From NCBI RefSeq assembly GCF_004054105.1, contig NZ_SBLC01000002.1:62001-126000 (forward strand): a stretch of DNA of 64,000 bases. The letters run 5' to 3'. The notes under the pieces were generated by a model, which saw only the letters and a program-made list of their open reading frames with translations, did no database searches and was not told where the DNA came from. The translations under genes and the position numbers were made by a program. Positions 1 to 64,000 of the stretch are shown in pieces; position 1 is the stretch's first letter, and every line of letters begins with the position of its first letter. The DNA comes from Falsigemmobacter intermedius. GTDB lineage: Bacteria > Pseudomonadota > Alphaproteobacteria > Rhodobacterales > Rhodobacteraceae.

Positions 1-57
1 CAGATGCCCCTCAAAGCGGAGGCCGAGATCGCGGGCGGAGGCCTGATTGGTGCTCAT
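1..57 (-). CDS. Probable P1-family (DmpA-like) aminopeptidase, N-terminal fragment
   Basis: Only the first 19 codons lie inside the window; the gene runs off its left edge. The start is an ATG at 57, preceded by a GGGAGAG ribosome site just after the stop of the D-aminopeptidase gene, so the two are probably one operon. The visible residues include RDLGLRFEG, which resembles the N-terminus of DmpA/P1-family L-aminopeptidase/D-esterase proteins (a self-cleaving Ntn-type fold). The family call rests on this short match alone and could be wrong. Confidence 0.4.
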   Translation of the reverse strand, partial: MSTNQASARDLGLRFEGHL

Positions 58-69
58 ATCGTCTCTCCC

Positions 70-1647
70 TCAGGCTTTGCGCCAGATCAGATTGCGCGCG
101 AGCCAGACGCTCAGGCGAATGGCCTCCGGCGCGCCCTTCGCGTCGCGGATCAGCTTCATCGTCCAGTCCCCCGGCGCAGGCGCATCCAGCGAGCGGCGGG
201 TGATCAGCTGCCAGTGATCTTTTGCGGCAGGCCGGATCAACTCCGGCCGCCCGATTCCCAGCGGACCTTTAAAGACCGCATAGCCCATGCCGCCCTGGGT
301 GGTGATCTCCATCTCAGAGCCGATCTCTTCGCAGATCCAGCGCCCGGCCAGATCCTCGGGCGAGGTGTTGAGATCGCGCGGCAGCAGCGTCAGACGGGCG
401 GCGTAGTTTTCCAAGCCCCCCGCCATGACCAGATCGGCCCCGTCGCGGGCAACCTTCACAAGACCGCCCCCCAGACTGCCATCCGCCTGTCCGGCCAGAT
501 CATCAGCTCCGGTGCCGAAATGCAGCCGCGCCCGGGTCCCCTGCGGCTCAAGACGCGCGATCAGACCGGTCTCTTCGCAATACCACTGACCCGCCATCTC
601 TGCGGCCACAGGCTGCGCCTCAGCAGGTGTCACACCCAGCGCGGCGCGGGCGATGGCATGGGCGGCACCATGGGCATCGCCATGATGGTTCAGCAAAACC
701 ACAACCGAGAAGCGGCTCTCGCGCCCCGCCATGCGGAAGGCCCGGAACCCGCGCAGCGCGCCGCCGTGACCGGTGAAAAGATCGCCTGCGACCTGATGAT
801 GCTGCAGACCAAAGCCGTAATGCGCGGGCGTGCCGTCGCGGAACTGCTGCGGGGTAGCGGCGCGGTTATAAAGCGAGGCCGGATCATCGCGGGTGGCATC
901 AATCCAGGCCTCATAGCTGCACATGTCGCGCAGCGAAGCCGCCATGCCCGCATCGCCCATCCACCAGACACCGTTTTCCGCCGGAAGATAGCCGGTCTCT
1001 TCGGTCCCCTCATAGCCTGCCAGACCATCGGGCGGGCTGCGGGTGTCAGAGGCGAGAAAAGCCCCCTCCATCCCCGCCGGCACCAGCACATGGCGCGAGA
1101 GGAGGTCGGCGAAATTCTCCCCCGTCTTTGCCTCAATCAGATCGGCGATCAGGCGGAAGTTGCCGTTGTTATAGCTGTAGCGCGTGCCGGGTGCGAAATG
1201 GCTGCTCTGCAGGTATGCGAAGGTTCTGGTCGCATCCTCAGGGGCAAAGAACTGCTCGGCTTTCGCCCCCATCAGCACGGTCTGCGCCCAGTAATCGCGC
1301 AGGCCCGACTGATTGTTCGCCAGGTCGCGGACTTTCGGCAGCTCGCCTTTGAAATTCGGCAGATGGGCGGGCAGCAGATCGTCCAGCGCCTCGGGACTGT
1401 CGCAGGCGGCCAGCATCACCATGCAGGTGAACTGCTTGGAGATCGAGCAGAGCGGGATCCGCGTCGCAGCCGTCATCGGCTGGCCCGTCTCAAGGTTGGC
1501 ATACCCCCAGACCCGCTCGGCCACCACCCGGCCTTCATGCAGAATAGCGGCAGCGCCCCCCGGTCCGCGCAGGCTTTGCGGCAGGGCATTCAGCGCGGCC
1601 TCTGCCGCACTCAGGGAAAGTCTCGTCACGTCGGGTCTCCGGCTCAT
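70..1647 (-). CDS. dap: D-aminopeptidase (serine beta-lactamase-like hydrolase, S12 family)
   Basis: A 525-residue protein resembling Ochrobactrum D-aminopeptidase, which removes N-terminal D-amino acids from peptides. The penicillin-binding-protein fold is marked by SxxK (S68-I-S-K71), a Tyr motif Y159-N-N, and an H-G-G motif near residue 293 (GHGGALRG). The spacing between the nucleophile and the Tyr (91 residues) is the same as in the Ochrobactrum enzyme. The C-terminal third forms the beta-barrel domains typical of this enzyme, with two similar segments starting AGQWYCEE and AGRWICEE. No signal peptide is seen, so it is probably cytoplasmic. The downstream gene starts 12 nt after its stop and may be another peptidase. 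A generic esterase of the same family cannot be excluded. Confidence 0.8.
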   Translation of the reverse strand: MSRRPDVTRLSLSAAEAALNALPQSLRGPGGAAAILHEGRVVAERVWGYANLETGQPMTAATRIPLCSISKQFTCMVMLAACDSPEALDDLLPAHLPNFKGELPKVRDLANNQSGLRDYWAQTVLMGAKAEQFFAPEDATRTFAYLQSSHFAPGTRYSYNNGNFRLIADLIEAKTGENFADLLSRHVLVPAGMEGAFLASDTRSPPDGLAGYEGTEETGYLPAENGVWWMGDAGMAASLRDMCSYEAWIDATRDDPASLYNRAATPQQFRDGTPAHYGFGLQHHQVAGDLFTGHGGALRGFRAFRMAGRESRFSVVVLLNHHGDAHGAAHAIARAALGVTPAEAQPVAAEMAGQWYCEETGLIARLEPQGTRARLHFGTGADDLAGQADGSLGGGLVKVARDGADLVMAGGLENYAARLTLLPRDLNTSPEDLAGRWICEEIGSEMEITTQGGMGYAVFKGPLGIGRPELIRPAAKDHWQLITRRSLDAPAPGDWTMKLIRDAKGAPEAIRLSVWLARNLIWRKA

Positions 1648-1666
1648 GCGGGGCTAACATGCCGAA

Positions 1667-2083
1667 GTGCAACCGAAAGGGGAAGAGCTTGACGCAGCCC
1701 CGGAGGCCGGTCATCTGAACGCCATGCAGACGCTTGACAACATCATCTCCGACCGCGGCTCGCGCTATGCCGTCAGCTTCGGCCCCTGCAGGGATGCGGC
1801 TGAGGCCAAAGCCTTTCTGAGCACGCTGAAAAAGGACCGCAAATTCGCCAAAGCCACCCATAACACCTGGGCGGCCTGGACCGATGAAGGGCCCTTGCGC
1901 AATGATGACGGCGAACGCGGCGCGGCAGCGATCATCCTGCGGATGCTCGAGCGCGAGGGGGTCCGCGATCAGATCTTCGTCGTCACCCGCTGGTATGGCG
2001 GCAAGCACCTGGGCGGTGACCGTTTCCGCCACGTCCAGGAGGCCGTGCGCCAGGGCCTTGCGGCGCTGCGGGCTGCGCAATGA
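1667..2083 (+). CDS. IMPACT (YigZ/UPF0029) family protein
   Basis: A 138-residue protein made of the IMPACT domain alone. It has the family signature near the C-terminus (VVTRWYGGKHLGGDRF) and an ATHNTWAAW segment corresponding to the usual A-H-H-C-x-A-W. E. coli YigZ and eukaryotic IMPACT share this fold and are linked to translation regulation. It lacks the C-terminal DUF1949 domain of full-length YigZ. The listed start is GTG; an in-frame ATG at 1724 (MQTLDNII) would remove 19 residues that have no family counterpart and may be the true start. It is divergent from the D-aminopeptidase gene. Confidence 0.75.
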   Translation: MQPKGEELDAAPEAGHLNAMQTLDNIISDRGSRYAVSFGPCRDAAEAKAFLSTLKKDRKFAKATHNTWAAWTDEGPLRNDDGERGAAAIILRMLEREGVRDQIFVVTRWYGGKHLGGDRFRHVQEAVRQGLAALRAAQ

Positions 2084-2212
2084 GCCGGTGCAGGCCCCCT
2101 CTCCGCGGCATCCGCAGAGTAGCGAATTTCCGCAGTTCAGATGCCGGGCATCCCGGAGCACGAAGGTCCGCCTGTGTCAGCCTGGCCAGAGCGAGCGCCC
2201 CCAAACAGGGCG

Positions 2213-5200
2213 TCAGCTCTCTGTCGGTCCGAGCACCTCGCAAGCCAGATCACATTGCCGCCAGGGCACAGAGACAGTGTCATCATAAAGTACATCCCGC
2301 GCTTCCGACAGAAGCGCCAGATAGCGTTTATACTCCTGCGCCCCGTTGAAATACTGACCCCGCTTAGCTTCCCGTCTGGCGCGGTCAAAGAATTCCGAAT
2401 GATATTTAAAATGGGCGAAAAGCAGCGGCCCGGGCGCGGGATTAATCTCCGTTGCGTAATGCAGCCCCACGGAGAGCCGCATCCAGGGCTGGTAGCGCAG
2501 CAGAGCGATTTTCTCGGCCACAAAATATCCCGGGGGCGAGCCGGGCAGAATTCGGTGCCGCAGCGCAGAGGTCGGCGCACTGCCCCTTCCGAAATTCCCG
2601 CTGAGCGTCGGGGTCTGCCGGAAGGCGCAGCGGTCGGCGAACGCTATTTGAGAAAACGGTTCAGACTGGCTGAGATCGGCATCCTGAAGCCGCCCTTTCG
2701 GATAAAGATCCAGCATCCCGATCCGGAACGCGTCATATCCGCTAAGGTCCCCGCGTTTCAGAAAATCCACAATGCCGGTCTGTTCATAGCCCGGATAAAG
2801 CAGCATCTCATCCGCATCGGCCACTAGGCTCCACTTCCCGGGCCGAAGCTGCGCCATCAGTGCGATTTTCCACTCTGTCCCCTGAGCCGTCGACCTGTAG
2901 GGTGCCTCGGCCGAGAAAACGAGCGTATCGGGCTGGTCCAGCAGGAACTCGAGCGTGCCGTCATCGGACATATTATCTGCGAAAATGAAGCTGCTGACGC
3001 CCAGGCTGCGGTAGTGGTTCAGAAAATGGCCAAGGATGAACTTTTCATTGCGCACAGTGGCAATAACCGAGATTTCGGCTGTCAGCGCCGCCTGCACCCG
3101 ATCATCAGGGCTCACCTGAATCAGATGGGGGGAAGAGGTCTCCAACCCGACACTCCGATTGGCAGGCCAGATCATTGAAGGCCTGAGCCGCCCGCTGCGG
3201 AAGTCCCCGCGTATCCGGTGAAATCCGTCAAAGACGTCCAGATGCGCAACCTTTGTCACAGACATCTCTGAGGGGAAGAAACCCGGGCTCCATCTGACGA
3301 CCGGCACACCATCCGGATGAACCCGGCGCATCTGGATTGTCGCACAATCGGTCTGCTGCGGAGTAATTCCGGCAAGCGCCAGCAGATCGCCGGCGAGTTT
3401 ATCTTCCGAATAAGAGACACTGCAGAGCCGCTGTCCCTGATACGTCCCGACCTGCGCCGTAACGGCGAAACAACTCCGGCGGCTGAGTGCGTAGGCGGAG
3501 CCGCCATCCGCATAGGCCGAGGGCTCCGGCGATTTATCCAGCTCCATGCGTGCACGCAGGCTTGCGCTGCGGCCCATATGCCAGGCGGGGGGTTTATCGC
3601 CCGGATTCCTGCGGATGATACGGCCGTGATAGTCATGAAACCGGTGTGACAGGCTGAAGAAGTAACTTTCAACGTCAAGATAGCAGTCATCATCGATCTT
3701 CAGGATGTGACTGAAGGGCGTATTCCGGGCCGCCCATTGCAGCATGGACAGGGTCTTGCGCGGCAGAAACTCATAGCTGTCGTCGACATTCAGGCGGAGA
3801 ATATCCCCCTCAGTGCTGTCATCTCCCTCTCCCGTCACCACCAGCCAGGGGATGCCAAGGGCATCGAGATCCTTTGCCCAGGTCTCGCGTATCCTTGCCA
3901 CCCGGCTGTCCAGATTCGCTTTGCAGGAATAAATCAACACCAGGGTGTCAAAGAGCGCCGGTGACTGCAGCCATTTCTTCCTCGATTCCGCCGAACAGTC
4001 TCCTTCCTGCTTCGTTCCTGTCCTGACAATCTGACGCAGCCTGGAGAGGATCGCTCTGCAAGCCGGCTCTCCCTGCGCCGTCGGTGCGCACTCTGCAAGT
4101 CGGCGTGCCACGGCGAGCAGGACCGGATCATCTGCCGACAGGGGCGGATTTTCAGCCAGAAAAGCACTGATCAGCGCCTCCAGAGCTTTCCGCAGCGCCT
4201 GATGGCCGACGCGCAGCGCATCGCAATAGATCAGCAGGGCCATCCGCAACCGCAGCCCGGGACTTTGAGCCTCCGGCAAAGACAGCAAACGGCTGCGGAA
4301 TTCCGCAAGCATGCCCCTCCCCTCATCCGGGTCATCCCCGGAGGATTTCAGGAGCTGCAGGCTCAGCCGCGTCAGGGCGATCCGCTGATCATGGCTTTCT
4401 GATCGGTGCTCATGGCAGCAAAGACCGGCGAGGGCCTCTTTCGCCGGAAGGCGCAGTGCCTCTGGCAGGGGCGGCGCGTTCGGGAAAGCGGCAGCGCGAA
4501 GGAGATCGCCGGCGAAATCCGGAGAAAGGCTGTCTCCCGCCGGACCGTGTTCGTCTGCCACCCCAAGGGCTGCAGCGCCGAAAACCTCCACCCGCATCCG
4601 CGACAGCCCGAAGGCGCCTGTCCGCTCAAAAGCGCGGAAAGCCTGGCGCAGAGCCATAAGATCCCTCCTGTCCCCACGCGCGCGCGCCAAGGCCGAGTCC
4701 TGCAGCACGGCAAAGGCGGCCTGCCCCTCTGCAAGAACCGCAGAGCGGGGGAGGATGTCCACGGGCATCTGCGACAGCTTCTGCCAGAAGGTCGGCGAAA
4801 AAGCGTGGCAACGCAGCACAGAGGCTTCGATCCTGTGGCGCAGGCCGCCGTGGAATGCCGTCGCAGCCGCCAGCAGTTCTGCCGCTGCGGCGATCATACG
4901 CACACAGGCGCCCCGCCCCCAGTAGGGCTCCGACATCTTCTCAGCCAGAGCGAGGAAAGCGTAAATGACGCCTTCTTTCTGGTGCATCTTCAGCGCCGGC
5001 TGAGTGCTTTTCAGCACCGCATGCAGCGTCCAGGCAATCGCGGAAGTGTTCAGCCAGTCGTTCGTGCGCGTGGCGAGTGACTGCAGCACCTCAGCGGCGG
5101 CGTCATATTTCTGCGCAATGACAAGCCAGGGCAGCATTGCGCTGGCGGTCCAGCCATCCCCCCTGCGCACGCCGGCCTGTACGTCCGTTCCCGTGCATGT

Positions 5201-6328
5201 CGCAAGTTCGGCAAGTGCCTCAAAGCGGTCTGTGGCACAAAAATGCTCTGTCAAAGCCACCAGTTGCCCCCGCCGCACGTTTTCAGCCAAGTCCGCAAAA
5301 GAGGAGCCCAGATCGCGCAGGACGGCTGGATGCTCTTCGGGCGCTGTCGCGCCAAGCCGTGCAAGAAGCGCCTCACGCCATTCTGCACCGAGGGCCTGAT
5401 CAACAGAATCTGCTTTCGGCTGCACGTCCTCCGGCTCGGGCACCGCATCCGGAAGAGGAAGTTCCATAAATTCTTCCAGCTTGTAAGCCAGGGTCGCACA
5501 GCGGATAAACCCGGCGGCTTCCGGCGACAGGTCCGGCCAAAGCCTGGCGTATTTCACGTGCTCCAGCGCCGTAAGCGCCTCAAAACGTGCCTGCAGCGGG
5601 TCGGGGCAGCGCCGCACGAAAGCTTCGATTGCGGCCAGCATATCGCTGCGGTGTAAGTCCAGCCCCGGGAGGTCGGCCCCAGTCCCCGCCTGCGGCAGAT
5701 TCAGCCTCAGACAGTCTGCCATGCCGGGCAACGTCCAGAGAAACCCTGGGAAAACAACCTGTAGACCGGAGAGGCCGGGACGGTCCTCTGAAGCAGGCAG
5801 AAGCGCGGCAGGAAGGCTGACGTCGCTGCCCGCCACCCCCAGGCAGGGCGCGGAGGGCAGCGCTCCGGGTGGCAGATCGAGACCATAGATCATCAGATCT
5901 TCACCGAGCTTCAGCTCCGGCGCAATCAGCGGCGGCGGCTTGCCACCGTTCATGGTCAGACTGTCGAGGGAGATATCGGGTGAAAGCTCCAGCCCGATAA
6001 TGCCGTCCTGATCCGCAGGCAGACCCGGCAGACCGGTCACGCGCCGGCCGTTAATCTGCAAAGAGCCCCCGTCCGGTCCGAGTTGCAGCGACACCTCCAT
6101 TGGCGATGCCGCATCCACAAGGAGCGGCGCAGCACGGGGGGCGGTCCAGACGCCGTTATGCAGCGAACTGATCAGCGCCACCTTCTCCGCAGCCCGTAGG
6201 GAGACATGAAGCGGGATGTCTGCCTCACCCAGGCGGCGGAAGTTCAGCTGATGCCACTTCTGTTGCGGCGGCGTGAGAGAAAAGCCGAGGACGACGGGCT
6301 CAGCCGCAGGACAGGGGAGCAGTTTCAC
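2213..6328 (-). CDS. Multidomain glycosyltransferase: galectin-like, GT31-like and GT2-like domains
   Basis: About 1371 residues from a GTG at 6328, which has GAGG 5 nt upstream; a TTG at 6400 would add 24 residues. Residues about 20-128 resemble a galectin (WHQLNF, LHVSLR, then HNGVW and LQINGRRV). Residues about 200-780 are helical and unrecognised. Residues about 795-1000 look like a beta-1,3-galactosyltransferase (GT31): LVLIYSCK, a KIDDDCYLD acidic motif, YADGGSAYALS, and YSEDKLAGDLL. Residues about 1085-1300 look like a GT2-type domain (SVIATVRNEKFILGHFLNHY, ADNMSDDGT, VADADEMLLYPG). It is probably a cytoplasmic enzyme building a surface polysaccharide or glycoprotein glycan; donor and acceptor are unknown. 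It stands alone, without other polysaccharide genes nearby. Confidence 0.7.
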   Translation of the reverse strand: MKLLPCPAAEPVVLGFSLTPPQQKWHQLNFRRLGEADIPLHVSLRAAEKVALISSLHNGVWTAPRAAPLLVDAASPMEVSLQLGPDGGSLQINGRRVTGLPGLPADQDGIIGLELSPDISLDSLTMNGGKPPPLIAPELKLGEDLMIYGLDLPPGALPSAPCLGVAGSDVSLPAALLPASEDRPGLSGLQVVFPGFLWTLPGMADCLRLNLPQAGTGADLPGLDLHRSDMLAAIEAFVRRCPDPLQARFEALTALEHVKYARLWPDLSPEAAGFIRCATLAYKLEEFMELPLPDAVPEPEDVQPKADSVDQALGAEWREALLARLGATAPEEHPAVLRDLGSSFADLAENVRRGQLVALTEHFCATDRFEALAELATCTGTDVQAGVRRGDGWTASAMLPWLVIAQKYDAAAEVLQSLATRTNDWLNTSAIAWTLHAVLKSTQPALKMHQKEGVIYAFLALAEKMSEPYWGRGACVRMIAAAAELLAAATAFHGGLRHRIEASVLRCHAFSPTFWQKLSQMPVDILPRSAVLAEGQAAFAVLQDSALARARGDRRDLMALRQAFRAFERTGAFGLSRMRVEVFGAAALGVADEHGPAGDSLSPDFAGDLLRAAAFPNAPPLPEALRLPAKEALAGLCCHEHRSESHDQRIALTRLSLQLLKSSGDDPDEGRGMLAEFRSRLLSLPEAQSPGLRLRMALLIYCDALRVGHQALRKALEALISAFLAENPPLSADDPVLLAVARRLAECAPTAQGEPACRAILSRLRQIVRTGTKQEGDCSAESRKKWLQSPALFDTLVLIYSCKANLDSRVARIRETWAKDLDALGIPWLVVTGEGDDSTEGDILRLNVDDSYEFLPRKTLSMLQWAARNTPFSHILKIDDDCYLDVESYFFSLSHRFHDYHGRIIRRNPGDKPPAWHMGRSASLRARMELDKSPEPSAYADGGSAYALSRRSCFAVTAQVGTYQGQRLCSVSYSEDKLAGDLLALAGITPQQTDCATIQMRRVHPDGVPVVRWSPGFFPSEMSVTKVAHLDVFDGFHRIRGDFRSGRLRPSMIWPANRSVGLETSSPHLIQVSPDDRVQAALTAEISVIATVRNEKFILGHFLNHYRSLGVSSFIFADNMSDDGTLEFLLDQPDTLVFSAEAPYRSTAQGTEWKIALMAQLRPGKWSLVADADEMLLYPGYEQTGIVDFLKRGDLSGYDAFRIGMLDLYPKGRLQDADLSQSEPFSQIAFADRCAFRQTPTLSGNFGRGSAPTSALRHRILPGSPPGYFVAEKIALLRYQPWMRLSVGLHYATEINPAPGPLLFAHFKYHSEFFDRARREAKRGQYFNGAQEYKRYLALLSEARDVLYDDTVSVPWRQCDLACEVLGPTES

Positions 6329-6443
6329 GGTAACCTCACACTCTTGACTGGGACGGCCGGCCGGAGAGCCGGCTGCGGGACAGATGCTCAATTCAATCAA
6401 AGGTTGAATCGATCACATCCTTTGTCAAGAAATTCGAAAGAGG

Positions 6444-7349
6444 TCAGGGCGGGCTCCCGGAGGTGTCAGATCTCAGGGGCAGCAGGCAGCCGGCTGCAGC
6501 GTGGCGCATGGCGCGGGTCAGCGGCCTGAGAAGCCCGGCGGCCTGCCGCGTGTATTGCCAGTAGAGCGGCACATCGAGAGCCTGACCGGGGATCAGTTCA
6601 CAAAGCCGCCCCGCGCGGAGGTGATCGCGCACCAGCACCTCCGGGTTCATGCCCCAGCCCAGCCCCGCCAGCGCCCCGTCGATAAACCCCTGGGACGAGG
6701 CAAGGCGATGGGTGCGGTAGGCCAGCGCCTGCCCGGTGACCTGCTCAACCCAATCCGACTGCAGGCGATCTTTTTCAGAAAACGTAATCCCCGGGGCGCG
6801 GGACAGCGTTTGCACCGTCACCCCCGCGCCGAACCACCGCGACACGAAAGCCGGACTGGCGGTGGCCACGTAGCGCAAAGCGCCCAGCGCCTCGGTCTCG
6901 CAGCCCTGCAGGGGCCCGGGATGCGAGGTCACGGCCCCCGCCACATCCCCGCGCTTCAGCCAGTCCTGAGAAAAGCTCTGATCGTCGATCTCAAGATCAA
7001 ACAGAACCCCCTCAACCTCTGCCAGCGCGGGGATCACCCAGGTGGCCAGGCTGTCGGCATTGACCGCCAGACGCAGCGTGACCGGCCCCTGGCCCTCCAG
7101 ATCCAGATCCCGCGCCAGACCCGCCTCCAGAAGCGACAGTTCTTCAAAATGCCGGATCAGCCGCAGCCCGGTGGCGGTGGCCTGCGCGGGGCTGCCACGA
7201 CGGATCAGCAGACAGCCGATCCGCTCCTCCAGCGCCTTCAGCCGCAGTGAGACCGCAGGCGGCGTAACCCCCAGCTGTGCCGCCGCCGCCTCAAAACTGC
7301 CACGGCGGTGAATGGCGGCAAGGGCTGCAAGCTGGCCGGGATCGATCAT
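6444..7349 (-). CDS. LysR-family regulator, ArgP/LysG type
   Basis: A 301-residue LysR-type transcription factor. Residues 1-60 form the winged helix-turn-helix (SFEAAAAQLGVTPPAVSLRLKALE); the rest is the effector-binding domain. The ArgP/LysG subfamily senses lysine or arginine and activates the neighbouring LysE/ArgO exporter, which here is transcribed divergently 84 bp away, so that role is inferred from context and similarity. The ATG at 7349 is preferred (AAGG 7 nt upstream) over a TTG two codons earlier. Confidence 0.85.
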   Translation of the reverse strand: MIDPGQLAALAAIHRRGSFEAAAAQLGVTPPAVSLRLKALEERIGCLLIRRGSPAQATATGLRLIRHFEELSLLEAGLARDLDLEGQGPVTLRLAVNADSLATWVIPALAEVEGVLFDLEIDDQSFSQDWLKRGDVAGAVTSHPGPLQGCETEALGALRYVATASPAFVSRWFGAGVTVQTLSRAPGITFSEKDRLQSDWVEQVTGQALAYRTHRLASSQGFIDGALAGLGWGMNPEVLVRDHLRAGRLCELIPGQALDVPLYWQYTRQAAGLLRPLTRAMRHAAAGCLLPLRSDTSGSPP

Positions 7350-7433
7350 AAGCAAACCTTATCTGGCGAAAGGATCTTTAATTTGCCTTATCCTGCACCT
7401 TCCGTCAGGAGAAAGGCAACGAAAGGATTTCCC
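7350..7433. promoter_or_regulatory. Divergent lysG/lysE-type promoter region
   Basis: This 84-bp spacer separates the divergent regulator and exporter genes. It is locally AT-rich, holds an AAGGAT...ATCCT pair of short inverted arms around 7370-7393, and ends with the exporter's ribosome site (AAAGGATTTCCC before ATG 7434). LysG/ArgP-type regulators bind T-N11-A sites in such spacers. No unambiguous -35/-10 pair was identified. Confidence 0.4.
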
Positions 7434-8042
7434 ATGCTTCAGGCCCTTCTGGCGGGTTTCGCCACCAGCTTCGGATTGATCGCCGCCATCGGCGCGCAAA
7501 ATGCCTTCGTGCTGCGCCAGGGGCTGCGGCGCGAACATGTCGGGCCTGTGGTCGCCATCTGTGCCCTCTCGGATGCGGTGCTGATTGCGGCCGGGGTCGG
7601 CGGCTTTGGCGCTTTGGTGCGCGCGACACCCTGGCTTGGGCCGCTGATGATGTGGATGGGGGCGGCGTTTCTGTTTTATTACGGCGCCTTGCGCTTTCGG
7701 GCCGCGCTGCGCGGCGGGGCGGCCCTGATGCCCGCAGAGGGGCAGTCGGTGCCGCTTGGCCGGACCATTCTGACCTGCCTGCTCTTCACCTGGGCGAACC
7801 CGCATGTTTACCTCGATACCGTGGTGCTGCTGGGGGGCATCTCCGCGCAATATGAACCGCATCAATGGGCCTTTGGCCTGGCCGGGGCTGCGGCCTCGCT
7901 GACCTTCTTTTCCCTGCTCGGCTTTGGCGCAAGGCTGATGGCACCGCTTTTTGCAAAGCCGAAAGCCTGGGTGGTGCTGGAGACGCTGGTGGGCTGCACC
8001 ATGTGGCTGATCGCAGGCTCGCTGCTGCTGCGCGGGCTGTGA
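7434..8042 (+). CDS. LysE/ArgO-family amino acid exporter
   Basis: A 202-residue membrane protein with about six hydrophobic segments. It carries the LysE-family N-terminal signature (FGLIAAIGAQNAFVLRQGL) and the conserved TWANPHVYLDT stretch in the middle. It belongs to the basic amino acid (lysine/arginine) exporters that prevent toxic accumulation during peptide growth. The start is ATG 7434 with AGGA upstream. The divergent ArgP/LysG-like regulator supports arginine or lysine as the substrate; which of the two cannot be told from the sequence. Confidence 0.88.
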   Translation: MLQALLAGFATSFGLIAAIGAQNAFVLRQGLRREHVGPVVAICALSDAVLIAAGVGGFGALVRATPWLGPLMMWMGAAFLFYYGALRFRAALRGGAALMPAEGQSVPLGRTILTCLLFTWANPHVYLDTVVLLGGISAQYEPHQWAFGLAGAAASLTFFSLLGFGARLMAPLFAKPKAWVVLETLVGCTMWLIAGSLLLRGL

Positions 8043-8058
8043 GGCCAAAGAGGCAGCG

Positions 8059-8081
8059 GGCGGGGAATTGACCGCCCCGCC
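8059..8081 (+). terminator. Hairpin downstream of the exporter gene
   Basis: GGCGGGG at 8059-8065 pairs with CCCCGCC at 8075-8081 across a 9-nt loop, 17 nt after the lysE-type stop codon. There is no clear T-run, so it is a weak terminator candidate. Confidence 0.35.
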
Positions 8082-8101
8082 GCTTCGGGGCAAAAGGCCT
8101 T

Positions 8102-8440
8102 ATGCTGATATATAAGATCTTCCGCCGCCCTGAATATGAGGCTTTCGCCAGCGCCGGACGCACCTCCGGCGCGCCGGTTGATCTGGCCGATGGCTATATT
8201 CATTTCTCCACCGCCGCCCAGGCCCGCGAAACGGCTGCAAAGCACTTCCGCGGTGAGGATGATCTGATCCTGCTCGCGCTTGAGGCCGATACCTTAGGCG
8301 AGGCGCTGAAATGGGAGCCTTCGCGCGGCGGCGCGCTCTTTCCCCATCTCTACCGCGATCTGACCAGCGAAGATGTTCTCTGGCAGGCGCCTTTGCCGCT
8401 CTCGGATGAGGGGCATGTCTTCCCGGAAGGTGTATTGTGA
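8102..8440 (+). CDS. DUF952 family protein
   Basis: A 112-residue protein of the DUF952 family, whose members carry an N-terminal IYKI segment and a central [11 protein letters not shown] motif (both present). Members are fold-related to glutathione-S-transferase or ADP-ribosyltransferase-like proteins and have no agreed function. Its stop overlaps the pyrD start by three bases (GTGA), so it is translationally coupled to pyrD. The start is the ATG at 8102. Confidence 0.8.
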
Positions 8441-9501
8441 AGCAAATGATCGAAACCCTCGGGCTGAAGGCGCTGCATAAGCTCGACCCCGAGCAGGCCC
8501 ATCACCTCTCGATCCGTGCCCTGAAAACCGGTCTGGTGCCGATGTCGGGGCTGATCACCTCGGCGCGGCTGAAGACCACGCTGGCGGGGCTTGAGCTGCC
8601 CAACCCCGTGGGTCTGGCGGCCGGTTACGACAAAAACGCCGAAGTCGTGGGCCCGCTGAGCCGCGCAGGCTTTGGCTTTGTCGAAGTGGGAGCGGCCACC
8701 CCGCGCGCGCAGCCCGGCAATCCGAAACCGCGTCTCTTCCGGCTGACAGAAGACCGCGCGGTCATCAACCGCTTTGGCTTCAACAATGAAGGCGCTGATG
8801 TGATCGCCGCGCGTCTGCGGGCGCGCACGCTGGGGGCTGTTCCGGTTGGCCTGAACCTTGGCGCCAACAAAGACAGCGCCGATCGTGCGGGCGATTTCGC
8901 CCAGGTGCTGCGGATCTGCGGGCCGTTCATTGATTTTGCCACCGTGAACGTCTCTTCTCCCAATACCGAAAAGCTGCGCGATCTTCAGGGCGCAGCCGCG
9001 CTCTCGGCGCTCCTTGCCGGTGTGATGGAGGCCCGCGCAGGCCTCAGCCGCCGCATTCCGGTTTTCCTGAAAATCGCCCCCGATCTCAACAGCGATGAGA
9101 TCGCCGAGATCGGCGAAGTGGCTCTGGCCTCGGGGCTGGATGCGGTGATCACCACCAATACCACTCTCTCGCGCGAGGGCCTGAGCTCTGCGCACAAAGG
9201 CGAGACAGGCGGTCTGTCGGGCGCGCCGCTCTTTGAGAAATCGACCCGCGTGCTGGCGCAGCTTTCCAAAGCCACAGAGGGGAAAATCCCGCTGATCGGC
9301 GTGGGCGGCATCGCAACCCCCGAGCAGGCGATCGCGAAGCTTCAGGCCGGCGCCAGCGCGGTGCAGGTCTATTCAGCGCTGGTCTACCAGGGGCTGTCGC
9401 TGGTGCCGCGCATCGTTCAGGGCATTGAGAGCCACCTTCAGGCCACGGGCCTTGCCAATGTCCAGGCCCTGACCGGCACGGGCCGCGATCAGTGGCTCTG
9501 A
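8437..9501 (+). CDS. pyrD: Dihydroorotate dehydrogenase (quinone), class 2
   Basis: A 354-residue flavoprotein oxidising dihydroorotate to orotate with membrane quinone, the fourth step of pyrimidine synthesis. Signatures are the [14 protein letters not shown] entry strand, [18 protein letters not shown], the catalytic-serine loop [31 protein letters not shown] and the FMN phosphate site [11 protein letters not shown]. The N-terminal amphipathic extension is the quinone-binding element of class 2 enzymes. The GTG start at 8437 has GGAAGG 6 nt upstream and overlaps the DUF952 stop. The arsC-like gene overlaps its 3' end by 10 bp. Confidence 0.97.
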
Positions 9502-9809
9502 CGCTCTGGCATAACCCGCGCTGCTCCACCTCGCGCCGCGCGGTGGAGGTTTTGCAGGCGGCAGGGGCGGAGTTTGACATCCGCCTCTACCTCCAGGACG
9601 CGCCCTCGCGGGCCGAGCTGACCGCGCTTGGCCTGCCCGCAGCGCAGCTTCTGCGCCGCAAAGACGCGCCGGAGGCTGCCACCTTCAGCGCAGATCAGAT
9701 CTTCGATCTGCTGGCCGCCGATCCGCGCCTGATTGAGCGCCCGATCCTGATCGCCCCCGCAGGCGCTGCCGTCGGCCGCCCGCCGGAAGCCCTGCTGGCG
9801 CTGCTGTAA
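9492..9809 (+). CDS. ArsC-family arsenate reductase (glutaredoxin type)
   Basis: A 105-residue ArsC/Spx-fold protein. The nucleophilic Cys lies in the N-terminal loop NPRCSTSR. The arginines that bind the oxyanion in E. coli ArsC appear to be present: the RRKDAPE region, ERPILI, and the C-terminal [11 protein letters not shown]. This supports glutathione/glutaredoxin-dependent arsenate reduction, though many chromosomal members have no proven arsenic role and no ars genes are nearby. The GTG start overlaps the end of pyrD, forming a DUF952-pyrD-arsC unit. Confidence 0.8.
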
Positions 9810-9978
9810 ACACCTCTCCCGGATCTCTCCGCTGCAGCCGCCTGCCCGCCGAGGCCACCTTCAGAGCCCCTGCAGGGCCATGGCCGTCCCACCACCGCGC
9901 TGCTGCCCGCAACACCTGGCCACGCAAAAGGCCGCAGCTTTCGCCACGGCCTGAGGGTCACCCCGAAACGGGTGGGGC

Positions 9979-10005
9979 GCGGGGAGGGTGGTAAACCCTC
10001 CCCGC
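9979..10005. terminator. Strong hairpin between arsC-like and ychF genes
   Basis: A perfect 10-bp stem (GCGGGGAGGG at 9979-9988 with CCCTCCCCGC at 9996-10005) and a 7-nt loop lie 11 bp beyond the ychF stop, between convergent genes. No T-tract follows on either strand, so termination is plausible but may need other factors. Confidence 0.55.
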
Positions 10006-10016
10006 ACTTCGCTGTC

Positions 10017-11114
10017 TTATGCGTTGAAGAGGAAGTGCAGAACGTCGCCGTCCTTCACCTCATAGGTCTTGCCTTCCAGACGGAATTTGCCGTTCTCACG
10101 CGCGCCCGCCTCGCCGTTTCCGGCGATGTAATCGTCATAGGCGATCGTTTCGGCGCGGATGAATCCGCGCTCAAAATCGCCGTGGATCACGCCTGCGGCG
10201 CCCGGTGCAAGGGTGCCTTTGGTGATCGTCCAGGCGCGGGCCTCTTTCGGGCCGACGGTGAAATAGGTCTGAAGGCCCAGAAGCGCATAGCCCGCACGGA
10301 TCAGGCGGTCCAGACCGGCTTCTTCCAGCCCCATCTCGCCCAGGAATTCCGCCGCATCTTCCGCCGGCATCTGCGCGAGTTCTTCCTCAATACGCGCCGA
10401 GATCACCACGGTGCCTGCGCCCTGCTTTGCGGCCATTTCGGCCACGCGCGCGGACTGGCTGTTGCCGGTTGCGGCTTTCTCTTCCTCGACGTTGCACACA
10501 AAAAGAACCGGCTTGGCGGTCAGAAGCTGCAGCATATCCCAGGCCTTGCGGTCCTCGTCAGAGACCTCAACGGTGCGGGCGGGCCGGCCGTCTTCCAGCG
10601 CCTTCTGAGCAGCGGCGAGCAGACGGTCCTGATCGGCGGCCTCTTTGTCCCCGCCGCGCAGCTTGCGCACGAGGTTGGCACGGCGGCGCTCAATGCTGTC
10701 GAGATCAGCCAGCATCAGCTCGGTCTCGATGGTCTCAGCATCGGCCACCGGATCAATGCGGCCTTCGACATGGGTGATGTCGCCGTCTTCAAAGCAGCGC
10801 AGCACATGGGCGATCGCATCGCATTCACGAATATTGGCCAGGAACTGGTTGCCCAGGCCCTCACCACGCGAGGCACCGCGCACGAGGCCTGCGATATCCA
10901 CAAAGGTCATGCGTGCCGGCAGGATCTGCTTTGAGCCCGCAATCGCTGCCAGTTTATCAAGGCGCGAATCCGGCACCGAGACTTCCCCCACGTTCGGCTC
11001 AATCGTGCAGAAGGGGAAGTTCGCAGCCTGAGCCGCAGCCGTGCGCGTCAGCGCGTTGAAAAGTGTGGATTTGCCAACATTCGGCAGACCCACGATGCCC
11101 ATTTTAAAACCCAT
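10017..11114 (-). CDS. ychF: Ribosome-binding ATPase YchF (Obg family)
   Basis: A 365-residue P-loop protein of the universally conserved YchF/Ola1 group, which binds ribosomes and prefers ATP to GTP. It shows the P-loop GLPNVGKS at residues 9-16, the DIAGLVRGASRGEGLGNQFL switch II region, a coiled-coil insertion in the middle, and the C-terminal TGS domain (TFVDIA and later LQTYFTVGPKEARAWTI). Length and start (ATG, followed by GFKMGIVG) match the family. It is transcribed alone, divergently from trpA. Confidence 0.97.
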   Translation of the reverse strand: MGFKMGIVGLPNVGKSTLFNALTRTAAAQAANFPFCTIEPNVGEVSVPDSRLDKLAAIAGSKQILPARMTFVDIAGLVRGASRGEGLGNQFLANIRECDAIAHVLRCFEDGDITHVEGRIDPVADAETIETELMLADLDSIERRRANLVRKLRGGDKEAADQDRLLAAAQKALEDGRPARTVEVSDEDRKAWDMLQLLTAKPVLFVCNVEEEKAATGNSQSARVAEMAAKQGAGTVVISARIEEELAQMPAEDAAEFLGEMGLEEAGLDRLIRAGYALLGLQTYFTVGPKEARAWTITKGTLAPGAAGVIHGDFERGFIRAETIAYDDYIAGNGEAGARENGKFRLEGKTYEVKDGDVLHFLFNA

Positions 11115-11314
11115 GGTTCCCTCCGGAGGCTGGTGTCGGTGCTGCTTCTAGGGCCTGACCCCATTGGGATCAAGCGGCCAGACCCTGCGCGTCGCTGCGA
11201 CAGCTGCGACAGGGGTGCCCTGCAGTCGCGGGGCAGCCTGACATTTTGACGCGCCGCTTGCCTTTTCCGCCCCGCTGCCCCATCACCGGAACGGAATTAC
11301 CGGAGGCCTGACCC

Positions 11315-12106
11315 GTGACCCGTATTGATCAGACATTCGCCCGCCTGCGTGCCGAAGGGCGCAAGGCTTTTGTCACCTATATCATGGGCGGCGATCCGAC
11401 CTTTGAGACCTCGCTTGAGGTGATGAAGGGCCTTCCCGCAGCGGGGGTCGATATTATCGAACTCGGCATGTGCTTCACCGATCCCATGGCGGACGGGCCG
11501 ACGATTCAGGCTGCGGGCCAGCGCGCGCTCGATCACGGCATGAACACTGACCGTGTTTTTGAAATGGTCCGCGCCTTCCGGACTGCTGATGACAGCACGC
11601 CGATCGTTCTGATGGGCTATTACAATCCCGTCTATGCCCGCGGCGTCGACCGCTTCCTTGCTGAGGCCAAAGAGGCCGGGATCGACGGCCTGATCATCGT
11701 CGACCTGCCGCCCGAGGAAGACAGCGAGCTTTGCCTGCCCGCGCAGGCTGCGGGGCTGAACTTCATCCGCCTTGCCACGCCCACCACCGATGCTGCGCGC
11801 CTGCCGCAGGTGCTGCAAAACACCTCCGGCTTTGTCTATTACGTCTCGATCAACGGGATCACCGGCTCGGCAGCGCCGACGGCGGACAGCGTTGGCCCGG
11901 AAGTGGCGCGCATCAAAGCGGCCACCGATCTGCCGGTCGTCGTGGGCTTTGGGATCTCCACCCCTGAGGCGGCAGAGGTCATGGCGGGCGTCGGTGACGG
12001 CTGCGTGGTCGGCTCTGCCATCGTGAAGCTGATCGGCGAGGGCCGCCCCGCGGCCGAAGTTCTTGCCCGTGTCGCAGAGCTTGCCGAAGGGGCACACCGC
12101 GGCTGA
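11315..12106 (+). CDS. trpA: Tryptophan synthase alpha chain
   Basis: A 263-residue TIM-barrel protein that cleaves indole-3-glycerol phosphate to indole for the TrpB subunit. Numbering matches the E. coli enzyme through the active site: catalytic Glu49 and Asp60 are both present ([17 protein letters not shown]). Residue 53, Pro in most family members, is Cys here. The phosphate-binding region SINGITG and [10 protein letters not shown] are intact. The start is GTG at 11315 with a GGAGG-like site (ccggaggcc) upstream. trpB is not adjacent. A terminator follows at 12129. Confidence 0.95.
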
Positions 12107-12128
12107 AGCCGTGATTGCAATCCTGCTC

Positions 12129-12160
12129 AGCCCCGTCCGGTCGCCCGGGCGGGGCTTTCT
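12129..12160 (+). terminator. Rho-independent terminator of trpA
   Basis: AGCCCCG at 12129-12135 pairs with CGGGGCT at 12150-12156; an inner CCGG/CCGG stem extends the hairpin, and a T-rich stretch (ttctcgtctt) follows. It lies 23 bp after the trpA stop. Confidence 0.8.
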
Positions 12161-12222
12161 CGTCTTCAGCCTTTCTTAACGCCCGGATGTGACACTGAGC
12201 GACAAAGAGACAGGAGACTGAC

Positions 12223-12588
12223 GTGCGAAGGATAGCTGCTCCCGGTATCGTGGGAGAAACCGTCACAGAAGCCGGTGAGCTGATCATCGTGCGCTGGACC
12301 TGGACCGGCGGCGCAAGGTCCGAGGCGGTCACCCTGCCCTTCCCCCGCCTTGTCGCGATCCAGAGCGGCGCCTTTACCCTGCCCCCCCCTGAAGGGGAGC
12401 GCCACCTTTGCGCCAGCGACAGTGTCAGCATCCCGAAAGGCGCGCCGCATCAACTCTACTGCCACAGCGCCGGTGTGACCCTGGATGAGGTGGTCGCTCT
12501 GCCCCCGCCGCTCTCTGCCCCGCTGCCGGACATGCCGCGCAAACCCCGCCGCCGCCGCAGGGCGGAGCATCGGCGCTCCTCCTCCTGA
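12223..12588 (+). CDS. Hypothetical cupin-like protein with arginine-rich tail
   Basis: A 121-residue protein not assigned to a named family. Residues 1-95 have alternating beta-strand character with a cupin-like core (VAIQSGAFTLPPPEGERH, then DSVSIPKGAPHQLY); the histidines could bind metal, but the two classic cupin motifs are incomplete. The last 20 residues are basic (RKPRRRRR). The start is GTG at 12223, supported by AGGAG 6-7 nt upstream. A hairpin with TTTCTC follows. Function unknown. Confidence 0.55.
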   Translation: MRRIAAPGIVGETVTEAGELIIVRWTWTGGARSEAVTLPFPRLVAIQSGAFTLPPPEGERHLCASDSVSIPKGAPHQLYCHSAGVTLDEVVALPPPLSAPLPDMPRKPRRRRRAEHRRSSS

Positions 12589-12612
12589 AGCGGCGCAATA
12601 CCCGGCCTTTTG

Positions 12613-12634
12613 GACGGGTTCAGCCCGTCTTTCT
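12613..12634 (+). terminator. Terminator after the cupin-like gene
   Basis: GACGGG (12613-12618) pairs with CCCGTC (12624-12629) across TTCAG, followed by TTTCTC. It lies about 25 bp after the stop of the cupin-like gene. Confidence 0.6.
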
Positions 12635-12810
12635 CAGGCATTCACGCAGATCAGTGGTGTAGTGTCACCCCCGCCGGCCAGCCCCCCGCTCTGCGGTCCT
12701 TCTGTCCAGGCAGGAAAACTCCCGCGCCGCGCCCGTCTTACCCAAGGCAGGACTGCGAATGTGAAAGCCCCCCGCATGGGGTCCCTCGCTGTCATGCGAC
12801 ACAGAAGGCC

Positions 12811-13633
12811 ACTCAGCTGCGGTGGCGGCGGGGTTGTCGGGGTCCCCGTCCAGTTGTCACGGGGCACGACTTTGCGGCCCCTGCGCGGGTCCGGCGCCCC
12901 GGCGGCAGTTCTTCCATGGTGATGCAGTTTCACACCGGGCAAACGTTGAGCAAAGATTGCAGGCCACGCATACGGCGTCATTCACCTCCAAGACCCGACC
13001 CGGCTTCATCGCAATCGCCTGATGTCTGGTGTCTTCACAGGCGACATAACAGCGGCCGCATTTGATGCAGTCCTCCTGGCTGATCCGCGCCCTGGTCACG
13101 TAGGTCAGGCTCAGCTGCTGCCATTCGACAAACTTCGGAACCGCGCGACCCACCAGATCCGACAGCGACATTTCCCTTTCATCAAGGTATTGCGACAGGC
13201 CCGAGATCATATTCTGCATCACCTTGAAGCCATAGGTCATGGCCGCGGTGCAGACCTGCACATTGCCCGCACCGATGCCGGAAACTCTGCCGCATCGCGC
13301 CAGGTGGTGACCCCGCCGATGCCCGGGATCCGCAGATCGCAGGGGTCTTCCTGGCGGGCAATCTCACCCACCATATTCAGCGCCATGGGCTTCACCGCCG
13401 GGCCGCAGAGGCCGCAAAGGCCGCCATAGCTGCCCTTGCTGTCGATCATCGGGGGAGAAGTTATCGAGATCGACATTGGCAATCGATTTCACGGTGTTAA
13501 TCAGGCTGACCGCATCGGCCCCGCCGCGATGGGCCGCTCAACGTTATATTTCTTATCCGTCGGCGGCGCCGGGGCCAGCCAGAAGGGATTGGGGGATTTG
13601 ATCCCGATGAAATTCGGTGGATGTATGGCGCCC
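12811..13633 (-). pseudogene. preA: Degraded dihydropyrimidine dehydrogenase subunit PreA
   Basis: Fragments of PreA occur in order but in different frames on this strand. They are an N-terminal piece near 13552-13625 (FIGIKSPNPFWLAPAPPTDK), then AGADAVSLINTVKSIANVDL around 13450-13530, PPMIDSKGSYGG...PAVKPMALNMVGEIAR around 13340-13450, then VQVCTAAMTYGFKVMQNMIS with ferredoxin clusters CIKCGRCYVAC and CVACNLC down to 12950, and a tail around 12815-12950. About 200 residues after the N-terminal piece are missing, and at least three frameshifts separate the rest. The intact protein is the FMN/Fe-S uracil-reducing subunit partnered with PreT; this copy cannot make it. Confidence 0.85.
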
Positions 13634-13635
13634 GC

Positions 13636-14175
13636 TCAGCGGCCTGTCAGCTGTTCCCAGATCCACCAGGCCGCATTGCCGCCGAGCTCTCCTGATTTCG
13701 GCACGAAAAAGGCCCAGGCGATGCAGCCGATGATATTGACCACCAGAAAGAGCGGCAGCTTCATCCGCGCGATCCCGGCCATCAGGAAGACCACCGCGCG
13801 CAGCGGGCCGAAGAAATGCCCGATCAGCACGGTGATGATGCCGTATTTTGCGAAGACTTCTGAGGCTTTGGTGACCAGATGCGGATAGCGGTTCATTGGC
13901 CACCAGCCCATGATCGTCGGACCAAACCGCCATCCCAGCAGATAAGAGATGGTCGAGCCGAGGATCGCGCCGATGGCCCCGCCGATCCAGATCGGCGTGA
14001 AGTCGAGCGCACCGGTTGCCACCACAGCCCCGACACCGATCAGAATCGCGGTCGAAGGGATCAGAATGGAGGCAAGCGCCAAGGTCTCGGCGAAGGCGAA
14101 GAAGAAGGCAATCGGGCCGGCCCAGTCGCGGTTGTCGCGCACGAACTGGATGGCAGTCTCGACAAGGGCTTCCAA
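13636..14175 (-). CDS. DedA-family membrane protein
   Basis: A 179-residue inner-membrane protein of the DedA (SNARE-associated/VTT) superfamily, members of which act as lipid carrier flippases or maintain proton motive force. It contains an ESLALASILIPS-like N-terminal region (ETLALASILIPSTA), the G-x-x-x-G-rich GGAIGAILGSTISYLLGWRFG, and the conserved GHFFGPLRAVVFLMAG segment, with four to five hydrophobic segments. It appears intact although it sits exactly between the decayed preT and preA genes, with the preA remnant starting a few bases after its stop; it may once have been co-transcribed with them. Confidence 0.88.
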   Translation of the reverse strand: MEALVETAIQFVRDNRDWAGPIAFFFAFAETLALASILIPSTAILIGVGAVVATGALDFTPIWIGGAIGAILGSTISYLLGWRFGPTIMGWWPMNRYPHLVTKASEVFAKYGIITVLIGHFFGPLRAVVFLMAGIARMKLPLFLVVNIIGCIAWAFFVPKSGELGGNAAWWIWEQLTGR

Positions 14176-14265
14176 GGGCGGGTCTCCGGGTAAAACACAG
14201 GGGCCGCGCCGGAGCGCCGCCTCTGTCCTCTACAAATCCGAAAGCCCTGCCGCAAGTCATAGGGA

Positions 14266-15067
14266 TCAGGCGCCGGTCAGTTCGGCGTGAATGGCCTCAG
14301 CGGCGTCACGCCCTTCGGCGACAGCGGTGACGTTCAGATCTTCGCCGCCTGCGACGCAATCGCCCCCTGCCCGGAGCCGCGCCATGGGACGCGGTGCCAT
14401 TTTCACGTCTTCGGCCCGGATGCCCGGAAACACAGCGTCATATTGCGCCTGAAAGTCAGCAAGGGTGACGTCTTCCCCGAGAGTCTGACCGGTGCGGATC
14501 TCAATCCCGCCAATCTGCAAAAGCCGGTCGACCTCAGCCCGGGCAAAGCCATGCGTCGCTTTGTAAGCGGCGATGCCGTAATCACTCAGGCCCCCCGCCT
14601 ACGCGCGGCGCTCAAAGATCACAACATCGTGGCCTCTCATCGCCAGGCGATGCGCGGGGGCGCGGGCATGGGGTGGGGCTTCTCCATCGGCACGGCGGTC
14701 GCATAGCGCTGAAGCCGCCCGATCTCGACGGCTTTGCCGTCGGCCACCTCGCGCAGGATGCCTCTTCGCACAGCGTCCCGTTGGGGCAGACCCGGGCGCA
14801 GATACCGCCGAGGATAGTATGATCCCAGATCGTTTTTGCCGCCGCTTCCGGGATTCCGGTGGCAATCTGGCGAGTAAAAAGCGGAATATCGAGCGTGGTC
14901 GGACAGGCCGTCATGCAGGGCGCATCCTGGCAGAAATAGCAGCGATCCGCCGCCAGACGCGCCTCACGCGCGTCAAACGGCGGATCGATGTCGTCGAAAT
15001 TCGTCGCGATCTGATCGGCGGGCAGACGCCCCGGAACGATACCGGGGGGGGGCTGGCCGAGAGACAA
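14266..15067 (-). pseudogene. preT: Degraded dihydropyrimidine dehydrogenase subunit PreT
   Basis: The N-terminal piece (about 14700-15067) keeps both cysteine clusters of the GltD-like domain (CYFCQDAPCMTACP and GGICARVCPNGTLCEEA). After that the frame shifts, and the segment holding the FAD-binding GxGxxG is missing: the remnant jumps from KPHPMP to HRLAMRGHDVVIFERRA near 14620-14660. Another frame resumes with YGIAAYKATHGFARAEVD, then LLQIGGIEIRTGQTL, and a further large deletion joins to GIRAEDVKMAPRPMARL and AGGDCVAGGEDL (14266-14520). About 0.8 kb remains of a gene normally about 1.35 kb long. It is the electron-transfer partner of PreA, also destroyed here. Confidence 0.85.
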
Positions 15068-15366
15068 GCGGGGCTCTCTCAGGCGGTCTTCTCAATGTCA
15101 CTCGACAGACTCAGGCTGCAACGGGGCCTTATTTTATCAGGGGGTAAATTTTATAAAGTCCCGCTTTTCAGCCCGATCGCCCCCGGGGCAGCCGCTTCTG
15201 CCCGAAGCAAAGGCATTGCAGCGCTTTTCCTTGCGGCCCTGAGAGCGTATATAGTCCCGCAGGCCCGGTTGACGGGCAGAAGAATGAACCGGGGCGCGAG
15301 CCCCCGACTGGCTCCCCCGCGCGCAGGCGCGACGCCGGTCTGGCGCGGAACCTGATCGAGGACGGC
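15068..15366. other. Intergenic region between preT remnant and accB
   Basis: This 299-bp stretch separates divergent preT and accB and must contain the accB promoter. A TATATA sequence at about 15249 is the best -10 candidate, but no -35 at the normal distance was found. GC-rich inverted repeats occur at 15290-15345 in the probable 5' leader. No convincing gene is seen. Confidence 0.35.
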
Positions 15367-15861
15367 ATGAGCAAAAACAACCACGAAGCCGATGTGGCTT
15401 TCATCCAGGCACTCGCAGAGCTGCTGAACCGCAACGAGCTGACCGAGCTTTCGGTGAAGCGCGAATATGGCGAAGACGACAGCCTTGACGTGCGCGTCGT
15501 GAAGCAGTCGACCGTCGTGCAGGCCGCACCGGTGACCTATGCCGCCGCTCCGGCCGCAGCAGCCCCCGCCGCAGCAGCCGCTGCCGCTCCGGCCACTGCT
15601 GCGATCCCGGAAGATCCGGCACAGCATCCGGGCGCGGTCACCTCGCCCATGGTCGGCACCGCCTATCTGGCCGCAGAGCCGGGTGCCGCGCCCTTCGTTT
15701 CGGTCGGCGCGCAGGTCTCGGAAGGCCAGACCCTGCTGATCATCGAAGCGATGAAAACCATGAACCACATCCCGGCGCCGAAATCGGGCACCGTGAAGCG
15801 CATCGTGGTCGCAGACGGCACGCCGGTTGAATTCGGCGCACCGCTGATGATCATCGAGTGA
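15367..15861 (+). CDS. accB: Biotin carboxyl carrier protein of acetyl-CoA carboxylase
   Basis: A 164-residue carrier subunit that shuttles CO2 between biotin carboxylase and carboxyltransferase in the first committed step of fatty acid synthesis. It has an N-terminal interaction domain (1-50), an Ala/Pro-rich flexible linker (about 53-80), and a C-terminal biotinyl domain with the biotinylated Lys130 in EAMKTMN. The start is ATG 15367. accC follows after 10 bp, so the two form an operon, as in most Rhodobacteraceae. Confidence 0.97.
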
Positions 15862-15871
15862 GGTCAAAGGC

Positions 15872-17218
15872 ATGTTCGACAAGATCCTGATCGCCAACCG
15901 GGGGGAGATCGCGCTGCGCGTGATCCGCGCCGCCCGTGAAATGGGGATCAAATCGGTCGCCGTGCATTCGACCGCAGATTCGGACGCCATGCATGTGCGC
16001 ATGGCCGACGAGTCGGTCTGCATCGGCCCGCCGTCCTCAACCGACAGCTATCTGAAAAAGTCGGCCATCATCTCGGCCTGCGAGATCACCGGCGCACAGG
16101 CTGTGCACCCGGGCTATGGCTTCCTGTCGGAAAACGCCTCTTTTGCGCAGGCGCTGGAAGATCACGGCCTCGTCTTTATCGGCCCGACCGCGGATCACAT
16201 CCGCATCATGGGCGATAAAATCACCGCCAAAGAGACCGCGAAAGAACTGGGTATCCCGGTTGTTCCCGGCTCGGCTGGTGGGGTTGCGGATTTTGAAACG
16301 GCGCTGAAAGTCGCGGAAGAGATCGGCTATCCGGTCATCATCAAAGCAACCGCCGGTGGTGGTGGCCGGGGCATGAAAGTGGCCCGCGACGCATCCGAGC
16401 TGGAGGTGTCCTTCCGCACCGCGCGTTCGGAAGCCAAGGCCGCTTTCGGCAACGACGAAGTCTATATCGAGAAATATCTTCAAAAGCCGCGCCACATTGA
16501 GGTGCAGGTTTTCGGCGATGGCAAAGGCAATGCGGTTCATCTTGGTGAGCGCGACTGCTCGCTGCAGCGCCGTCACCAGAAGGTCTTTGAAGAGGCCCCC
16601 GGCCCCTCGATCACCCCGAAACTCCGCTCGGAGATCGGTGAGGTCTGTGCCGCAGCGATGCGCAAGCTGAAGTATATCGGCGCGGGCACCATCGAGTTCC
16701 TTTACGAAGACGGTAAGTTCTATTTCATCGAAATGAACACCCGCCTTCAGGTGGAGCATCCGGTGACGGAAGCGATCTTCGGTGTCGACCTCGTGCGCGA
16801 ACAGATCCGCGTGGCCGCAGGCCTGCCGCTGTCCTTCACCCAGGATGAGCTGGAAATCAACGGTCACGCCATTGAAGTCCGGATCAACGCTGAGCGTCTG
16901 CCGAACTTCGCGCCCTGCCCCGGCACCGTGACCCAGTATCACGCCCCCGGCGGTCTGGGTGTGCGGATGGACTCGGCGCTTTATGACGGCTACCGCATCC
17001 CGCCCTACTACGACAGCCTGATCGGCAAGCTGATCGTGCATGGCCGCGACCGTCCCGAAGCTCTGGCCCGTCTGCGCCGCGCACTGGGCGAGCTGATCGT
17101 GGACGGCGTCGACACCACGGTGCCGCTGTTTAACGCGCTGCTGGCAGAGCCGGACATTCAGAACGGCGAATACTCCATCCACTGGCTTGAAAAGTGGCTG
17201 GACAAGCAATTCGGCTAA
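15872..17218 (+). CDS. accC: Acetyl-CoA carboxylase, biotin carboxylase subunit
   Basis: A 448-residue ATP-grasp enzyme that carboxylates the biotin on AccB. Signatures include the N-terminal [31 protein letters not shown], the glycine-rich ATP lid [25 protein letters not shown], and the catalytic [16 protein letters not shown] region. Length is normal for the single-function subunit (about 449). Its 3' end overlaps the start of aat by 25 bp. Confidence 0.98.
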
Positions 17219-17826
17219 GCCCCGAGCTGCTGCTTCGTGCCTATGCCATGGGGATCTTCCCCATGGCAGAAGGCCGCGATGATCCGGAAATTCACTGGAT
17301 CGACCCGCGACGACGCGGGATTTTCCCTCTCGATCAGTTTCATATCTCCCGCTCACTGGCCCGCCGCATCCGACGGGGCGGCTATGAAGCGGTGGTCAAC
17401 GAAGATTTCCGTGAGACCGTCCGCGCCTGCGCTGCGCGTGAAGAGACCTGGATCAATGAGGAGATCTTTGATCTTTACGGCCAGCTTCACGACATGGGCT
17501 TCGCCCACAGCCAGGAAATCCGCATCAATGGCGACCTGGTCGGCGGCGTTTACGGCGTGGTGCTGGGCGGGGCCTTCTTCGGCGAGAGCATGTTTTCGCG
17601 CGTGACCGACGGCTCAAAACTGGCGCTGGCGCATCTGATGGCGCGGCTGCGCGCCGGGGGATTCACGCTTTTTGACACCCAGTTTCTGACCCCGCATCTC
17701 GCCTCGCTCGGCGCGATTGAAATTCCCCGCGCAGACTACCGCAAACGGCTTGCCGCCGCTCTGGAGGGTGAGGCAGATTTCTTCCGCAGCCCGGGCGAGT
17801 GGCCTGTTCGCCGCGACGGGCCATGA
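17194..17826 (+). CDS. aat: Leucyl/phenylalanyl-tRNA--protein transferase
   Basis: A 210-residue enzyme of the N-end rule pathway that adds Leu or Phe from tRNA to proteins with N-terminal Arg or Lys, marking them for ClpAP. Family signatures are [14 protein letters not shown], the [14 protein letters not shown] strand, [20 protein letters not shown], and [16 protein letters not shown]. The start is GTG at 17194 inside the accC 3' end; nothing shorter keeps the [10 protein letters not shown] start of the domain. The accB-accC-aat arrangement is a known Rhodobacteraceae gene order. Confidence 0.95.
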
Positions 17827-17949
17827 GACCGCCTGATGGGCGGCCTCAAGCAGATGCTGACCCGGGGCGCACTCCGGCTGGCGCATTATGGCTTTGACCG
17901 GACGCCCGGCTGCGGGCTGAACTCCCCGGAGGGATCTCAGCAGAGGCAT

Positions 17950-17972
17950 CCGGGGCGGAGCGGCCGCCCCGG
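17950..17972. terminator. Hairpin between convergent aat and GNAT genes
   Basis: A perfect 9-bp stem (CCGGGGCGG at 17950-17958 with CCGCCCCGG at 17964-17972) and a 5-nt loop sit 9 bp beyond the GNAT gene stop. No T-run follows; it could serve either strand. Confidence 0.45.
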
Positions 17973-17981
17973 GACTGAGCC

Positions 17982-18524
17982 TCAGTCGAGCTTTTTCATA
18001 TAGGTCCAGGTCGGCACACGGGCGTTGCGCGCCACACTGAAGGTCTCGGCATCGCCCAGATAGTCAAAACCGGCCTGGGTCAGAACCCGGGCAGAGCCGG
18101 GGTTGTCCTGATGCACCGCCGCACAGATCGTGCGGTCATTGAGCGGATTGGCCGCGATCAGCGCCTTCACCGCCTCAGAGGCGATGCCGGTGTTCCAGAA
18201 GGCCGGCGCGACCCAATAGCCAATCTCAGACTGACCACGGATCACATGCTTGAGGCTGATCACACCGATCACTTCCGGCCAGCCTGAGCGGGTGCCGTCA
18301 ATGATCCAGGCATCTTCTTCACGACCGGGTTTTGAGACGCGCTCAACCCAGGCCTCAATGGCGCCAGGCGGCAGGGGATGCGGGATAGAGGAGGTCATCC
18401 GCGCAACGCGGGCATCGCCGGCATGAAAGGCAAGAAGGCCGGCATCCGATTTGCGCACGGCGCGCAGTTCAAAGCGCTCAGCTATGATGGCGGGGACCTG
18501 ATCGGCCAGATGTTCCATCTTCAT
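17982..18524 (-). CDS. GNAT-family N-acetyltransferase (RimJ/RimL-like)
   Basis: A 180-residue acetyltransferase of the RimJ/RimL-like branch of GNAT enzymes. Typical parts are the N-terminal FELRAVRKSDA strand, the central IGVISLKHVIRGQSEIGYWVAPAFW, the acetyl-CoA loop region NTGIASEAVKALI (equivalent to the usual Q/R-x-x-G-x-G/A), and the C-terminal NPGSARVLTQAGFDYLG. The substrate (ribosomal protein, tRNA or small molecule) cannot be told. It is a single gene ahead of rpmA on the same strand. Confidence 0.82.
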   Translation of the reverse strand: MKMEHLADQVPAIIAERFELRAVRKSDAGLLAFHAGDARVARMTSSIPHPLPPGAIEAWVERVSKPGREEDAWIIDGTRSGWPEVIGVISLKHVIRGQSEIGYWVAPAFWNTGIASEAVKALIAANPLNDRTICAAVHQDNPGSARVLTQAGFDYLGDAETFSVARNARVPTWTYMKKLD

Positions 18525-18615
18525 CGCTTTCCTCCCTGAAAAGCGTGAGGGTGTCTTTAAGCCCCGTCCCGGCCGCCCGACCGGATCTGCGGGGCCAAAT
18601 TCACGGTTTCCCCGA

Positions 18616-18652
18616 AAAGGGTCGGGGGACCGGCGTTTCCGCCGATCCCCCG
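18616..18652 (-). terminator. Rho-independent terminator of rplU-rpmA
   Basis: On the minus strand CGGGGGATCGGCG pairs with CGCCGGTCCCCCG (18623-18652) with one mismatch, followed by ACCCTTTTC. It lies about 30 bp beyond the rpmA stop. Confidence 0.65.
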
Positions 18653-18671
18653 TTTACATTCCGAATGTAAA
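18653..18671. repeat. Palindrome TTTACATTC-C-GAATGTAAA
   Basis: A perfect 9-bp inverted repeat with a single central base lies between the rpmA stop (18680) and the terminator hairpin. It is AT-rich against a GC-rich background. It may be a protein-binding site or a small transcript hairpin; its role is unknown. Confidence 0.6.
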
Positions 18672-18679
18672 GGTTCGGC

Positions 18680-18949
18680 TTATTCTGCAGCTTCTGCGGT
18701 CTGGACGACCGAAATGAAGGTGCGGCCTTTCAGGCCTTTGCGGAACTCAACGCGGCCATCGGTGGTCGCGAAGATGGTGTGGTCGCGGCCCATGCCAACG
18801 TTCTCGCCCGGGAACCATTTGGTGCCGCGCTGACGAACGATGATGTTACCGGCGACGCAGACCTGGCCACCGTAGAGTTTTACGCCAAGGCGGCGACCAG
18901 CTGAGTCGCGGCCGTTGCGGGAGGAACCGCCAGCTTTTTTATGTGCCAT
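18680..18949 (-). CDS. rpmA: 50S ribosomal protein L27
   Basis: An 89-residue large-subunit protein near the peptidyl transferase centre. It has the diagnostic N-terminus [20 protein letters not shown], then LGVKLYGGQ, and the [20 protein letters not shown] core. It follows rplU by 13 bp, the universal rplU-rpmA order. Confidence 0.98.
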
Positions 18950-18962
18950 GGGAGGTTACTCC

Positions 18963-19349
18963 TTATTTCGATTCGTGTGCTGCACGACGCGCGTCGGCAG
19001 TACCGGTTGCTGCAGCAACGCCCGAAGCTTCTGCGCCCGAAGCGAGAATGTCGGTGACGCGGACCAGGGTCAGCTTCTGACGGTGGCCTTTGGTGCGCTG
19101 CGACGAGTGCTTACGACGACGCTTGACGAAGTTGATGACTTTGTCAGCTTTGATCTGGTCGATAACTTCAGCCTGAACAGCTGCACCGGCAACCAGCGGA
19201 GCGCCAACGGTCAGGGTCTCGCCGCCAACCATCAGGATCTCGTTGAACTGGATCTTGTCACCAGCCGAAGCTGCAAGCTTTTCAACGCGCAGGACGTCAC
19301 CGGCCTGAACTTTGTATTGCTTGCCGCCAGTCTTGAGGACCGCAAACAT
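18963..19349 (-). CDS. rplU: 50S ribosomal protein L21 with C-terminal extension
   Basis: A 128-residue L21. Residues 1-103 are the normal protein (MFAVLKTGGKQYKVQAGD, FNEILMVGGE, and KRRRKHSSQRTKGHRQKLTLVRVTDI). An extra Ala-rich tail of about 25 residues (ASGAEASGVAAATG...RRAAHESK) is added, as often seen in alphaproteobacterial L21. It is the first gene of the L21-L27 operon. Confidence 0.97.
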   Translation of the reverse strand: MFAVLKTGGKQYKVQAGDVLRVEKLAASAGDKIQFNEILMVGGETLTVGAPLVAGAAVQAEVIDQIKADKVINFVKRRRKHSSQRTKGHRQKLTLVRVTDILASGAEASGVAAATGTADARRAAHESK

Positions 19350-19505
19350 GGTCTTTCCTTCCTACAGTTTCCGCGTCCTGCGGCCCCGGAGTTTCCCCCG
19401 ATGTTGATGCCTTCGGACTGCGCGCCCCGGAACGGGTGGACCCCGGCGGAGCGTCAAAAAAGAACTCCGGCCCCGAGTCGCCCCGGTCCGGATGGACGCT
19501 TCTCG

Positions 19506-19528
19506 CAATAACGCCCCCCCTAAGTCAA
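19506..19528 (-). promoter_or_regulatory. Possible rplU promoter
   Basis: On the minus strand a TTGACT hexamer (19523-19528) is followed by a G-rich spacer and a weak -10-like region near 19506. It would give a leader of about 150 nt before rplU. The -35 is good but the -10 is poor. Confidence 0.35.
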
Positions 19529-19574
19529 GCCTTATGGCAGCCCGGAGAGGCGGTTTCGCCTTTTAAAATAAGGC

Positions 19575-20399
19575 TCAGATGTCGCGGCCGGTCAGCATCC
19601 CGGCCGCCGCCGTGCCAAGGTCGCGCGAGACCACCGCAAAGACCTTATCAAAGGTCGCAAAAAGCGCGCGGTTGAGAAGCTGCCCCTCAGGGGATTGGGA
19701 AAATTCAACATAGGCTGTCAGCTCAGCATCGCTCAGCGGACGGTAAGCCATGGCGAGGTAAGGCAAAAGCCAGGAGGCGGTCTCCTCACGGATCGCATCC
19801 TCCTGCGACCACAGATCCGCCATCATATCAGGATCAGGCACATCTTCGTCAAAAGCCCCTGCCGCGCGCATGCCCTGATAGAAGGCCAGATTGGCATTCA
19901 TGCCGCCCGCAACGTTCTGCTCGATCAGATCATTGGTCTCGATCAGCCGCTCAATCAAAACAACGCGACCAGGAAGATCGACGCCGAAGTTGCCCCAGGC
20001 CCGCTCTGCCGCCGCTTTGACCTGATCGTCGAGATAGGCGCGACGGGCCTGCACCTCAAGATCGCTGATCCTCTGGCCTGTGGGGCTGTCGAAAAAGGCC
20101 CGCATCTTCGCCACCGCTTCCGGCTGGTCTTCAAGACGCGCTTCCAGATCGGCTTCCGCCATCTCCTGCATCACAGCCGGGGCATGGATCCGGGTGACCT
20201 CACGGGTCCAGCGCGCCCCGCCCTCTCCGGGAAAGAGATCCGCTTCAAGGCCTTCGCCAAAGCGCAGCCCCTCATCGCTCAGCACTTCAAAAAGTTCGGT
20301 GAAGCGCAGTGAGGCCGCCAGCTCGCGCACCGGACCCGCAAGCCCGGGGCCGGACATCAGCAAAACCAGCAGGACCGGCGAGAAGAGGCGCGCAAACAT
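19575..20399 (-). CDS. DUF2059-containing secreted protein
   Basis: A 274-residue protein with a clear N-terminal signal peptide (LFSPVLLVLLMSGPGLA, cleavage after AGPGLA-type end), so probably periplasmic. The C-terminal half matches the DUF2059 pattern (YRPLSDAELTAYVEFSQSPEGQLLNRAL), in which a helix pair with a PEGQ/PTGQ motif recurs; a second copy of a similar motif (FFDSPTGQRIS) lies in the first half. Function is not established for the family. It lies between rplU and the tRNA-Ser units and shares no operon. Confidence 0.72.
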   Translation of the reverse strand: MFARLFSPVLLVLLMSGPGLAGPVRELAASLRFTELFEVLSDEGLRFGEGLEADLFPGEGGARWTREVTRIHAPAVMQEMAEADLEARLEDQPEAVAKMRAFFDSPTGQRISDLEVQARRAYLDDQVKAAAERAWGNFGVDLPGRVVLIERLIETNDLIEQNVAGGMNANLAFYQGMRAAGAFDEDVPDPDMMADLWSQEDAIREETASWLLPYLAMAYRPLSDAELTAYVEFSQSPEGQLLNRALFATFDKVFAVVSRDLGTAAAGMLTGRDI

Positions 20400-20495
20400 T
20401 CAGGGAAACTCCGACAGGGTCCGTCACTTTAGCCTGCCCTGCGCCCCGCGCGAAGGCCAGTGAAAAAAATGTGTGTTTTTCCCGACTTTTCCCCC

Positions 20496-20524
20496 TTGCG
20501 GCCAGGCACAGCCCTCAGTAGAAA
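20496..20524 (+). promoter_or_regulatory. Promoter of tRNA-Ser copy 1
   Basis: TTGCGG (20496-20501), a 17-bp spacer, then TAGAAA (20519-20524). The tRNA begins 28 nt after the -10. The same -35 and spacing occur before copy 2. Confidence 0.6.
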
Positions 20525-20552
20525 CCGCCCCAGACGACCCCCAGATGTTCAC

Positions 20553-20642
<90 letters not shown>

Positions 20643-20877
20643 CATCCCTCTGATGTGGCATTTTTCCCCCCGGACTAAATCGACAGGCTCTCAAAGCGCG
20701 CTTTGATATGTTCTGGCCCTCCTGCGGATCTCGCATCAAGGCAGACCCGCGGTGCGCAGCCTGATGCCGGCCCTTTTCCACAAGCCTCTGACCTTAAAGT
20801 CTTTCCTGTAATCCCCCGGCTCCCTAACGCTGAGAACAGCCGCGCGAAAAACTTCGCTGCGATGCGCGTTTCCCCTC

Positions 20878-20906
20878 TTGCGGCCCTCTGCGGCCCCGGC
20901 TAAACA
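20878..20906 (+). promoter_or_regulatory. Promoter of tRNA-Ser copy 2
   Basis: TTGCGG (20878-20883), a 17-bp spacer, and TAAACA (20901-20906). This second promoter shows that copy 2 is its own transcription unit. Confidence 0.6.
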
Positions 20907-20934
20907 CCGCCTCAGACGACCCCCAGATGTTCAC

Positions 20935-21024
<90 letters not shown>

Positions 21025-21162
21025 CATCCCCACGGGATGCGGCACTCCGGCTCAGGCCGGATTTTTTATTTTCCATCACAGACTTGCGGGCAAAGTCCGA
21101 TCTGCGGCATTCAGGTCTGCGGCTGCGTCTTTGCGCAAACCCCTGCGACAGGTGAGGTGAGC

Positions 21163-24100
21163 ATGCGTGCTCTCGGGCAAAAAACCCTGATTTCAGCGGC
21201 AGATCTGCTGCGCTTTTCAGCCTGCGCCCATGCCCGCCGGCTTGATCTGCAGCACGCGCCTCAGCCTGCCTCCGCCGCACTTGTGCAGGCGGCAGCAGCG
21301 ACGCTTGAGGCCATGCGCCGGGGCGATGACCTCATCAGCCCTGCGGTTTTTCTGACAGGAGACACTCTCGCGCAGGCCGATTTTCTGCGCCGCGTTCCCC
21401 GCCCGTCAAAGCGCGGCACGCAAAGCTATGAGCCCGGTCTGATCACCACCGAAGCGCCCGGCCCCGCCGGGGTCATTGCCCTCGCCCTTTGTGCCGATCT
21501 GATGGCGGACGTCCAGGGAGAGGTGCCGCAGGCGGCGCATTTCGGGCCGGACAGTCAGACGACCACCCCGCTGCCGCTGCGCGATTACATTCACTACACC
21601 CGCAGTCTTCATGCCCGGCTGAAAGCCTTCAGCGCAGACCCTCCGCAGACCCGCCCGCAGCCCTGCGCGGGGTGTGGCGACTGCCGCTGGCAGCCGCAGT
21701 GCCGGGCGCGCTGGCAGGCTGAGGACAGTCTTTATCAGCTCGCCGGGCTAAAACGCGGCCAGGCAAAAGCGCTGATCGCTGCGGGGGTAGAAACCCTCAC
21801 CGCGCTGTCAGACCTGAGCGCCCCGCCCCGGGGGCTGACGGAGGGCACCACCGCCCGCCTTGCGGCGCGGGCACGGCTGCATCTTTCAGGGGATAAGGGG
21901 GCCACCCGCTTTGAGCCGCGCCCCGCCAGCCCCGGTCAGGGCTTTGATCTTCTGCCTGCGCCGCAGGAGGGGGATGTTTTTTACGCGCTCAGCGGCGAAA
22001 ACCATGCTCTCGGCAGCGGTGAGACCCTCATGCTTTACGGGCCGGGCGCGGCGGAGCTCACCCGCCTGCCCGACGATCTGAAACGCCATTTTGAGCGCTT
22101 CCCCACCGCGCAGATCTGCCATTTCGGCCCTGAGCCCTCAAACGCGCTGAAGCGGCTGACGACCACCCTGGGCTCCGGCGAAGCCTTCCTCGACCGGCTG
22201 CTGCGCGAGCGGCGTCTGACCGATCTTGCCGCCGTGCTGCGGGGGGCTTTCCTCTGCGCAAAGCCCCCTGCCCGGATCGCGGATCTGGCGGAATTTCTCG
22301 GCCTGCCGCCCCTCACAACCGAGCCTTCGGCTGATCTGGCCTGCCGGCTGACCGAAGACCTCCGCGCCTGGCTTTTGCAAAATCGCCCCGAGCGTCCCTG
22401 GCCGCAACCCGCCCCCCAGGCCGCCGAAAAGGAAAGCCTGGAGGACAGCGAAAGCGCGGAACTGCGCGCCCTCCTGGCTGCCTCAGATCTGAGTGCAGAG
22501 CGTCAGGCGATGCTCTTTGATCTGGGGATGTTTCACCGCCGCGAAGTGAAGCCCGCGCAATGGGCGGTCTTTTCCTCTCTCAGCAAAGAGGAGGAGGAAC
22601 TTCTTGAGGATCTCGATGCGCTTGGCGGTCTGATCGCAGTCAGCCCGGTTGAGCCGGTGAAACGCTCGTTCCGGCGCAGCTACCGCTTTCCGCCGCAGGA
22701 GACGAAACTGCGGGCGGGCAAGCGCGTCACCCTGCCGGTCGAAGACGGCCCGCCTGCTTCGGTCACCATCGAGGAAATGGACCGCCGCGCCGGGCACATT
22801 ACGCTCAAAGCCGGGCCGGGCAAGGCCGCGCTGCTGGGCGAGCGGCTGAACCTGCACCCCGACTGGCCGCTCGACACCAAAGTCCTCGCAGCGGCGCTGC
22901 GCGATGTCATTGAGGATCAATGCGGCCCCCGTCAGTACCGCGCGGTGGAGGATCTGCTCTCCCGCAGCCCCCCGCGGCTGAGCAGCGGCCCGCTGAGCGC
23001 AATGGACGATCCGGTCAGCGCCGTTGTGGCGGCGACCAGCGCTCTCGATCACAGCCTTTTGCCGATCCAGGGACCGCCCGGCACCGGGAAAACCTATGTC
23101 ACCGCCCGCGCGATCCTTGCGCTGCTGCGCCAGGGGGCGCGGGTGGGCGTGACGTCGAACAGCCATGAGGCCATCCGCAATGTGCTGACCGGCTGCCTTG
23201 CGGCCGCAGAGAGCGATGATCTGCCCTTCACCCTTGATCTTGTGCACAAAACCTCCGGCCCGGAGGATGGCTACCCCGAAGACAGCCCCGTGCGGCGCAC
23301 CACCAGCAACGAAGAAGCGGCGGGCGGGCGGCATATCGTCGGTGCCACGGCCTGGTTCTTCTGCCGGGATGAGAATATCCAGGCCTTTGACTGGCTCTTT
23401 GTCGATGAGGCCGGACAGGTGGGCCTCGCCAATATGACCGCCATGGGGCGCGCGGCTAAAAACATCGTTCTGGTGGGTGATCCGCAGCAGCTGCCTCAGG
23501 TGGTTCAGGGCCTGCATCCGGAACCGGCGGGACGCTCCTGCCTGGAGTGGGTGATCGGCGGCGATGGCACGGTGACGCCAGATCGCGGGATCTTTTTGTC
23601 GGTGTCGCGGCGGATGCACCCGGAGGTCTGCAGCTATATCTCAGATCAGATCTATGCCGGGCGGCTGACGAGCCATCCGGAGACCGCATTGCAGGGCGTG
23701 ACGGGCTGTCGCTATCCGGCAGCAGGCGCCTTCTTTGTGCCCCTCGATCATGAAGGCAACAGCCAGACCGCCCCGGAAGAGGCCGCAGCCATCCGCGAAG
23801 CGGTGAGCGAACTGCTCAAGGGCTGCTGGCAGGGCAAAACCGGTGCGCCCCGTCCCATGAGGCCACAGGATATCATTGTGGTCGCGCCCTATAATGCCCA
23901 GGTCAATGCGCTGCGCGAGATCATGCCGCCGGGGATCCGGGTCGGCACGGTTGACACCTTTCAGGGCCAGGAGGCCCCGGTCTGCCTCGTGTCGATGACG
24001 GCCTCATCGGCGGAAGAAAGCGCGCGGGGGATGGAGTTTCTGCTCTCGCTCAACCGGATCAATGTGGCGGTCTCACGGGCCAAAGCCCTGGCGCTGGTCT

Positions 24101-24192
24101 TTGGCGCGCGCCGCCTGCGCGAGGCGGCCTGCAGCAGCATCAACGAAATCCGCCTCGTGAACACCCTCTGCGCGCTGCCGGTCTGCTCCTGA
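21163..24192 (+). CDS. TM0106-like RecB nuclease/SF1 helicase fusion with degenerate nuclease sites
   Basis: About 1009 residues from ATG 21163 (GAGG upstream). Residues 1-230 resemble the TM0106-type RecB-like nuclease (ISAADLLRFSACAHARRLDL, QADFLRR, cysteine cluster CAGCGDCRWQPQC). Residues about 265-400 resemble its RNase H-like domain. Residues about 560-1009 form a Dna2/UPF1-type helicase with Walker A GPPGTGKT (about 636), DEAGQ, GDPQQLPQ, SVSRRMHPEV, TVDTFQGQEA and NVAVSRAKA, all intact. The usual YEVVDTK catalytic motif is replaced by YEPGLITTEA, and the FFDLEGDP motif by FYALSGENH. It is probably an ATP-driven DNA or RNA translocase without nuclease activity. Confidence 0.8.
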   Translation: MRALGQKTLISAADLLRFSACAHARRLDLQHAPQPASAALVQAAAATLEAMRRGDDLISPAVFLTGDTLAQADFLRRVPRPSKRGTQSYEPGLITTEAPGPAGVIALALCADLMADVQGEVPQAAHFGPDSQTTTPLPLRDYIHYTRSLHARLKAFSADPPQTRPQPCAGCGDCRWQPQCRARWQAEDSLYQLAGLKRGQAKALIAAGVETLTALSDLSAPPRGLTEGTTARLAARARLHLSGDKGATRFEPRPASPGQGFDLLPAPQEGDVFYALSGENHALGSGETLMLYGPGAAELTRLPDDLKRHFERFPTAQICHFGPEPSNALKRLTTTLGSGEAFLDRLLRERRLTDLAAVLRGAFLCAKPPARIADLAEFLGLPPLTTEPSADLACRLTEDLRAWLLQNRPERPWPQPAPQAAEKESLEDSESAELRALLAASDLSAERQAMLFDLGMFHRREVKPAQWAVFSSLSKEEEELLEDLDALGGLIAVSPVEPVKRSFRRSYRFPPQETKLRAGKRVTLPVEDGPPASVTIEEMDRRAGHITLKAGPGKAALLGERLNLHPDWPLDTKVLAAALRDVIEDQCGPRQYRAVEDLLSRSPPRLSSGPLSAMDDPVSAVVAATSALDHSLLPIQGPPGTGKTYVTARAILALLRQGARVGVTSNSHEAIRNVLTGCLAAAESDDLPFTLDLVHKTSGPEDGYPEDSPVRRTTSNEEAAGGRHIVGATAWFFCRDENIQAFDWLFVDEAGQVGLANMTAMGRAAKNIVLVGDPQQLPQVVQGLHPEPAGRSCLEWVIGGDGTVTPDRGIFLSVSRRMHPEVCSYISDQIYAGRLTSHPETALQGVTGCRYPAAGAFFVPLDHEGNSQTAPEEAAAIREAVSELLKGCWQGKTGAPRPMRPQDIIVVAPYNAQVNALREIMPPGIRVGTVDTFQGQEAPVCLVSMTASSAEESARGMEFLLSLNRINVAVSRAKALALVFGARRLREAACSSINEIRLVNTLCALPVCS

Positions 24193-24528
24193 TCGGCCCT
24201 GCGGGAGCCGCAATGGTGACAGAGCCTCACCGGGACTGATGACGGGGGGCTCATGCCCAGCGGCTTACTCCAAAGCGTGACCCGACCTCCCTTCGGCTCT
24301 CCCCTGGTGAGCAATGTCACCCGGGGCGGGCCGAAAGGCTAATACCGCAGACAAGCGCGCGCCAAAGCAGATCGCAGCCGGACCGATCACCGGCCGGGCG
24401 GGCAATGGCGCTTTCGCGTGGTGCCCGGCGCGGATCTGCCGCAGCAAAAACGATAAGGGCCAGCCTGCCCGCGCAGCGCTGGCCCCTCCTGCGGGCAGAG
24501 ATCTGTCCGCGGCCGCCTGAGCCCCGTC
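24193..24528. other. Intergenic region between helicase and hslU
   Basis: A 336-bp gap between convergent genes. It contains the hslU-side terminator described separately and several short GC-rich inverted repeats near 24345-24420. No convincing open reading frame or RNA gene is seen. Confidence 0.4.
24440..24485 (-). terminator. Terminator of the hslV-hslU operon
   Basis: On the minus strand GGGCCAGC pairs with GCTGGCCC (24478-24485 with 24457-24464), followed by TTATCGTTTTTG. It lies about 45 bp after the hslU stop. Confidence 0.7.
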
Positions 24529-25833
24529 TTAAAGGACGTAGCGTCCCAGATCGGCCGACCGCGCCAGCTCACCCAGCTGCGCTTCGACATAAGCCGCATC
24601 GATCACCACAGCCTCGCCGCCGCGATCGGGAGCCGCGAAGGACAGCTCTTCAAAGACCCGCTCCATCACAGTGTAAAGCCGCCGTGCACCGATGTTTTCC
24701 ACCGTGCGGTTCACCTCTGCCGCAATGCGGGCCAGCGCGTCGATGCCATCTTCTGCAAAGGTGACAGTGACACCCTCAGTCGCCATCAGCGCGGTGTACT
24801 GACGGGTCAGCGCATTGTCGGTCTCCGTCAGGATGCGGCGGAAATCGCCCTCCGTCAGCGCCTTCAGCTCCACCCGGATCGGCAGACGGCCCTGAAGCTC
24901 CGGCAGCAGGTCCGAGGGTTTGGCCACATGGAAGGCCCCCGAGCAGATGAAGAGGATATGATCGGTCTTCACCGCACCGAGCTTGGTTGAAACCGTCGTG
25001 CCCTCAATCAGCGGCAGCAGATCGCGCTGCACGCCTTCGCGGCTGACATCCGCGCCCCGGGTCTCGGCCCGCGCAGCAACCTTGTCGATCTCATCAATGA
25101 AGACGATGCCCGATTCCTGCACGGCTTCGAGGGCTGCGGCCTTGACCGCATCATCATCGAGCAGCTTGTCCGCCTCTTCCGAGATCAGAACCTCATAGCT
25201 TTCCGCCACGGTCATCCGCTTGCGGGTTTTGCGCCCGCCAAAGGCTTTACCCAGCAGATCCTGCAGACCCTGCATCTGATCCATGCCGCCGCCGGGCAGA
25301 CCCGGCATCATCTGCAGCGCGGGCGCCGCTTCCGAGACCTCAATCTCAATCATGGTCTCATCAAGCTCACCGCGCTTGAGTTTGGCGCGGAACATCTCGC
25401 GGGTCTGCTCGCGGGCATCGGCACCGGCGATGGCGGCGACGACGCGGTCTTCCGCCGCCTGATGGGCGCGGGCCTTCACCTCTTCGCGCATACGGGCGCG
25501 GGTGTCATGCATGGCCACATCCGCCAGATCGCGGATGATGCTGTCGACGTCACGGCCGACATAGCCCACTTCGGTGAACTTCGTGGCCTCCACCTTCAGG
25601 AAGGGGGCCTGAGCGAGCTTGGCCAGACGGCGCGAAATCTCGGTTTTACCCACACCGGTCGGGCCGATCATCAGGATGTTTTTCGGCTGCACCTCTTCGC
25701 GCAGACCACCCTCAAGCTGGCGGCGACGCCAGCGGTTGCGCAAAGCCACGGCGACTGCGCGTTTCGCATCGGACTGGCCGATGATGAAACGGTCAAGCTC
25801 GGAGACGATTTCGCGTGGGGTCAGATCAGTCAT
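24529..25833 (-). CDS. hslU: HslUV protease ATPase subunit
   Basis: A 434-residue AAA+ unfoldase of the HslUV (ClpYQ) protease. It has Walker A GPTGVGKT (57-64), the pore-loop [14 protein letters not shown], Walker [11 protein letters not shown], a sensor region [15 protein letters not shown], and the C-terminal GRYVL that inserts into HslV. The start is ATG 25833; the ATG overlaps the stop of the upstream membrane gene (ATGA). The operon order is hslV, membrane gene, hslU. Confidence 0.98.
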
Positions 25834-26879
25834 ATCCGTTGTCCATAGGGAGGAAGGCGGGTCTTGCCGGGAAACTCCGGCAGCGCCCGCAAAAGCGCCC
25901 CGCGCAGCCGGTCCCACTGCGCGCCAAGGAACACGAGGCCAAGGCCCAGTCCCAGGATCACCAGCATCGGGCTGTCAAACAGGGCAAAGACGATCCCGAC
26001 GGCATAGGCCGCGCCGGAAACAAGGAAAGAACGCCGGTCAATCACCAGAGCCACCAGCGCCAGCAGGCACAGGATCGCCAGCAAAGGCAGGCTGTGGTCA
26101 TAGCTCAGCAGCCGCAGCGCCAGCGGGTTGATGATCGCAGGAGCGGCAAGAACATGCAGCCAGAAACCGGTCGCCGCCCGGGTCGAGATCCGCCGCGGAT
26201 CGCTGAGATCAAAGCGCATGGCCAGCGCAAAGCAGCCCAGACCAAAGCCCATCGACAAAAGCGCAGGAAGTCCCGAGGAGGAGAAATGCAGCAGCGCAAA
26301 GGCGTCATCCGGCACCATGTTGCGATGCGCCAGCCAGGTCCAGACCGTGGTGAAGACCGCCCCGCCGATCAAAAGCGCATCAAAGGGCACGCGGAAGATG
26401 CGGTAATGCACCATCATCCCCACAGCCGCCGTGGCGAAGGTCAGCGGCTTGAGCAGGCCGAAAGGCAGATCCAGCGCCTCGCCCAGAATACCGCCAAGCG
26501 TCAGAAAGCTCAGGCCAAACATCACCGCCAGCGCGATGGAGGGGGCCACCATCCGCCGCGTCAGAGTGAAATAGCGCTGCACGCCGTAAAGTCCCGCCAA
26601 CGTCAGCGCCACCCCCGCCAGCGAGGACAAAGTGCCCGGCAGGCCCTCTGCCGTCAGAATGGCCGCCAGAACCCCGGTCCAGCCCGCAAAAAGGATGCTC
26701 AGCCCGATGACGATGAAGATCTCATTGAAACCGCGAAAAAGCTGAAAGGGCTCTTCCGAGGGGGCAAGGCCCGCAGCTTCCTGCATCCGCTGGTCCGCCA
26801 GCGCCGTCAGCCCCGTGGCCTGAGCCTCAGAGATCAGGCCGGAGCGGACCGCGGTCTTGAGATCCTCAGAGGTGATCAT
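25830..26879 (-). CDS. Multi-spanning membrane protein between hslV and hslU (DUF2157/DUF4401-like)
   Basis: A 349-residue protein. The first 45 residues are a soluble helical head ([20 protein letters not shown]), followed by about ten transmembrane segments (for example [21 protein letters not shown]) and a short basic tail. This is the layout of DUF2157-type membrane proteins, whose function is unknown. It overlaps hslV and hslU by 4 bp each (ATGA twice), so it must be co-translated with the protease. That position suggests a link to membrane protein quality control, an inference only. Confidence 0.72.
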
Positions 26880-27454
26880 GGGGCGGGCACGCGCTCAACG
26901 GTCAGATTGCCGTTGGTATAGACGCAGATCGAAGCCGCGATGGCCATGGCTTTGCGCGCCACATCTTCGGCAGAAAGATCGGTCTCCATCAGACCGCGCG
27001 CCGCCGCCAGGGCGAAGTTGCCGCCCGAGCCGATGGCCGCCACGTCATGTTCCGGCTCCAGCACATCGCCCGCACCGGTGATGACGTAAAGCCCCGCCCC
27101 GTCGGTCACGATCAGCATGGCCTCAAGATTGCGGAGGTATTTATCCATCCGCCAGTCTTTCGCCAGATCCACGCAGGCGCGCAGAAGCTGGCCCGGCGCG
27201 GCTTCAAGCTTGCGCTCAAGACGTTCAAGAAGCGTGAAGGCATCCGCAGTCGATCCGGCAAAGCCCACCACCACATCACGGCCGCCCGGCGAAAGCCTCC
27301 GCACTTTGCGTGCGGTGCCCTTAATCACCGTCTGACCAAGGCTCACCTGGCCATCGCCTGCGATCACCACTTCACCGCCCCGGCGCACACCAAGAATCGT
27401 CGTCCCGTGCCAGCCGGGGAATTTATCGTCAGCCATCGTGCCGCGCTCCGTCAT
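26876..27454 (-). CDS. hslV: HslUV protease proteolytic subunit
   Basis: A 192-residue threonine protease subunit. The mature N-terminal Thr lies in [13 protein letters not shown]; the sequence before it is a propeptide. The core [39 protein letters not shown] and [16 protein letters not shown] match the family. The start is MTERG at 27454; MADDK at 27436 is an alternative, as neither has a strong ribosome site. Expressed with the membrane gene and hslU; commonly heat-shock induced. Confidence 0.97.
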
Positions 27455-27505
27455 AGTCCTGATCCGATATGGCGGCAGGACCGCTGAGGCGCAAGACCGG
27501 CGGGA

Positions 27506-27982
27506 TTAATCGGCTGCGAGCGCCAGCGGCAAAATCGTGGTGGATTTAATCTCTTCCATGCTCAGAAGCGCGGTGACGTTGTAAATCCGAACCTCAGAGA
27601 TCAGCGCCTGATAGAAGGTGTCATAGGCGCGGGCGTTTTTCACCCGGACCTTCAGGATATAATCGATATCCCCCGCAAGGCGATGCGCCTCCAGCACTTC
27701 GGGGCGGCTTTGCAGAACCTGCAAAAACTTACCCTGCCAGCCCGCATCATGCTCTGACGTCCGCACCAGGACGAAGAAACAGGCCTCAAGCCCGAGCGCC
27801 TCGGCATCCAGCAGCGCCGTGGTGCGCAGGATGACGCCACTTTCTTTCATCCGCCGGATACGGTTCCAGACCGGCGTTTTGGAGCTGCTGACCCGCCGCG
27901 CGATCTCATCAAGAGAGAGCGAGGCATCTTCCTGGAGTGCAGCAAGGATTTTCCGATCCATCTCATCCAGACGGGCAGCCAT
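27506..27982 (-). CDS. Lrp/AsnC-family transcriptional regulator
   Basis: A 158-residue regulator with an N-terminal helix-turn-helix (LDEMDRKILAALQEDASLSLDEIARRV) and a C-terminal RAM effector domain (AHRLAGDIDYILKVRVKNARAYDTFYQALI). These proteins sense amino acids such as leucine. The start is ATG 27982, which has AGGAG 9 nt upstream; the longer 183-residue reading has no good start. It is divergent from the ferredoxin-NADP reductase gene across 293 bp, which may mark its target or only its own regulation. Confidence 0.88.
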   Translation of the reverse strand: MAARLDEMDRKILAALQEDASLSLDEIARRVSSSKTPVWNRIRRMKESGVILRTTALLDAEALGLEACFFVLVRTSEHDAGWQGKFLQVLQSRPEVLEAHRLAGDIDYILKVRVKNARAYDTFYQALISEVRIYNVTALLSMEEIKSTTILPLALAAD

Positions 27983-28275
27983 ACCATAGATCTCCTGATG
28001 ACCGGGACAGAAGGGCCCCATTTGCCTATATATCCGGGAATTTATCCCAAAGCTCAAGGGCGGAACCGCAGATCAGAGGGGCGATCTTCCTGCTGCCTGC
28101 CCCGTGACGATCCGCCACCCCTGCCCGCAGTGCGCCGCGGCCGCATCACCCTCTCGCGCGGCTTTCCCTTTGCCTGAGTTTTCGTTAAGGGAAAAGCCGT
28201 TCTGAGTGCGGCCCGCAGATCGGGTCGCGACCTCGCTGTTGCGGTGCCTGACACCCTGAACCGGACCCGAGACGC
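27983..28275. promoter_or_regulatory. Divergent spacer between lrp-like gene and fpr
   Basis: This 293-bp spacer contains an AT-rich patch with an imperfect inverted repeat (ggaatttatccc near 28037-28049), which could be an Lrp operator, next to the lrp-like start. No strong -35/-10 pair for fpr was recognised; no small gene is seen. Confidence 0.3.
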
Positions 28276-29094
28276 ATGACCGATACGCCCGCCTCTACCC
28301 GCCCTGCCACGCTGCTGCCCGACGCGCAAACCGTGACGGAGGTGAAACACTGGACCGACCGTCTGTTTTCCTTCCGCGTGACGCGGCCGCAAAGCCTGCG
28401 CTTCCGCTCGGGCGAATTTGTGATGATCGGCCTGATGGGCGAGAACGGCCGCCCGCTGCTGCGCGCCTATTCCATCGCCTCACCGGCCTGGGATGATGAG
28501 CTTGAGTTCTATTCGATCAAAGTGCCGGATGGTCCGCTGACCTCAAAGCTGCAGCACATTCAGCCCGGCGATCAGATCATTCTGCGGCCCAAACCCGTGG
28601 GCACCCTGGTGCATGACGCGCTGCTTCCGGGCAAACGGCTGTGGCTTCTGGCCACAGGCACCGGCTTTGCGCCCTTCGCCTCGCTGCTGCGCGAGCCGGA
28701 GACCTGGGAGAAATACGACCAGGTCGTCATGATGCACACCTGCCGTGAGGTGGCGGAACTGGCTTACGGTCAGGAACTGGTGGCAAAGCTGCGCGAAGAT
28801 GAGCTGATCGGCGAGCTGATCGGGGACAAGCTCTTCTATTACCCCACCACCACCCGCGAAGACTTCAGCCACATGGGCCGCGTCACCGACAACCTGACCT
28901 CCGGCAAAGTCTTCCGCGACCTTGGCCTCGAAGAGGGCCTGACGGCAGAGCGCGACCGCGCCATGATCTGCGGCAGCCTGGCCTTTAACGTCGATGTCAA
29001 AGCGATCCTTGAGGCGGCCGGTCTGCGCGAGGGGGCCAATTCGGACCCCGGGCATTTTGTGGTCGAAAAGGCCTTCGTCGGCGACGGCATCTGA
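28276..29094 (+). CDS. fpr: Ferredoxin--NADP+ reductase
   Basis: A 272-residue flavoprotein that exchanges electrons between NADPH and ferredoxin or flavodoxin. The FAD site is R-A-Y-S-I-A-S; the NADP site is ATGTGFAPFASLLREPETW; MICGSLAFNVDVK is the C-terminal nucleotide-binding strand. The C-terminus ends VEKAFVGDGI, the longer tail typical of alphaproteobacterial (Rhodobacter type) enzymes in place of a terminal aromatic. In that group it supports oxidative stress defence. It is a single gene with its own terminator. Confidence 0.95.
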   Translation: MTDTPASTRPATLLPDAQTVTEVKHWTDRLFSFRVTRPQSLRFRSGEFVMIGLMGENGRPLLRAYSIASPAWDDELEFYSIKVPDGPLTSKLQHIQPGDQIILRPKPVGTLVHDALLPGKRLWLLATGTGFAPFASLLREPETWEKYDQVVMMHTCREVAELAYGQELVAKLREDELIGELIGDKLFYYPTTTREDFSHMGRVTDNLTSGKVFRDLGLEEGLTAERDRAMICGSLAFNVDVKAILEAAGLREGANSDPGHFVVEKAFVGDGI

Positions 29095-29118
29095 GCCTGC
29101 CACAGCGCGAGAGACCAA

Positions 29119-29144
29119 AGGGCCGGGACTTCCCGGCCTTTTTT
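29119..29144 (+). terminator. Rho-independent terminator of fpr
   Basis: GGCCGGGA (29121-29128) pairs with TCCCGGCC (29131-29138), followed by TTTTTT (29139-29144). It lies about 25 bp after the stop. Confidence 0.9.
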
Positions 29145-30043
<899 letters not shown>

Positions 30044-30091
30044 TTCCGGGCCAAGGCCCGAACCCGAAACCGAAAACGGAAGGAACCAGGT

Positions 30092-31501
30092 ATGAGCAAG
30101 GTTCAGGACGTCCTTAAGCTTCTCAAGGACGAAGATGTCGCTTACGTCGACGTGCGCTTCACCGACCCGAAAGGCAAACTCCAGCACGTGACGCTGGATG
30201 TGGACCTGGTCGACGAAGACTTCTTTGAAGAAGGCTTCATGTTCGACGGCTCCTCGATTGCCGGCTGGAAGTCGATCGATCAGTCCGACATGAAACTGAT
30301 GCCCGATGCAGGCTCGGCCTATATCGACCCCTTCTACGCGGAAAAAACCCTCTGCGTGCACTGCGACGTGGTGGAACCGGACACCGGTGAATCCTATGAC
30401 CGCTGCCCGCGCCAGATCGCGAAGAAAGCAGAAGCCTACCTGAAGTCGACCGGTATCGGTGATGCCGCTTACTTCGGCCCGGAAGCTGAATTCTTCATTT
30501 TCGACGACGTCCGTTACTCGGTCTCGCCGCAGAAAGTCTCCTACTCGATCGACGCTGCAGGCGCTGCCTGGAACACCGATGCAGAGTTTGAATCGGGCAA
30601 CCTCGCACATCGTGCAGGCTTCAAGGGCGGCTATTTCCCGGTCAACCCGATCGACGAAGCGCAGGACCTGCGTTCGGAAATGCTCTCGACCATGAAGCGC
30701 ATGGGCATGAAGGTCGACAAGCACCACCACGAAGTGGCGACCTGCCAGCACGAACTCGGCCTGATCTTCGGTGGTCTGGTTGAGCAGGCTGACAACATCC
30801 AGAAATACAAATACGTGATCCACAACGTGGCCCACGCCTACGGCAAAACCGTGACCTTCATGCCGAAACCCATGAAGGGCGACAACGGCTCGGGCATGCA
30901 CGTGAACATGTCGATCTGGAAAGACGGCAAGCCGCTGTTCTCGGGCGACAAATACGCTGACCTCAGCCAGGAAGCTCTGTGGTTCATCGGTGGTATCCTG
31001 AAGCACGCGAAAGCGCTGAACGCGATCACCAACCCCTCGACCAACTCCTACAAGCGTCTGATCCCGGGCTTTGAAGCTCCGGTTCTGCGCGCCTTCTCGG
31101 CACGCAACCGCTCGGGCTGCGTTCGTATTCCGTGGACCGAATCGCCGAAAGCCAAGCGCGTTGAAGCCCGCTTCCCCGATCCTTCGGCAAACCCCTACCT
31201 GGCGTTTGCAGCGCTCATGATGGCCGGCCTTGACGGCATCAAGAACAAGATCGATCCGGGCCCGGCTTCGGACAAAGACCTCTACGATCTGCCGCCGGAA
31301 GAACTGGCAGCAATCCCGACCGTCTGCGGCTCGCTGCGTGAAGCGCTTGAAGAGCTGAGCAAAGACATGGACTTCCTGCTGGCGGGCGACGTCTTCACCC
31401 GCGACCAGCTGGAATCCTACATCGCGCTGAAGTGGGAAGAAGTGTATGCCTATGAGCACACCCCCCACCCGGTCGAGTACCAGATGTACTACTCCTGCTG
31501 A
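30092..31501 (+). CDS. glnA: Glutamine synthetase type I (beta)
   Basis: A 469-residue dodecameric enzyme that makes glutamine from glutamate, ammonia and ATP. It carries [11 protein letters not shown], the metal and substrate residues in [26 protein letters not shown], the ATP region [13 protein letters not shown], and [12 protein letters not shown]. The adenylylation target is Tyr398 in DLYDLPPEE, marking the beta subclass controlled by GlnE. It is expressed with glnB and ends in a strong terminator. Confidence 0.98.
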
Positions 31502-31518
31502 TCCCTTCGGGACCGGCG

Positions 31519-31550
31519 AAAGGGCGCCCTTCGGGGCGCCCTTTTTCTTT
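31519..31550 (+). terminator. Rho-independent terminator of glnBA
   Basis: AAAGGGCGCCC (31519-31529) and GGGCGCCCTTT enclose a TTCG tetraloop, followed by TTCTTT. A textbook intrinsic terminator 18 bp after the glnA stop. Confidence 0.93.
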
Positions 31551-31620
31551 GCAAAGGCGCAGGGGGTGGTCGCAGGCAGACCGTGCACCTACCTTTGAAG
31601 AGACCTCAAGGGAGAGCTCC

Positions 31621-32316
31621 ATGACCGCTGCCCCGCAAAGCCCCGCCGCCGCCCGCTGGCCTGCTCAGACACCCGGCGCGATCCAGCTTTATTCCTACCC
31701 CACGCCCAATGGCGTCAAAGTCTCGCTGATGCTGGAGGAGAGCGGCCTGGCCTATGACGCCCATCTGGTCGATTTTGCCAAAGGCGATCAGAAAACGCCG
31801 GAATTTCTGGCGGTAAACCCCAATGGCAAAATCCCGGCGATCTTTGATCCGCAAGGGCCGGAGGGCCGGCCGGTGACGCTGTTCGAAAGCGGTGCGATTC
31901 TTCTTTATCTGGCGGAGAAATCAGGAAAATTCCTGCCCGCCGATAAGAAATGGCAGATCACCCAATGGCTGATGTTCCAGATGGCGGGCATCGGGCCGAT
32001 GTTCGGGCAGTTCGGCTTTTTCCATCACTACGCCGGAAAAGCTGTCGAAGCCCCCCTCCCGCGGGAGCGGTACCGCGCAGAGGCGGCGCGACTGCTGCAG
32101 GTCCTGGATCAGGCGCTCGAAGGCCAGAACTGGATCGCGGGGGAGTATTCCATCGCGGATATGGCCATCGGCCCCTGGCTGCATGGCATGATGCATCACT
32201 ACAAAGGCGCAGAGGCCGTGGGCTGGTCGGATCTGAAAAATGTCCCCGCCTATTTCGACCGCTTCATGGCGCGTCCCGCCGTTCAGCGCGCTCTGAACAT
32301 CCCCGCCGTTCCTTAA
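31621..32316 (+). CDS. Glutathione S-transferase, YghU/Ure2p-like
   Basis: A 231-residue GST. The thioredoxin-like N-domain starts at IQLYSYPTPNGVKVSLMLEE, with the cis-Pro in NGKIPAIFD and the glutathione-binding FESGAILLYLAEKSG; the helical C-domain has the N-capping box YSIADMAIGPWL. The Thr/Asn-containing N-terminal loop (TPNG) matches the Nu-class proteins YghU and YfcG, known for disulfide reductase activity. The start is ATG 31621 with AAGGGAGAG upstream. It is a single gene. Confidence 0.88.
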   Translation: MTAAPQSPAAARWPAQTPGAIQLYSYPTPNGVKVSLMLEESGLAYDAHLVDFAKGDQKTPEFLAVNPNGKIPAIFDPQGPEGRPVTLFESGAILLYLAEKSGKFLPADKKWQITQWLMFQMAGIGPMFGQFGFFHHYAGKAVEAPLPRERYRAEAARLLQVLDQALEGQNWIAGEYSIADMAIGPWLHGMMHHYKGAEAVGWSDLKNVPAYFDRFMARPAVQRALNIPAVP

Positions 32317-32407
32317 GCGGCGGTTTGCGGCGGGGCCTTCCCCGCTGCATCACGACTGGACAAGTCGGGATTATGAGAGCAGTCTGGCAGCGCAGAGCCG
32401 GGGGGAA

Positions 32408-32866
32408 ATGATGCGTAAGTTCATGGTGGTGCTCGACGACAGCCGCGAATGCCTGAATGCAATGCGCTATGCCACGCTGCGCGCGTCGCATACCGATGCG
32501 GCCGTGGTGATCCTGTCAGTTATCCCGCCCGAGGAATTTCAGCACTGGATGGGCGTCGCGGATCTGATGCGGGCCGAGGCGCGGGAGCGGATCGAGGCGC
32601 ATTTTGAGGTTTTCGCCAAGTGGATGCGCTCAAAGCACAATGTCCACCCGACCCTTGTGATCCGTGAGGGTGAAGTGGCCGCAGAGGTTCTGGCGCAGCT
32701 TCGCGAAGATCCGGAGATCGGTGTGCTGGTCCTGGGCGCGGGCTCCGATAAATCCGGCCCCGGTCCGCTGGTGACGCTGCTTTCCAAAGGATCGGCCAAT
32801 CTGCCCTGCCCGGTCACCATCGTGCCGGGCGAGATGTCGAAAGAACGCCTTGAGGCGATTACCTGA
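32408..32866 (+). CDS. Universal stress protein (UspA family)
   Basis: A 152-residue single-domain Usp. It starts with the RKFMVVLDDSRECLNAMRYA strand-helix and ends with a nucleotide-binding pattern like G-x-x-G-x9-G-S (LGAGSDKSGPGPLVTLLSKGSA, then CPVTIVPG), pointing to an ATP-binding member. An ATG two bases earlier in the codon row (MMRKF versus MRKF) leaves the exact start open by one residue. It converges on the TIGR02186 gene with only 3 bp between stops. Confidence 0.85.
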   Translation: MMRKFMVVLDDSRECLNAMRYATLRASHTDAAVVILSVIPPEEFQHWMGVADLMRAEARERIEAHFEVFAKWMRSKHNVHPTLVIREGEVAAEVLAQLREDPEIGVLVLGAGSDKSGPGPLVTLLSKGSANLPCPVTIVPGEMSKERLEAIT

Positions 32867-32869
32867 CCC

Positions 32870-33634
32870 TCAGGTCCGGAAGCGGTTGAAGGCGGCAGAG
32901 GCCAGCCAGCCCGCCGCAATGGCCAGCGCCAGCGACAGGATGCCATAGATCAGCGGCTGATCGAGGGCGAGGCGGTGCAAAAACCGCTCAATCCCCTGTT
33001 TATGCACGTCAATCAGCTGCTCTTCCTCAGCAATGACCCGGCCCTCGCGCAGCAGAAAGACCCGCGTGCGGAAGATACCCTCCGTCAGATTGGCGGGCAG
33101 GACGACATCGGCGCGGATCAGCACATCACGCTCCAGCACCACACCGCCGTCCTGACGGCTGAAAGCCCCGCTCTGGGTGCGAAGCCGCATCAGGGCCTCT
33201 GTGAAAAGCCCGGTGTCTTCCGCCTGATGGGCCACGCCGATCGTGCGCACCATCTGCGGCAGCGTGATGCGGTGGCGCAGATCATCGGTCGCCGAAAGGA
33301 TCTCTTCCAGCGGACGGGTAGAGGCGACGGCGTAATAGACCGGGGCCGAAGTCACCTCCACCGCATCGGTGTTGACCCAGATCCCGAAGACCCGCTCTTT
33401 GCGGCGCACCGTGACCGGACCCGACGGGCCTTCGATGGTGACGATGACATCGAGCGGGCCCTCAGGCGCAGGCGCATCACGCGCGACCGCACCAAAGACC
33501 ACGATCTCTGAGCCGTCAAAGTTGACGGTAATACCGACGCGACTTTGCGACAGCCCCGTCACCACCTCTTCGGTGGCCGCAGCGGGTGTGCAAAGCGCAA
33601 AAAGGCTGAGGAGCAATCCGCGCAGAAGCTTCAT
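32870..33634 (-). CDS. TIGR02186 family membrane-anchored protein
   Basis: A 254-residue protein with an N-terminal signal peptide (LLRGLLLSLFALCTPAAA), a beta-rich periplasmic body beginning VVTGLSQSRVGITVNFDGSEIVVFGAV, and one C-terminal membrane helix (LIYGILSLALAIAAGWLASAAF). This arrangement and the opening motif match TIGR02186, a family of unknown function found mainly in alphaproteobacteria beside TauE-type exporters. The TauE gene here overlaps its start by 4 bp (ATGA), so the pair is one translational unit. Confidence 0.8.
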   Translation of the reverse strand: MKLLRGLLLSLFALCTPAAATEEVVTGLSQSRVGITVNFDGSEIVVFGAVARDAPAPEGPLDVIVTIEGPSGPVTVRRKERVFGIWVNTDAVEVTSAPVYYAVASTRPLEEILSATDDLRHRITLPQMVRTIGVAHQAEDTGLFTEALMRLRTQSGAFSRQDGGVVLERDVLIRADVVLPANLTEGIFRTRVFLLREGRVIAEEEQLIDVHKQGIERFLHRLALDQPLIYGILSLALAIAAGWLASAAFNRFRT

Positions 33635-34548
33635 GGCAGCCGCCCCGGTGTCAGGACATAAAGCTCTCCTGGCGTGACCAGCAGATCCAGCGCGATCTTC
33701 ACCGACATCGCCAGCACCAAAAGCGCCAGCAGCAGCCGCAGGCGTTCTGCCTTGAGTTTCAGCCCGATCCGCGTGCCGATCTGTGCGCCGATCACACCGC
33801 CCACGATCAGCATGACCGCCAGCAGAATATCGACCGAATAGGCCGTCACCGCATGCATCAGCGTGGTGAAAGCCGTGACAAAGATGATCTGAAACAGCGA
33901 GGTGCCCACGACCACTTTCGTCGGCATCCCCAGCAGATAGATCATCGCCGGCACCATAATGAAGCCGCCGCCAACCCCCATGATCGCCGCCAGAAACCCG
34001 ACCGCCGCGCCCACCAGAACGGGGGGGATCGCGCTGATATAAAGCCCTGAGGCGCGGAATTTCATCTTCAGCGGCAGACGGTGCACCATGCGGTGCTGAT
34101 GTGCGCGGCGCGGCGCGGTGCCGGTCTGGGCGCGGCGGATGGCGCGCAGGCTTTCCTGCAGCATCATCAGGCCGATGAGGCCCAGAAACAGCACATAGGA
34201 AAGCTGCACCATCAGCTCAACCTGGCCCATCCGGCGCAGGATCGAAAAGACCCAGATCCCAAGCGCTGAGCCGACCATACCCCCGCCCAGAAGCACCAGC
34301 CCCATGCGAAAATCGACCGTGCGCCGCTTCACATGCGCCAGCACGCCCGAAACCGAAGAGGCCACCACCTGGTTTGCCCCGGTCGCCACCGCCACGCCGG
34401 GCGGCACGCCGATCAGCATCAGCAAAGGGGTGATCAGAAAGCCGCCGCCGACGCCGAACATGCCCGACAGCACCCCCACCACTCCGCCAAGCCCGAGCAG
34501 AGTCAATGCATTGACCGAGACCTCAGCGATGGGAAGATAAAGCTGCAT
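33631..34548 (-). CDS. TauE/SafE-family sulfite/organosulfonate exporter
   Basis: A 305-residue membrane protein with eight to nine segments. The two family repeats are visible: GVLSGMFGVGGGFLITPLLM near residue 24 and AAVGFLAAIMGVGGGFIMVP near residue 182, each a glycine-rich half. The family moves anions such as sulfite, sulfoacetate or other sulfur compounds. A cytoplasmic loop around residues 140-165 is basic and His-rich. It is first in an operon with the TIGR02186 protein, which may be an accessory subunit. Confidence 0.85.
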   Translation of the reverse strand: MQLYLPIAEVSVNALTLLGLGGVVGVLSGMFGVGGGFLITPLLMLIGVPPGVAVATGANQVVASSVSGVLAHVKRRTVDFRMGLVLLGGGMVGSALGIWVFSILRRMGQVELMVQLSYVLFLGLIGLMMLQESLRAIRRAQTGTAPRRAHQHRMVHRLPLKMKFRASGLYISAIPPVLVGAAVGFLAAIMGVGGGFIMVPAMIYLLGMPTKVVVGTSLFQIIFVTAFTTLMHAVTAYSVDILLAVMLIVGGVIGAQIGTRIGLKLKAERLRLLLALLVLAMSVKIALDLLVTPGELYVLTPGRLP

Positions 34549-34653
34549 GAAGACCTGACGCGCAAAGAGGCGGTTTAACCCTCACAGTCGCACCCCGGGG
34601 CGGCATTGTCAAAGCGACGTCAAAGCCCCGGGGCGTGCCAGGGTCTCAGGGGG

Positions 34654-35070
34654 TCAGGACAGTGGTCGGGTCATCACCACGGCATCGACGGGCACGCCCT
34701 CAGGACTGCGGTAATAGCCTTTGCGCCGCCCCGCCGTCTGCCAGCCCTCTGCCTCATAAAGTGCGCGGGCAGCGGGGTTGTCGGCCGCAACCTCCAGATA
34801 AGCGGTCACAGCCCCAAGATCGGCGCAGCCCCTGTAGAAAGCCGCCATCAGGCGACGGCCCAGGCCCTGGCGACGGGCTGCGGGGTCAACGGCGATGGTC
34901 AGAAGCTCTGCCTCATCAAGGGTCACCCGGCCCAGCACGAAGCCACCTGGCAGAGCCCGCAGCACCGCGCCGGGGGCGGCTGCCAGATCGCGCAGTTCCG
35001 CCTCACTCCAGGGGCGGGGATGGGTGAAAGAGCCTGCGTGGATCGCCGCGAGGGTCGCAAAATCAGGCAT
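34654..35070 (-). CDS. rimI: Ribosomal-protein-alanine N-acetyltransferase RimI-like
   Basis: A 138-residue GNAT enzyme with the acetyl-CoA loop RRQGLGRRLM preceded by LLTIAVDPAA, and the C-terminal NPAARALYEAEGW motif. RimI acetylates the N-terminus of ribosomal protein S18. Its place directly after tsaB, overlapping by 8 bp, is the classical tsaB-rimI pairing and is the main reason for the name. The ATG at 35070 gives the normal domain start; a longer reading would extend into tsaB. Confidence 0.85.
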   Translation of the reverse strand: MPDFATLAAIHAGSFTHPRPWSEAELRDLAAAPGAVLRALPGGFVLGRVTLDEAELLTIAVDPAARRQGLGRRLMAAFYRGCADLGAVTAYLEVAADNPAARALYEAEGWQTAGRRKGYYRSPEGVPVDAVVMTRPLS

Positions 35071-35785
35071 CGAGAATAGCCGGCGGCGGATCGGACGGCG
35101 GGGCGGCATCTGCCGGGCGCACATAAAGCGGCGCCGGACGCGGCAGAGCCTTACCCGTGGCCAGACGGCGCAGGGCGATGCGGTTCATGACCTGCGGCAG
35201 ATCAAACCCCTCAATCGCGCTCCAATGCGGCTGGTCGCACAGAGAAAGCCCAAGGCCCGCCGCAACCTCAGCGGCAGCATATCCGCAGACCTCTGCCCCC
35301 GACTGCGGGAGAGCGTCATCTCTCTCTCCAGGGGTCAGCAGATGCGGTGCCGCCACCGCAACACCGTCCCGGATATGCTGAAGATAGACACGGCCCTGTG
35401 GCGCGGGCAGTGAAACCAGCAGATCGCCGTCCCCGGCCCCCTCTGCCTGGATCTCAAACTGCGAGACGCCCACCACCGGGATTTTCAGCGCAAGGCCAAG
35501 GCCCCGGGCCGCCGCCACGGCGATCCGGATCCCGGTGAAATTGCCCGGACCCGTGCCGACCGCCAGCGCAGAAAGGTCTTGATAGCCAAGGCCCGCTGCG
35601 GCCAGAAGCCCGCTCAGCAGGGGCATCAGCCGCTCTGCCTGGCCTTTGGCCATCTCCTCGCGCAACAAAGGGCGCCCCGAGAGGCCCGCCATAATCCACG
35701 GCCCCGAAGTGTCAAAAGCCAGAACCGGCCCTTTCGGGGCCGGCTCGCAGGACTGCGCCGGGGCGCTTTGCAGATCAGACGTCAT
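35063..35785 (-). CDS. tsaB: tRNA threonylcarbamoyladenosine biosynthesis protein TsaB
   Basis: A 240-residue member of the ASKHA fold that acts with TsaD and TsaE to make t6A at position 37 of ANN-decoding tRNAs. Signatures are VLAFDTSGPWIMAG, LMPLLSGLLAAAGL, AVGTGPGNFTGIRIAVAAARGLGLAL and the C-terminal APLYVRPADA. About 18 residues of Pro/Ser-rich leader precede the domain. It starts just after nfuA and overlaps rimI. Confidence 0.93.
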   Translation of the reverse strand: MTSDLQSAPAQSCEPAPKGPVLAFDTSGPWIMAGLSGRPLLREEMAKGQAERLMPLLSGLLAAAGLGYQDLSALAVGTGPGNFTGIRIAVAAARGLGLALKIPVVGVSQFEIQAEGAGDGDLLVSLPAPQGRVYLQHIRDGVAVAAPHLLTPGERDDALPQSGAEVCGYAAAEVAAGLGLSLCDQPHWSAIEGFDLPQVMNRIALRRLATGKALPRPAPLYVRPADAAPPSDPPPAILDA

Positions 35786-35786
35786 C

Positions 35787-36344
35787 TCAGGCAGCGACCG
35801 GGCGAACCTCGGTGACTTCCGGGATGTAATGGCGCAGCAGGTTCTCGATGCCCATCTTCAGAGTGAGCGTCGAAGAGGGGCAACCCGCGCAGGCGCCCTT
35901 CATGTGCAGATAGACGACGCCGCGATCAAAACCGTGGAAGGTGATGTCGCCGCCGTCCTGGGCCACAGCCGGACGCACACGGGTGTCGAGCAGATCTTTG
36001 ATCTGACGCACGATCTCACCGTCTTCGCCCTCATGCGCCATGTGGGCGGCAGCTGCCTCACCCTCGATGACCGGAGCGCCGGACTGGAAATGCTCCATGA
36101 TGGCGCCGAGGATCGCGGGCTTCACATGCTCCCAGGCGACATCCGCGGCTTTGGTCACCGTGACGAAATCATGGCCAAGGAAAACCCCGGTCACACCACC
36201 GGTCGCAAAGATCCGGCGCGCGAGCGGCGATTTCTGCGCCGCCTCCAGCGAGGGGAAATCAGCGGTGCCAAGATCCATGACCTCACGGCCAGGCAGGAAC
36301 TTCAGCGTTGCGGGGTTCGGGGTGGTTTCGGTCTGAATGAACAT
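35787..36344 (-). CDS. nfuA: NifU-like Fe-S scaffold/carrier protein
   Basis: A 185-residue two-domain protein: an N-terminal Nfu_N domain (MFIQTETTPNPATLKFLPGR, residues 1-90) and a C-terminal NifU domain (about 108-180) with the [4Fe-4S]-binding pair Cys152-x-x-Cys155 (CAGCPSS). It carries clusters to target apoproteins. It is the first gene of a tight nfuA-tsaB-rimI operon, with one base between its stop and the tsaB start. Confidence 0.95.
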   Translation of the reverse strand: MFIQTETTPNPATLKFLPGREVMDLGTADFPSLEAAQKSPLARRIFATGGVTGVFLGHDFVTVTKAADVAWEHVKPAILGAIMEHFQSGAPVIEGEAAAAHMAHEGEDGEIVRQIKDLLDTRVRPAVAQDGGDITFHGFDRGVVYLHMKGACAGCPSSTLTLKMGIENLLRHYIPEVTEVRPVAA

Positions 36345-36425
36345 GGCGGTCCCTCCGGGGCGTTAGACTGGATATGCGACCGGGGGGCGGGCCTGTCAAG
36401 GCAAGCCCCCCGGGGGCGTTGCGCC

Positions 36426-36989
36426 TCAGGTGGCCATGGGCCAGATCAGCCGCGTGGGCGTGACGATCAGATCAAGCGGCTGATCGGTCGGCTCAACAGG
36501 CACCAGATCGGCCTCCTGGGCGTCAAAGGCAAAGCCGATCGCGGTGACTTTGCCCCTGGCCCGCAAAGCCTCAAGGGTGCGGTCGTAAAAGCCCCCGCCA
36601 TAGCCCAGGCGATAGCCCCGCGCGTCAAAGGCCAGCATCGGCACGATCAGCACCTGCGGCACCAGCTCCGGCGCGCTCTGCGGCGGCTCATGCGTGCCGA
36701 ATGCGCCGGGAACCAGCGCCTCGCCGGGCTTCCAGGCCCGAAAGATCAGCGGCGCGGCTTTGCGCGCAACCACGGGAAGACAGCAGTCCCCCGAATGCGC
36801 CGCCATGGCCAGCGCCGGATCGGCTTCGCTGCGCATGGCGAGATAGCCCGCGAGCACCTGCCCCTGAAAATCGCCCAGAGCGGCAGAGAGCCGCAGATTG
36901 GCCGCCGTCAGGTTTTCGCGCTCAAAAGCCTCCGCCCGCAGATCGGCGGCGCGGCGGCGCAGATCGGCCTTAAACTGCGCTGCCGACAC
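36426..36989 (-). CDS. 5-formyltetrahydrofolate cyclo-ligase
   Basis: A 187-residue enzyme that converts 5-formyl-THF to 5,10-methenyl-THF with ATP, recovering a folate storage form. The family signature is the C-terminal GYRLGYGGGFYDRTL ATP-binding loop, with VPMLAFDARG just before it. The start is GTG at 36989 with GGGAG 6-7 nt upstream. Unlike in gamma-proteobacteria, it is not linked to a 6S RNA gene that could be recognised here. Confidence 0.93.
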   Translation of the reverse strand: MSAAQFKADLRRRAADLRAEAFERENLTAANLRLSAALGDFQGQVLAGYLAMRSEADPALAMAAHSGDCCLPVVARKAAPLIFRAWKPGEALVPGAFGTHEPPQSAPELVPQVLIVPMLAFDARGYRLGYGGGFYDRTLEALRARGKVTAIGFAFDAQEADLVPVEPTDQPLDLIVTPTRLIWPMAT

Positions 36990-37073
36990 CGCGCGCTCCC
37001 TTAACCAAATTCACACCTCTTTTGCAGATGATCCCTCTGCCGGCTCCGTTCAGGGCCTTATTCGGGGGCTATT

Positions 37074-37370
37074 ATGCAAAGCGGACACAATCATCTGCAA
37101 GAGCTTCGCCACAGTCTGGATCTGGCACGGGCGCGGGCTATGGCCGCAGGGCAACGGGCTGAGGCGGCAAGGCGCGGTTTCGCCGCAGCCCTCCCCGGCG
37201 CGGAGACCCCGCTGACCCCATCGGCGCGCAGCCTCGCCGCACCCGCCATCGCGCTGCTGCGCGAGAGATACCGCCGCGATCACATCCGCCACTGCGCCGC
37301 GCTTTCCGATCTGGCAGAGGCGCAGATGGCTGTGTCTGACGCCACCCGAGCCGGGGATCCGCCCGATTAA
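37074..37370 (+). CDS. Small hypothetical helical protein
   Basis: A 98-residue protein of no recognised family. It is nearly all alpha-helical by eye, with heptad-like Leu/Ala patterns in residues 5-35 and 50-90 and many Arg residues, and has no signal peptide or membrane segment. Third-position GC is high as in neighbouring genes, which supports coding. Its stop lies just before that of the convergent mgtE; a CCCGATTAAA repeat spans both gene ends. Confidence 0.55.
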   Translation: MQSGHNHLQELRHSLDLARARAMAAGQRAEAARRGFAAALPGAETPLTPSARSLAAPAIALLRERYRRDHIRHCAALSDLAEAQMAVSDATRAGDPPD

Positions 37371-37376
37371 ACCCGA

Positions 37377-38747
37377 TTAAAGCAGCACCAGCGTGGCCAG
37401 CCCAAGGAAGCTGAAAAAGCCGATCACATCGGTCAGCGTCATCACAAAGGTGCCGGAAGCCAGCGCCGGATCGAGTTTCAGACGGTTCAGCACCAGAGGG
37501 ACCACCACCCCGGCCAGGGCCGCCACCGCAAGGTTGATGATCATGGCCGAGCCGATGACCGCACCCAGCCAGATATCCCTGCCATAAAAGGCCCAGGCCA
37601 TCATCCCCATGCAGAGCGCGAAGATCAGCCCGCTGATCAGGCCCACGGTCAGTTCCCGCCAGACCACCCGCGTCGCGTTTGACGAGGTCAGATCCCGCGT
37701 CGCAAGCGCGCGCACCGCCACCGTCAGACTTTGCGTCCCCGCGATTCCGCCCATAGAGGCCACGATGGGCATCAGCGCCGCCAGCGCCACAATGGCCGCG
37801 ATCGTGCCGTCAAAGAGCGAAATCACCAGGGCCGAGACATTGGCCGTCAGAAGGTTGATCCCAAGCCAGGGCAGACGCTGCTTCAGCGTCTCACCGACAC
37901 CGTCCGAGATCGAGCTTTCCTCGCCCACACCCGCCATGCGCAGCATGTCTTCTTCATGCTCTTCGTCGAGCACGTTGAGCGCGTCATCAATCGTGATCGC
38001 CCCCGCCAGCCGCCCGGCCGCATCAACGACCGGCAACGAGATCAGGTGATACTGCTTAAAGAGATAAGCGACATCCGCCTCGGGCATCTCGCCCTCAACG
38101 GTCCGGAAGCTGTCCTCCGCCAGATCCGCGAGCCGCGCATTGCGCCGCGCCGACAGCATCCGCCCAAGGGTCACATAGCCCTGAGGCCGCATCCGCGGAT
38201 CCACCAGGATCACATGATAGAACTGATCGGGCAGCCCGTCATGTTCGCGCAGGTAATCAATGGCTTCGCCCACGGTCCAATGCAGGGGCGCCGTCACCAC
38301 TTCGCGCTGCATCAGACGGCCGGCGGAATATTCCGGATAGGCCATCGACTGCTCAACCGCGGCGCGGTCATCCGCCTCAAGCGCCTCAAGGATCAGCTCC
38401 TGAGCGGGCTCTTCCAGGTCTTCAAGGATGTCGACCACATCGTCGGTATCAAGCTCGCGCACCGCCCCCGCCAGAACCGCGGGTTCCAGCTGTCCGATGA
38501 CCTCCTCGCGCAGGCTTTCATCCAGCTCGGAAAGCACCTCGCCGTCGATCTCACCGCCCCAGAGCGCCAGCAGATCGCTTCGCTCCTGCGGGCGGATCTG
38601 TTCAAGAACGTCCGCGATATCGGCGGGGTGCAGCGGCTCGAGCAGTGCGGTCAGCTGTGCCGCATCCCCGGCTTCGACCGCTGCGCGGATCTGGTCGATC
38701 AGTATCCGCTCTGCGCCGCCCCGTGTGGTGTCATTTTCCGTACTCAT
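37377..38747 (-). CDS. mgtE: Magnesium transporter MgtE
   Basis: A 456-residue Mg2+ channel. The cytosolic N-domain (helical superhelix, residues about 15-130, LHPADIADVLEQI) is followed by two CBS domains (about 135-255) and a C-terminal five-helix pore with the family signature PIVASMGGIAGTQSLTVAVRAL. The start is ATG 38747 with AGGAG 7 nt upstream; a GTG one codon earlier is less well placed. No Mg2+ riboswitch could be recognised in the 126-bp upstream region. Confidence 0.95.
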   Translation of the reverse strand: MSTENDTTRGGAERILIDQIRAAVEAGDAAQLTALLEPLHPADIADVLEQIRPQERSDLLALWGGEIDGEVLSELDESLREEVIGQLEPAVLAGAVRELDTDDVVDILEDLEEPAQELILEALEADDRAAVEQSMAYPEYSAGRLMQREVVTAPLHWTVGEAIDYLREHDGLPDQFYHVILVDPRMRPQGYVTLGRMLSARRNARLADLAEDSFRTVEGEMPEADVAYLFKQYHLISLPVVDAAGRLAGAITIDDALNVLDEEHEEDMLRMAGVGEESSISDGVGETLKQRLPWLGINLLTANVSALVISLFDGTIAAIVALAALMPIVASMGGIAGTQSLTVAVRALATRDLTSSNATRVVWRELTVGLISGLIFALCMGMMAWAFYGRDIWLGAVIGSAMIINLAVAALAGVVVPLVLNRLKLDPALASGTFVMTLTDVIGFFSFLGLATLVLL

Positions 38748-38876
38748 CACACATCTCCTGGTCGGCGGCCATTCGGGGGGACCATACCCAAAGGCTGTTT
38801 GCGCGAACAGAGCCCCCTCGTCAATTTTCTCCCGCGCTGGTAATGTTGAACGCAGAAATCAGGTAAGGGGTTCAAT

Positions 38877-40160
38877 ATGGCCGAAATTCTGACCGGGCAG
38901 GTGTTACAGTTCACCGCCGACCCCTTTCTGGCGGGTCCGGATGCGGCCCGGGTGGAAACCGATGGCGCACTTCTGATTGAAGGCGGCGTGATCCGCGCCG
39001 TGGGTCCGCGCGCGCAGATCCTGGCGGAACACCCCGGCGTTCCGGTGACCAGCTACGGCAACCACCTGATTTCTGCGGGCTTTGTCGACAGCCATGTGCA
39101 TTACCCGCAGACCGCGATCATCGCCTCCTGGGGCAAGCGGCTGATCGACTGGCTGAACGATTACACCTTCCCCGAAGAGACCCGCTTCGCCGATCAGGCC
39201 TATGCCGATGAGATTGCGAACCGCTATCTCGATCTGGTGCTGGCGCGGGGCACGACCACGGTCTGCTCTTATGCGACGATCCACCCCGAAAGCGTGGATG
39301 CGATTTTCAGCGCGGCACAAAAGCGCGGCATGCGGATTGCGGCGGGCAAAACCTGTATGGATGTGAACGCGCCCGACGGGCTGCGCGACACGGCGCAGTC
39401 CGCCCATGACGACAGCGCAAAGCTTCTCAACAAATGGCATCAGCTCGACCGGCTGAGCTATGTGATCACCCCGCGCTTTGCCCCGACCTCAACGCCCGAA
39501 CAGCTTGAGGCGCTCGGCTCGCTCTGGGCGGCCAATCCCTCCTGCCTCATGCAGACGCATCTCTCTGAGCAGACCGATGAGATCGAATGGGTGAAAACGC
39601 TCTACCCAGAGGCGCGGGATTATCTTGATATCTATGAGCGCTTTGGCCTTGTCGGGCCGGGCGCCCTCTTTGGTCATTCGATCTGGCTCGAAGAGCGCGA
39701 GAAGGCCAAACTTCTCGATATGGACTGCAGCCTGATCCATTGCCCGACGTCGAACACCTTTATCGGCTCGGGGCTTTTTGATCTGAGCGGGCTGAAAGCG
39801 GCAGGCCACCGCGTCGGCCTGGCCACCGACATCGGCGGCGGGTCGAACTTCTCGATGCTGCGCACCATGGCCTCGGCCTATGAGGTCGCGCAGCTGCGCC
39901 GCCACTCGATCCACCCGGCACAGCTTTGGTGGCTGGCCACCCAGGGCTCGGCCCGCGCGATGCGGATGGATGACCGTATCGGCAATATCGCCCCCGGCAT
40001 GGAGGCCGATCTGGTGGTGATCGATCTGGCCTCGACCCCCGCCATCGCCCAGGCGACCGCGCGGGCTGAGACGATCTGGCAGTCGGTTTTCCCAACGCAG
40101 ATCATGGGCGATGACCGCGCTGTGGTTGCGACCTATGTGAACGGAGCGCGCCTTGTCTGA
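38877..40160 (+). CDS. guaD: Guanine deaminase
   Basis: A 427-residue amidohydrolase that turns guanine into xanthine. The metal-binding motif is FVDSHVHYPQT; other conserved parts are the QTHLSEQTDEI and FGHSIWLEERE stretches, the CPTSNTFIGSGLF loop, and GLATDIGGGSNFSMLRTM. The start is ATG 38877. The downstream transporter starts inside its last codons, implying that purine catabolism and uptake are expressed together. Confidence 0.95.
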   Translation: MAEILTGQVLQFTADPFLAGPDAARVETDGALLIEGGVIRAVGPRAQILAEHPGVPVTSYGNHLISAGFVDSHVHYPQTAIIASWGKRLIDWLNDYTFPEETRFADQAYADEIANRYLDLVLARGTTTVCSYATIHPESVDAIFSAAQKRGMRIAAGKTCMDVNAPDGLRDTAQSAHDDSAKLLNKWHQLDRLSYVITPRFAPTSTPEQLEALGSLWAANPSCLMQTHLSEQTDEIEWVKTLYPEARDYLDIYERFGLVGPGALFGHSIWLEEREKAKLLDMDCSLIHCPTSNTFIGSGLFDLSGLKAAGHRVGLATDIGGGSNFSMLRTMASAYEVAQLRRHSIHPAQLWWLATQGSARAMRMDDRIGNIAPGMEADLVVIDLASTPAIAQATARAETIWQSVFPTQIMGDDRAVVATYVNGARLV

Positions 40161-41379
40161 TCATCCGTCATCTGATTACCGGTCATCAGATCCCACGGGC
40201 GGCGCTCATGCAGCGCGTCTGACCATGCTGCTCTGCTGGATCGCGGTCGTGCTCGACGGCTTTGATCTGGTGGTGCTCGGCGCGCTGATCCCGCCCCTCA
40301 CCGGCGGCGCTTCGCCCTTTATGAGCACGGCAGAGGCCACCGCTGTCTCGACCCTCAGCCTTGTGGGGATGACCCTCGGGGCCATCAGCACCGGCACGCT
40401 GACGGCGCGTCTGGGCCGTCGCCGGGTGATGCTGGCCACAGTGTTTTCCTTCTCGCTTTTCACCCTTGCCTGCGCCTTTGCGCAAAGCTGGATCAGCCTT
40501 GCGGCTTTCCGCTTTCTGGCCGGGATGGGGCTGGGCGCCTGCCTTCCGACCGCGATGTCGCTGGTGACAAGCGCCGCAAAGGGCCGCTCGGGTGCGGCCA
40601 CCACCACGCTGATGACGGGCTATCACGTCGGCGCAGTCAGCACCGCGCTGCTGGCGCTGATCTTCCTGCCGGAACCCGGCTGGCGGGCGATGTTCGTGGC
40701 TGGCGCGGTGCCGGGCTTTGTGCTGACCCTGGCGCTTTATCTGTGGCTGCCGCAGGACAGCCTGTTGCATGAGGGCCCGAAAGCGGCCCCCCGCACCGGT
40801 GCGGCGGAACTGCTCAGCCCGGCGCGGCGGGTGCAGACCCTGGCCATCTGCGTGACCTCATTCATGGGGCTGATCCTGGTTTACGGGCTGAACACCTGGC
40901 TGCCGCAGCTGATGATCTCGGCGGGCTATGATCTGGCGGGCGGGCTGTGGCTTCTTTTGCTGATGAACGCCGGGGCCATCGTCGGCCTGCTGGTCTCCGG
41001 GCGGATCGGGGACCGGATCGGGCTGAAGGCGGCGACCGTTTTGTGGTTCGCTCTGGGCGGGCTGCTGCTGGCGTCTTTGTCGGTGAAAATGGCGCCCTGG
41101 CTGCTGAATCCGGTGGTTTTCCTGACGGGGAGCATCGTCTTTTCCGCGCAGGTTCTCGTCTATGCCTATACCGCTGCAGCCCATCCGGATGGTCTGCGCG
41201 CGGCAGCCCTGGGCTGGGCGGCAGGCATCGGTCGTATCGGCGCGATCATGGGTCCGCTGATCGGCGGCACGCTGGTCACCTTTGGCATCGGCCACCCCTG
41301 GGGCTTTTACGTCTTCGCGGCTGTGGGCGCGCTCGCCGCAACGGCAGCACTTCTGTGGCGCCCCGCACCAAAGGGTTGA
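40153..41379 (+). CDS. MFS transporter, aromatic acid:H+ symporter (AAHS) type
   Basis: A 408-residue, 12-helix major facilitator protein. The AAHS signature DGFDLVVLGALIPPL occurs in the first helix, GTLTARLGRRRVML in loop 2-3 (the MFS G-x-x-x-D/G-R-x-G-R-R motif), and a related GRIGDRIGLKAA in the second half. AAHS members normally import aromatic acids such as benzoate or protocatechuate. The TTG start at 40153 has GGAG 6 nt upstream and overlaps the guaD stop, so a purine-related substrate should be considered. Confidence 0.83.
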   Translation: MSDHPSSDYRSSDPTGGAHAARLTMLLCWIAVVLDGFDLVVLGALIPPLTGGASPFMSTAEATAVSTLSLVGMTLGAISTGTLTARLGRRRVMLATVFSFSLFTLACAFAQSWISLAAFRFLAGMGLGACLPTAMSLVTSAAKGRSGAATTTLMTGYHVGAVSTALLALIFLPEPGWRAMFVAGAVPGFVLTLALYLWLPQDSLLHEGPKAAPRTGAAELLSPARRVQTLAICVTSFMGLILVYGLNTWLPQLMISAGYDLAGGLWLLLLMNAGAIVGLLVSGRIGDRIGLKAATVLWFALGGLLLASLSVKMAPWLLNPVVFLTGSIVFSAQVLVYAYTAAAHPDGLRAAALGWAAGIGRIGAIMGPLIGGTLVTFGIGHPWGFYVFAAVGALAATAALLWRPAPKG

Positions 41380-41523
41380 GACCGGAACTCGCGGCTCCCT
41401 GAGCGGGTTATCCCCCTGCTCAGGGGCCTCACAGCGCCGGACCCGTCCGGCGCGTCACATTTTCTGCCGATGTCCCCGGGCGCGAGTGCTTGATCCGGTA
41501 ACATTTTTATAAAGGCAGCTGAT

Positions 41524-43572
41524 ATGACGCGAGCCCCCTATGAGACTCGGACCGGCCATGCCGGTGAAACCCAGCAGATCGGGGGAGAGCCCCTGACCAG
41601 CAATCACGGTATCCCCTTTTCGGACAATCAGAACAGCCTCAAAGCCGGAGCCCGCGGGCCAACGCTTCTTGAAGATTTCCTGCTGCGCGAGAAGATCTTT
41701 CACTTTGACCATGAGCGCATCCCTGAGCGGATCGTTCATGCCCGCGGCTCGGTCGCCCATGGCGAATTTGAATGCACCGATCCGATCCCGGACCTCAGCC
41801 GCGCAAAGCTTTTCTCAAAAAAGGGTAAAAAGACCCCGCTGATCGCGCGGTTTTCCACCGTTGCCGGCGGTGCAGGCTCGGTCGATACGCCGCGCGACGT
41901 GCGCGGCTTTGCGGTGAAATTCTACACCGAAGAGGGCAACTGGGATCTGGTGGGCAATAACATCCCCGTCTTCTTCATTCAGGATGCGATCAAATTCCCC
42001 GATCTGATCCATGCCGTGAAGATGGAGGCCGATCGCGGCTATCCGCAGGCGGCCTCTGCCCATGACACCTTCTGGGATTTCGTCTCCCTGATGCCCGAGA
42101 CCATGCACACGCTGATCTGGGCCATGTCAGACCGCGCCATTCCGCGCAGCCTGCGGATGATGGAGGGCTTTGGCGTTCACACCTTTAAGCTGGTGAACGA
42201 CCAGGGGGTTGAGCATTTCGTGAAATTCCACTGGCGCCCGCGTCTTGGCACGCAAAGCCTGGTCTGGGACGAAAGCGCGAAGCTGCAGGGCGCGGATAAT
42301 GACTTCCACCGCCGTGATCTTTTTGAAGCGATCGCCGCGGGCGACTTCCCCGAGTGGGATCTGGCAGTCCAGGTCTTTGACCAGGAGCTCGCGGACAGCC
42401 TGCCCTATGATGTGCTCGATGCCACCAAAATCATCCCCGAAGAGGTGGTGCCGCTGCGGGTGATCGGGAAAATGACCCTCAACCGCAATCCCGACAACCA
42501 TTTCGCCGAGAATGAGCAGCTGGCCTTCCTGCCCTCGAATGTGGTGCCGGGGATCGATTTCTCGGATGATCCGCTGCTGCACGGGCGGCTCTTTTCCTAT
42601 CTCGACACGCAGAAATCGCGGCTTGGCACGACGAATTTTCACCAGATCCCGGTGAATGCGCCGAAGTGCCCCTATGCCAATATGATGCGCGACGGCATGA
42701 TGCAGACCCATGTCCATAAGGGCCGCGCCAATTATGAGCCGAATTCGCTCGATCAGGCGGGGGAAGATCCGGGGCCGCGCGCACAGACCAGCGGCTTTGC
42801 CACCGCCCGTCAGCAGGTCAGCGGCGAGAAGACCCGCGACCGCTCGGAGACCTTTGGTGACACCTACAGCCAGCCTCGGATGTATTGGAACTCGCTGACC
42901 CCGAATGAGCAGGCTCATACCGCTTCGGCCTATGTCTTTGAGCTTTCCAAGGTCAGCCTGCCCCATGTGGTTGAGCGCACGCTGAGCCATCTCTCGGCCA
43001 TCCACCCCGATCTCGGCAAGCGCGTGGCCGATGGCCTCGGGGTGCCGCCCGCCAAACCGGCCGAGACGAAGTTCCCGGCCCGCAATCTGGGCACCTCTGA
43101 CGCGCTGTCGATTCAGAAGAAATGGCCCGCCACGCTGAAGGGGCGCAAAGTGGGGCTTTTGTTTGCCGAAGGCTCTGACAAAGCGTCTATCGACAAGCTG
43201 AAGGCTGAGATTGAGGCAGAGGGTGGCACCGTCTTCACCGTGGCCCCCAAAGTCGGACCGCTGAAACTGAAGGGTGGCGAGATGAAGGCCGATGGTCAGC
43301 TTGCAGGCAGCCCCTCGGTGCTTTTTGACGCCATCGCGATGATTATGATGCCCGATCAGGCCGATAAGCTGATGAAGGATGCCGCCTGCATCGCCTGGGT
43401 CTCAGACGCCTGGGCGCATCTGAAGGCGATTGGCCATTGCCCCGGCAGCAAGCGCATTCTCGACAAAGCGGGGATTGAGCCCGATGAGGGCGTCGGCCCC
43501 AATGAGGGCCTGGCGGAACGGGCAAAGCTTCGCTACTGGGACCGCGAGCCGAAACTGCGCGATCTGGCATAA
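41524..43572 (+). CDS. katE: Large-subunit catalase (HPII type)
   Basis: A 682-residue clade 2 catalase that splits hydrogen peroxide. The active-site His lies in [16 protein letters not shown], the distal Asn in [20 protein letters not shown], and the heme-ligand Tyr in [15 protein letters not shown]. Residues about 530-680 form the flavodoxin/DJ-1-like C-terminal domain of large catalases ([13 protein letters not shown]). The start is ATG 41524. It is a single gene with a terminator; clade 2 catalases are often stress-sigma or OxyR controlled, but no such site was recognised. Confidence 0.97.
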
Positions 43573-43575
43573 CGA

Positions 43576-43608
43576 AAAAGGCCCCCCGATCCGGGGGGCC
43601 TTTCTTCT
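43576..43608. terminator. Bidirectional terminator between katE and terC
   Basis: AAAGGCCCCCC and GGGGGGCCTTT pair around a GATCC loop, with A-rich and T-rich flanks on the two sides. It can serve katE (plus) and the TerC-family gene (minus). Confidence 0.9.
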
Positions 43609-44583
43609 TCAGACCTTTTCAGGCGCTTTGGTTTTCACCAGCGAGACGATCACACCGGCGGCCAGGATCGAGAAGGTAATCCCCAGCGACCACATCGGCG
43701 GAAACTTCTCCCATCCCATCAGATCGGCGATGAAGAGTTTTGATCCGATGAATATCAGCAGAACTGAGAGCGCATATTTCAGATAGGCAAAGCGGTGCAG
43801 GATCGCCGAGAGCGCGAAGTAAAGGGCGCGCAGACCAAGAATCGCAAAGATATTCGAGGAATAGACGATGAAAGGATCAGTGGTGATCGTAAACACCGCC
43901 GGAACCGAGTCGACCGCGAAGATCAGATCGGCAAATTCAATCATCACCAGCGCCAGCAGCAGGGGCGTGGCATGGGTCACAACCTTACCCGCAGCATCCG
44001 GCAGCTTCACCAGAAAGCGGTTGCCATGCAGCTCTTCCGTCACCCGCAGCTTTGACTTCGCAAAACGCAGGATCGGATTTTTGCTCAGATCCGGCTCTTC
44101 GTCGTCTTTGGCAAAGAGCATCTTAATGCCGGTAAAGATCAGGAAGAGCGCGAAGATATAGAGCACCCAGTGATAATTCGCGACAATCCCCGCCCCAAGG
44201 CCGATCATAATGCCGCGCAGCACGATCACACCAAGGATGCCCCAGAACAGCACCCGGTGCTGGTATTTCCGCGGGATCGCAAAGAAGCTGAAGATCAGCG
44301 CGATGACGAAGATATTGTCGAGCGCGAGGGTTTTCTCGATCACAAAGGCCGTCAGATAGGCCGCCGTCGCCTCAGGCGTCATCTGCCACCAGACGAAGCC
44401 CGAGAAGGCAAGACCAATCGAGATATAAAAGGCCGACATCTTCAGGCTCGCGCCGATTTCGATCTCGCGGTCTTCTTTGTTGAAGACACCCAGATCCAGC
44501 GCCAGCAGCGTCAGAACCGCGCCCATGAACACCAGCCACATCCAGACCGGCGTTCCCATAAAAATGCTGGTTAAGAAGTCCAA
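43609..44583 (-). CDS. TerC/Alx-family manganese exporter-like protein
   Basis: A 324-residue membrane protein with about nine segments. The two family motifs with acidic residues inside the membrane are present: FVIEKTLALDNIFVIALIF and MIEFADLIFAVDSVPAVFTI. Alx and related TerC proteins export Mn2+ and help metalate secreted proteins. A loop at about 155-185 is charged (AKDDEEPDLSKNP). The start is a TTG at 44583; the AGGGG ribosome site lies at the end of a small upstream ORF whose stop is 3 nt away. Confidence 0.9.
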   Translation of the reverse strand: MDFLTSIFMGTPVWMWLVFMGAVLTLLALDLGVFNKEDREIEIGASLKMSAFYISIGLAFSGFVWWQMTPEATAAYLTAFVIEKTLALDNIFVIALIFSFFAIPRKYQHRVLFWGILGVIVLRGIMIGLGAGIVANYHWVLYIFALFLIFTGIKMLFAKDDEEPDLSKNPILRFAKSKLRVTEELHGNRFLVKLPDAAGKVVTHATPLLLALVMIEFADLIFAVDSVPAVFTITTDPFIVYSSNIFAILGLRALYFALSAILHRFAYLKYALSVLLIFIGSKLFIADLMGWEKFPPMWSLGITFSILAAGVIVSLVKTKAPEKV

Positions 44584-44586
44584 AGC

Positions 44587-44766
44587 TTACCCCTGTTTAC
44601 ACCATTTATCCGGTGTCAGGTCGGGATCGCAGGGATCGGCCCGACTCCGGCTTTGCCAGAGTGGTCCGACATCACAGCCGATCGGCTGCCAGAGGGGCCC
44701 GGTCCACTCCTGCCAGATGGGAAGGCTGCGAAAAGGTTCAAGGGGCGGGCCGCGAAAAAATCGCAA
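44587..44766 (-). CDS. Candidate 59-residue small ORF upstream of terC
   Basis: A short ORF starting at TTG 44766 and ending TAA 3 nt before the terC start. Its product has an R-rich N-terminus (MRFFRGPPLEPF) and three spaced PxWQ motifs (LPIWQEW, GPLWQPIG, GPLWQSRS), plus three Cys and four Trp-rich positions. No family was recognised. The tight coupling and repeated motif suggest a real peptide or a leader controlling terC, but the TTG start lacks a strong ribosome site, so translation is uncertain. Confidence 0.4.
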   Translation of the reverse strand: MRFFRGPPLEPFRSLPIWQEWTGPLWQPIGCDVGPLWQSRSRADPCDPDLTPDKWCKQG

Positions 44767-44822
44767 AGGAGTTCCGGATGGAGGTCGTTTTAAAGACCGG
44801 GCGGCTGAGCTGAATTTTCCTC

Positions 44823-44851
44823 TTGCACCCGCCTGCGCGGCAGCCTAAACA
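44823..44851 (+). promoter_or_regulatory. Promoter of tRNA-Gly copy 1
   Basis: TTGCAC (44823-44828), a 17-bp spacer, and TAAACA (44846-44851), ending 14 nt before the tRNA. The four later units have the same element with TAAATA. Confidence 0.7.
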
Positions 44852-44865
44852 CCCCCTCACAGAGA

Positions 44866-44940
44866 GCGGGCGTAGCTCAGGGGTAGAGCATAACCTTGCC
44901 AAGGTTAGGGTCGGGCGTTCGAATCGCCTCGCCCGCTCCA
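44866..44940 (+). tRNA. tRNA-Gly(GCC), copy 1
   Basis: A 75-nt tRNA. The acceptor stem GCGGGCG pairs with CGCCCGC, the anticodon loop is TTGCCAA (GCC, reading GGC/GGU), the T-loop is TTCGAAT, and the CCA is encoded. It is identical to the other four copies. Confidence 0.98.
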
Positions 44941-44944
44941 GTTT

Positions 44945-44974
44945 AAAAAAGCCATCCTTCGGGATGGCTTTTTT
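44945..44974 (+). terminator. Terminator of tRNA-Gly copy 1
   Basis: GCCATCC-TTCG-GGATGGC flanked by A6 and T6; a strong intrinsic terminator 4 bp after the tRNA. Confidence 0.95.
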
Positions 44975-45043
44975 AATTTCCGCCCACCCTGTTCCTTCTG
45001 TCAGAAAAATCGCCAAGCCCGCGTTATCGGTGCATTTTTCCTC

Positions 45044-45072
45044 TTGCACCCACCCGCGTCGCCGCCTAAATA
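45044..45072 (+). promoter_or_regulatory. Promoter of tRNA-Gly copy 2
   Basis: TTGCAC-N17-TAAATA, with the -10 at 45067-45072. Confidence 0.7.
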
Positions 45073-45086
45073 CCGCCTCACAGAGA

Positions 45087-45161
45087 GCGGGCGTAGCTCA
45101 GGGGTAGAGCATAACCTTGCCAAGGTTAGGGTCGGGCGTTCGAATCGCCTCGCCCGCTCCA
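45087..45161 (+). tRNA. tRNA-Gly(GCC), copy 2
   Basis: Identical to copy 1 over all 75 nt, with anticodon GCC and encoded CCA. Confidence 0.98.
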
Positions 45162-45165
45162 GTTT

Positions 45166-45195
45166 AAAAAAGCCATCCTTCGGGATGGCTTTTTT
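45166..45195 (+). terminator. Terminator of tRNA-Gly copy 2
   Basis: Same TTCG-loop hairpin with T6 as copy 1. Confidence 0.95.
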
Positions 45196-45264
45196 AATTT
45201 CCGCCCACCCTGTTCCTTCTGTCAGAAAAATCGCCAAGCCCGCGTTATCGGTGCATTTTTCCTC

Positions 45265-45293
45265 TTGCACCCACCCGCGTCGCCGCCTAAATA
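45265..45293 (+). promoter_or_regulatory. Promoter of tRNA-Gly copy 3
   Basis: TTGCAC-N17-TAAATA, spacer identical to that of copy 2. Confidence 0.7.
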
Positions 45294-45307
45294 CCGCCTC
45301 ACAGAGA

Positions 45308-45382
45308 GCGGGCGTAGCTCAGGGGTAGAGCATAACCTTGCCAAGGTTAGGGTCGGGCGTTCGAATCGCCTCGCCCGCTCCA
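45308..45382 (+). tRNA. tRNA-Gly(GCC), copy 3
   Basis: Identical to copy 1 over all 75 nt, with anticodon GCC and encoded CCA. Confidence 0.98.
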
Positions 45383-45386
45383 GTTT

Positions 45387-45416
45387 AAAAAAGCCATCCT
45401 TCGGGATGGCTTTTTT
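45387..45416 (+). terminator. Terminator of tRNA-Gly copy 3
   Basis: Same TTCG-loop hairpin with T6 as copy 1. Confidence 0.95.
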
Positions 45417-45485
45417 AATTTCCGCCCACCCTGTTCCTCCTGTCAGAAAAATCGCCAAGTCCGTGTTATCGGTGCATTTTTCCTC

Positions 45486-45514
45486 TTGCACGCTCCCGCG
45501 CGCAGGCCTAAATA
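45486..45514 (+). promoter_or_regulatory. Promoter of tRNA-Gly copy 4
   Basis: TTGCAC-N17-TAAATA with a different spacer sequence (GCTCCCGCGCGCAGGCC) from copies 2 and 3. Confidence 0.7.
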
Positions 45515-45528
45515 CCCCCTCACAGAGA

Positions 45529-45603
45529 GCGGGCGTAGCTCAGGGGTAGAGCATAACCTTGCCAAGGTTAGGGTCGGGCGTTCGAATCGCCTCGCCCGCT
45601 CCA
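45529..45603 (+). tRNA. tRNA-Gly(GCC), copy 4
   Basis: Identical to copy 1 over all 75 nt, with anticodon GCC and encoded CCA. Confidence 0.98.
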
Positions 45604-45607
45604 GTTT

Positions 45608-45637
45608 AAAAAAGCCATCCTTCGGGATGGCTTTTTT
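45608..45637 (+). terminator. Terminator of tRNA-Gly copy 4
   Basis: Same TTCG-loop hairpin with T6 as copy 1. Confidence 0.95.
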
Positions 45638-45706
45638 AATTTCCGCCCACCCTGTTCCTCCTGTCAGAAAAATCGCCAAGTCCGTGTTATCGGTGCATTT
45701 TTCCTC

Positions 45707-45735
45707 TTGCACGCTCCCGCGCGCAGGCCTAAATA
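45707..45735 (+). promoter_or_regulatory. Promoter of tRNA-Gly copy 5
   Basis: TTGCAC-N17-TAAATA, spacer identical to that of copy 4. Confidence 0.7.
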
Positions 45736-45749
45736 CCCCCTCACAGAGA

Positions 45750-45824
45750 GCGGGCGTAGCTCAGGGGTAGAGCATAACCTTGCCAAGGTTAGGGTCGGGC
45801 GTTCGAATCGCCTCGCCCGCTCCA
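45750..45824 (+). tRNA. tRNA-Gly(GCC), copy 5
   Basis: Identical to copy 1 over all 75 nt, with anticodon GCC and encoded CCA; last copy of the array. Confidence 0.98.
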
Positions 45825-45828
45825 GTTT

Positions 45829-45858
45829 AAAAAAGCCATCCTTCGGGATGGCTTTTTT
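45829..45858 (+). terminator. Terminator of tRNA-Gly copy 5
   Basis: Same TTCG-loop hairpin with T6; sequence similarity to the array ends just after it. Confidence 0.95.
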
Positions 45859-45914
45859 AATTTCCGGGAACGCCCTGCCCCGCCTGGCGTTATCGCCCCA
45901 TCAGGGGGGCAAGC

Positions 45915-46925
45915 GTGGCACTGAATACCGCAGATCTGCTGGAGCCGCACCCGGAGGGGATCTACTGCCCTGCGGGGGATTTCTGGATCGATCCGATGCG
46001 ACCCAAGCCCCGCGCGCTGATCACCCATGGTCATGCCGATCACGCCCGTGCGGGCCACGGCGCGGTGCTGGCCTCTCGCGAAACCCTTGAGATTATGGCG
46101 ATCCGCTATGACGAAGATTTCACCCAACACCGCCAGGTGGCTGAGGGTGAGATCAGGATCGGCGGGGTCAATGTCAGCTTTCATCCGGCGGGCCATATTC
46201 TCGGCTCCTGCCAGATCCGCATCCGGCCCGACAAAGGCCCTGTGATCGTGGCATCGGGGGATTATTCGCGCCGCGCCAATCCGGTCTGCGCCCCCTTTGA
46301 GCCGCTCGACTGCGATATCTTCATCACCGAGGCGACCTTCGGCCTGCCGGTCTTCCGCCATCCCGACCCGCTGGGAGAGGCTGCGAAGCTCTTGAAAAGC
46401 ATGGCGGATTTTCCGGACCGGCCACATATCATCGGGGGCTACGCTTTGGGCAAAACCCAGCGGCTGATCGCCCTGCTGCGCCAGGCGGGCTATGAGGCCC
46501 CGATCGGGCTGCACGGCGCGCTGATGCGGCTCAGCCGTTATCACCAGGAAAAGGGCATTCCGCTTGGCGATCTGGTCGCCGCAGCTGACGCGCCGCAACT
46601 GATTATCGCGCCGCCTTCAGCGCTTGGCTCGCCCTGGGCGCAAAGATTTCCCGACCCGGTGCTGGGCTATGCCTCAGGCTGGATGGGGGTGCGCTCGCGG
46701 GCCAAGGCGCGACGGGTGGAACTGCCGCTGGTGATCTCGGATCACGTCGACTGGCCGGAGGTCACTGCCACGCTGAGGGAGATTGCCCCTGAGGAGGTCT
46801 GGATCACCCATGGTGCCGAAGATGGCCTTTTGCGCTGGTGCGCGTTGCAGGGTATGACGGCGCGGCCGCTGCACCTTGAAGGCTATGGAGACAGCGACAA
46901 TGAGCCTGCGGAGCCGGAGGCATGA
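45915..46925 (+). CDS. Ligase-associated DNA exonuclease (metallo-beta-lactamase fold)
   Basis: A 336-residue SNM1/CPSF-like nuclease of the ligase-associated type (TIGR04122). The metal-binding H-x-H-x-D-H is in THGHADHARAGH; further ligands lie in FHPAGHILGS, the EATFG loop, and the C-terminal ISDHVDW and ITHGAEDG. The start is GTG at 45915. It opens a four-gene operon in which each gene overlaps the next by 4 bp, thought to process DNA ends before ligation. Confidence 0.9.
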   Translation: MALNTADLLEPHPEGIYCPAGDFWIDPMRPKPRALITHGHADHARAGHGAVLASRETLEIMAIRYDEDFTQHRQVAEGEIRIGGVNVSFHPAGHILGSCQIRIRPDKGPVIVASGDYSRRANPVCAPFEPLDCDIFITEATFGLPVFRHPDPLGEAAKLLKSMADFPDRPHIIGGYALGKTQRLIALLRQAGYEAPIGLHGALMRLSRYHQEKGIPLGDLVAAADAPQLIIAPPSALGSPWAQRFPDPVLGYASGWMGVRSRAKARRVELPLVISDHVDWPEVTATLREIAPEEVWITHGAEDGLLRWCALQGMTARPLHLEGYGDSDNEPAEPEA

Positions 46926-48466
46926 GGTCCTTTGCCGCCCTGCTCGAACGTCTGGCCTTCACGCCGGGGCGCAATGCCAGCCTGACCCTGATGCGCAATT
47001 ATCTCACCGCCACGCCCGATCCGGACCGCGGCTGGGCGCTTGCCGTTCTGACCGGTGGCCTGGAGTTGCGGCACCTGCGTCCGCAGCTTCTGCGCCGTCT
47101 GGCGGCCGAGCGTGTGGATGAGCAGCTCTTCGCGATTTCTTATGAATTTGTCGGCGATCTGGCGGAAACGATTGCGCTCCTTTGGCCCGAACCGGCGGAA
47201 TATCACGATGTGCATCTGTCTCAGGCGGTGGCTCTGCTGGCCGCAGATGACCGTGCGGGCAGCAATCTGGTCGCCCTGCTCAACCAACTGCCCAAAGAAG
47301 AGCGCTTTGCGCTTCTGAAACTCGCCACCGGCAATCTGCGGGTCGGCGTCTCAGGGCGCCTGGCGCGCACCGCACTGGCGGGCATCGGCACGCGCAGCCT
47401 GTCAGAGATCGAAGAGATCTGGCACGGCCTGGCCCCGCCCTACCCCGGGCTTTTCGACTGGCTGGCCGGGGGACCGCTGCCTGAGGTCTCGGCCACGGCC
47501 CGGTTCCGGCCGGTCATGCTGTCGACCCCGGTCACGGAAGAGACGCTGCCGGGATTTGATCCGGCAGATTATGCCGCCGAATGGAAATGGGACGGCATCC
47601 GGGTGCAGCTGGTCTGCGAGGAGGGACAGCGCCGGATCTATGCCCGCTCGGGCGATGAAATCTCCGGCAGCTTTCCCGATCTGCTCGAGGGGCTGGACTT
47701 TGAAGGCGCGGTGGACGGGGAACTTCTTGTGGCGCGGGGCGGCGTGATCGCTCCCTTTGCGGATCTGCAAAAGCGGCTTGGCCGCAAGACGGTCAGCCGC
47801 GCCACCATGGCCGAATTCCCGGCCCATCTCAGGCTCTATGATCTGCTGCAACTGGGCCGCGAAGATCTGCGCCCGCTGCCGTTTCGGGAACGTCGTCAGC
47901 GGCTTGAGGCGCTGCCCCCCCTCAGCCCGCGGGTCGATCTGTCACCGCTGCTGCCCTTTGAGGACTGGCAGGCGCTGGCCGCTCTGCGCGCCGATCCCCC
48001 GGAGGTGGTGATTGAGCGGGTCATGCTGAAGGCCTGGGACAGCCCCTATCTTGGCGGGCGGCCGCGCGGCCCCTGGCTGAAGTGGAAGCGCGCGCCGATG
48101 CAGATTGATGCGGTGCTGCTTTACGCCCAGGCGGGTCATGGCAAACGCGCGGGCTATTACAGTGATCTGACCTTCGGCCTCTGGCATCAGGGGGCGCTGG
48201 TGCCGGTGGGCAAGGCTTATTCCGGCTTTACCGATGAGGAACTCAAGCGCCTTGACCGCTTCATCCGCAAAGAGACCCGCGACCGTTTTGGCCCGGTGCG
48301 GCAGGTCACGCCCAGCCTGGTGCTTGAGGTGGCTTTTGAGGGGGTGAACCGCTCTGCCCGGCATAAATCGGGGGTGGCGCTGCGCTTTCCCCGCGTCTCG
48401 CGCATCCGCTGGGACAAACCCGCCGCCGAGGCCGATCAGCTGAGCGCGCTTGAGGCTTTGTTGTGA
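46922..48466 (+). CDS. ATP-dependent DNA ligase, ligase-associated operon type
   Basis: A 514-residue ligase with an N-terminal helical DNA-binding domain (1-195), a nucleotidyltransferase domain with the adenylated Lys in AEWKWDGIRVQL (motif I, K-x-D-G), DGELL (motif IIIa/IV region), VMLKAWDSPYLGGR and WLKWKR (motif V), and an OB domain to the end. It matches the TIGR04120 group, a bacterial ATP ligase outside the NHEJ LigD system. It overlaps both neighbours by 4 bp. Confidence 0.93.
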   Translation: MRSFAALLERLAFTPGRNASLTLMRNYLTATPDPDRGWALAVLTGGLELRHLRPQLLRRLAAERVDEQLFAISYEFVGDLAETIALLWPEPAEYHDVHLSQAVALLAADDRAGSNLVALLNQLPKEERFALLKLATGNLRVGVSGRLARTALAGIGTRSLSEIEEIWHGLAPPYPGLFDWLAGGPLPEVSATARFRPVMLSTPVTEETLPGFDPADYAAEWKWDGIRVQLVCEEGQRRIYARSGDEISGSFPDLLEGLDFEGAVDGELLVARGGVIAPFADLQKRLGRKTVSRATMAEFPAHLRLYDLLQLGREDLRPLPFRERRQRLEALPPLSPRVDLSPLLPFEDWQALAALRADPPEVVIERVMLKAWDSPYLGGRPRGPWLKWKRAPMQIDAVLLYAQAGHGKRAGYYSDLTFGLWHQGALVPVGKAYSGFTDEELKRLDRFIRKETRDRFGPVRQVTPSLVLEVAFEGVNRSARHKSGVALRFPRVSRIRWDKPAAEADQLSALEALL

Positions 48467-50910
48467 GCGCACTTCCCCCCCGGTTTCAGGCCTGGTTTGA
48501 GGCACGGGGCTGGCAGCCCCATCCGCATCAGATCGCGCTTTTGCAGGCCAAGGGTGACAGCCTGCTGATCGCGCCCACAGGGGGCGGCAAGACCCTGGCG
48601 GGCTTTCTGCCGACGCTGATTGAACTGGCGGAAAGTGATTTCAAGGGCTTACACACGATCTATGTCTCGCCGCTGAAGGCGCTGACGGCGGATATCGCGC
48701 GCAACCTTGCCAGCCCGATCGCGGAAATCGGCCTCCGGATCCGGGTTGAGGACCGCACCGGTGACACCCCGGCCTCAAAGCGCAGCCGCCAGCGGGTGGA
48801 CCCGCCGCAGATCCTGCTGACCACGCCGGAAAGCCTGGCGCTGATGCTGTCATGGCCGCAGGCGGCGAAGATCTTTGCGGGCCTCAGGCGGGTGCTGCTG
48901 GATGAGTTACACACCATGGAGGAAAGCCGGCGCGGCGATCTTTTGATGCTGGGTCTGGCGCGTCTGCGCAGCCTGTCGCCGGGGCTGCAGGTCACCGGGC
49001 TGTCGGCCACGGTGGATGATCCGGAGCGGCTTGCGGCTTATATGGGAGGGGCCGAGGTGCTGCGTGCGGGCGGCGGGCTCGCCCCCGACCTCGGGCTTCT
49101 GCCCACCACCGCGCCGCCGCCCTGGGCCGGGGCGGGCGGGCGCTATGCGGCTGCGGATGTGATCCGGGCGGTCTCAGAGGCGAAATCGACGCTGATCTTT
49201 CACCACTCCCGCGCCCAGGCAGAGCTTTTTTTTCAGGCGCTGTGGCTGGCCAATTCAGAGGGGTTGCCCATCGCGCTGCATCACGGCTCGCTCTCGCGCG
49301 AGGCGCGGGGCAAGGTTGAGGCGGCCATGGCGACGGGGGCTTTGCGCGCTGTGGTCGCCACCTCAAGCCTTGATCTGGGGATCGACTGGGGGGATGTGGA
49401 TCTGGTGATCCAGGTCGGCTCTCCGCGCAAAATCCGCCAGTTGGTTCAACGGATTGGCCGATCCAATCACCGCTACGACAGCCCGTCGAAGGCACGTCTT
49501 CTGCCGGTGAACCGCTTTGATGTGATCGAATGCCTGGCCGCCATTGAGGCCGTGCGCAGCGGCGATCTGGACGGGCCTGAACACCACCCCGGCGCGCCGG
49601 AGGTGCTGTGCCAGCATATCCTGAACACGGCCTGCGCCGGGCCGTTTGCAGCTGATGCGCTGTTTGCGGAGGTGCGCAGCGCCGGTCCCTACGGCGCGCT
49701 GAGCCGAGCGGAATTTGATGACTGCCTGCAGTTTGCCGCCACGGGGGGCTATGCGCTGAAGGCCTATGACCGCTGGCAGCGGCTGATGGAGCGCGACGGA
49801 TTGTGGCGGCTGCGTGATCCCAGGGCCGCGCGGGTGATCCGTATGAACATCGGCACCATCGTGCAGCGAGAAATGGTCCGCGTGCGGCGGCGTGGCGGTG
49901 GTGAGGGCGGATTGATCGGAGAGATCGAAGAGCGTTTCGCCGCCACCCTGCGCCCGGGTGACAGCTTTCTGCTCGGCGGTCAGGTCCTGCGGGTGGACCG
50001 CTTCAAAGAACTGACCCTGGAAGTGACCCCCCGCCCGAAGGGAGAGCCGAAGATCCCGGCCTTCAACGGCGATGCGCCCGGTGCCTCGCCGGAACTCTCG
50101 GCCCGCGTTGCGCGGCTGGTGAGGGCGGGCGGCACGGGTCTGCCCGCCCCGGTGCAGGACTGGCTGGCGCTGCAGGCCGAACGCTCGCGCCTGCCGCGCG
50201 AGGGGCGGCTTTTGTGCGAGATCTTCCCCCATCAGGGGGCTCACAACCTGGCACTCTATCCCTTTGCCGGAAAGCGGGCGCATCAGACCCTCGGTCTGAT
50301 CCTGAGCCACCATATGGAACTGGCGGGTCTGGCCCCTTTGGGCTTTATCGCAACAGATCACGCGCTTCTGATCCGCTCGGCCCTGCCCGTCACCGATCCG
50401 GATGCGCTTTTTGACCCTGCGGCAGCGGCAGAGGGCTTTGAGGACTGGCGGGCGGGCACCTCGCTTCTCAAGCGGGTCTTTCGCGATGTGGCCACCGTGG
50501 CGGGGCTTTTGCACCGCCAGCTTCCCGGTGCGCGGAAAACCGGGCGGCAGGCCAGCTTTTCATCTGACATCATCTTTGAAGTGCTGCGCCGCCATGAGCC
50601 TGACCACCTGCTGCTGCGCGCCACGGAAGCGGAATTGCGCCACAGCCTGCTCGATCTGGACCGCCTGGGCGATCTTGCGCAAAGCCTGCCGCAGCTTGAT
50701 CCGGTCTTCACCGATCGCGTCACGCCACTGGCGGCCCCGCTGCTGCTGGAGATGGGCCGGGTGCGCCTGGCCGGAGCCGGACAGGAACGCGCCGCCGCCC
50801 GCATGGCCGAGGCGCTGATGGATCAATCCGGTCTCTCCAGCCTGCGCGAGCCTGAACCCGCGCCTTTAAATCCCGGCGGCGGAGCGCTGGGGCCGGGGAT
50901 TGCCCGATGA
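48463..50910 (+). CDS. Ligase-associated Lhr-like DEXH-box helicase
   Basis: An 815-residue superfamily 2 helicase of the Lhr group (TIGR04121). It shows Walker A APTGGGKTLAGF, DELHTMEESRRG as motif II, LSATVDDPERLA as motif III, and TSSLDLGIDWGDVD with QRIGRSNHR as motifs V-VI. The C-terminal 350 residues are the winged-helix and Lhr-core domains. The start is GTG at 48463 inside the ligase stop (GTGA). It probably unwinds or remodels DNA for its operon partners. Confidence 0.92.
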   Translation: MSALPPRFQAWFEARGWQPHPHQIALLQAKGDSLLIAPTGGGKTLAGFLPTLIELAESDFKGLHTIYVSPLKALTADIARNLASPIAEIGLRIRVEDRTGDTPASKRSRQRVDPPQILLTTPESLALMLSWPQAAKIFAGLRRVLLDELHTMEESRRGDLLMLGLARLRSLSPGLQVTGLSATVDDPERLAAYMGGAEVLRAGGGLAPDLGLLPTTAPPPWAGAGGRYAAADVIRAVSEAKSTLIFHHSRAQAELFFQALWLANSEGLPIALHHGSLSREARGKVEAAMATGALRAVVATSSLDLGIDWGDVDLVIQVGSPRKIRQLVQRIGRSNHRYDSPSKARLLPVNRFDVIECLAAIEAVRSGDLDGPEHHPGAPEVLCQHILNTACAGPFAADALFAEVRSAGPYGALSRAEFDDCLQFAATGGYALKAYDRWQRLMERDGLWRLRDPRAARVIRMNIGTIVQREMVRVRRRGGGEGGLIGEIEERFAATLRPGDSFLLGGQVLRVDRFKELTLEVTPRPKGEPKIPAFNGDAPGASPELSARVARLVRAGGTGLPAPVQDWLALQAERSRLPREGRLLCEIFPHQGAHNLALYPFAGKRAHQTLGLILSHHMELAGLAPLGFIATDHALLIRSALPVTDPDALFDPAAAAEGFEDWRAGTSLLKRVFRDVATVAGLLHRQLPGARKTGRQASFSSDIIFEVLRRHEPDHLLLRATEAELRHSLLDLDRLGDLAQSLPQLDPVFTDRVTPLAAPLLLEMGRVRLAGAGQERAAARMAEALMDQSGLSSLREPEPAPLNPGGGALGPGIAR

Positions 50911-51560
50911 GCGATTTTTCCTTTCGCTTCCATGGCCTGCGGCTGGTTGCACGGCCCTCCGGCGCGCTCTGGCAGCCCGAGACCCGCTGTCTGACGGTGA
51001 GTGATCTGCATCTGGGACGCTCGACCCGGATGGCGCGGCTGCGCCACCAGCTGCTGCCGCCCTATGAGACCTCCGAGACGCTGCGGCGTCTGGGCGCCGA
51101 GATTGCGGCGCTGAACCCGCTGCGGGTCATCAGCCTTGGCGACAGTTTTGATGATGCTGCGGCCATGACGGAACTCTCGCCCCCCGATCTGGAGGCGTTA
51201 CAGCGCCTGATCGCGGGGCGGGACTGGGTCTGGATCAGCGGCAACCACGACCCGAGCCCGCAAAACCCGCCCTTTGGCGGTGGCTTTGCGCAAAGCCACC
51301 GTGACAGCCCCGACAGTCCGATCCTGCGCCACATCCGCGCGGAGCCGGGACCGGATATTTCAGGGCATCTGCATCCGGTGGTGCCTTTGGGCGGGCGGCG
51401 CTGGCGGGCTTTTCTGGTCAGCCGCAACCATCTGATTCTGCCCGCTTTTGGCACCTATACCGGCGGGCTGGAGATCTCGGACCCGGCCTTTGACGGCTGG
51501 CTGCGACCCGGCCATGCGCTTTTATGCGCCAGCCGGATCATGGAAGTACCGCTGCCCTGA
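50907..51560 (+). CDS. pdeM: Ligase-associated metallophosphoesterase
   Basis: A 217-residue calcineurin-like phosphoesterase (TIGR04123). All metal motifs are present: SDLHLGRS, SLGDSFDD, SGNHD and DISGHLHP. E. coli-type homologues of this operon member act as phosphodiesterases on DNA or small substrates; the true substrate is not known. It ends the four-gene operon and starts with an ATGA overlap. Confidence 0.9.
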   Translation: MSDFSFRFHGLRLVARPSGALWQPETRCLTVSDLHLGRSTRMARLRHQLLPPYETSETLRRLGAEIAALNPLRVISLGDSFDDAAAMTELSPPDLEALQRLIAGRDWVWISGNHDPSPQNPPFGGGFAQSHRDSPDSPILRHIRAEPGPDISGHLHPVVPLGGRRWRAFLVSRNHLILPAFGTYTGGLEISDPAFDGWLRPGHALLCASRIMEVPLP

Positions 51561-51563
51561 GGC

Positions 51564-52064
51564 TCAGTGATGGGCGTGACCGCCCTTCCCCTTCGCCTCA
51601 CCTGCGGGCTTTTTGACGGCTTCAACGGCGAATTCCACCTCAAGACGGCCCGCTTTATCAAAGATCAGCACGCCGGGCAGACGGCTGCCCGCTTCAAGGC
51701 CCGATTTCAGCCCCATGAACATGACGTGATACCCGCCGCGCTCAAAGGCCACCGTCTCACCGGCGGGAAGGTCAATCGCCTCAACATGCACCATTTTCGC
51801 CGAACCATCGCTGCCGTGCTCGGTGATATGCACCTCAGCGCGTTCGGCAAAATCCACCTCAACGCCGATCAGACGATCCGCCTCAGTGCCGGTATTGGTG
51901 ACAGCGAAAAAGCCACCCGCCGTCATGGCGCGGGTCATGGGCTGCGGGATCGCCGGATGGGCGACGGAAAGGTCACCGATTTTATAGTCATGCGCAAAGG
52001 CCGGAACGGCAAAGGAAACGGCCAGCAGAAGGCCACGGGTCAGATTGGAAAACATTGACTTCAT
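51564..52064 (-). CDS. PCu(A)C-type periplasmic copper chaperone
   Basis: A 166-residue protein with a signal peptide (LTRGLLLAVSFAVPAFA) and the PCuAC domain, including the copper-binding H-x(n)-M...H-x-M pattern (EVHITEHGSDGSAKMVHVEAI, then GGYHVMFMGL) and a C-terminal His pair (GGHAHH). It delivers Cu(I) to the CuA or CuB site of cytochrome oxidase. Either MKSMF or the MFSNL three codons later could be the start. Confidence 0.88.
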   Translation of the reverse strand: MKSMFSNLTRGLLLAVSFAVPAFAHDYKIGDLSVAHPAIPQPMTRAMTAGGFFAVTNTGTEADRLIGVEVDFAERAEVHITEHGSDGSAKMVHVEAIDLPAGETVAFERGGYHVMFMGLKSGLEAGSRLPGVLIFDKAGRLEVEFAVEAVKKPAGEAKGKGGHAHH

Positions 52065-52112
52065 CCATAGGGGCTGCGCGCGGCGCGGGGCGCACGCGAT
52101 TTCAGGGAAAGA

Positions 52113-52478
52113 TCAGACCAGTCGTTTCCCTGAGGGCGGATCGCGGATCGCCCCCGGCCCTGACATACGCGGCTGCACCGGCGTGACGGCAACCCGCGTC
52201 GCAAGCGCGCCAAGAAGCCTCGGCAGGGGGGCGGCCCCGGCCTGCGCCGGACCCGCCAGATCCCAGGCCGTCTGCGGCAGGCAGGCGTGGCAGGGCGCGG
52301 CGCTGCCGTCTTCCATGCCGCACAGATCGTCAGGCGTGGCCCCCATCATGATCGCTTCCGCGATCTGCGCCTCCATCAGCGAGGGCGCAATATGGCGCGG
52401 CCCCGCCATAAGCGCCAGGAACAGCGCCGGAAGGGCAAGCAGCGGCAAAAACCGCAGAAGGCGCAGTGCGGGCGTCAT
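52113..52478 (-). CDS. Small DUF2946-like membrane-anchored protein
   Basis: A 121-residue protein from ATG 52478 (an upstream ATG at 52526 is less likely because it would bury the signal sequence). It has an N-terminal hydrophobic segment (RFLPLLALPALFLALMAG) and, later, a Cys-rich stretch LCGMEDGSAAPCHACLP; the RDPPSG near the C-terminus resembles the RAPP ending of DUF2946 proteins. DUF2946 genes often sit near copper genes, as here beside the copper chaperone. The family assignment is tentative. Confidence 0.5.
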   Translation of the reverse strand: MTPALRLLRFLPLLALPALFLALMAGPRHIAPSLMEAQIAEAIMMGATPDDLCGMEDGSAAPCHACLPQTAWDLAGPAQAGAAPLPRLLGALATRVAVTPVQPRMSGPGAIRDPPSGKRLV

Positions 52479-52559
52479 AGCCTCTGTCTGCGCCGGTCGG
52501 CGTTCAAAAGCAAGAGGCGGCTCCATCGCGCCGGGGTGCCAGGGGACAGTGGCGGCCCT

Positions 52560-53012
52560 TTACGGCCCCATCACCTGCGCCGCGACCCGGGGAGAGGCTG
52601 CCATATCTTCGAGCGTCAGGGATTCGATGATCAGAAGATAAGACCAGAAAACTTCGGCAAAGACCTTGCGGATGCGGCAGGCGGCTTCATCGGCGCAGTC
52701 TTCGCAGCGCTGATAATAATTGCGCGACAGGCAGGGCAGCGGCGCGATGGGCCCGTCAATCAGGCGCAGAAGTTCGGTAATCTGAATCTCAACCGGGCGC
52801 TTGAGCAGCAGATAGCCCCCCGACCGGCCCCGGATGGAGGTGATAATCCCGGCATTTCGCACCTCAAGCAGGATATGCTCAAGAAAGCGTTTCGGCGTGG
52901 CCGAACGGCGGGCGATTTCTTCGATGGTCAGAGGCTCCGGGCGCTCGCGCGCGGCCTCATCGGCCAGCACCAGCAGCGCCTTCAGTGCATATTTCATCTT
53001 CTGCGTAATCAT
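52560..53012 (-). CDS. Rrf2-family transcriptional regulator
   Basis: A 150-residue winged-helix regulator (MITQKMKYALKALLVLAD, IEEIARRSATPKRFLEHILLEV, RGRSGGYLLLKRP). The Cys positions in the sensing loop (PCLSRNYYQRCEDCADEAACR) include the three to four that hold an Fe-S cluster in IscR/RirA/NsrR-type proteins. Its target cannot be told; iron or NO sensing are both possible. It is separated from the DUF2946-like gene by 33 bp on the same strand. Confidence 0.87.
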   Translation of the reverse strand: MITQKMKYALKALLVLADEAARERPEPLTIEEIARRSATPKRFLEHILLEVRNAGIITSIRGRSGGYLLLKRPVEIQITELLRLIDGPIAPLPCLSRNYYQRCEDCADEAACRIRKVFAEVFWSYLLIIESLTLEDMAASPRVAAQVMGP

Positions 53013-53120
53013 CGCGCCGCCCGTGCTCTGCGTGCCCCTTTCCGGTCACGCCTCCCCGTTCCGAATGCCCGCTTTCCCCCCGGCTGACCAGCCCCTTTGG
53101 CAAAAAGGGTGAAGCGGTGA

Positions 53121-53143
53121 CCGCCGGGCCGCAGGCCCGGCGG
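53121..53143 (-). terminator. Hairpin downstream of the acyl-CoA dehydrogenase gene
   Basis: A perfect 10-bp stem (CCGCCGGGCC with GGCCCGGCGG) and a GCA loop lie 9 bp after the stop codon, with TTTTTG further on (minus strand). Confidence 0.6.
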
Positions 53144-53151
53144 CGCCAGGA

Positions 53152-54306
53152 TCAGACCCCGGCGCGCAAAGCGCGGGCGATGACGATGTTCTGCACCTCT
53201 CCGGTGCCGTCCATACATTCCGTGACCCGCACGCCGTTGAGCTGGCGCGGCAGATGGTTCTCGCGCTTGAGCGCATTGGCCCCCATGGCACGCATGGCCT
53301 GGCTGATCCCCTCAAAGGCGGTGCGGCAGGCGTATTTCTTGGCATGAGCCGTAAGTGCGGCAACCGGGCTTCCTGCCTCAAAGGGACGGGCGGCCTGAAA
53401 GGTCAGCGCGCGGCTGGCCTCAAGCCCGGTGGCCACCTCTGCGAGAGTGAAGGCCATGGCCTGATGATCGATCACCGCACGGCCAAAGGTCTGCCGCTCT
53501 GCCGCATAGCCAAGCGCGACATCCAAAGCCCCCGCCAGCGCGCCGTTGCACATCGCGGCCACACCAAGGCGGGCGACATCAATGCCATACATCGCCGCGC
53601 GAAAGGCCGTTCCGGTGGCGAAGGCGACATCGGCCTCTGTCAGCTCAATGCCGTCGAAGGCCGCGTCGGTGGTGCCCATGGCCATATTGCCGGTCAGATC
53701 CAGCGCGTCTGAGGTCGATAGCCCCGCCATATCGCGGCGCAGGATCACGGCATTGATCCCCTTTGCCCCGCTGCCCGGCGCCGTCTGGCAGAAGGTCGCA
53801 AAGACATCGGCCCAGCGGCCGTTGGTCACCCAGGCCTTCGCCCCGCTCACACGGTAGCCGCCCTCAACCGGGGTGGCCGCGCAGGTGATGGCGGTGGCAT
53901 CGGTTCCGGTCTGCGGCTCGGTCAGAAGGAAGGCCCCGATGCTTTCACCGCTCATCAGCCCGGGCAAAGTGCGATCGCGCAGCGCCGCATTGGGGCTGAG
54001 AGAGGTTGCGATGGTCACCGCCGTATGCACCGCCAGCGCGCAGGTGAAGCCCACATCCCGCCGCGCCAGCTCCTCATAACAGCGCAGCAGCGTTGCCACG
54101 CTCTCGCCATGCCCGCCGAGGTCCTTCGGCACCAGAATGGGCGCGACCAGCGGGATGATCCGGCGCAAAGCCGCCTCCGGCGAGGCCATCCCGCGATCCC
54201 AGGCCTCTGCGTTCAGGCGCAGCTCCCTTTCGGCGAAATCCCGTGCGTCCTGCACGCGGTCTTCATTCACCACCCCCTCCGGATGGCACAGCAACTGATA
54301 GCTCAT
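53152..54306 (-). CDS. Acyl-CoA dehydrogenase family protein
   Basis: A 384-residue flavoenzyme. Signatures are FLLTEPQTGTDATAI (FAD contact), the AWVTNGRWADVFATF strand, RQTFGRAVIDHQAMAFTLAEV, and the C-terminal NHLPRQLNGVRVTECMDGTGEVQNIV. The catalytic base position (usually the Glu of YEGT) is Asp366 in CMDGT. Residue choice and the lone gene do not identify the acyl substrate; short-, branched- or aromatic-chain CoA esters are all possible. The start is ATG 54306. Confidence 0.87.
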   Translation of the reverse strand: MSYQLLCHPEGVVNEDRVQDARDFAERELRLNAEAWDRGMASPEAALRRIIPLVAPILVPKDLGGHGESVATLLRCYEELARRDVGFTCALAVHTAVTIATSLSPNAALRDRTLPGLMSGESIGAFLLTEPQTGTDATAITCAATPVEGGYRVSGAKAWVTNGRWADVFATFCQTAPGSGAKGINAVILRRDMAGLSTSDALDLTGNMAMGTTDAAFDGIELTEADVAFATGTAFRAAMYGIDVARLGVAAMCNGALAGALDVALGYAAERQTFGRAVIDHQAMAFTLAEVATGLEASRALTFQAARPFEAGSPVAALTAHAKKYACRTAFEGISQAMRAMGANALKRENHLPRQLNGVRVTECMDGTGEVQNIVIARALRAGV

Positions 54307-54364
54307 ATCCCCTCCCTGCCCCTCGCAGTGGGGTCAGTTTCACTGAGGCGGCAGAGGGATGCAA

Positions 54365-54877
54365 TCAGCCCTTAGGCGGTTCCCCCAGCGGAAGATCCTC
54401 GCTTAAGACCCCTTCAAGCACCAGAAGCTGCCGCTTGACCGCAAGCCCCCCGGCAAAGCCGGTCAGGCTGCCATTGCCGCCGATCACCCGATGGCAGGGC
54501 ACCAGAATCGGCAAAGGGTTCCGCCCGTTCGCCGCCCCCACCGCCCGCGACGCGCCCGGAGTGCCCAGATCGCGGGCCAGATCGCTGTAGCTGCGGGTCT
54601 GCCCCCAGGGGATCTGGCGCAAAAGCCCCCAGACCCGGTGCTGAAAGTCGGTGCCCTGCGGGGCGAGGGGCAGATCAAAGCTGCGCAGGTCGCCTGCGAA
54701 ATAAGCGCGAAGCTGCGCTTTCAGCCCCGTAAAACGCGAAGGATCCTCGCGCCAGCCGGGCTGCGGGCCACGGGCGGTTTTGCCGCTGGCGAATTGCAGC
54801 TCGCAAAGCCCCTCTTCGGTTGCCGCCGCCAGAAGTGCTCCGACGGGTGTTTCAATGCGCGTCCAGTGAACCTGCAT
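54365..54877 (-). CDS. ogt: Methylated-DNA--protein-cysteine methyltransferase
   Basis: A 170-residue suicide repair protein that removes O6-alkyl groups from guanine. The acceptor Cys128 is in [10 protein letters not shown]; the helix-turn-helix and arginine finger lie in [25 protein letters not shown]. The N-terminal domain starts at [13 protein letters not shown]. The start is ATG 54877; an in-frame upstream extension has no support. It is divergent from the membrane protein gene at 54977. The name ogt is used loosely for this single-domain form. Confidence 0.93.
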
Positions 54878-54976
54878 AGCCGGGCCTTTCGCAGAACTCT
54901 GCCCGCAGACTGTCAAAGCCCGCGCCCCCGCGCAATCGGGCTTGTCCTGCCCGGCCCGCTCAGGATCTATGAGGCC

Positions 54977-56038
54977 ATGCGACAGGCACTCTATCTTGGC
55001 TCACGGCTGGCCCTCTTTGGCGCGACCCTCGGGGCGGCGCTCTGGGGCTGGTCGCAACAGCCCTTCACCGCCGCTCTTGTTGAGCGCAGCGCCGAAAGCG
55101 CCGCCCGCGCCATCGAGGCGCAGTTTCGGCGCAGCTTCACCCCCGAGGCCGCAGCAGACCGCATCCGGACGGCGCTTGAGACCGGGGATGACTTCCGCGC
55201 CCTCTGGCTGGCGGACCTGGCCGATGAGGAAGCACTGCCCCTGCCCCCCGATCTGAACCTTGAGATCGAGGCGCTGCGGGCCTCACGCGAGGGGGTGATG
55301 GCGGGCGCGATGGATTGCGCCGCCTGCGCCTGGGACATCCGCAGCTGTGCCAGCCTCTCGGAGATCGCCTTCTGCGCCGTGCCCGTTGAGATGACGCCTC
55401 TGGGCGATCTCAATGCGCTGCGCCGTCAGGGCACGGCGGCGCTGGCCGGTGAAGAGGTGGACAGACTGGAAACCGGGCTGGCGCTGGTCGGGCTTGCCGC
55501 CACCTCAGCCATTCTGGTGACGGGGGGCGGCTCTGCGCTGGTAAAGGCGGGGGCCACGGCTTTGCGGGGGGCAAAGCGGCTGGACAGTCTGACGCCCGGG
55601 GTGGCACGGATAATCGGCAGCCTTGGCGATCTGCCGATCCGCTGGCCGGCGGTGCTGCGCGGCGCGCCGCTGGAGGAGATCACCGATGCGGCGCGGCTGA
55701 CACGGGTGACCGATATGGCCAAAGACATCGGCCGCATCGCGGCCAATACCTCTGCGTCCGAGACGCTGCTGGTGCTGCGCCACATCGACAGCGCGGAGGA
55801 TGCCGCACGGCTGGCGCGGGTGTCGGATGTGGCGAAGGCAAAAACCGCCTCCCGTCTGGAAGTGCTTGGGAAATCGCGGATCTTTCGCGCAACTCTGCGG
55901 CTGTCGGATACCGCTGTTGCGGCTTTTGCCGCGCTTTGGGCCGGGATCACCGGGCTTTTCAGCCTGATTGCGGGCTGGCTGATGCAGGGTGTTCTGCGTC
56001 TGCTGAAGCCCCCGCCACAGCGGCGCGGCTGGCGGTAA
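54977..56038 (+). CDS. Hypothetical membrane protein
   Basis: A 353-residue protein with no family recognised. It has an N-terminal hydrophobic helix ([15 protein letters not shown]), a soluble part with a conserved-looking cluster [20 protein letters not shown] at about 113-132, a central hydrophobic pair near 163-185, a repeat-like stretch ([18 protein letters not shown] and [12 protein letters not shown]), and a C-terminal helix ([19 protein letters not shown]). A membrane-linked role is likely but unknown. A terminator follows. Confidence 0.6.
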
Positions 56039-56042
56039 AGAA

Positions 56043-56070
56043 AAAGCCCGCAGGCGGACTGCGGGCTTTA
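56043..56070. terminator. Bidirectional terminator between membrane gene and ispG
   Basis: AAAGCCCGCAG and CTGCGGGCTTT pair around a 5-nt loop; lies between convergent stops. Confidence 0.9.
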
Positions 56071-56075
56071 GCGGA

Positions 56076-57206
56076 TTATTCGGCAGCTTCTTCGGCGGCT
56101 TTCGCAGCCTCAATTTCAGCGGCCTTTTTCTCAACCTGTTCGACGATGTGATCGATCATCTGATCGTTCGAGAGCTTGTGGCTTTGACGGCCCGCCAGAT
56201 AGACCATGCCGGACCCTGCCCCGCCGCCGGTGAAGCCGATATCGGTCATCAGCGCCTCGCCGGGGCCGTTCACCACGCAACCGATGATCGAGAGGCTCAT
56301 CGAGGTGGTGACATGGGCCAGACGCTCTTCGAGCATCGAGACGGTCTTGATCACATCAAACCCCTGCCGCGCGCAGGAGGGGCAGGAGATGATCGTCACG
56401 CCGCGGTGGCGCAGGCCGAGCGATTTCAGGATCTCAAAGCCGACCTTCACCTCTTCGACCGGATCGGCCGAGAGCGAGACGCGGATCGTATCGCCGATCC
56501 CCATCCAGAGCAGATTGCCCAGACCGATCGCCGATTTCACGGTGCCCGACACGAGGCCCCCGGCCTCGGTGATCCCGAGGTGGATGGGCGCATCCGTTGC
56601 ATCTGCGAGCTGCTGATAGGCCGCCGCTGCCATGAAGACATCCGAGGCTTTGACCGAGATTTTATACTCGAGAAAGTCGTTGTCTTCGAGCAGACGGATA
56701 TGCTCAAGCCCGGATTCAACCATCGCATTCGGGCAGGGCTCGCCATATTTATCAAGAAGATGCTTTTCGAGCGACCCGGCGTTTACGCCGATCCGGATCG
56801 AGCAGCCATGATCCTTGGCCGCCTGAACCACCTCACGCACGCGGGCGGCATCGCCGATATTGCCGGGGTTGATCCGCAGACAGGCGGCACCGGCCTCTGC
56901 GGCTTCAATGGCGCGTTTGTAGTGGAAGTGGATATCCGCCACGATCGGCACCGGGCTTTCGGCGCAGATTTCACGCAGAGCCTTGGTTGAGGCCACATCG
57001 GGGGTCGAGACCCGCACGATATCCGCGCCCGCAATCGCTGCGCGCTGGATCTGCTCAATCGTCGCCTTCACGTCAGAGGTGATGGTATTTGTCATCGTCT
57101 GGACGGAAATCGGCGCATCGCCTCCGACCAGAACTTTACCCACCCGGATCTGACGGGATTTGCGGCGCTCAATATTGCGCCAGGGGCGGACGGGGTTGAG
57201 AGACAT
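56076..57206 (-). CDS. ispG: 4-hydroxy-3-methylbut-2-en-1-yl diphosphate synthase (flavodoxin)
   Basis: A 376-residue Fe-S enzyme, next-to-last step of the MEP isoprenoid pathway. The N-terminal TIM barrel ([38 protein letters not shown]) is followed by the [4Fe-4S] domain with Cys ligands in [10 protein letters not shown] and [10 protein letters not shown]. The tail is Ala/Glu-rich (AKAAEEAAE). The start is ATG 57206 (GGAG site); MSQAQ at 57239 is also possible. rodZ lies upstream, the conserved rodZ-ispG order. Confidence 0.97.
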
Positions 57207-57308
57207 CGGCGGCTCCGTTGCAGGCTGCGCCTGAGACATAGCCCCCTGCGCCCTGGCAGACAAGGCCGCAGCCGGTCACAGCAAAGCTATCCTCAGCCCC
57301 ACCGGGCC

Positions 57309-58505
57309 TTACTGCGCGGGTTCCTCACCCTCACCGCTGGTCAGATAACGTTCCTGCACCAGTTCAACCACGCGGGCCACCTCCGGCTCGGCGGTCAGAT
57401 CGACTTCAGCGAAGCTGCCCTCAAGCTTTTCGGGCGAGAGTGCGAGATTGCTGACCACCTGAGCCCCGGCGGCGGCAGGGCCATAGGCCTTGCCCTTCAC
57501 CATGAAATAGACCGCACCGGAATTGCCCGCCCGCAGGGTCGGCGGCGCATCAGACTGCGGCACGACATAGCTTTTGCCGGCGTCAAGAATCTGCTCAAAC
57601 AACACGGTGCCATCCGCCGCTTTCACGCGCATCCAGGCGGGCTTGACGGCGATGATTTCAACCGCAGGGGCGGCTTCGGCCAGAACGCGAACCGGCGTGG
57701 CCTCTGCCTCAGCCACCGGGGCCTCCGGTGCGGCGGTCTGCGCCTCTGCCAGACGCTCCGTGATGATCGCGGCGATGGGCCCGTCACGCGAGACAAGCTG
57801 CGGCACGTCCAGCGCCTGAGGGCGATAGAGCCGGCCGAGCGCCTCTGCCGTGGGGGCTTCGGTAACAGGATCCGAATCAGCCACCTGCAGCATCGCGCCG
57901 GGCGCCACGTCGCGCAGCGGATCGACCGAGACCACGACCTGGGGGGCCTGCTCGACCGGGGCCACATGGACGCGCTGCACTTCGTGCAGCACCGACCAGC
58001 CGCCGTAGCCAATGCCGCCGATCAGCGCCAGAAGCACCAGAACCGAGCCCGCAGCGCCCGGCTCAATCCGGCTGGTCCAGCTGGGACCACGCGGCACAAA
58101 AAGCGCATCGGGATGGCCAAGCGCCTCAAGACCCGTCGGACGGGGCCGGGCCTGACGCGGACGCGCCGCCGGGCTGCTTCCACCTAAGGTTTTGGGAATG
58201 GGGCTGAAATTCGCCTCAGCGCAGAACTGACGATAGGCCGCATCGGGATCCATCCCCAGATAACGGGCATAAGAGCGCACATAGCCTGCCACAAAACCGG
58301 GGGTCTCAAAGACCGAGACATCGGCGTTTTCAATGGCGGCAATAACGGTGGCTTTAATCTTCAGTTCACGTTGAACATCGAGCAGCGATTTCCCCAATGT
58401 AGCGCGCTCTCCGCGCATCAGGTCGCCCAGCCGAAGGTCATAGGCATCAAAGCCCTTCGGCTGCTGCTCAGGTTGCGAAGAAGGTTTCACCTTCCGCCAG
58501 ATCAT
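57309..58505 (-). CDS. rodZ: RodZ-like membrane protein (HTH plus DUF4115)
   Basis: A 398-residue bitopic protein. Residues about 20-90 form a Cro/RodZ-type helix-turn-helix (LGKSLLDVQRELKIKATVIAAIE) with the FVAGYVRSYARYLGMD signature; one transmembrane helix (AGSVLVLLALIGGIGYGGW) lies near 165; the periplasmic C-domain is DUF4115 (PAWMRVKAADGTVLFEQILDAGKSY). RodZ anchors MreB in cell elongation. The start is ATG 58505. It is upstream of ispG, as in many Proteobacteria. Confidence 0.9.
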   Translation of the reverse strand: MIWRKVKPSSQPEQQPKGFDAYDLRLGDLMRGERATLGKSLLDVQRELKIKATVIAAIENADVSVFETPGFVAGYVRSYARYLGMDPDAAYRQFCAEANFSPIPKTLGGSSPAARPRQARPRPTGLEALGHPDALFVPRGPSWTSRIEPGAAGSVLVLLALIGGIGYGGWSVLHEVQRVHVAPVEQAPQVVVSVDPLRDVAPGAMLQVADSDPVTEAPTAEALGRLYRPQALDVPQLVSRDGPIAAIITERLAEAQTAAPEAPVAEAEATPVRVLAEAAPAVEIIAVKPAWMRVKAADGTVLFEQILDAGKSYVVPQSDAPPTLRAGNSGAVYFMVKGKAYGPAAAGAQVVSNLALSPEKLEGSFAEVDLTAEPEVARVVELVQERYLTSGEGEEPAQ

Positions 58506-58626
58506 ACGGCCTGCCCCATCCGGTAGTCGGCCGCCCGCGATCATAGTGTCGCCGCGAGTCGGCTTTCGTGAATATGTGAGGCTTTTCTAACACAGCCCTG
58601 GAAAGACTGCACTCGAAGAATTGATC

Positions 58627-59856
58627 TCAGGCCGAAGCTTCGGCGCGATTCAGCGCACAATGTGCCCAGAGGGAATCCATGGCACGAATCAGAGAATCGA
58701 TCTCTTTGGGGCCATGCACCGGCGAGGGCGTGAAGCGCAGACGCTCGGTCCCGCGGGGCACCGTCGGATAGTTAATCGGCTGGACGTAAACGCCAAAACG
58801 CTCCAGCAGCATATCCGAGAGCATCTTGCAGTGCACCGGATCGCCGACGTGAACCGGCACGATATGGCTGCCGTGGTCGATGATCGGCAGACCCAGACCG
58901 CGCAGACGCATCTTCAGAATCTTCGCCTGAGTCTGATGCTCTTCACGAAGCTTCACGCCGCCGTCACCTTTCAGGAAGGCAATCGAAGCCGCAGCCCCTG
59001 CTGCCACGACCGGCGGCAGCGAGGTGGTGAAGATAAAGCCCGGCGCATAAGAGCGGATCGCATCCACCATTTTCGCCGAAGCCGCGATATAGCCACCGAA
59101 GACGCCGAAGGCTTTGCCGAGCGTCGCGTTGATCATATCAACGCGGTGCATCTGGTTGTCGCGCTCCGCCACACCGGCACCGCGCGGGCCATACATGCCA
59201 ACGGCATGCACTTCGTCGAGATAGGTCAGCGCGTTAAACTCTTCCGCCAGATCGCAGACCTCTTTGATCGGGCCGAAATCGCCATCCATCGAATAGACCG
59301 ACTCAAAGGCGATCAGCTTCGGTGCGGCCGGATCATCGGCCTCCAGAAGCTGGCGCAGATGTGCGAGGTCATTGTGACGCCAGATACGCTTTTCACCGCC
59401 ACCGCGGCGAACGCCCTCGATCATCGACGCATGGTTCAGCGCGTCGGAATAAATGATCAGCCCCGGGAACAGCACCCGCAGGGTCGAAAGCGTCGCGTCA
59501 TTGGCAATATAGGCCGAAGAGAAGACCAGCGCCGCTTCTTTGCGGTGCAGATCGGCGATCTCTACCTCAAGGCGCTTGTGATAAACCGTGGTGCCCGAGA
59601 TGTTGCGCGTGCCTCCCGAGCCTGCGCCGGTAGCATCAAGCGCCTCATGCATGGCATCCAGGACCACCGGATGCTGGCCCATGCCAAGGTAGTCGTTGCC
59701 ACACCAGACGGTTACATCCTGCTCAGACCCATCGGGACGGCGCCATACGGCGTGCGGATAGTGACCCTTCCGGCGCTCCAGATCGATGAAAGTGCGATAG
59801 CGGCCCTCTTCGTGCAGACGGTTGAGGGCGGTATCGAGAGCGCTGTTGTAGTCCAT
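58627..59856 (-). CDS. hemA: 5-aminolevulinate synthase
   Basis: A 409-residue PLP enzyme that joins glycine and succinyl-CoA, the C4 route to heme and bacteriochlorophyll used by alphaproteobacteria. The PLP Lys248 is in [15 protein letters not shown], at the same number as the Rhodobacter enzyme; the glycine and CoA site residues [14 protein letters not shown] and [12 protein letters not shown] are conserved. The start is ATG 59856. An FNR-type box lies about 60 bp upstream. Confidence 0.98.
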
Positions 59857-59916
59857 CTATCGACTCCGTGGCTTCCTGCTACACGGACTCAATGCCGTGA
59901 TCGCCGGGCTTCGGCC

Positions 59917-59930
59917 TTGACCTTAATCAA
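59917..59930. promoter_or_regulatory. FNR/FnrL-type box upstream of hemA
   Basis: TTGACCTTAATCAA matches the FNR consensus TTGAT-N4-ATCAA with one change. It lies 61-74 bp ahead of the hemA ATG. FnrL control of hemA is known in Rhodobacter sphaeroides, so oxygen regulation is likely here. Confidence 0.7.
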
Positions 59931-60010
59931 ATTCATTCATTCGGGACCTGGACATATTGCCACCCCGCCCTTCCCGCTAGTCCGCTTTGACCTGGGGGTC
60001 AACCAGGCCC

Positions 60011-60409
60011 TTAGGATGAAGGTGCCACTTCCAGCACCAGAAGACAGTCTTTTTTGCCCTTGCGGGCGGCATTACAGTCTTTCAGCACCGCAGCCCGGGC
60101 GGCATCGCGGCTCTCCAGATCCGAAAGCGCAATCGCCGAAGGCACGGGCTGACCGCCACGGATAAAGCCGTCATCGGGCGAGACCGCCATAGCCGAGTAG
60201 CGACCCGGCTTGGTCACGAACAACGCCAGCGCCTGCTCATTGGTTGCCACAAGGTCCAGCGTCGCCTTTTCCTCTGCATTCAGAAAGGCATGATCATAGA
60301 CCGTCACCGCCTGCGCGCCGAGGCGATAGGTCTTGCCGCGCACTTCCTGCGCCTGCAGAGGGGAAAGGGTCATCAGGCCAAGCGCCAGGGCAGCAACAAA
60401 AGGTTTCAT
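60011..60409 (-). CDS. Conserved small secreted protein near hemA
   Basis: A 132-residue protein with a signal peptide (KPFVAALALGLMTLSPLQAQ, cleavage likely after AQA) and a small periplasmic domain (TYRLGAQAVTVYDHAFLNAEE, then CNAARKGKKDCLLVLEV near the end, with a Cys pair that could form a disulfide). No family function is recognised. It lies between hemA and the peptidase gene, 80 bp upstream of the FNR box; co-regulation is possible but unproven. Confidence 0.65.
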   Translation of the reverse strand: MKPFVAALALGLMTLSPLQAQEVRGKTYRLGAQAVTVYDHAFLNAEEKATLDLVATNEQALALFVTKPGRYSAMAVSPDDGFIRGGQPVPSAIALSDLESRDAARAAVLKDCNAARKGKKDCLLVLEVAPSS

Positions 60410-60528
60410 CTCGGCGAAGCTCCGGGAAAAGAAAACAGACTGCAATCTTAACGTCTTCGCCGCCGCATGGACAGCCCCCGCGCGGGGGGCTAGCCTGCCC
60501 TCATCCAAGACCCCCGAAGGAGGCTGAG

Positions 60529-61911
60529 ATGACCCTCGCACCCGTCCTCGACCGGATTGACGCCGATCTGCCCCAGGCCCTTGAGCGGCTGAAAGATCTG
60601 CTGCGCATCCCCTCAATTTCCACTGACCCCGCCTTTAAGGCCGACTGCGACCGCACCGCCGACTGGCTGGTGGCTGATCTCGCCTCCATGGGCTTTGAAG
60701 CCTCCAAACGCCCGACCCCGGGGCATCCGATGGTGGTGGCGAAATACAAAGGCCCCGAGGGCGCGCCGCATCTGCTGTTTTACGGCCATTATGACGTGCA
60801 GCCGGTCGATCCGCTGGAGCTGTGGGACAACGACCCCTTTGATCCGCAGATCGAAGACCTGGGCGATAAAAAAGTGATCCGTGGTCGCGGCACGGCCGAT
60901 GACAAAGGCCAGCTCATGACCTTTGTCGAGGCGTTCCGCGCCTGGATCGCAGAACACGGAAGCCTTCCCCTGAGCGTGACGGTCTTTCTCGAAGGTGAAG
61001 AAGAATCAGGCTCTCCCTCGCTGATCCCCTTCCTGCAGGAGAATGCAGACGAGCTGAAAGCCGATCTGGCGGTGATCTGCGACACCGGGCTTTATGATGG
61101 CCGCGTACCCTCAATCACCACCATGCTGCGCGGCCTTCTGGGCGAAGAGCTGACGATCAAAGCCGCCAGCCGCGATCTGCACTCGGGCTCTTACGGGGGG
61201 GCCGCCATCAACCCGATCCGGGTGCTGGCCGATATCATCGACAGCCTGCACGACGATCAGGGCCGCATCACCATTGAGGGCTTTTACGACGATGTGCCCG
61301 AACTGCCCGAAGAACTTCGCCAGCAATGGCAGGGGCTTGGGTTTGATCACTCGCGTTTCTTAGGCGATGTCGGCCTCTCACGCCCGGCGGGAGAGCAGGA
61401 CCGCACACCGCTCGAGATGATCTGGTCGCGCCCGACCTGCGAGGTGAACGGCATCTGGGGCGGCTATACCGGCGCGGGCTTCAAAACCGTTCTGCCGGCG
61501 GAAGCCCATGCCAAGATCAGCTTCCGGCTGGTCGGTCAGCAGGACCCGCTGAAACTGCGCGAGGCCTTCCGCGCCCATGTCCGCGCCCGTCTGCCCGAGG
61601 ATGTCGAGGTGGAATTCCACGGCCACGGCAACAGCCCGGCTTCCGTGATGACCATCACCGACCCCGCCTTTGAGAAATCGCTTCAGGCGCTGACGGAAGA
61701 ATGGCAGATCCCCGCCGCCTATACCGGCGCAGGCGGCTCGATCCCGATCGCGGGCTACTTCAAAACCTACCTCGGCATGGATGCCATGCTGATCGGCTTT
61801 GGCCGCGACGACGACCAGATCCACTCGCCGAATGAGAAATATGACCTCGAGAGCTTCCACAAAGGCACCCGCTCCTGGGCGCGGATCCTCGACAAGCTCG
61901 CCACGAAATAA
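60529..61911 (+). CDS. M20-family dipeptidase
   Basis: A 460-residue zinc peptidase of the CNDP/DapE-like M20 family. It carries the metal ligands YGHYDVQPVD, GRGTADDKGQ, the catalytic Glu in LEGEEESGS and ICDTG; the dimerisation domain around residues 200-330 contains ASRDLHSGSYGGAAINP. The substrate is probably a dipeptide or a beta-amido compound. The start is ATG 60529 (AAGGAGG site); longer upstream reading shadows the neighbour. It ends in an intrinsic terminator. Confidence 0.92.
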   Translation: MTLAPVLDRIDADLPQALERLKDLLRIPSISTDPAFKADCDRTADWLVADLASMGFEASKRPTPGHPMVVAKYKGPEGAPHLLFYGHYDVQPVDPLELWDNDPFDPQIEDLGDKKVIRGRGTADDKGQLMTFVEAFRAWIAEHGSLPLSVTVFLEGEEESGSPSLIPFLQENADELKADLAVICDTGLYDGRVPSITTMLRGLLGEELTIKAASRDLHSGSYGGAAINPIRVLADIIDSLHDDQGRITIEGFYDDVPELPEELRQQWQGLGFDHSRFLGDVGLSRPAGEQDRTPLEMIWSRPTCEVNGIWGGYTGAGFKTVLPAEAHAKISFRLVGQQDPLKLREAFRAHVRARLPEDVEVEFHGHGNSPASVMTITDPAFEKSLQALTEEWQIPAAYTGAGGSIPIAGYFKTYLGMDAMLIGFGRDDDQIHSPNEKYDLESFHKGTRSWARILDKLATK

Positions 61912-61913
61912 GA

Positions 61914-61941
61914 AAAAGCCCCGCGTAAGCGGGGCTTTTTT
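61914..61941. terminator. Terminator after the M20 peptidase gene
   Basis: AAAAGCCCCGC and GCGGGGCTTTT pair around GTAA, followed by TT. It lies between convergent genes and may work on both strands. Confidence 0.9.
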
Positions 61942-62669
61942 CATTCTGCGGCGTGATCCGGCAGCACCGGAGCCTCCGGCACCAGCACTGCCGGATCCTG
62001 ATGGCTCAAGGCCTCTTCGGCCTCTTCCTCCCCCTGCACCGCCGCAAGGGTCGCTTCCGACAAGCGCGAAGGCGCCCGCTTCTTTAACTCAAAGCCCATC
62101 ATCGAGCGGAAGCTCTGTGCGGACCGGCGCTCCCGCGCATCGGCCCGGAGCGTACCCTCAATCACAAAGCGCCGCTGGGATTTCGCATCCTGAACATTAT
62201 AGAGGTCGGGATTTACATGGAGAGCCTGGCCGATCAACTGGTATTCCGCATCCGCGATCGTTTTATAAACCACCGTGCCGTTACCACTGGCCGGCTTCAC
62301 CTGCCGCCCCGCATCTGTCACCATGGGAAACAGATAGATAAAGGGCCGCGCCCGCTCATATTCCTGCAGGATCGCTGAATATTTTCCGGGCTTATCCGTC
62401 TGCTGAAACAGCCGCCGGTACAGCGGCTGACGACTCGCACGGCCGACATAATAGGGCCAGGTGCGCGGGCTGCCAGAGGGGGAAAGTCCGAAGACGTAAA
62501 GACCGACAGCACTGAAGATATCGCGAAGTCCGACCGCTTCGGCATCCGCCTCCGCCTGGGCAAAAACGTCATCCCGCGCGGCCAGGCAGTTAAGCGTCCG
62601 CCGCCCGTCTGCATCTCGGAAAGTCTGAAAAAAATACGGGCCCAGACAGCGAAACCGATAACCGGTCAT
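61941..62669 (-). CDS. GIY-YIG-like domain protein of unknown function
   Basis: A 242-residue protein from ATG 62669 (GGAAG 5 nt upstream; ATG 62681 is an alternative). Residues about 54-110 recall a GIY-YIG nuclease core: GLYVFG, then PYYVGRA with an arginine-rich helix (SRQPLYRRLFQQ). No catalytic Glu/Asn pair can be assigned with certainty; a downstream HVNPDLYNVQDAKSQRRFVIEGTL segment may complete the fold. The C-terminus is acidic. It sits in an AT-richer patch with its own promoter, suggesting acquisition. Confidence 0.55.
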   Translation of the reverse strand: MTGYRFRCLGPYFFQTFRDADGRRTLNCLAARDDVFAQAEADAEAVGLRDIFSAVGLYVFGLSPSGSPRTWPYYVGRASRQPLYRRLFQQTDKPGKYSAILQEYERARPFIYLFPMVTDAGRQVKPASGNGTVVYKTIADAEYQLIGQALHVNPDLYNVQDAKSQRRFVIEGTLRADARERRSAQSFRSMMGFELKKRAPSRLSEATLAAVQGEEEAEEALSHQDPAVLVPEAPVLPDHAAE

Positions 62670-62700
62670 AGTCACTTCCATTCCTGCTTAATACGCAACA

Positions 62701-62729
62701 ATAATGAACCTGAGATTGCATTTATTCAA
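62701..62729 (-). promoter_or_regulatory. Promoter of the GIY-YIG-like gene
   Basis: On the minus strand TTGAAT (62724-62729), a 17-bp spacer, and CATTAT (62701-62706), about 32 bp ahead of the start codon. Confidence 0.6.
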
Positions 62730-62764
62730 TGAAAATCAATCAAAAGGAGATCCACCTGTGAGGA

Positions 62765-62872
62765 TCATTCCGACGACCGCCTCTCCCGCTTCGGTGCCGA
62801 GCGCTCGTGCAGCCGCACGGCCACATAGCCTACCGCCACCAGAAAGACGGGCATGATGACAAATCCGCTCAT
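62765..62872 (-). CDS. 35-residue single-span membrane microprotein
   Basis: A very short ORF (ATG 62872, stop at 62765). The product is one hydrophobic helix (MSGFVIMPVFLVAVGYVAV) followed by a basic, charged tail (RLHERSAPKRERRSSE). A GGTTGAG precedes the start, which overlaps the stop of the frameshifted gene upstream by ATGA, so the two were a translational unit. It is plausible as a membrane microprotein or toxin-like peptide; there is no proof of expression. Confidence 0.45.
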   Translation of the reverse strand: MSGFVIMPVFLVAVGYVAVRLHERSAPKRERRSSE

Positions 62873-63095
62873 CTCAACCCTCCAGGGACGCGTCCTGCCA
62901 GATAATTCAGGGCAAAACAGGCGATACACCAACCCAAAGCTGCGATGAACATCAGCCAGACCGAGAGGTTCTCCCGCAGATTGAGATATTATAGATATAT
63001 CCCGCCAGCGGCGTGGCGATTCCCACAGTGAAACAGGCCGTTGATGCCCGATCAAGCGCATTGGCCAGAAGCTTTGTCCGCTCGTTGTGAATCAT
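62869..63095 (-). pseudogene. Frameshifted small two-span membrane protein
   Basis: From ATG 63095 one frame reads MIHNERTKLLANALDRASTA then a hydrophobic CFTVGIATPLAGYIYN; after about 62983 the second frame gives NLRENLSVWLMFIAALGWC and IACFALNYLAGRV, a second hydrophobic helix ending at 62869. Together they make a complete protein of about 75 residues with two membrane helices. A single base change in the run tctataatatctcaa would restore one frame. It could be a true pseudogene, a sequencing error or a slippage site. Confidence 0.65.
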
Positions 63096-63143
63096 AACGC
63101 CTCCCCGCCTCAGCCTGCCCCGCACAGCGGCCTGCGGAAATGC

Positions 63144-63171
63144 AAAAAGCCGCCCCTGCGGACGGCTTTCG
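63144..63171 (-). terminator. Terminator of rpmG
   Basis: On the minus strand GCCGTCC pairs with GGGCGGC around GCAG, followed by TTTTT. It lies about 25 bp past the rpmG stop. Confidence 0.75.
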
Positions 63172-63193
63172 CTCAAAATCTGCAAGCCTCAGC

Positions 63194-63361
63194 TTACTTG
63201 ATTTTGCCTTCTTTGTACTCGACGTGCTTACGCACAACCGGGTCGTACTTGTTGACCGTCATTTTCTCAGTCATCGTACGTGCGTTTTTCTTGGTCACAT
63301 AGAAGTGGCCGGTGCCCGCCGAAGAGTTGAGGCGGATTTTGATCGTGGTCGGCTTCGCCAT
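63194..63361 (-). CDS. rpmG: 50S ribosomal protein L33
   Basis: A 55-residue ribosomal protein. It begins [20 protein letters not shown] and continues with [14 protein letters not shown] and [18 protein letters not shown], typical of the cysteine-free (zinc-independent) L33 form. It is too short to stand out among longer readings but is certain. It is a single gene with its own terminator. Confidence 0.97.
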
Positions 63362-63475
63362 GGTCGTGTCTCCTTCAAGCGGTCAGCCGCCGCTCAAGGC
63401 GCGCGATACCCGCAAATTCTGAACCCTGCGTTTGCCCTTTCGACAGGACAGAGTCAAGCGGGCTCTGTGGATAAA

Positions 63476-64000
63476 TCAGGCTTTCGGTGCGGCTTTTCCC
63501 AAAGAAAGATGGATGCCGGCCACGGTTGCGGCATCCAGTCCCATGCCACGCGCCAGCGCAGCCAGAAACTGAGTCTCTGCCGGACCATCGGTGCGCACGG
63601 TCATGGCAGCTGCCGAATAAACCTGCGCCTTCACCGCATCCGAGGCATCCCGCGCCAGCGCGAGGGCATCCACCGGCGCAGACATCTGCTCCTCCACAAA
63701 GGCGCGCTCTTCGGCCGAGGCCTCTTTCAGGTGATCCATGATCACCGCGCGTTCCTCATGGTCGATCACGCCATCGGCACGCGCCGCCTGAATCATCGCA
63801 CGGATCATCAGACGGGCATTGGCCTCTGCTGTCTCCGTCGCGACTGAAGTGCCGGTGATCTGATCGATCATCCCCGTCACCCCCGAGGCCGCCGCAGCCC
63901 CCATCCCCGTCAATGTGCCGACGATGCCTCCGGCCCCCGCCCCCAGGCGACCCAGAACCTGTTCAGCCTGCTCAGCCAGACCGGCGGTCTGCGGGTTTTT
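63476..64000 (-). CDS. DUF533 family protein (YebE-like), 5' end outside window
   Basis: The reading frame is open to the window's right edge, giving 174 codons of a longer gene; an apparent start at TTG 63913 is an artefact. The C-terminal domain (RLMIRAMIQAARADGVIDHEERAVI, then VYSAAAMTVRTDGPAETQFLAALA) matches DUF533, a TerB-like helical fold; the glycine/alanine-rich upstream part may be a membrane-associated segment. E. coli YebE is an envelope-stress (Cpx-regulated) relative. Function unknown. Confidence 0.82.
   Translation of the reverse strand, partial: KNPQTAGLAEQAEQVLGRLGAGAGGIVGTLTGMGAAAASGVTGMIDQITGTSVATETAEANARLMIRAMIQAARADGVIDHEERAVIMDHLKEASAEERAFVEEQMSAPVDALALARDASDAVKAQVYSAAAMTVRTDGPAETQFLAALARGMGLDAATVAGIHLSLGKAAPKA

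What the first reader, a model, noticed from the sequence alone, without database searches (positions are those of the whole stretch)
21163..24192. Helicase fused to two nuclease-like domains that both seem catalytically dead
Seen: the helicase motifs are intact, but the RecB-like YEVVDTK motif reads YEPGLITTEA, and the RNase H-like FFDLEGDP motif reads FYALSGENH. The Fe-S-type cysteine cluster is kept. Known: TM0106-type proteins normally cleave with those acidic residues. Inference: selection has kept the DNA/RNA translocase and a binding scaffold while dropping cleavage, which suggests a different role, perhaps remodelling R-loops or stalled complexes.
Basis: partly seen in the sequence, partly recalled or inferred. 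Interest (0 to 1): 0.65.

Follow-up and report, generated by a model that had tools for sequence, protein, structure and literature searches.

The report
Dna2-like helicase with dead nucleases
Two related bacteria carry a DNA motor that descends from a cutting enzyme found beside defence genes; nearly all residues of both cutting sites are gone while the motor part is unchanged, so it looks like a cutter that evolution turned into a pure DNA unwinder.

Summary
The ORF 21163-24192 (1009 aa) descends from TM0106-type RecB + RNase H + SF1 helicase proteins. Nearly all key residues of both nuclease domains are lost (one RecB aspartate stays); the RNase H helix bearing YN..D is largely deleted. The Fe-S cysteines and 90 of 90 invariant helicase columns are kept. 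The loss is lineage-specific: of 87 proteins aligned, only this one and its F. faecalis orthologue (76% identical, same deletions, same site) lack both sites. Since the loss both domains stayed constrained (dN/dS about 0.35; intact pairs about 0.12; helicase 0.17): relaxed, not neutral. AlphaFold still folds them. Intact relatives often lie in a WYL-regulated cassette with McrBC, Mre11/Rad50-like or Tiamat-like genes; the dead copy stands alone behind a doubled tRNA-Ser, and its genome has no match to that WYL protein. Published nuclease-dead Bad and DNA2 are unmasked, processive helicases, and DNA2's motor needs its Fe-S cluster. Best reading: a disarmed, defence-linked enzyme kept as an SF1B DNA motor, its dead nuclease folds serving as scaffold. 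Function in the cell is untested; R-loop work is one option.

The parts
21163..24192 (+). 1009-aa SF1B-type helicase with two inactivated nuclease-like domains (ATG to stop)
21163..21657 (+). RecB-like (PD-(D/E)xK, iron-staple type) domain, residues 1-165; catalytic residues lost except D73; stretch with the HE glutamate deleted
21223..21225 (+). codon of C21, first cysteine of the iron-staple pattern
21427..21456 (+). YEPGLITTEA in place of YEV.DTKLKR
21664..21702 (+). CAGCGDCRWQPQC, residues 168-180; C171, C174 and C180 fit the other three cysteines of the iron-staple pattern
21898..22437 (+). RNase_H_2-like domain, residues 246-425, no longer matched by PF13482; DxE is AxS, YN of YN..D deleted and its D is A393
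21979..22005 (+). FYALSGENH in place of FYDIEGDPH
22438..22992 (+). region between RNase H-like domain and helicase core, residues 426-610, 24 of 24 invariant columns kept
22993..24189 (+). Upf1/IGHMBP2/Dna2-like SF1B helicase core, residues 611-1009, 90 of 90 invariant columns kept
23071..23094 (+). Walker A GPPGTGKT, residues 637-644
23404..23418 (+). Walker B DEAGQ, residues 748-752
20553..20642 (+). tRNA-Ser(CGA), first copy, upstream of the gene
20935..21024 (+). tRNA-Ser(CGA), second copy, directly upstream of the gene; the doubling may mark entry of an integrative element (inference)

Best explanation
A TM0106-type nuclease-helicase, of the kind that elsewhere sits in WYL-regulated, defence-like cassettes, came to lie alone next to tRNA-Ser in the Falsigemmobacter lineage and lost both nuclease sites before F. 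faecalis and the window's species split. It has been kept since as a nuclease-free SF1B (predicted 5'-3') DNA translocase/helicase. Its Fe-S RecB-like fold and its RNase H-like fold are kept as a DNA-threading and positioning scaffold that the motor needs. With no nuclease cutting the strand, unwinding that is cryptic in active relatives of the DNA2/Bad kind would be permanently unmasked. Shown: the losses, their single origin, the constraint, the lone position, the predicted fold. Inferred: polarity, processive unwinding, the scaffold role, the defence past. Unknown: the cellular substrate (5' flaps, stalled forks, R-loops, invading DNA).
For: Motif census and invariant columns. Shared deletions, and a tree in which the window and L031 form one clade (SH-aLRT 100) inside intact copies, nearest by path to the intact copy of the same genus (that grouping has 87, with L002). 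dN/dS since the loss: RecB-like 0.36 (bootstrap 0.23-0.55), RNase H-like 0.35 (0.21-0.50), helicase 0.17 (0.12-0.23), against medians of 0.13, 0.11 and 0.14 in 289 intact pairs. AlphaFold model with mean pLDDT 87.3, the blocks of residues 1-170 at 80-94. Structural relatives are Dna2, IGHMBP2, Upf1 and Sen1. Intact relatives lie with WYL and restriction or defence genes; the window's genome and F. faecalis give no match to that WYL protein. Papers: prominent or processive unwinding by Bad and by human DNA2 was seen when the nuclease was mutated or suppressed (PMC7430649: abstract, passages, sections 14, 17 and 22; PMC5030094: abstract); the Fe-S cluster is needed for DNA2 helicase and ATPase (PMC7311471: abstract); RecC has a natural dead nuclease-like domain through which ssDNA passes (PMC1185551: abstract).
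Against: The dead domains are clearly relaxed: RecB dN relative to helicase is 3.0, beyond the intact maximum of 2.1; RNase H dN/dS of 0.349 is above the intact maximum of 0.283; a 60-codon window over the old RecB site reaches 0.64. Part of the domains may be drifting. Only two species show it. Expression is unknown; the promoter scan found none upstream, with 0.1 expected by chance, so it says nothing. The fold prediction used intact relatives, so its confidence may be borrowed, and the whole-length match to Dna2 is loose (TM 0.42, rmsd 25.9). No biochemistry exists for this protein; I found none for the intact family. Bad has a different central domain, and wild-type Bad also unwinds short substrates while degrading them (section 17), so the gain from losing the nuclease may be smaller than I suppose.
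Confidence: 0.55

Rival explanations
1. The protein still serves defence, as a nuclease-free helicase that displaces or remodels invading DNA, or as a decoy that interferes with active cassettes or with phage inhibitors of them.
For: Intact relatives sit in defence-like cassettes and on plasmids (62 records at E up to 1e-50); a related intact copy exists in the same genus. That some defence systems use helicases is recalled.
Against: The dead copy has none of the recurrent cassette partners in the 20 kb (window 13001-33000) and 15 kb (L031) compared, no match to the WYL protein in its genome, and lies at the same place in both species, which is unlike a mobile defence gene.
Confidence: 0.2
2. 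The gene is a slowly decaying pseudogene whose N-terminal half is only carried along by the reading frame.
For: Relaxed dN/dS in both nuclease-like domains; broken copies of the family exist elsewhere (an in-frame stop in each of L005, L087 and L088).
Against: The helicase is as constrained as in intact relatives and keeps 90 of 90 invariant columns; the N-terminal dN/dS upper bounds are 0.55 and 0.50; the cysteines are kept although two distant relatives lost theirs. Lack of stops alone is not counted, because selection on the helicase downstream would also remove them.
Confidence: 0.15
3. Other residues took over and one of the domains still cuts.
For: D73 is kept; E279 and E324 are shared by both dead copies close to lost acidic positions, and E324 could be the lost motif-II glutamate shifted by one.
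Against: The RecB D, K and Q positions hold different residues in the two species, none of them acidic; RNase H D275A, E277S and the loss of YN..D remove most of the usual metal site in both.
Confidence: 0.05
4. The first reader's specific role, which overlaps with the best explanation: a remodeller of R-loops or stalled transcription complexes, like Sen1, senataxin or Aquarius.
For: The helicase core is of the same SF1B group; Sen1, SETX and Aquarius (title of 4pj3) are among the structural matches. That these act on R-loops is recalled.
Against: Dna2 and IGHMBP2 match as well or better; group membership does not tell DNA from RNA work; I saw no genomic hint of R-loop work.
Confidence: 0.1

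Closest known systems
TM0106 family RecB-like nuclease-helicases (TIGR03491), e.g. the intact copy L070 of the same genus
   Same: Same domain order, cysteine pattern and helicase; descends from within this group
   Different: 77.0 bits against the cut-off 97.45 (L070: 264.6), both nuclease motif sets lost, 1009 aa against 1096 in L070, no WYL cassette
Bad (bacterial DNA2-like helicase-nuclease, Geobacillus stearothermophilus) and eukaryotic DNA2
   Same: Iron-staple RecB-like domain fused to a C-terminal SF1B helicase; engineered nuclease-dead forms are the nearest functional model (PMC7430649, PMC5030094)
   Different: Those are natural active nucleases; Bad has a central domain with no known relative according to its authors, where this family has RNase_H_2. 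I did not compare Bad's sequence with this protein.
RecC, the natural inactivated nuclease-like domain of RecBCD
   Same: A nuclease fold without catalytic features kept beside helicase machinery (PMC1185551, abstract)
   Different: RecC is a separate subunit working with the active RecB; here two unlike dead nuclease domains and the motor are on one chain, with no active partner known
FANCM (helicase with an inactive nuclease domain)
   Same: A helicase carrying a dead nuclease domain (PMC3905867, search listing only; details recalled)
   Different: SF2 helicase and ERCC4-type domain, eukaryotic (recalled); unrelated families

Membership tests
TM0106 family (TIGR03491) | Whole-protein score at or above the curated cut-off 97.45 bits | tested here: not met
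   77.0 bits for the window protein, 87.0 for L031; the intact L070 reaches 264.6
TM0106 family (TIGR03491) | RecB-type nuclease motifs (D, DxK, QxxxY) | tested here: not met
   L93/T95, A106/C110; only D73 kept
TM0106 family (TIGR03491) | RNase_H_2 domain with DxE and YN..D | tested here: not met
   A275/S277, YN deleted, A393; no PF13482 match listed at E up to 1; L070 matches at 1.8e-26
TM0106 family (TIGR03491) | Descent: helicase part nests among family members | tested here: met
   Tree of residues 426-1009, window + L031 inside intact copies
Iron-staple helicase-nucleases (DNA2/Bad type) | Four cysteines in the iron-staple pattern | tested here: met
   C21, C171, C174, C180, sequence pattern only; that a cluster is bound is not tested
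Iron-staple helicase-nucleases (DNA2/Bad type) | Nuclease motifs of the RecB family | tested here: not met
Iron-staple helicase-nucleases (DNA2/Bad type) | C-terminal SF1B helicase with intact motor motifs | tested here: met
   90 of 90 invariant columns of its own family; structural matches to Dna2, IGHMBP2 and Upf1 over residues of about 443-1009
Iron-staple helicase-nucleases (DNA2/Bad type) | 5'-3' translocation and unwinding unmasked without the nuclease | not testable with these tools
   needs purified protein
RecC-type dead nuclease scaffold | ssDNA passes through the dead domain | not testable with these tools
   needs a DNA-bound structure
WYL cassette of the intact relatives | WYL regulator next to the gene and a downstream restriction or defence module | tested here: not met
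   WYL in 23 of 28 sources compared, not in the window or L031; no WYL match in either genome

The most novel reading that the evidence does not exclude
A defence nuclease-helicase has been domesticated by disarming: freed from its WYL regulator and partner modules and stripped of both nucleases, it became a standing host motor whose unwinding is naturally unmasked. It would be a natural counterpart of the engineered nuclease-dead Bad and DNA2 mutants, with a double pseudonuclease scaffold on one chain.
Probability: 0.35. Interest if true: 0.65.

Novelty: new variant of a known kind. Interest (0 to 1): 0.5.

Why it matters
Nuclease-dead DNA2 and Bad have been studied as engineered proteins, because the nuclease hides the motor. 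A natural version, kept by selection after a single loss and with an intact relative in the same genus, gives a matched pair to ask what the motor is for and why a dead iron-sulphur nuclease fold must stay. It also looks like a clean case of a defence-linked enzyme that lost its weapons but kept its engine. The intact cassette that it seems to come from looks like a modular defence system worth testing.

Tried and rejected
Assembly or frameshift error: rejected, the same deletions are in F. faecalis. Family-wide loss: rejected. A second, intact copy in the same genome covering for the loss: not found, one match in G000. A viral carrier: the scan of viral contigs gave 4 pattern matches and no relative. 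A dead copy outside the two species: none among the proteins aligned, but the scan reaches close relatives only. Absence of stop codons as evidence of selection: computed (0 of 1000 neutral runs without a stop) but not used, since selection on the helicase would protect the frame anyway. Structure search: the VIA-align rows mostly span residues 104-1009, so a fold match for the dead RecB domain alone is inconclusive. Literature on TM0106: 2 papers hold the word, neither on this family. Literature on the cassette: the search gave one 2005 paper on the PD-(D/E)XK superfamily (listing only); with the listings I saw no paper that describes it; other wordings were not tried.

Rows not counted. Census: I left out loci that repeat another (L071, L057, L058, L059; also L009 and L019, taken as copies of L038 and L040 by equal length and identity, not compared letter by letter), loci without a frame over 950 aa (L005, L025, L028, L030, L061/L072, L083, L088) and the part loci L101-L103. 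Copies that the searches listed without a locus were not aligned either (G102:C141; G439:C29 and G497:C1), nor were weak helicase-only hits. One search used the 46 intact proteins held then (without L017, L027, L029 and all loci from L075 on). The tree leaves out 12 of the 75 (L017, L087, L027, L029, L090-L092, L096-L100). In one search, L116 repeats L097, and L125 (a 612-aa helicase-only frame) was not aligned, so 12 of the 13 relatives aligned there are new.
Full report
What is there. The ORF at 21163-24192 on the + strand is 1009 aa and open throughout. Pfam matches lie over the helicase only (AAA_12, AAA_11 and others). NCBIfam gives TIGR00376 (IGHMBP2-type helicase) and TIGR03491 (TM0106 RecB-like nuclease), the latter with 77.0 bits against a cut-off of 97.45. 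In the PDB by sequence the best matches are SMUBP-2/IGHMBP2, DNA2 and UPF1, with Sen1 further down. The own genome, G000, has a single match. Upstream lie two tRNA-Ser(CGA) genes and a gene that I read as rplU; downstream on the other strand is one that I read as hslU. Both names are recalled from the sequence; no call gave them.

The motifs. Relatives came from named genomes (26 loci) and from searches of 295 family, 5 genus, 390 order, 385 class and 398 phylum genomes (overlapping samples, only part of the hits returned as loci). In an alignment of 75 proteins, the window protein and L031 from Falsigemmobacter faecalis are the only two without the catalytic residues. The other 73 of 73 have the RNase H DxE and YN..D; 72 of 73 have the RecB D and K. 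For the remaining one, L087, an in-frame stop made my reading begin after that site, so its state was not read. Twelve further relatives from the phylum search keep both sets (12 of 12), although L119 lacks the upstream RecB aspartate and the tyrosine. In the window protein the RecB positions are L93, T95, A106 and C110 and the stretch with the HE glutamate is deleted; L031 has V, R, T and C and the same deletion. In the RNase H part both have A275 and S277, lack YN and have A393. Of the columns invariant in 46 intact proteins, the window keeps 25 of 50 in RecB, 12 of 14 in the Fe-S/linker part, 30 of 66 in RNase H, 24 of 24 in the next region and 90 of 90 in the helicase; L031 keeps 25, 11, 30, 23 and 89.

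One event, shared by two species. Contig G295:C38 has the length of the named F. faecalis contig (200354 bases) and the same locus, so I take G295 to be F. faecalis. The window's genome and F. faecalis share the deletions and the place: tRNA-Ser pair, gene, hslU. In a tree of residues 426-1009 (63 rows, quick method, SH-aLRT only) the two form one clade (100) inside intact copies, nearest by path to L070, the intact copy of a third genome of the same genus (support of that grouping 87). The other two genomes of the genus give no match. The loss therefore most likely happened once, before the two species split, and the differences between the two genes since then arose in an already dead protein.

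Selection after the loss. Between the window gene and L031, dN/dS (Nei-Gojobori, own script) is 0.36 in the RecB-like part (bootstrap 0.23-0.55), 0.35 in the RNase H-like part (0.21-0.50), 0.18 in the Fe-S/linker part, 0.22 in the region after it and 0.17 in the helicase. In 289 intact pairs, chosen for helicase dN 0.05-0.2 and gene dS 0.3-1.3 and not independent, the medians are 0.13 (maximum 0.35) for RecB, 0.11 (maximum 0.28) for RNase H and 0.14 (maximum 0.28) for the helicase. The helicase is thus about as constrained as in intact relatives. The dead domains are relaxed about threefold but stay well below 1. RecB dN relative to the helicase is 3.0, outside the intact range (maximum 2.1); RNase H, at 1.7, is inside it (maximum 1.9), though its dN/dS is above the intact maximum. 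The loosest window, residues 81-140 over the old RecB site, has 0.64. Of the invariant columns that the window lost, 31 of 36 in RNase H but only 13 of 25 in RecB were lost the same way in both species (deletions counted): the RNase H-like part looks held in its new state, the RecB site looks freer.

Does something else take over? Acidic residues shared by both dead copies and rare in intact ones include E279 (in place of D), D305, E324, D374 and E387. E324 could be the motif-II glutamate moved by one position. With DxE and YN..D gone this should not rebuild a usual two-metal site (inference from the DEDD family, recalled). The RecB replacements differ between the two species, save C110. I regard both sites as dead, with high but not complete certainty.

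Fold. The AlphaFold model of the window protein has mean pLDDT 87.3 and pTM 0.81; blocks of residues 1-170 are at 80-94, the RNase H-like part is more uneven (71-92), and residues 284-297 are under 50. The intact L070 model has 88.1. Comparing the element lists, the window protein lacks L070's helix 44-66 and strand 71-73, one strand near 329-341, helix 444-457 and the first half of helix 460-487, which carries YN..D; the cores of both domains remain. The alignment contained intact relatives, so this supports a folded domain but does not prove it. Foldseek's best match is Dna2 (5ean_A, 1164 alignment columns, but TM 0.42 and rmsd 25.9, so the domains do not superpose as a whole), then IGHMBP2, Sen1 and Upf1. 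VIA-align gives Z 22.0 for IGHMBP2 (4b3g_A, rmsd 4.5, 519 aligned) and 20.5 for Dna2 (rmsd 4.9, 539 aligned, residues 347-1009), near-tied and over the helicase half. For the intact L070 model IGHMBP2 is first (Z 29.0) and Dna2 has Z 20.4.

Where intact copies live. In 28 sources (window 13001-33000, L031, L070 and 25 named loci) compared with a simple ORF caller, a WYL-domain regulator is close by in 23, a 210-259 aa protein (one tested, no family) in 13, an McrB-like frame in 14 (in L041 and L048 only a short one) with McrC in 13, an Mre11-like phosphoesterase in 5 with a Rad50-like ATPase in 6, and a Tiamat-like (TmtA) protein in 3 (families tested on one member each). The window and L031 have none of these. 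The WYL protein of L033 has no match in either genome, but one in G296 next to its intact copy and weaker ones in G296 and G297; G000 has one McrC-like gene elsewhere. No PADLOC model covers this enzyme: MkoA and MkoC match over the helicase, and DruK weakly over the RecB part of L070 only. Homologues occur on 62 plasmid records (E up to 1e-50; 19 with 80% or more of the query), 25 of them typed conjugative. The WYL regulator BrxR represses a defence island (PMC9122601, passages). I infer that the intact gene belongs to a modular defence system and that the dead copy is a disarmed descendant. The defence role of the intact gene is not tested.

How it most likely works. In Bad and DNA2 the iron-staple nuclease domain and the SF1B motor are one machine. 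The nuclease hides unwinding, and mutating or suppressing it gives a processive 5'-3' helicase (PMC7430649: abstract, passages, sections 14, 17 and 22; PMC5030094: abstract), although wild-type Bad also unwinds short substrates while degrading them (section 17). Loss of the Fe-S cluster takes away DNA2's helicase and ATPase as well (PMC7311471: abstract), and in DNA2 the strand threads through a tunnel that holds the nuclease site (PMC4716839: abstract). By analogy this fits the pattern here: catalytic residues lost, cysteines and fold kept, motor untouched. Two distant relatives, L120 and L122, show the reverse by this alignment, cysteines lost and catalytic residues kept, so the cysteines are not fixed in the wider family. 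RecC is the known precedent of a dead nuclease-like domain used as a passage for ssDNA (PMC1185551: abstract). The substrate in the cell is open. R-loop work is one of several options and I give it about 0.1.

Novelty. Dead nuclease domains beside helicases are known (RecC; FANCM, search listing). A protein of the DNA2/TM0106 type that lost two unlike nuclease sites while selection kept the motor did not appear in the listings, none of which was worded for exactly this. I call it a new variant of a known kind.

Noticed in passing
L070 7131-17326; L033 3740-14276; L035 3347-13040; L041 4206-13959: Intact TM0106-type nuclease-helicases recur with a WYL regulator and one of three swappable downstream modules (McrB-like + McrC; Mre11-like + Rad50-like; Tiamat-like TmtA). 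Looks like a modular defence system; no PADLOC model matched the enzyme over its length.
   Followed up: partly
window 20553-20642 and 20935-21024; L031 5191-5280 and 5802-5891: tRNA-Ser(CGA) is doubled in front of the gene in both species; in the sister genomes G234 and G296 the rplU-side DNA is followed within about 1.1 kb by one strong tRNA-Ser match. May mark entry of an integrative element at this tRNA.
   Followed up: partly
window 44866-45824: Five tRNA-Gly(GCC) genes in a row at an exact spacing of 221 bases.
   Followed up: no
L120, L122: Two distant relatives lack the Fe-S cysteines by alignment but keep both sets of catalytic residues, the mirror image of the window protein.
   Followed up: no
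L042 1430-4726: A copy in a MAG labelled Kaiparowitsia (cyanobacterium) groups tightly with those of sphingomonads; contamination or recent transfer.
   Followed up: no
L072 4606-5007: A fragment of the same family (L070 residues 860-993, 74% identical) near the end of contig C3 of genome G296: a decayed second copy.
   Followed up: no
L044 3834-4532: A TIR_2-domain protein near the gene; the same protein cluster occurs in four rhizobial-type loci (L044, L052, L053, L056; only L044 was tested for the domain).
   Followed up: no
G000:C144:2535-3479 (L108): The window's genome has one McrC-like gene elsewhere (69.8 bits to PF10117), not examined further.
   Followed up: no
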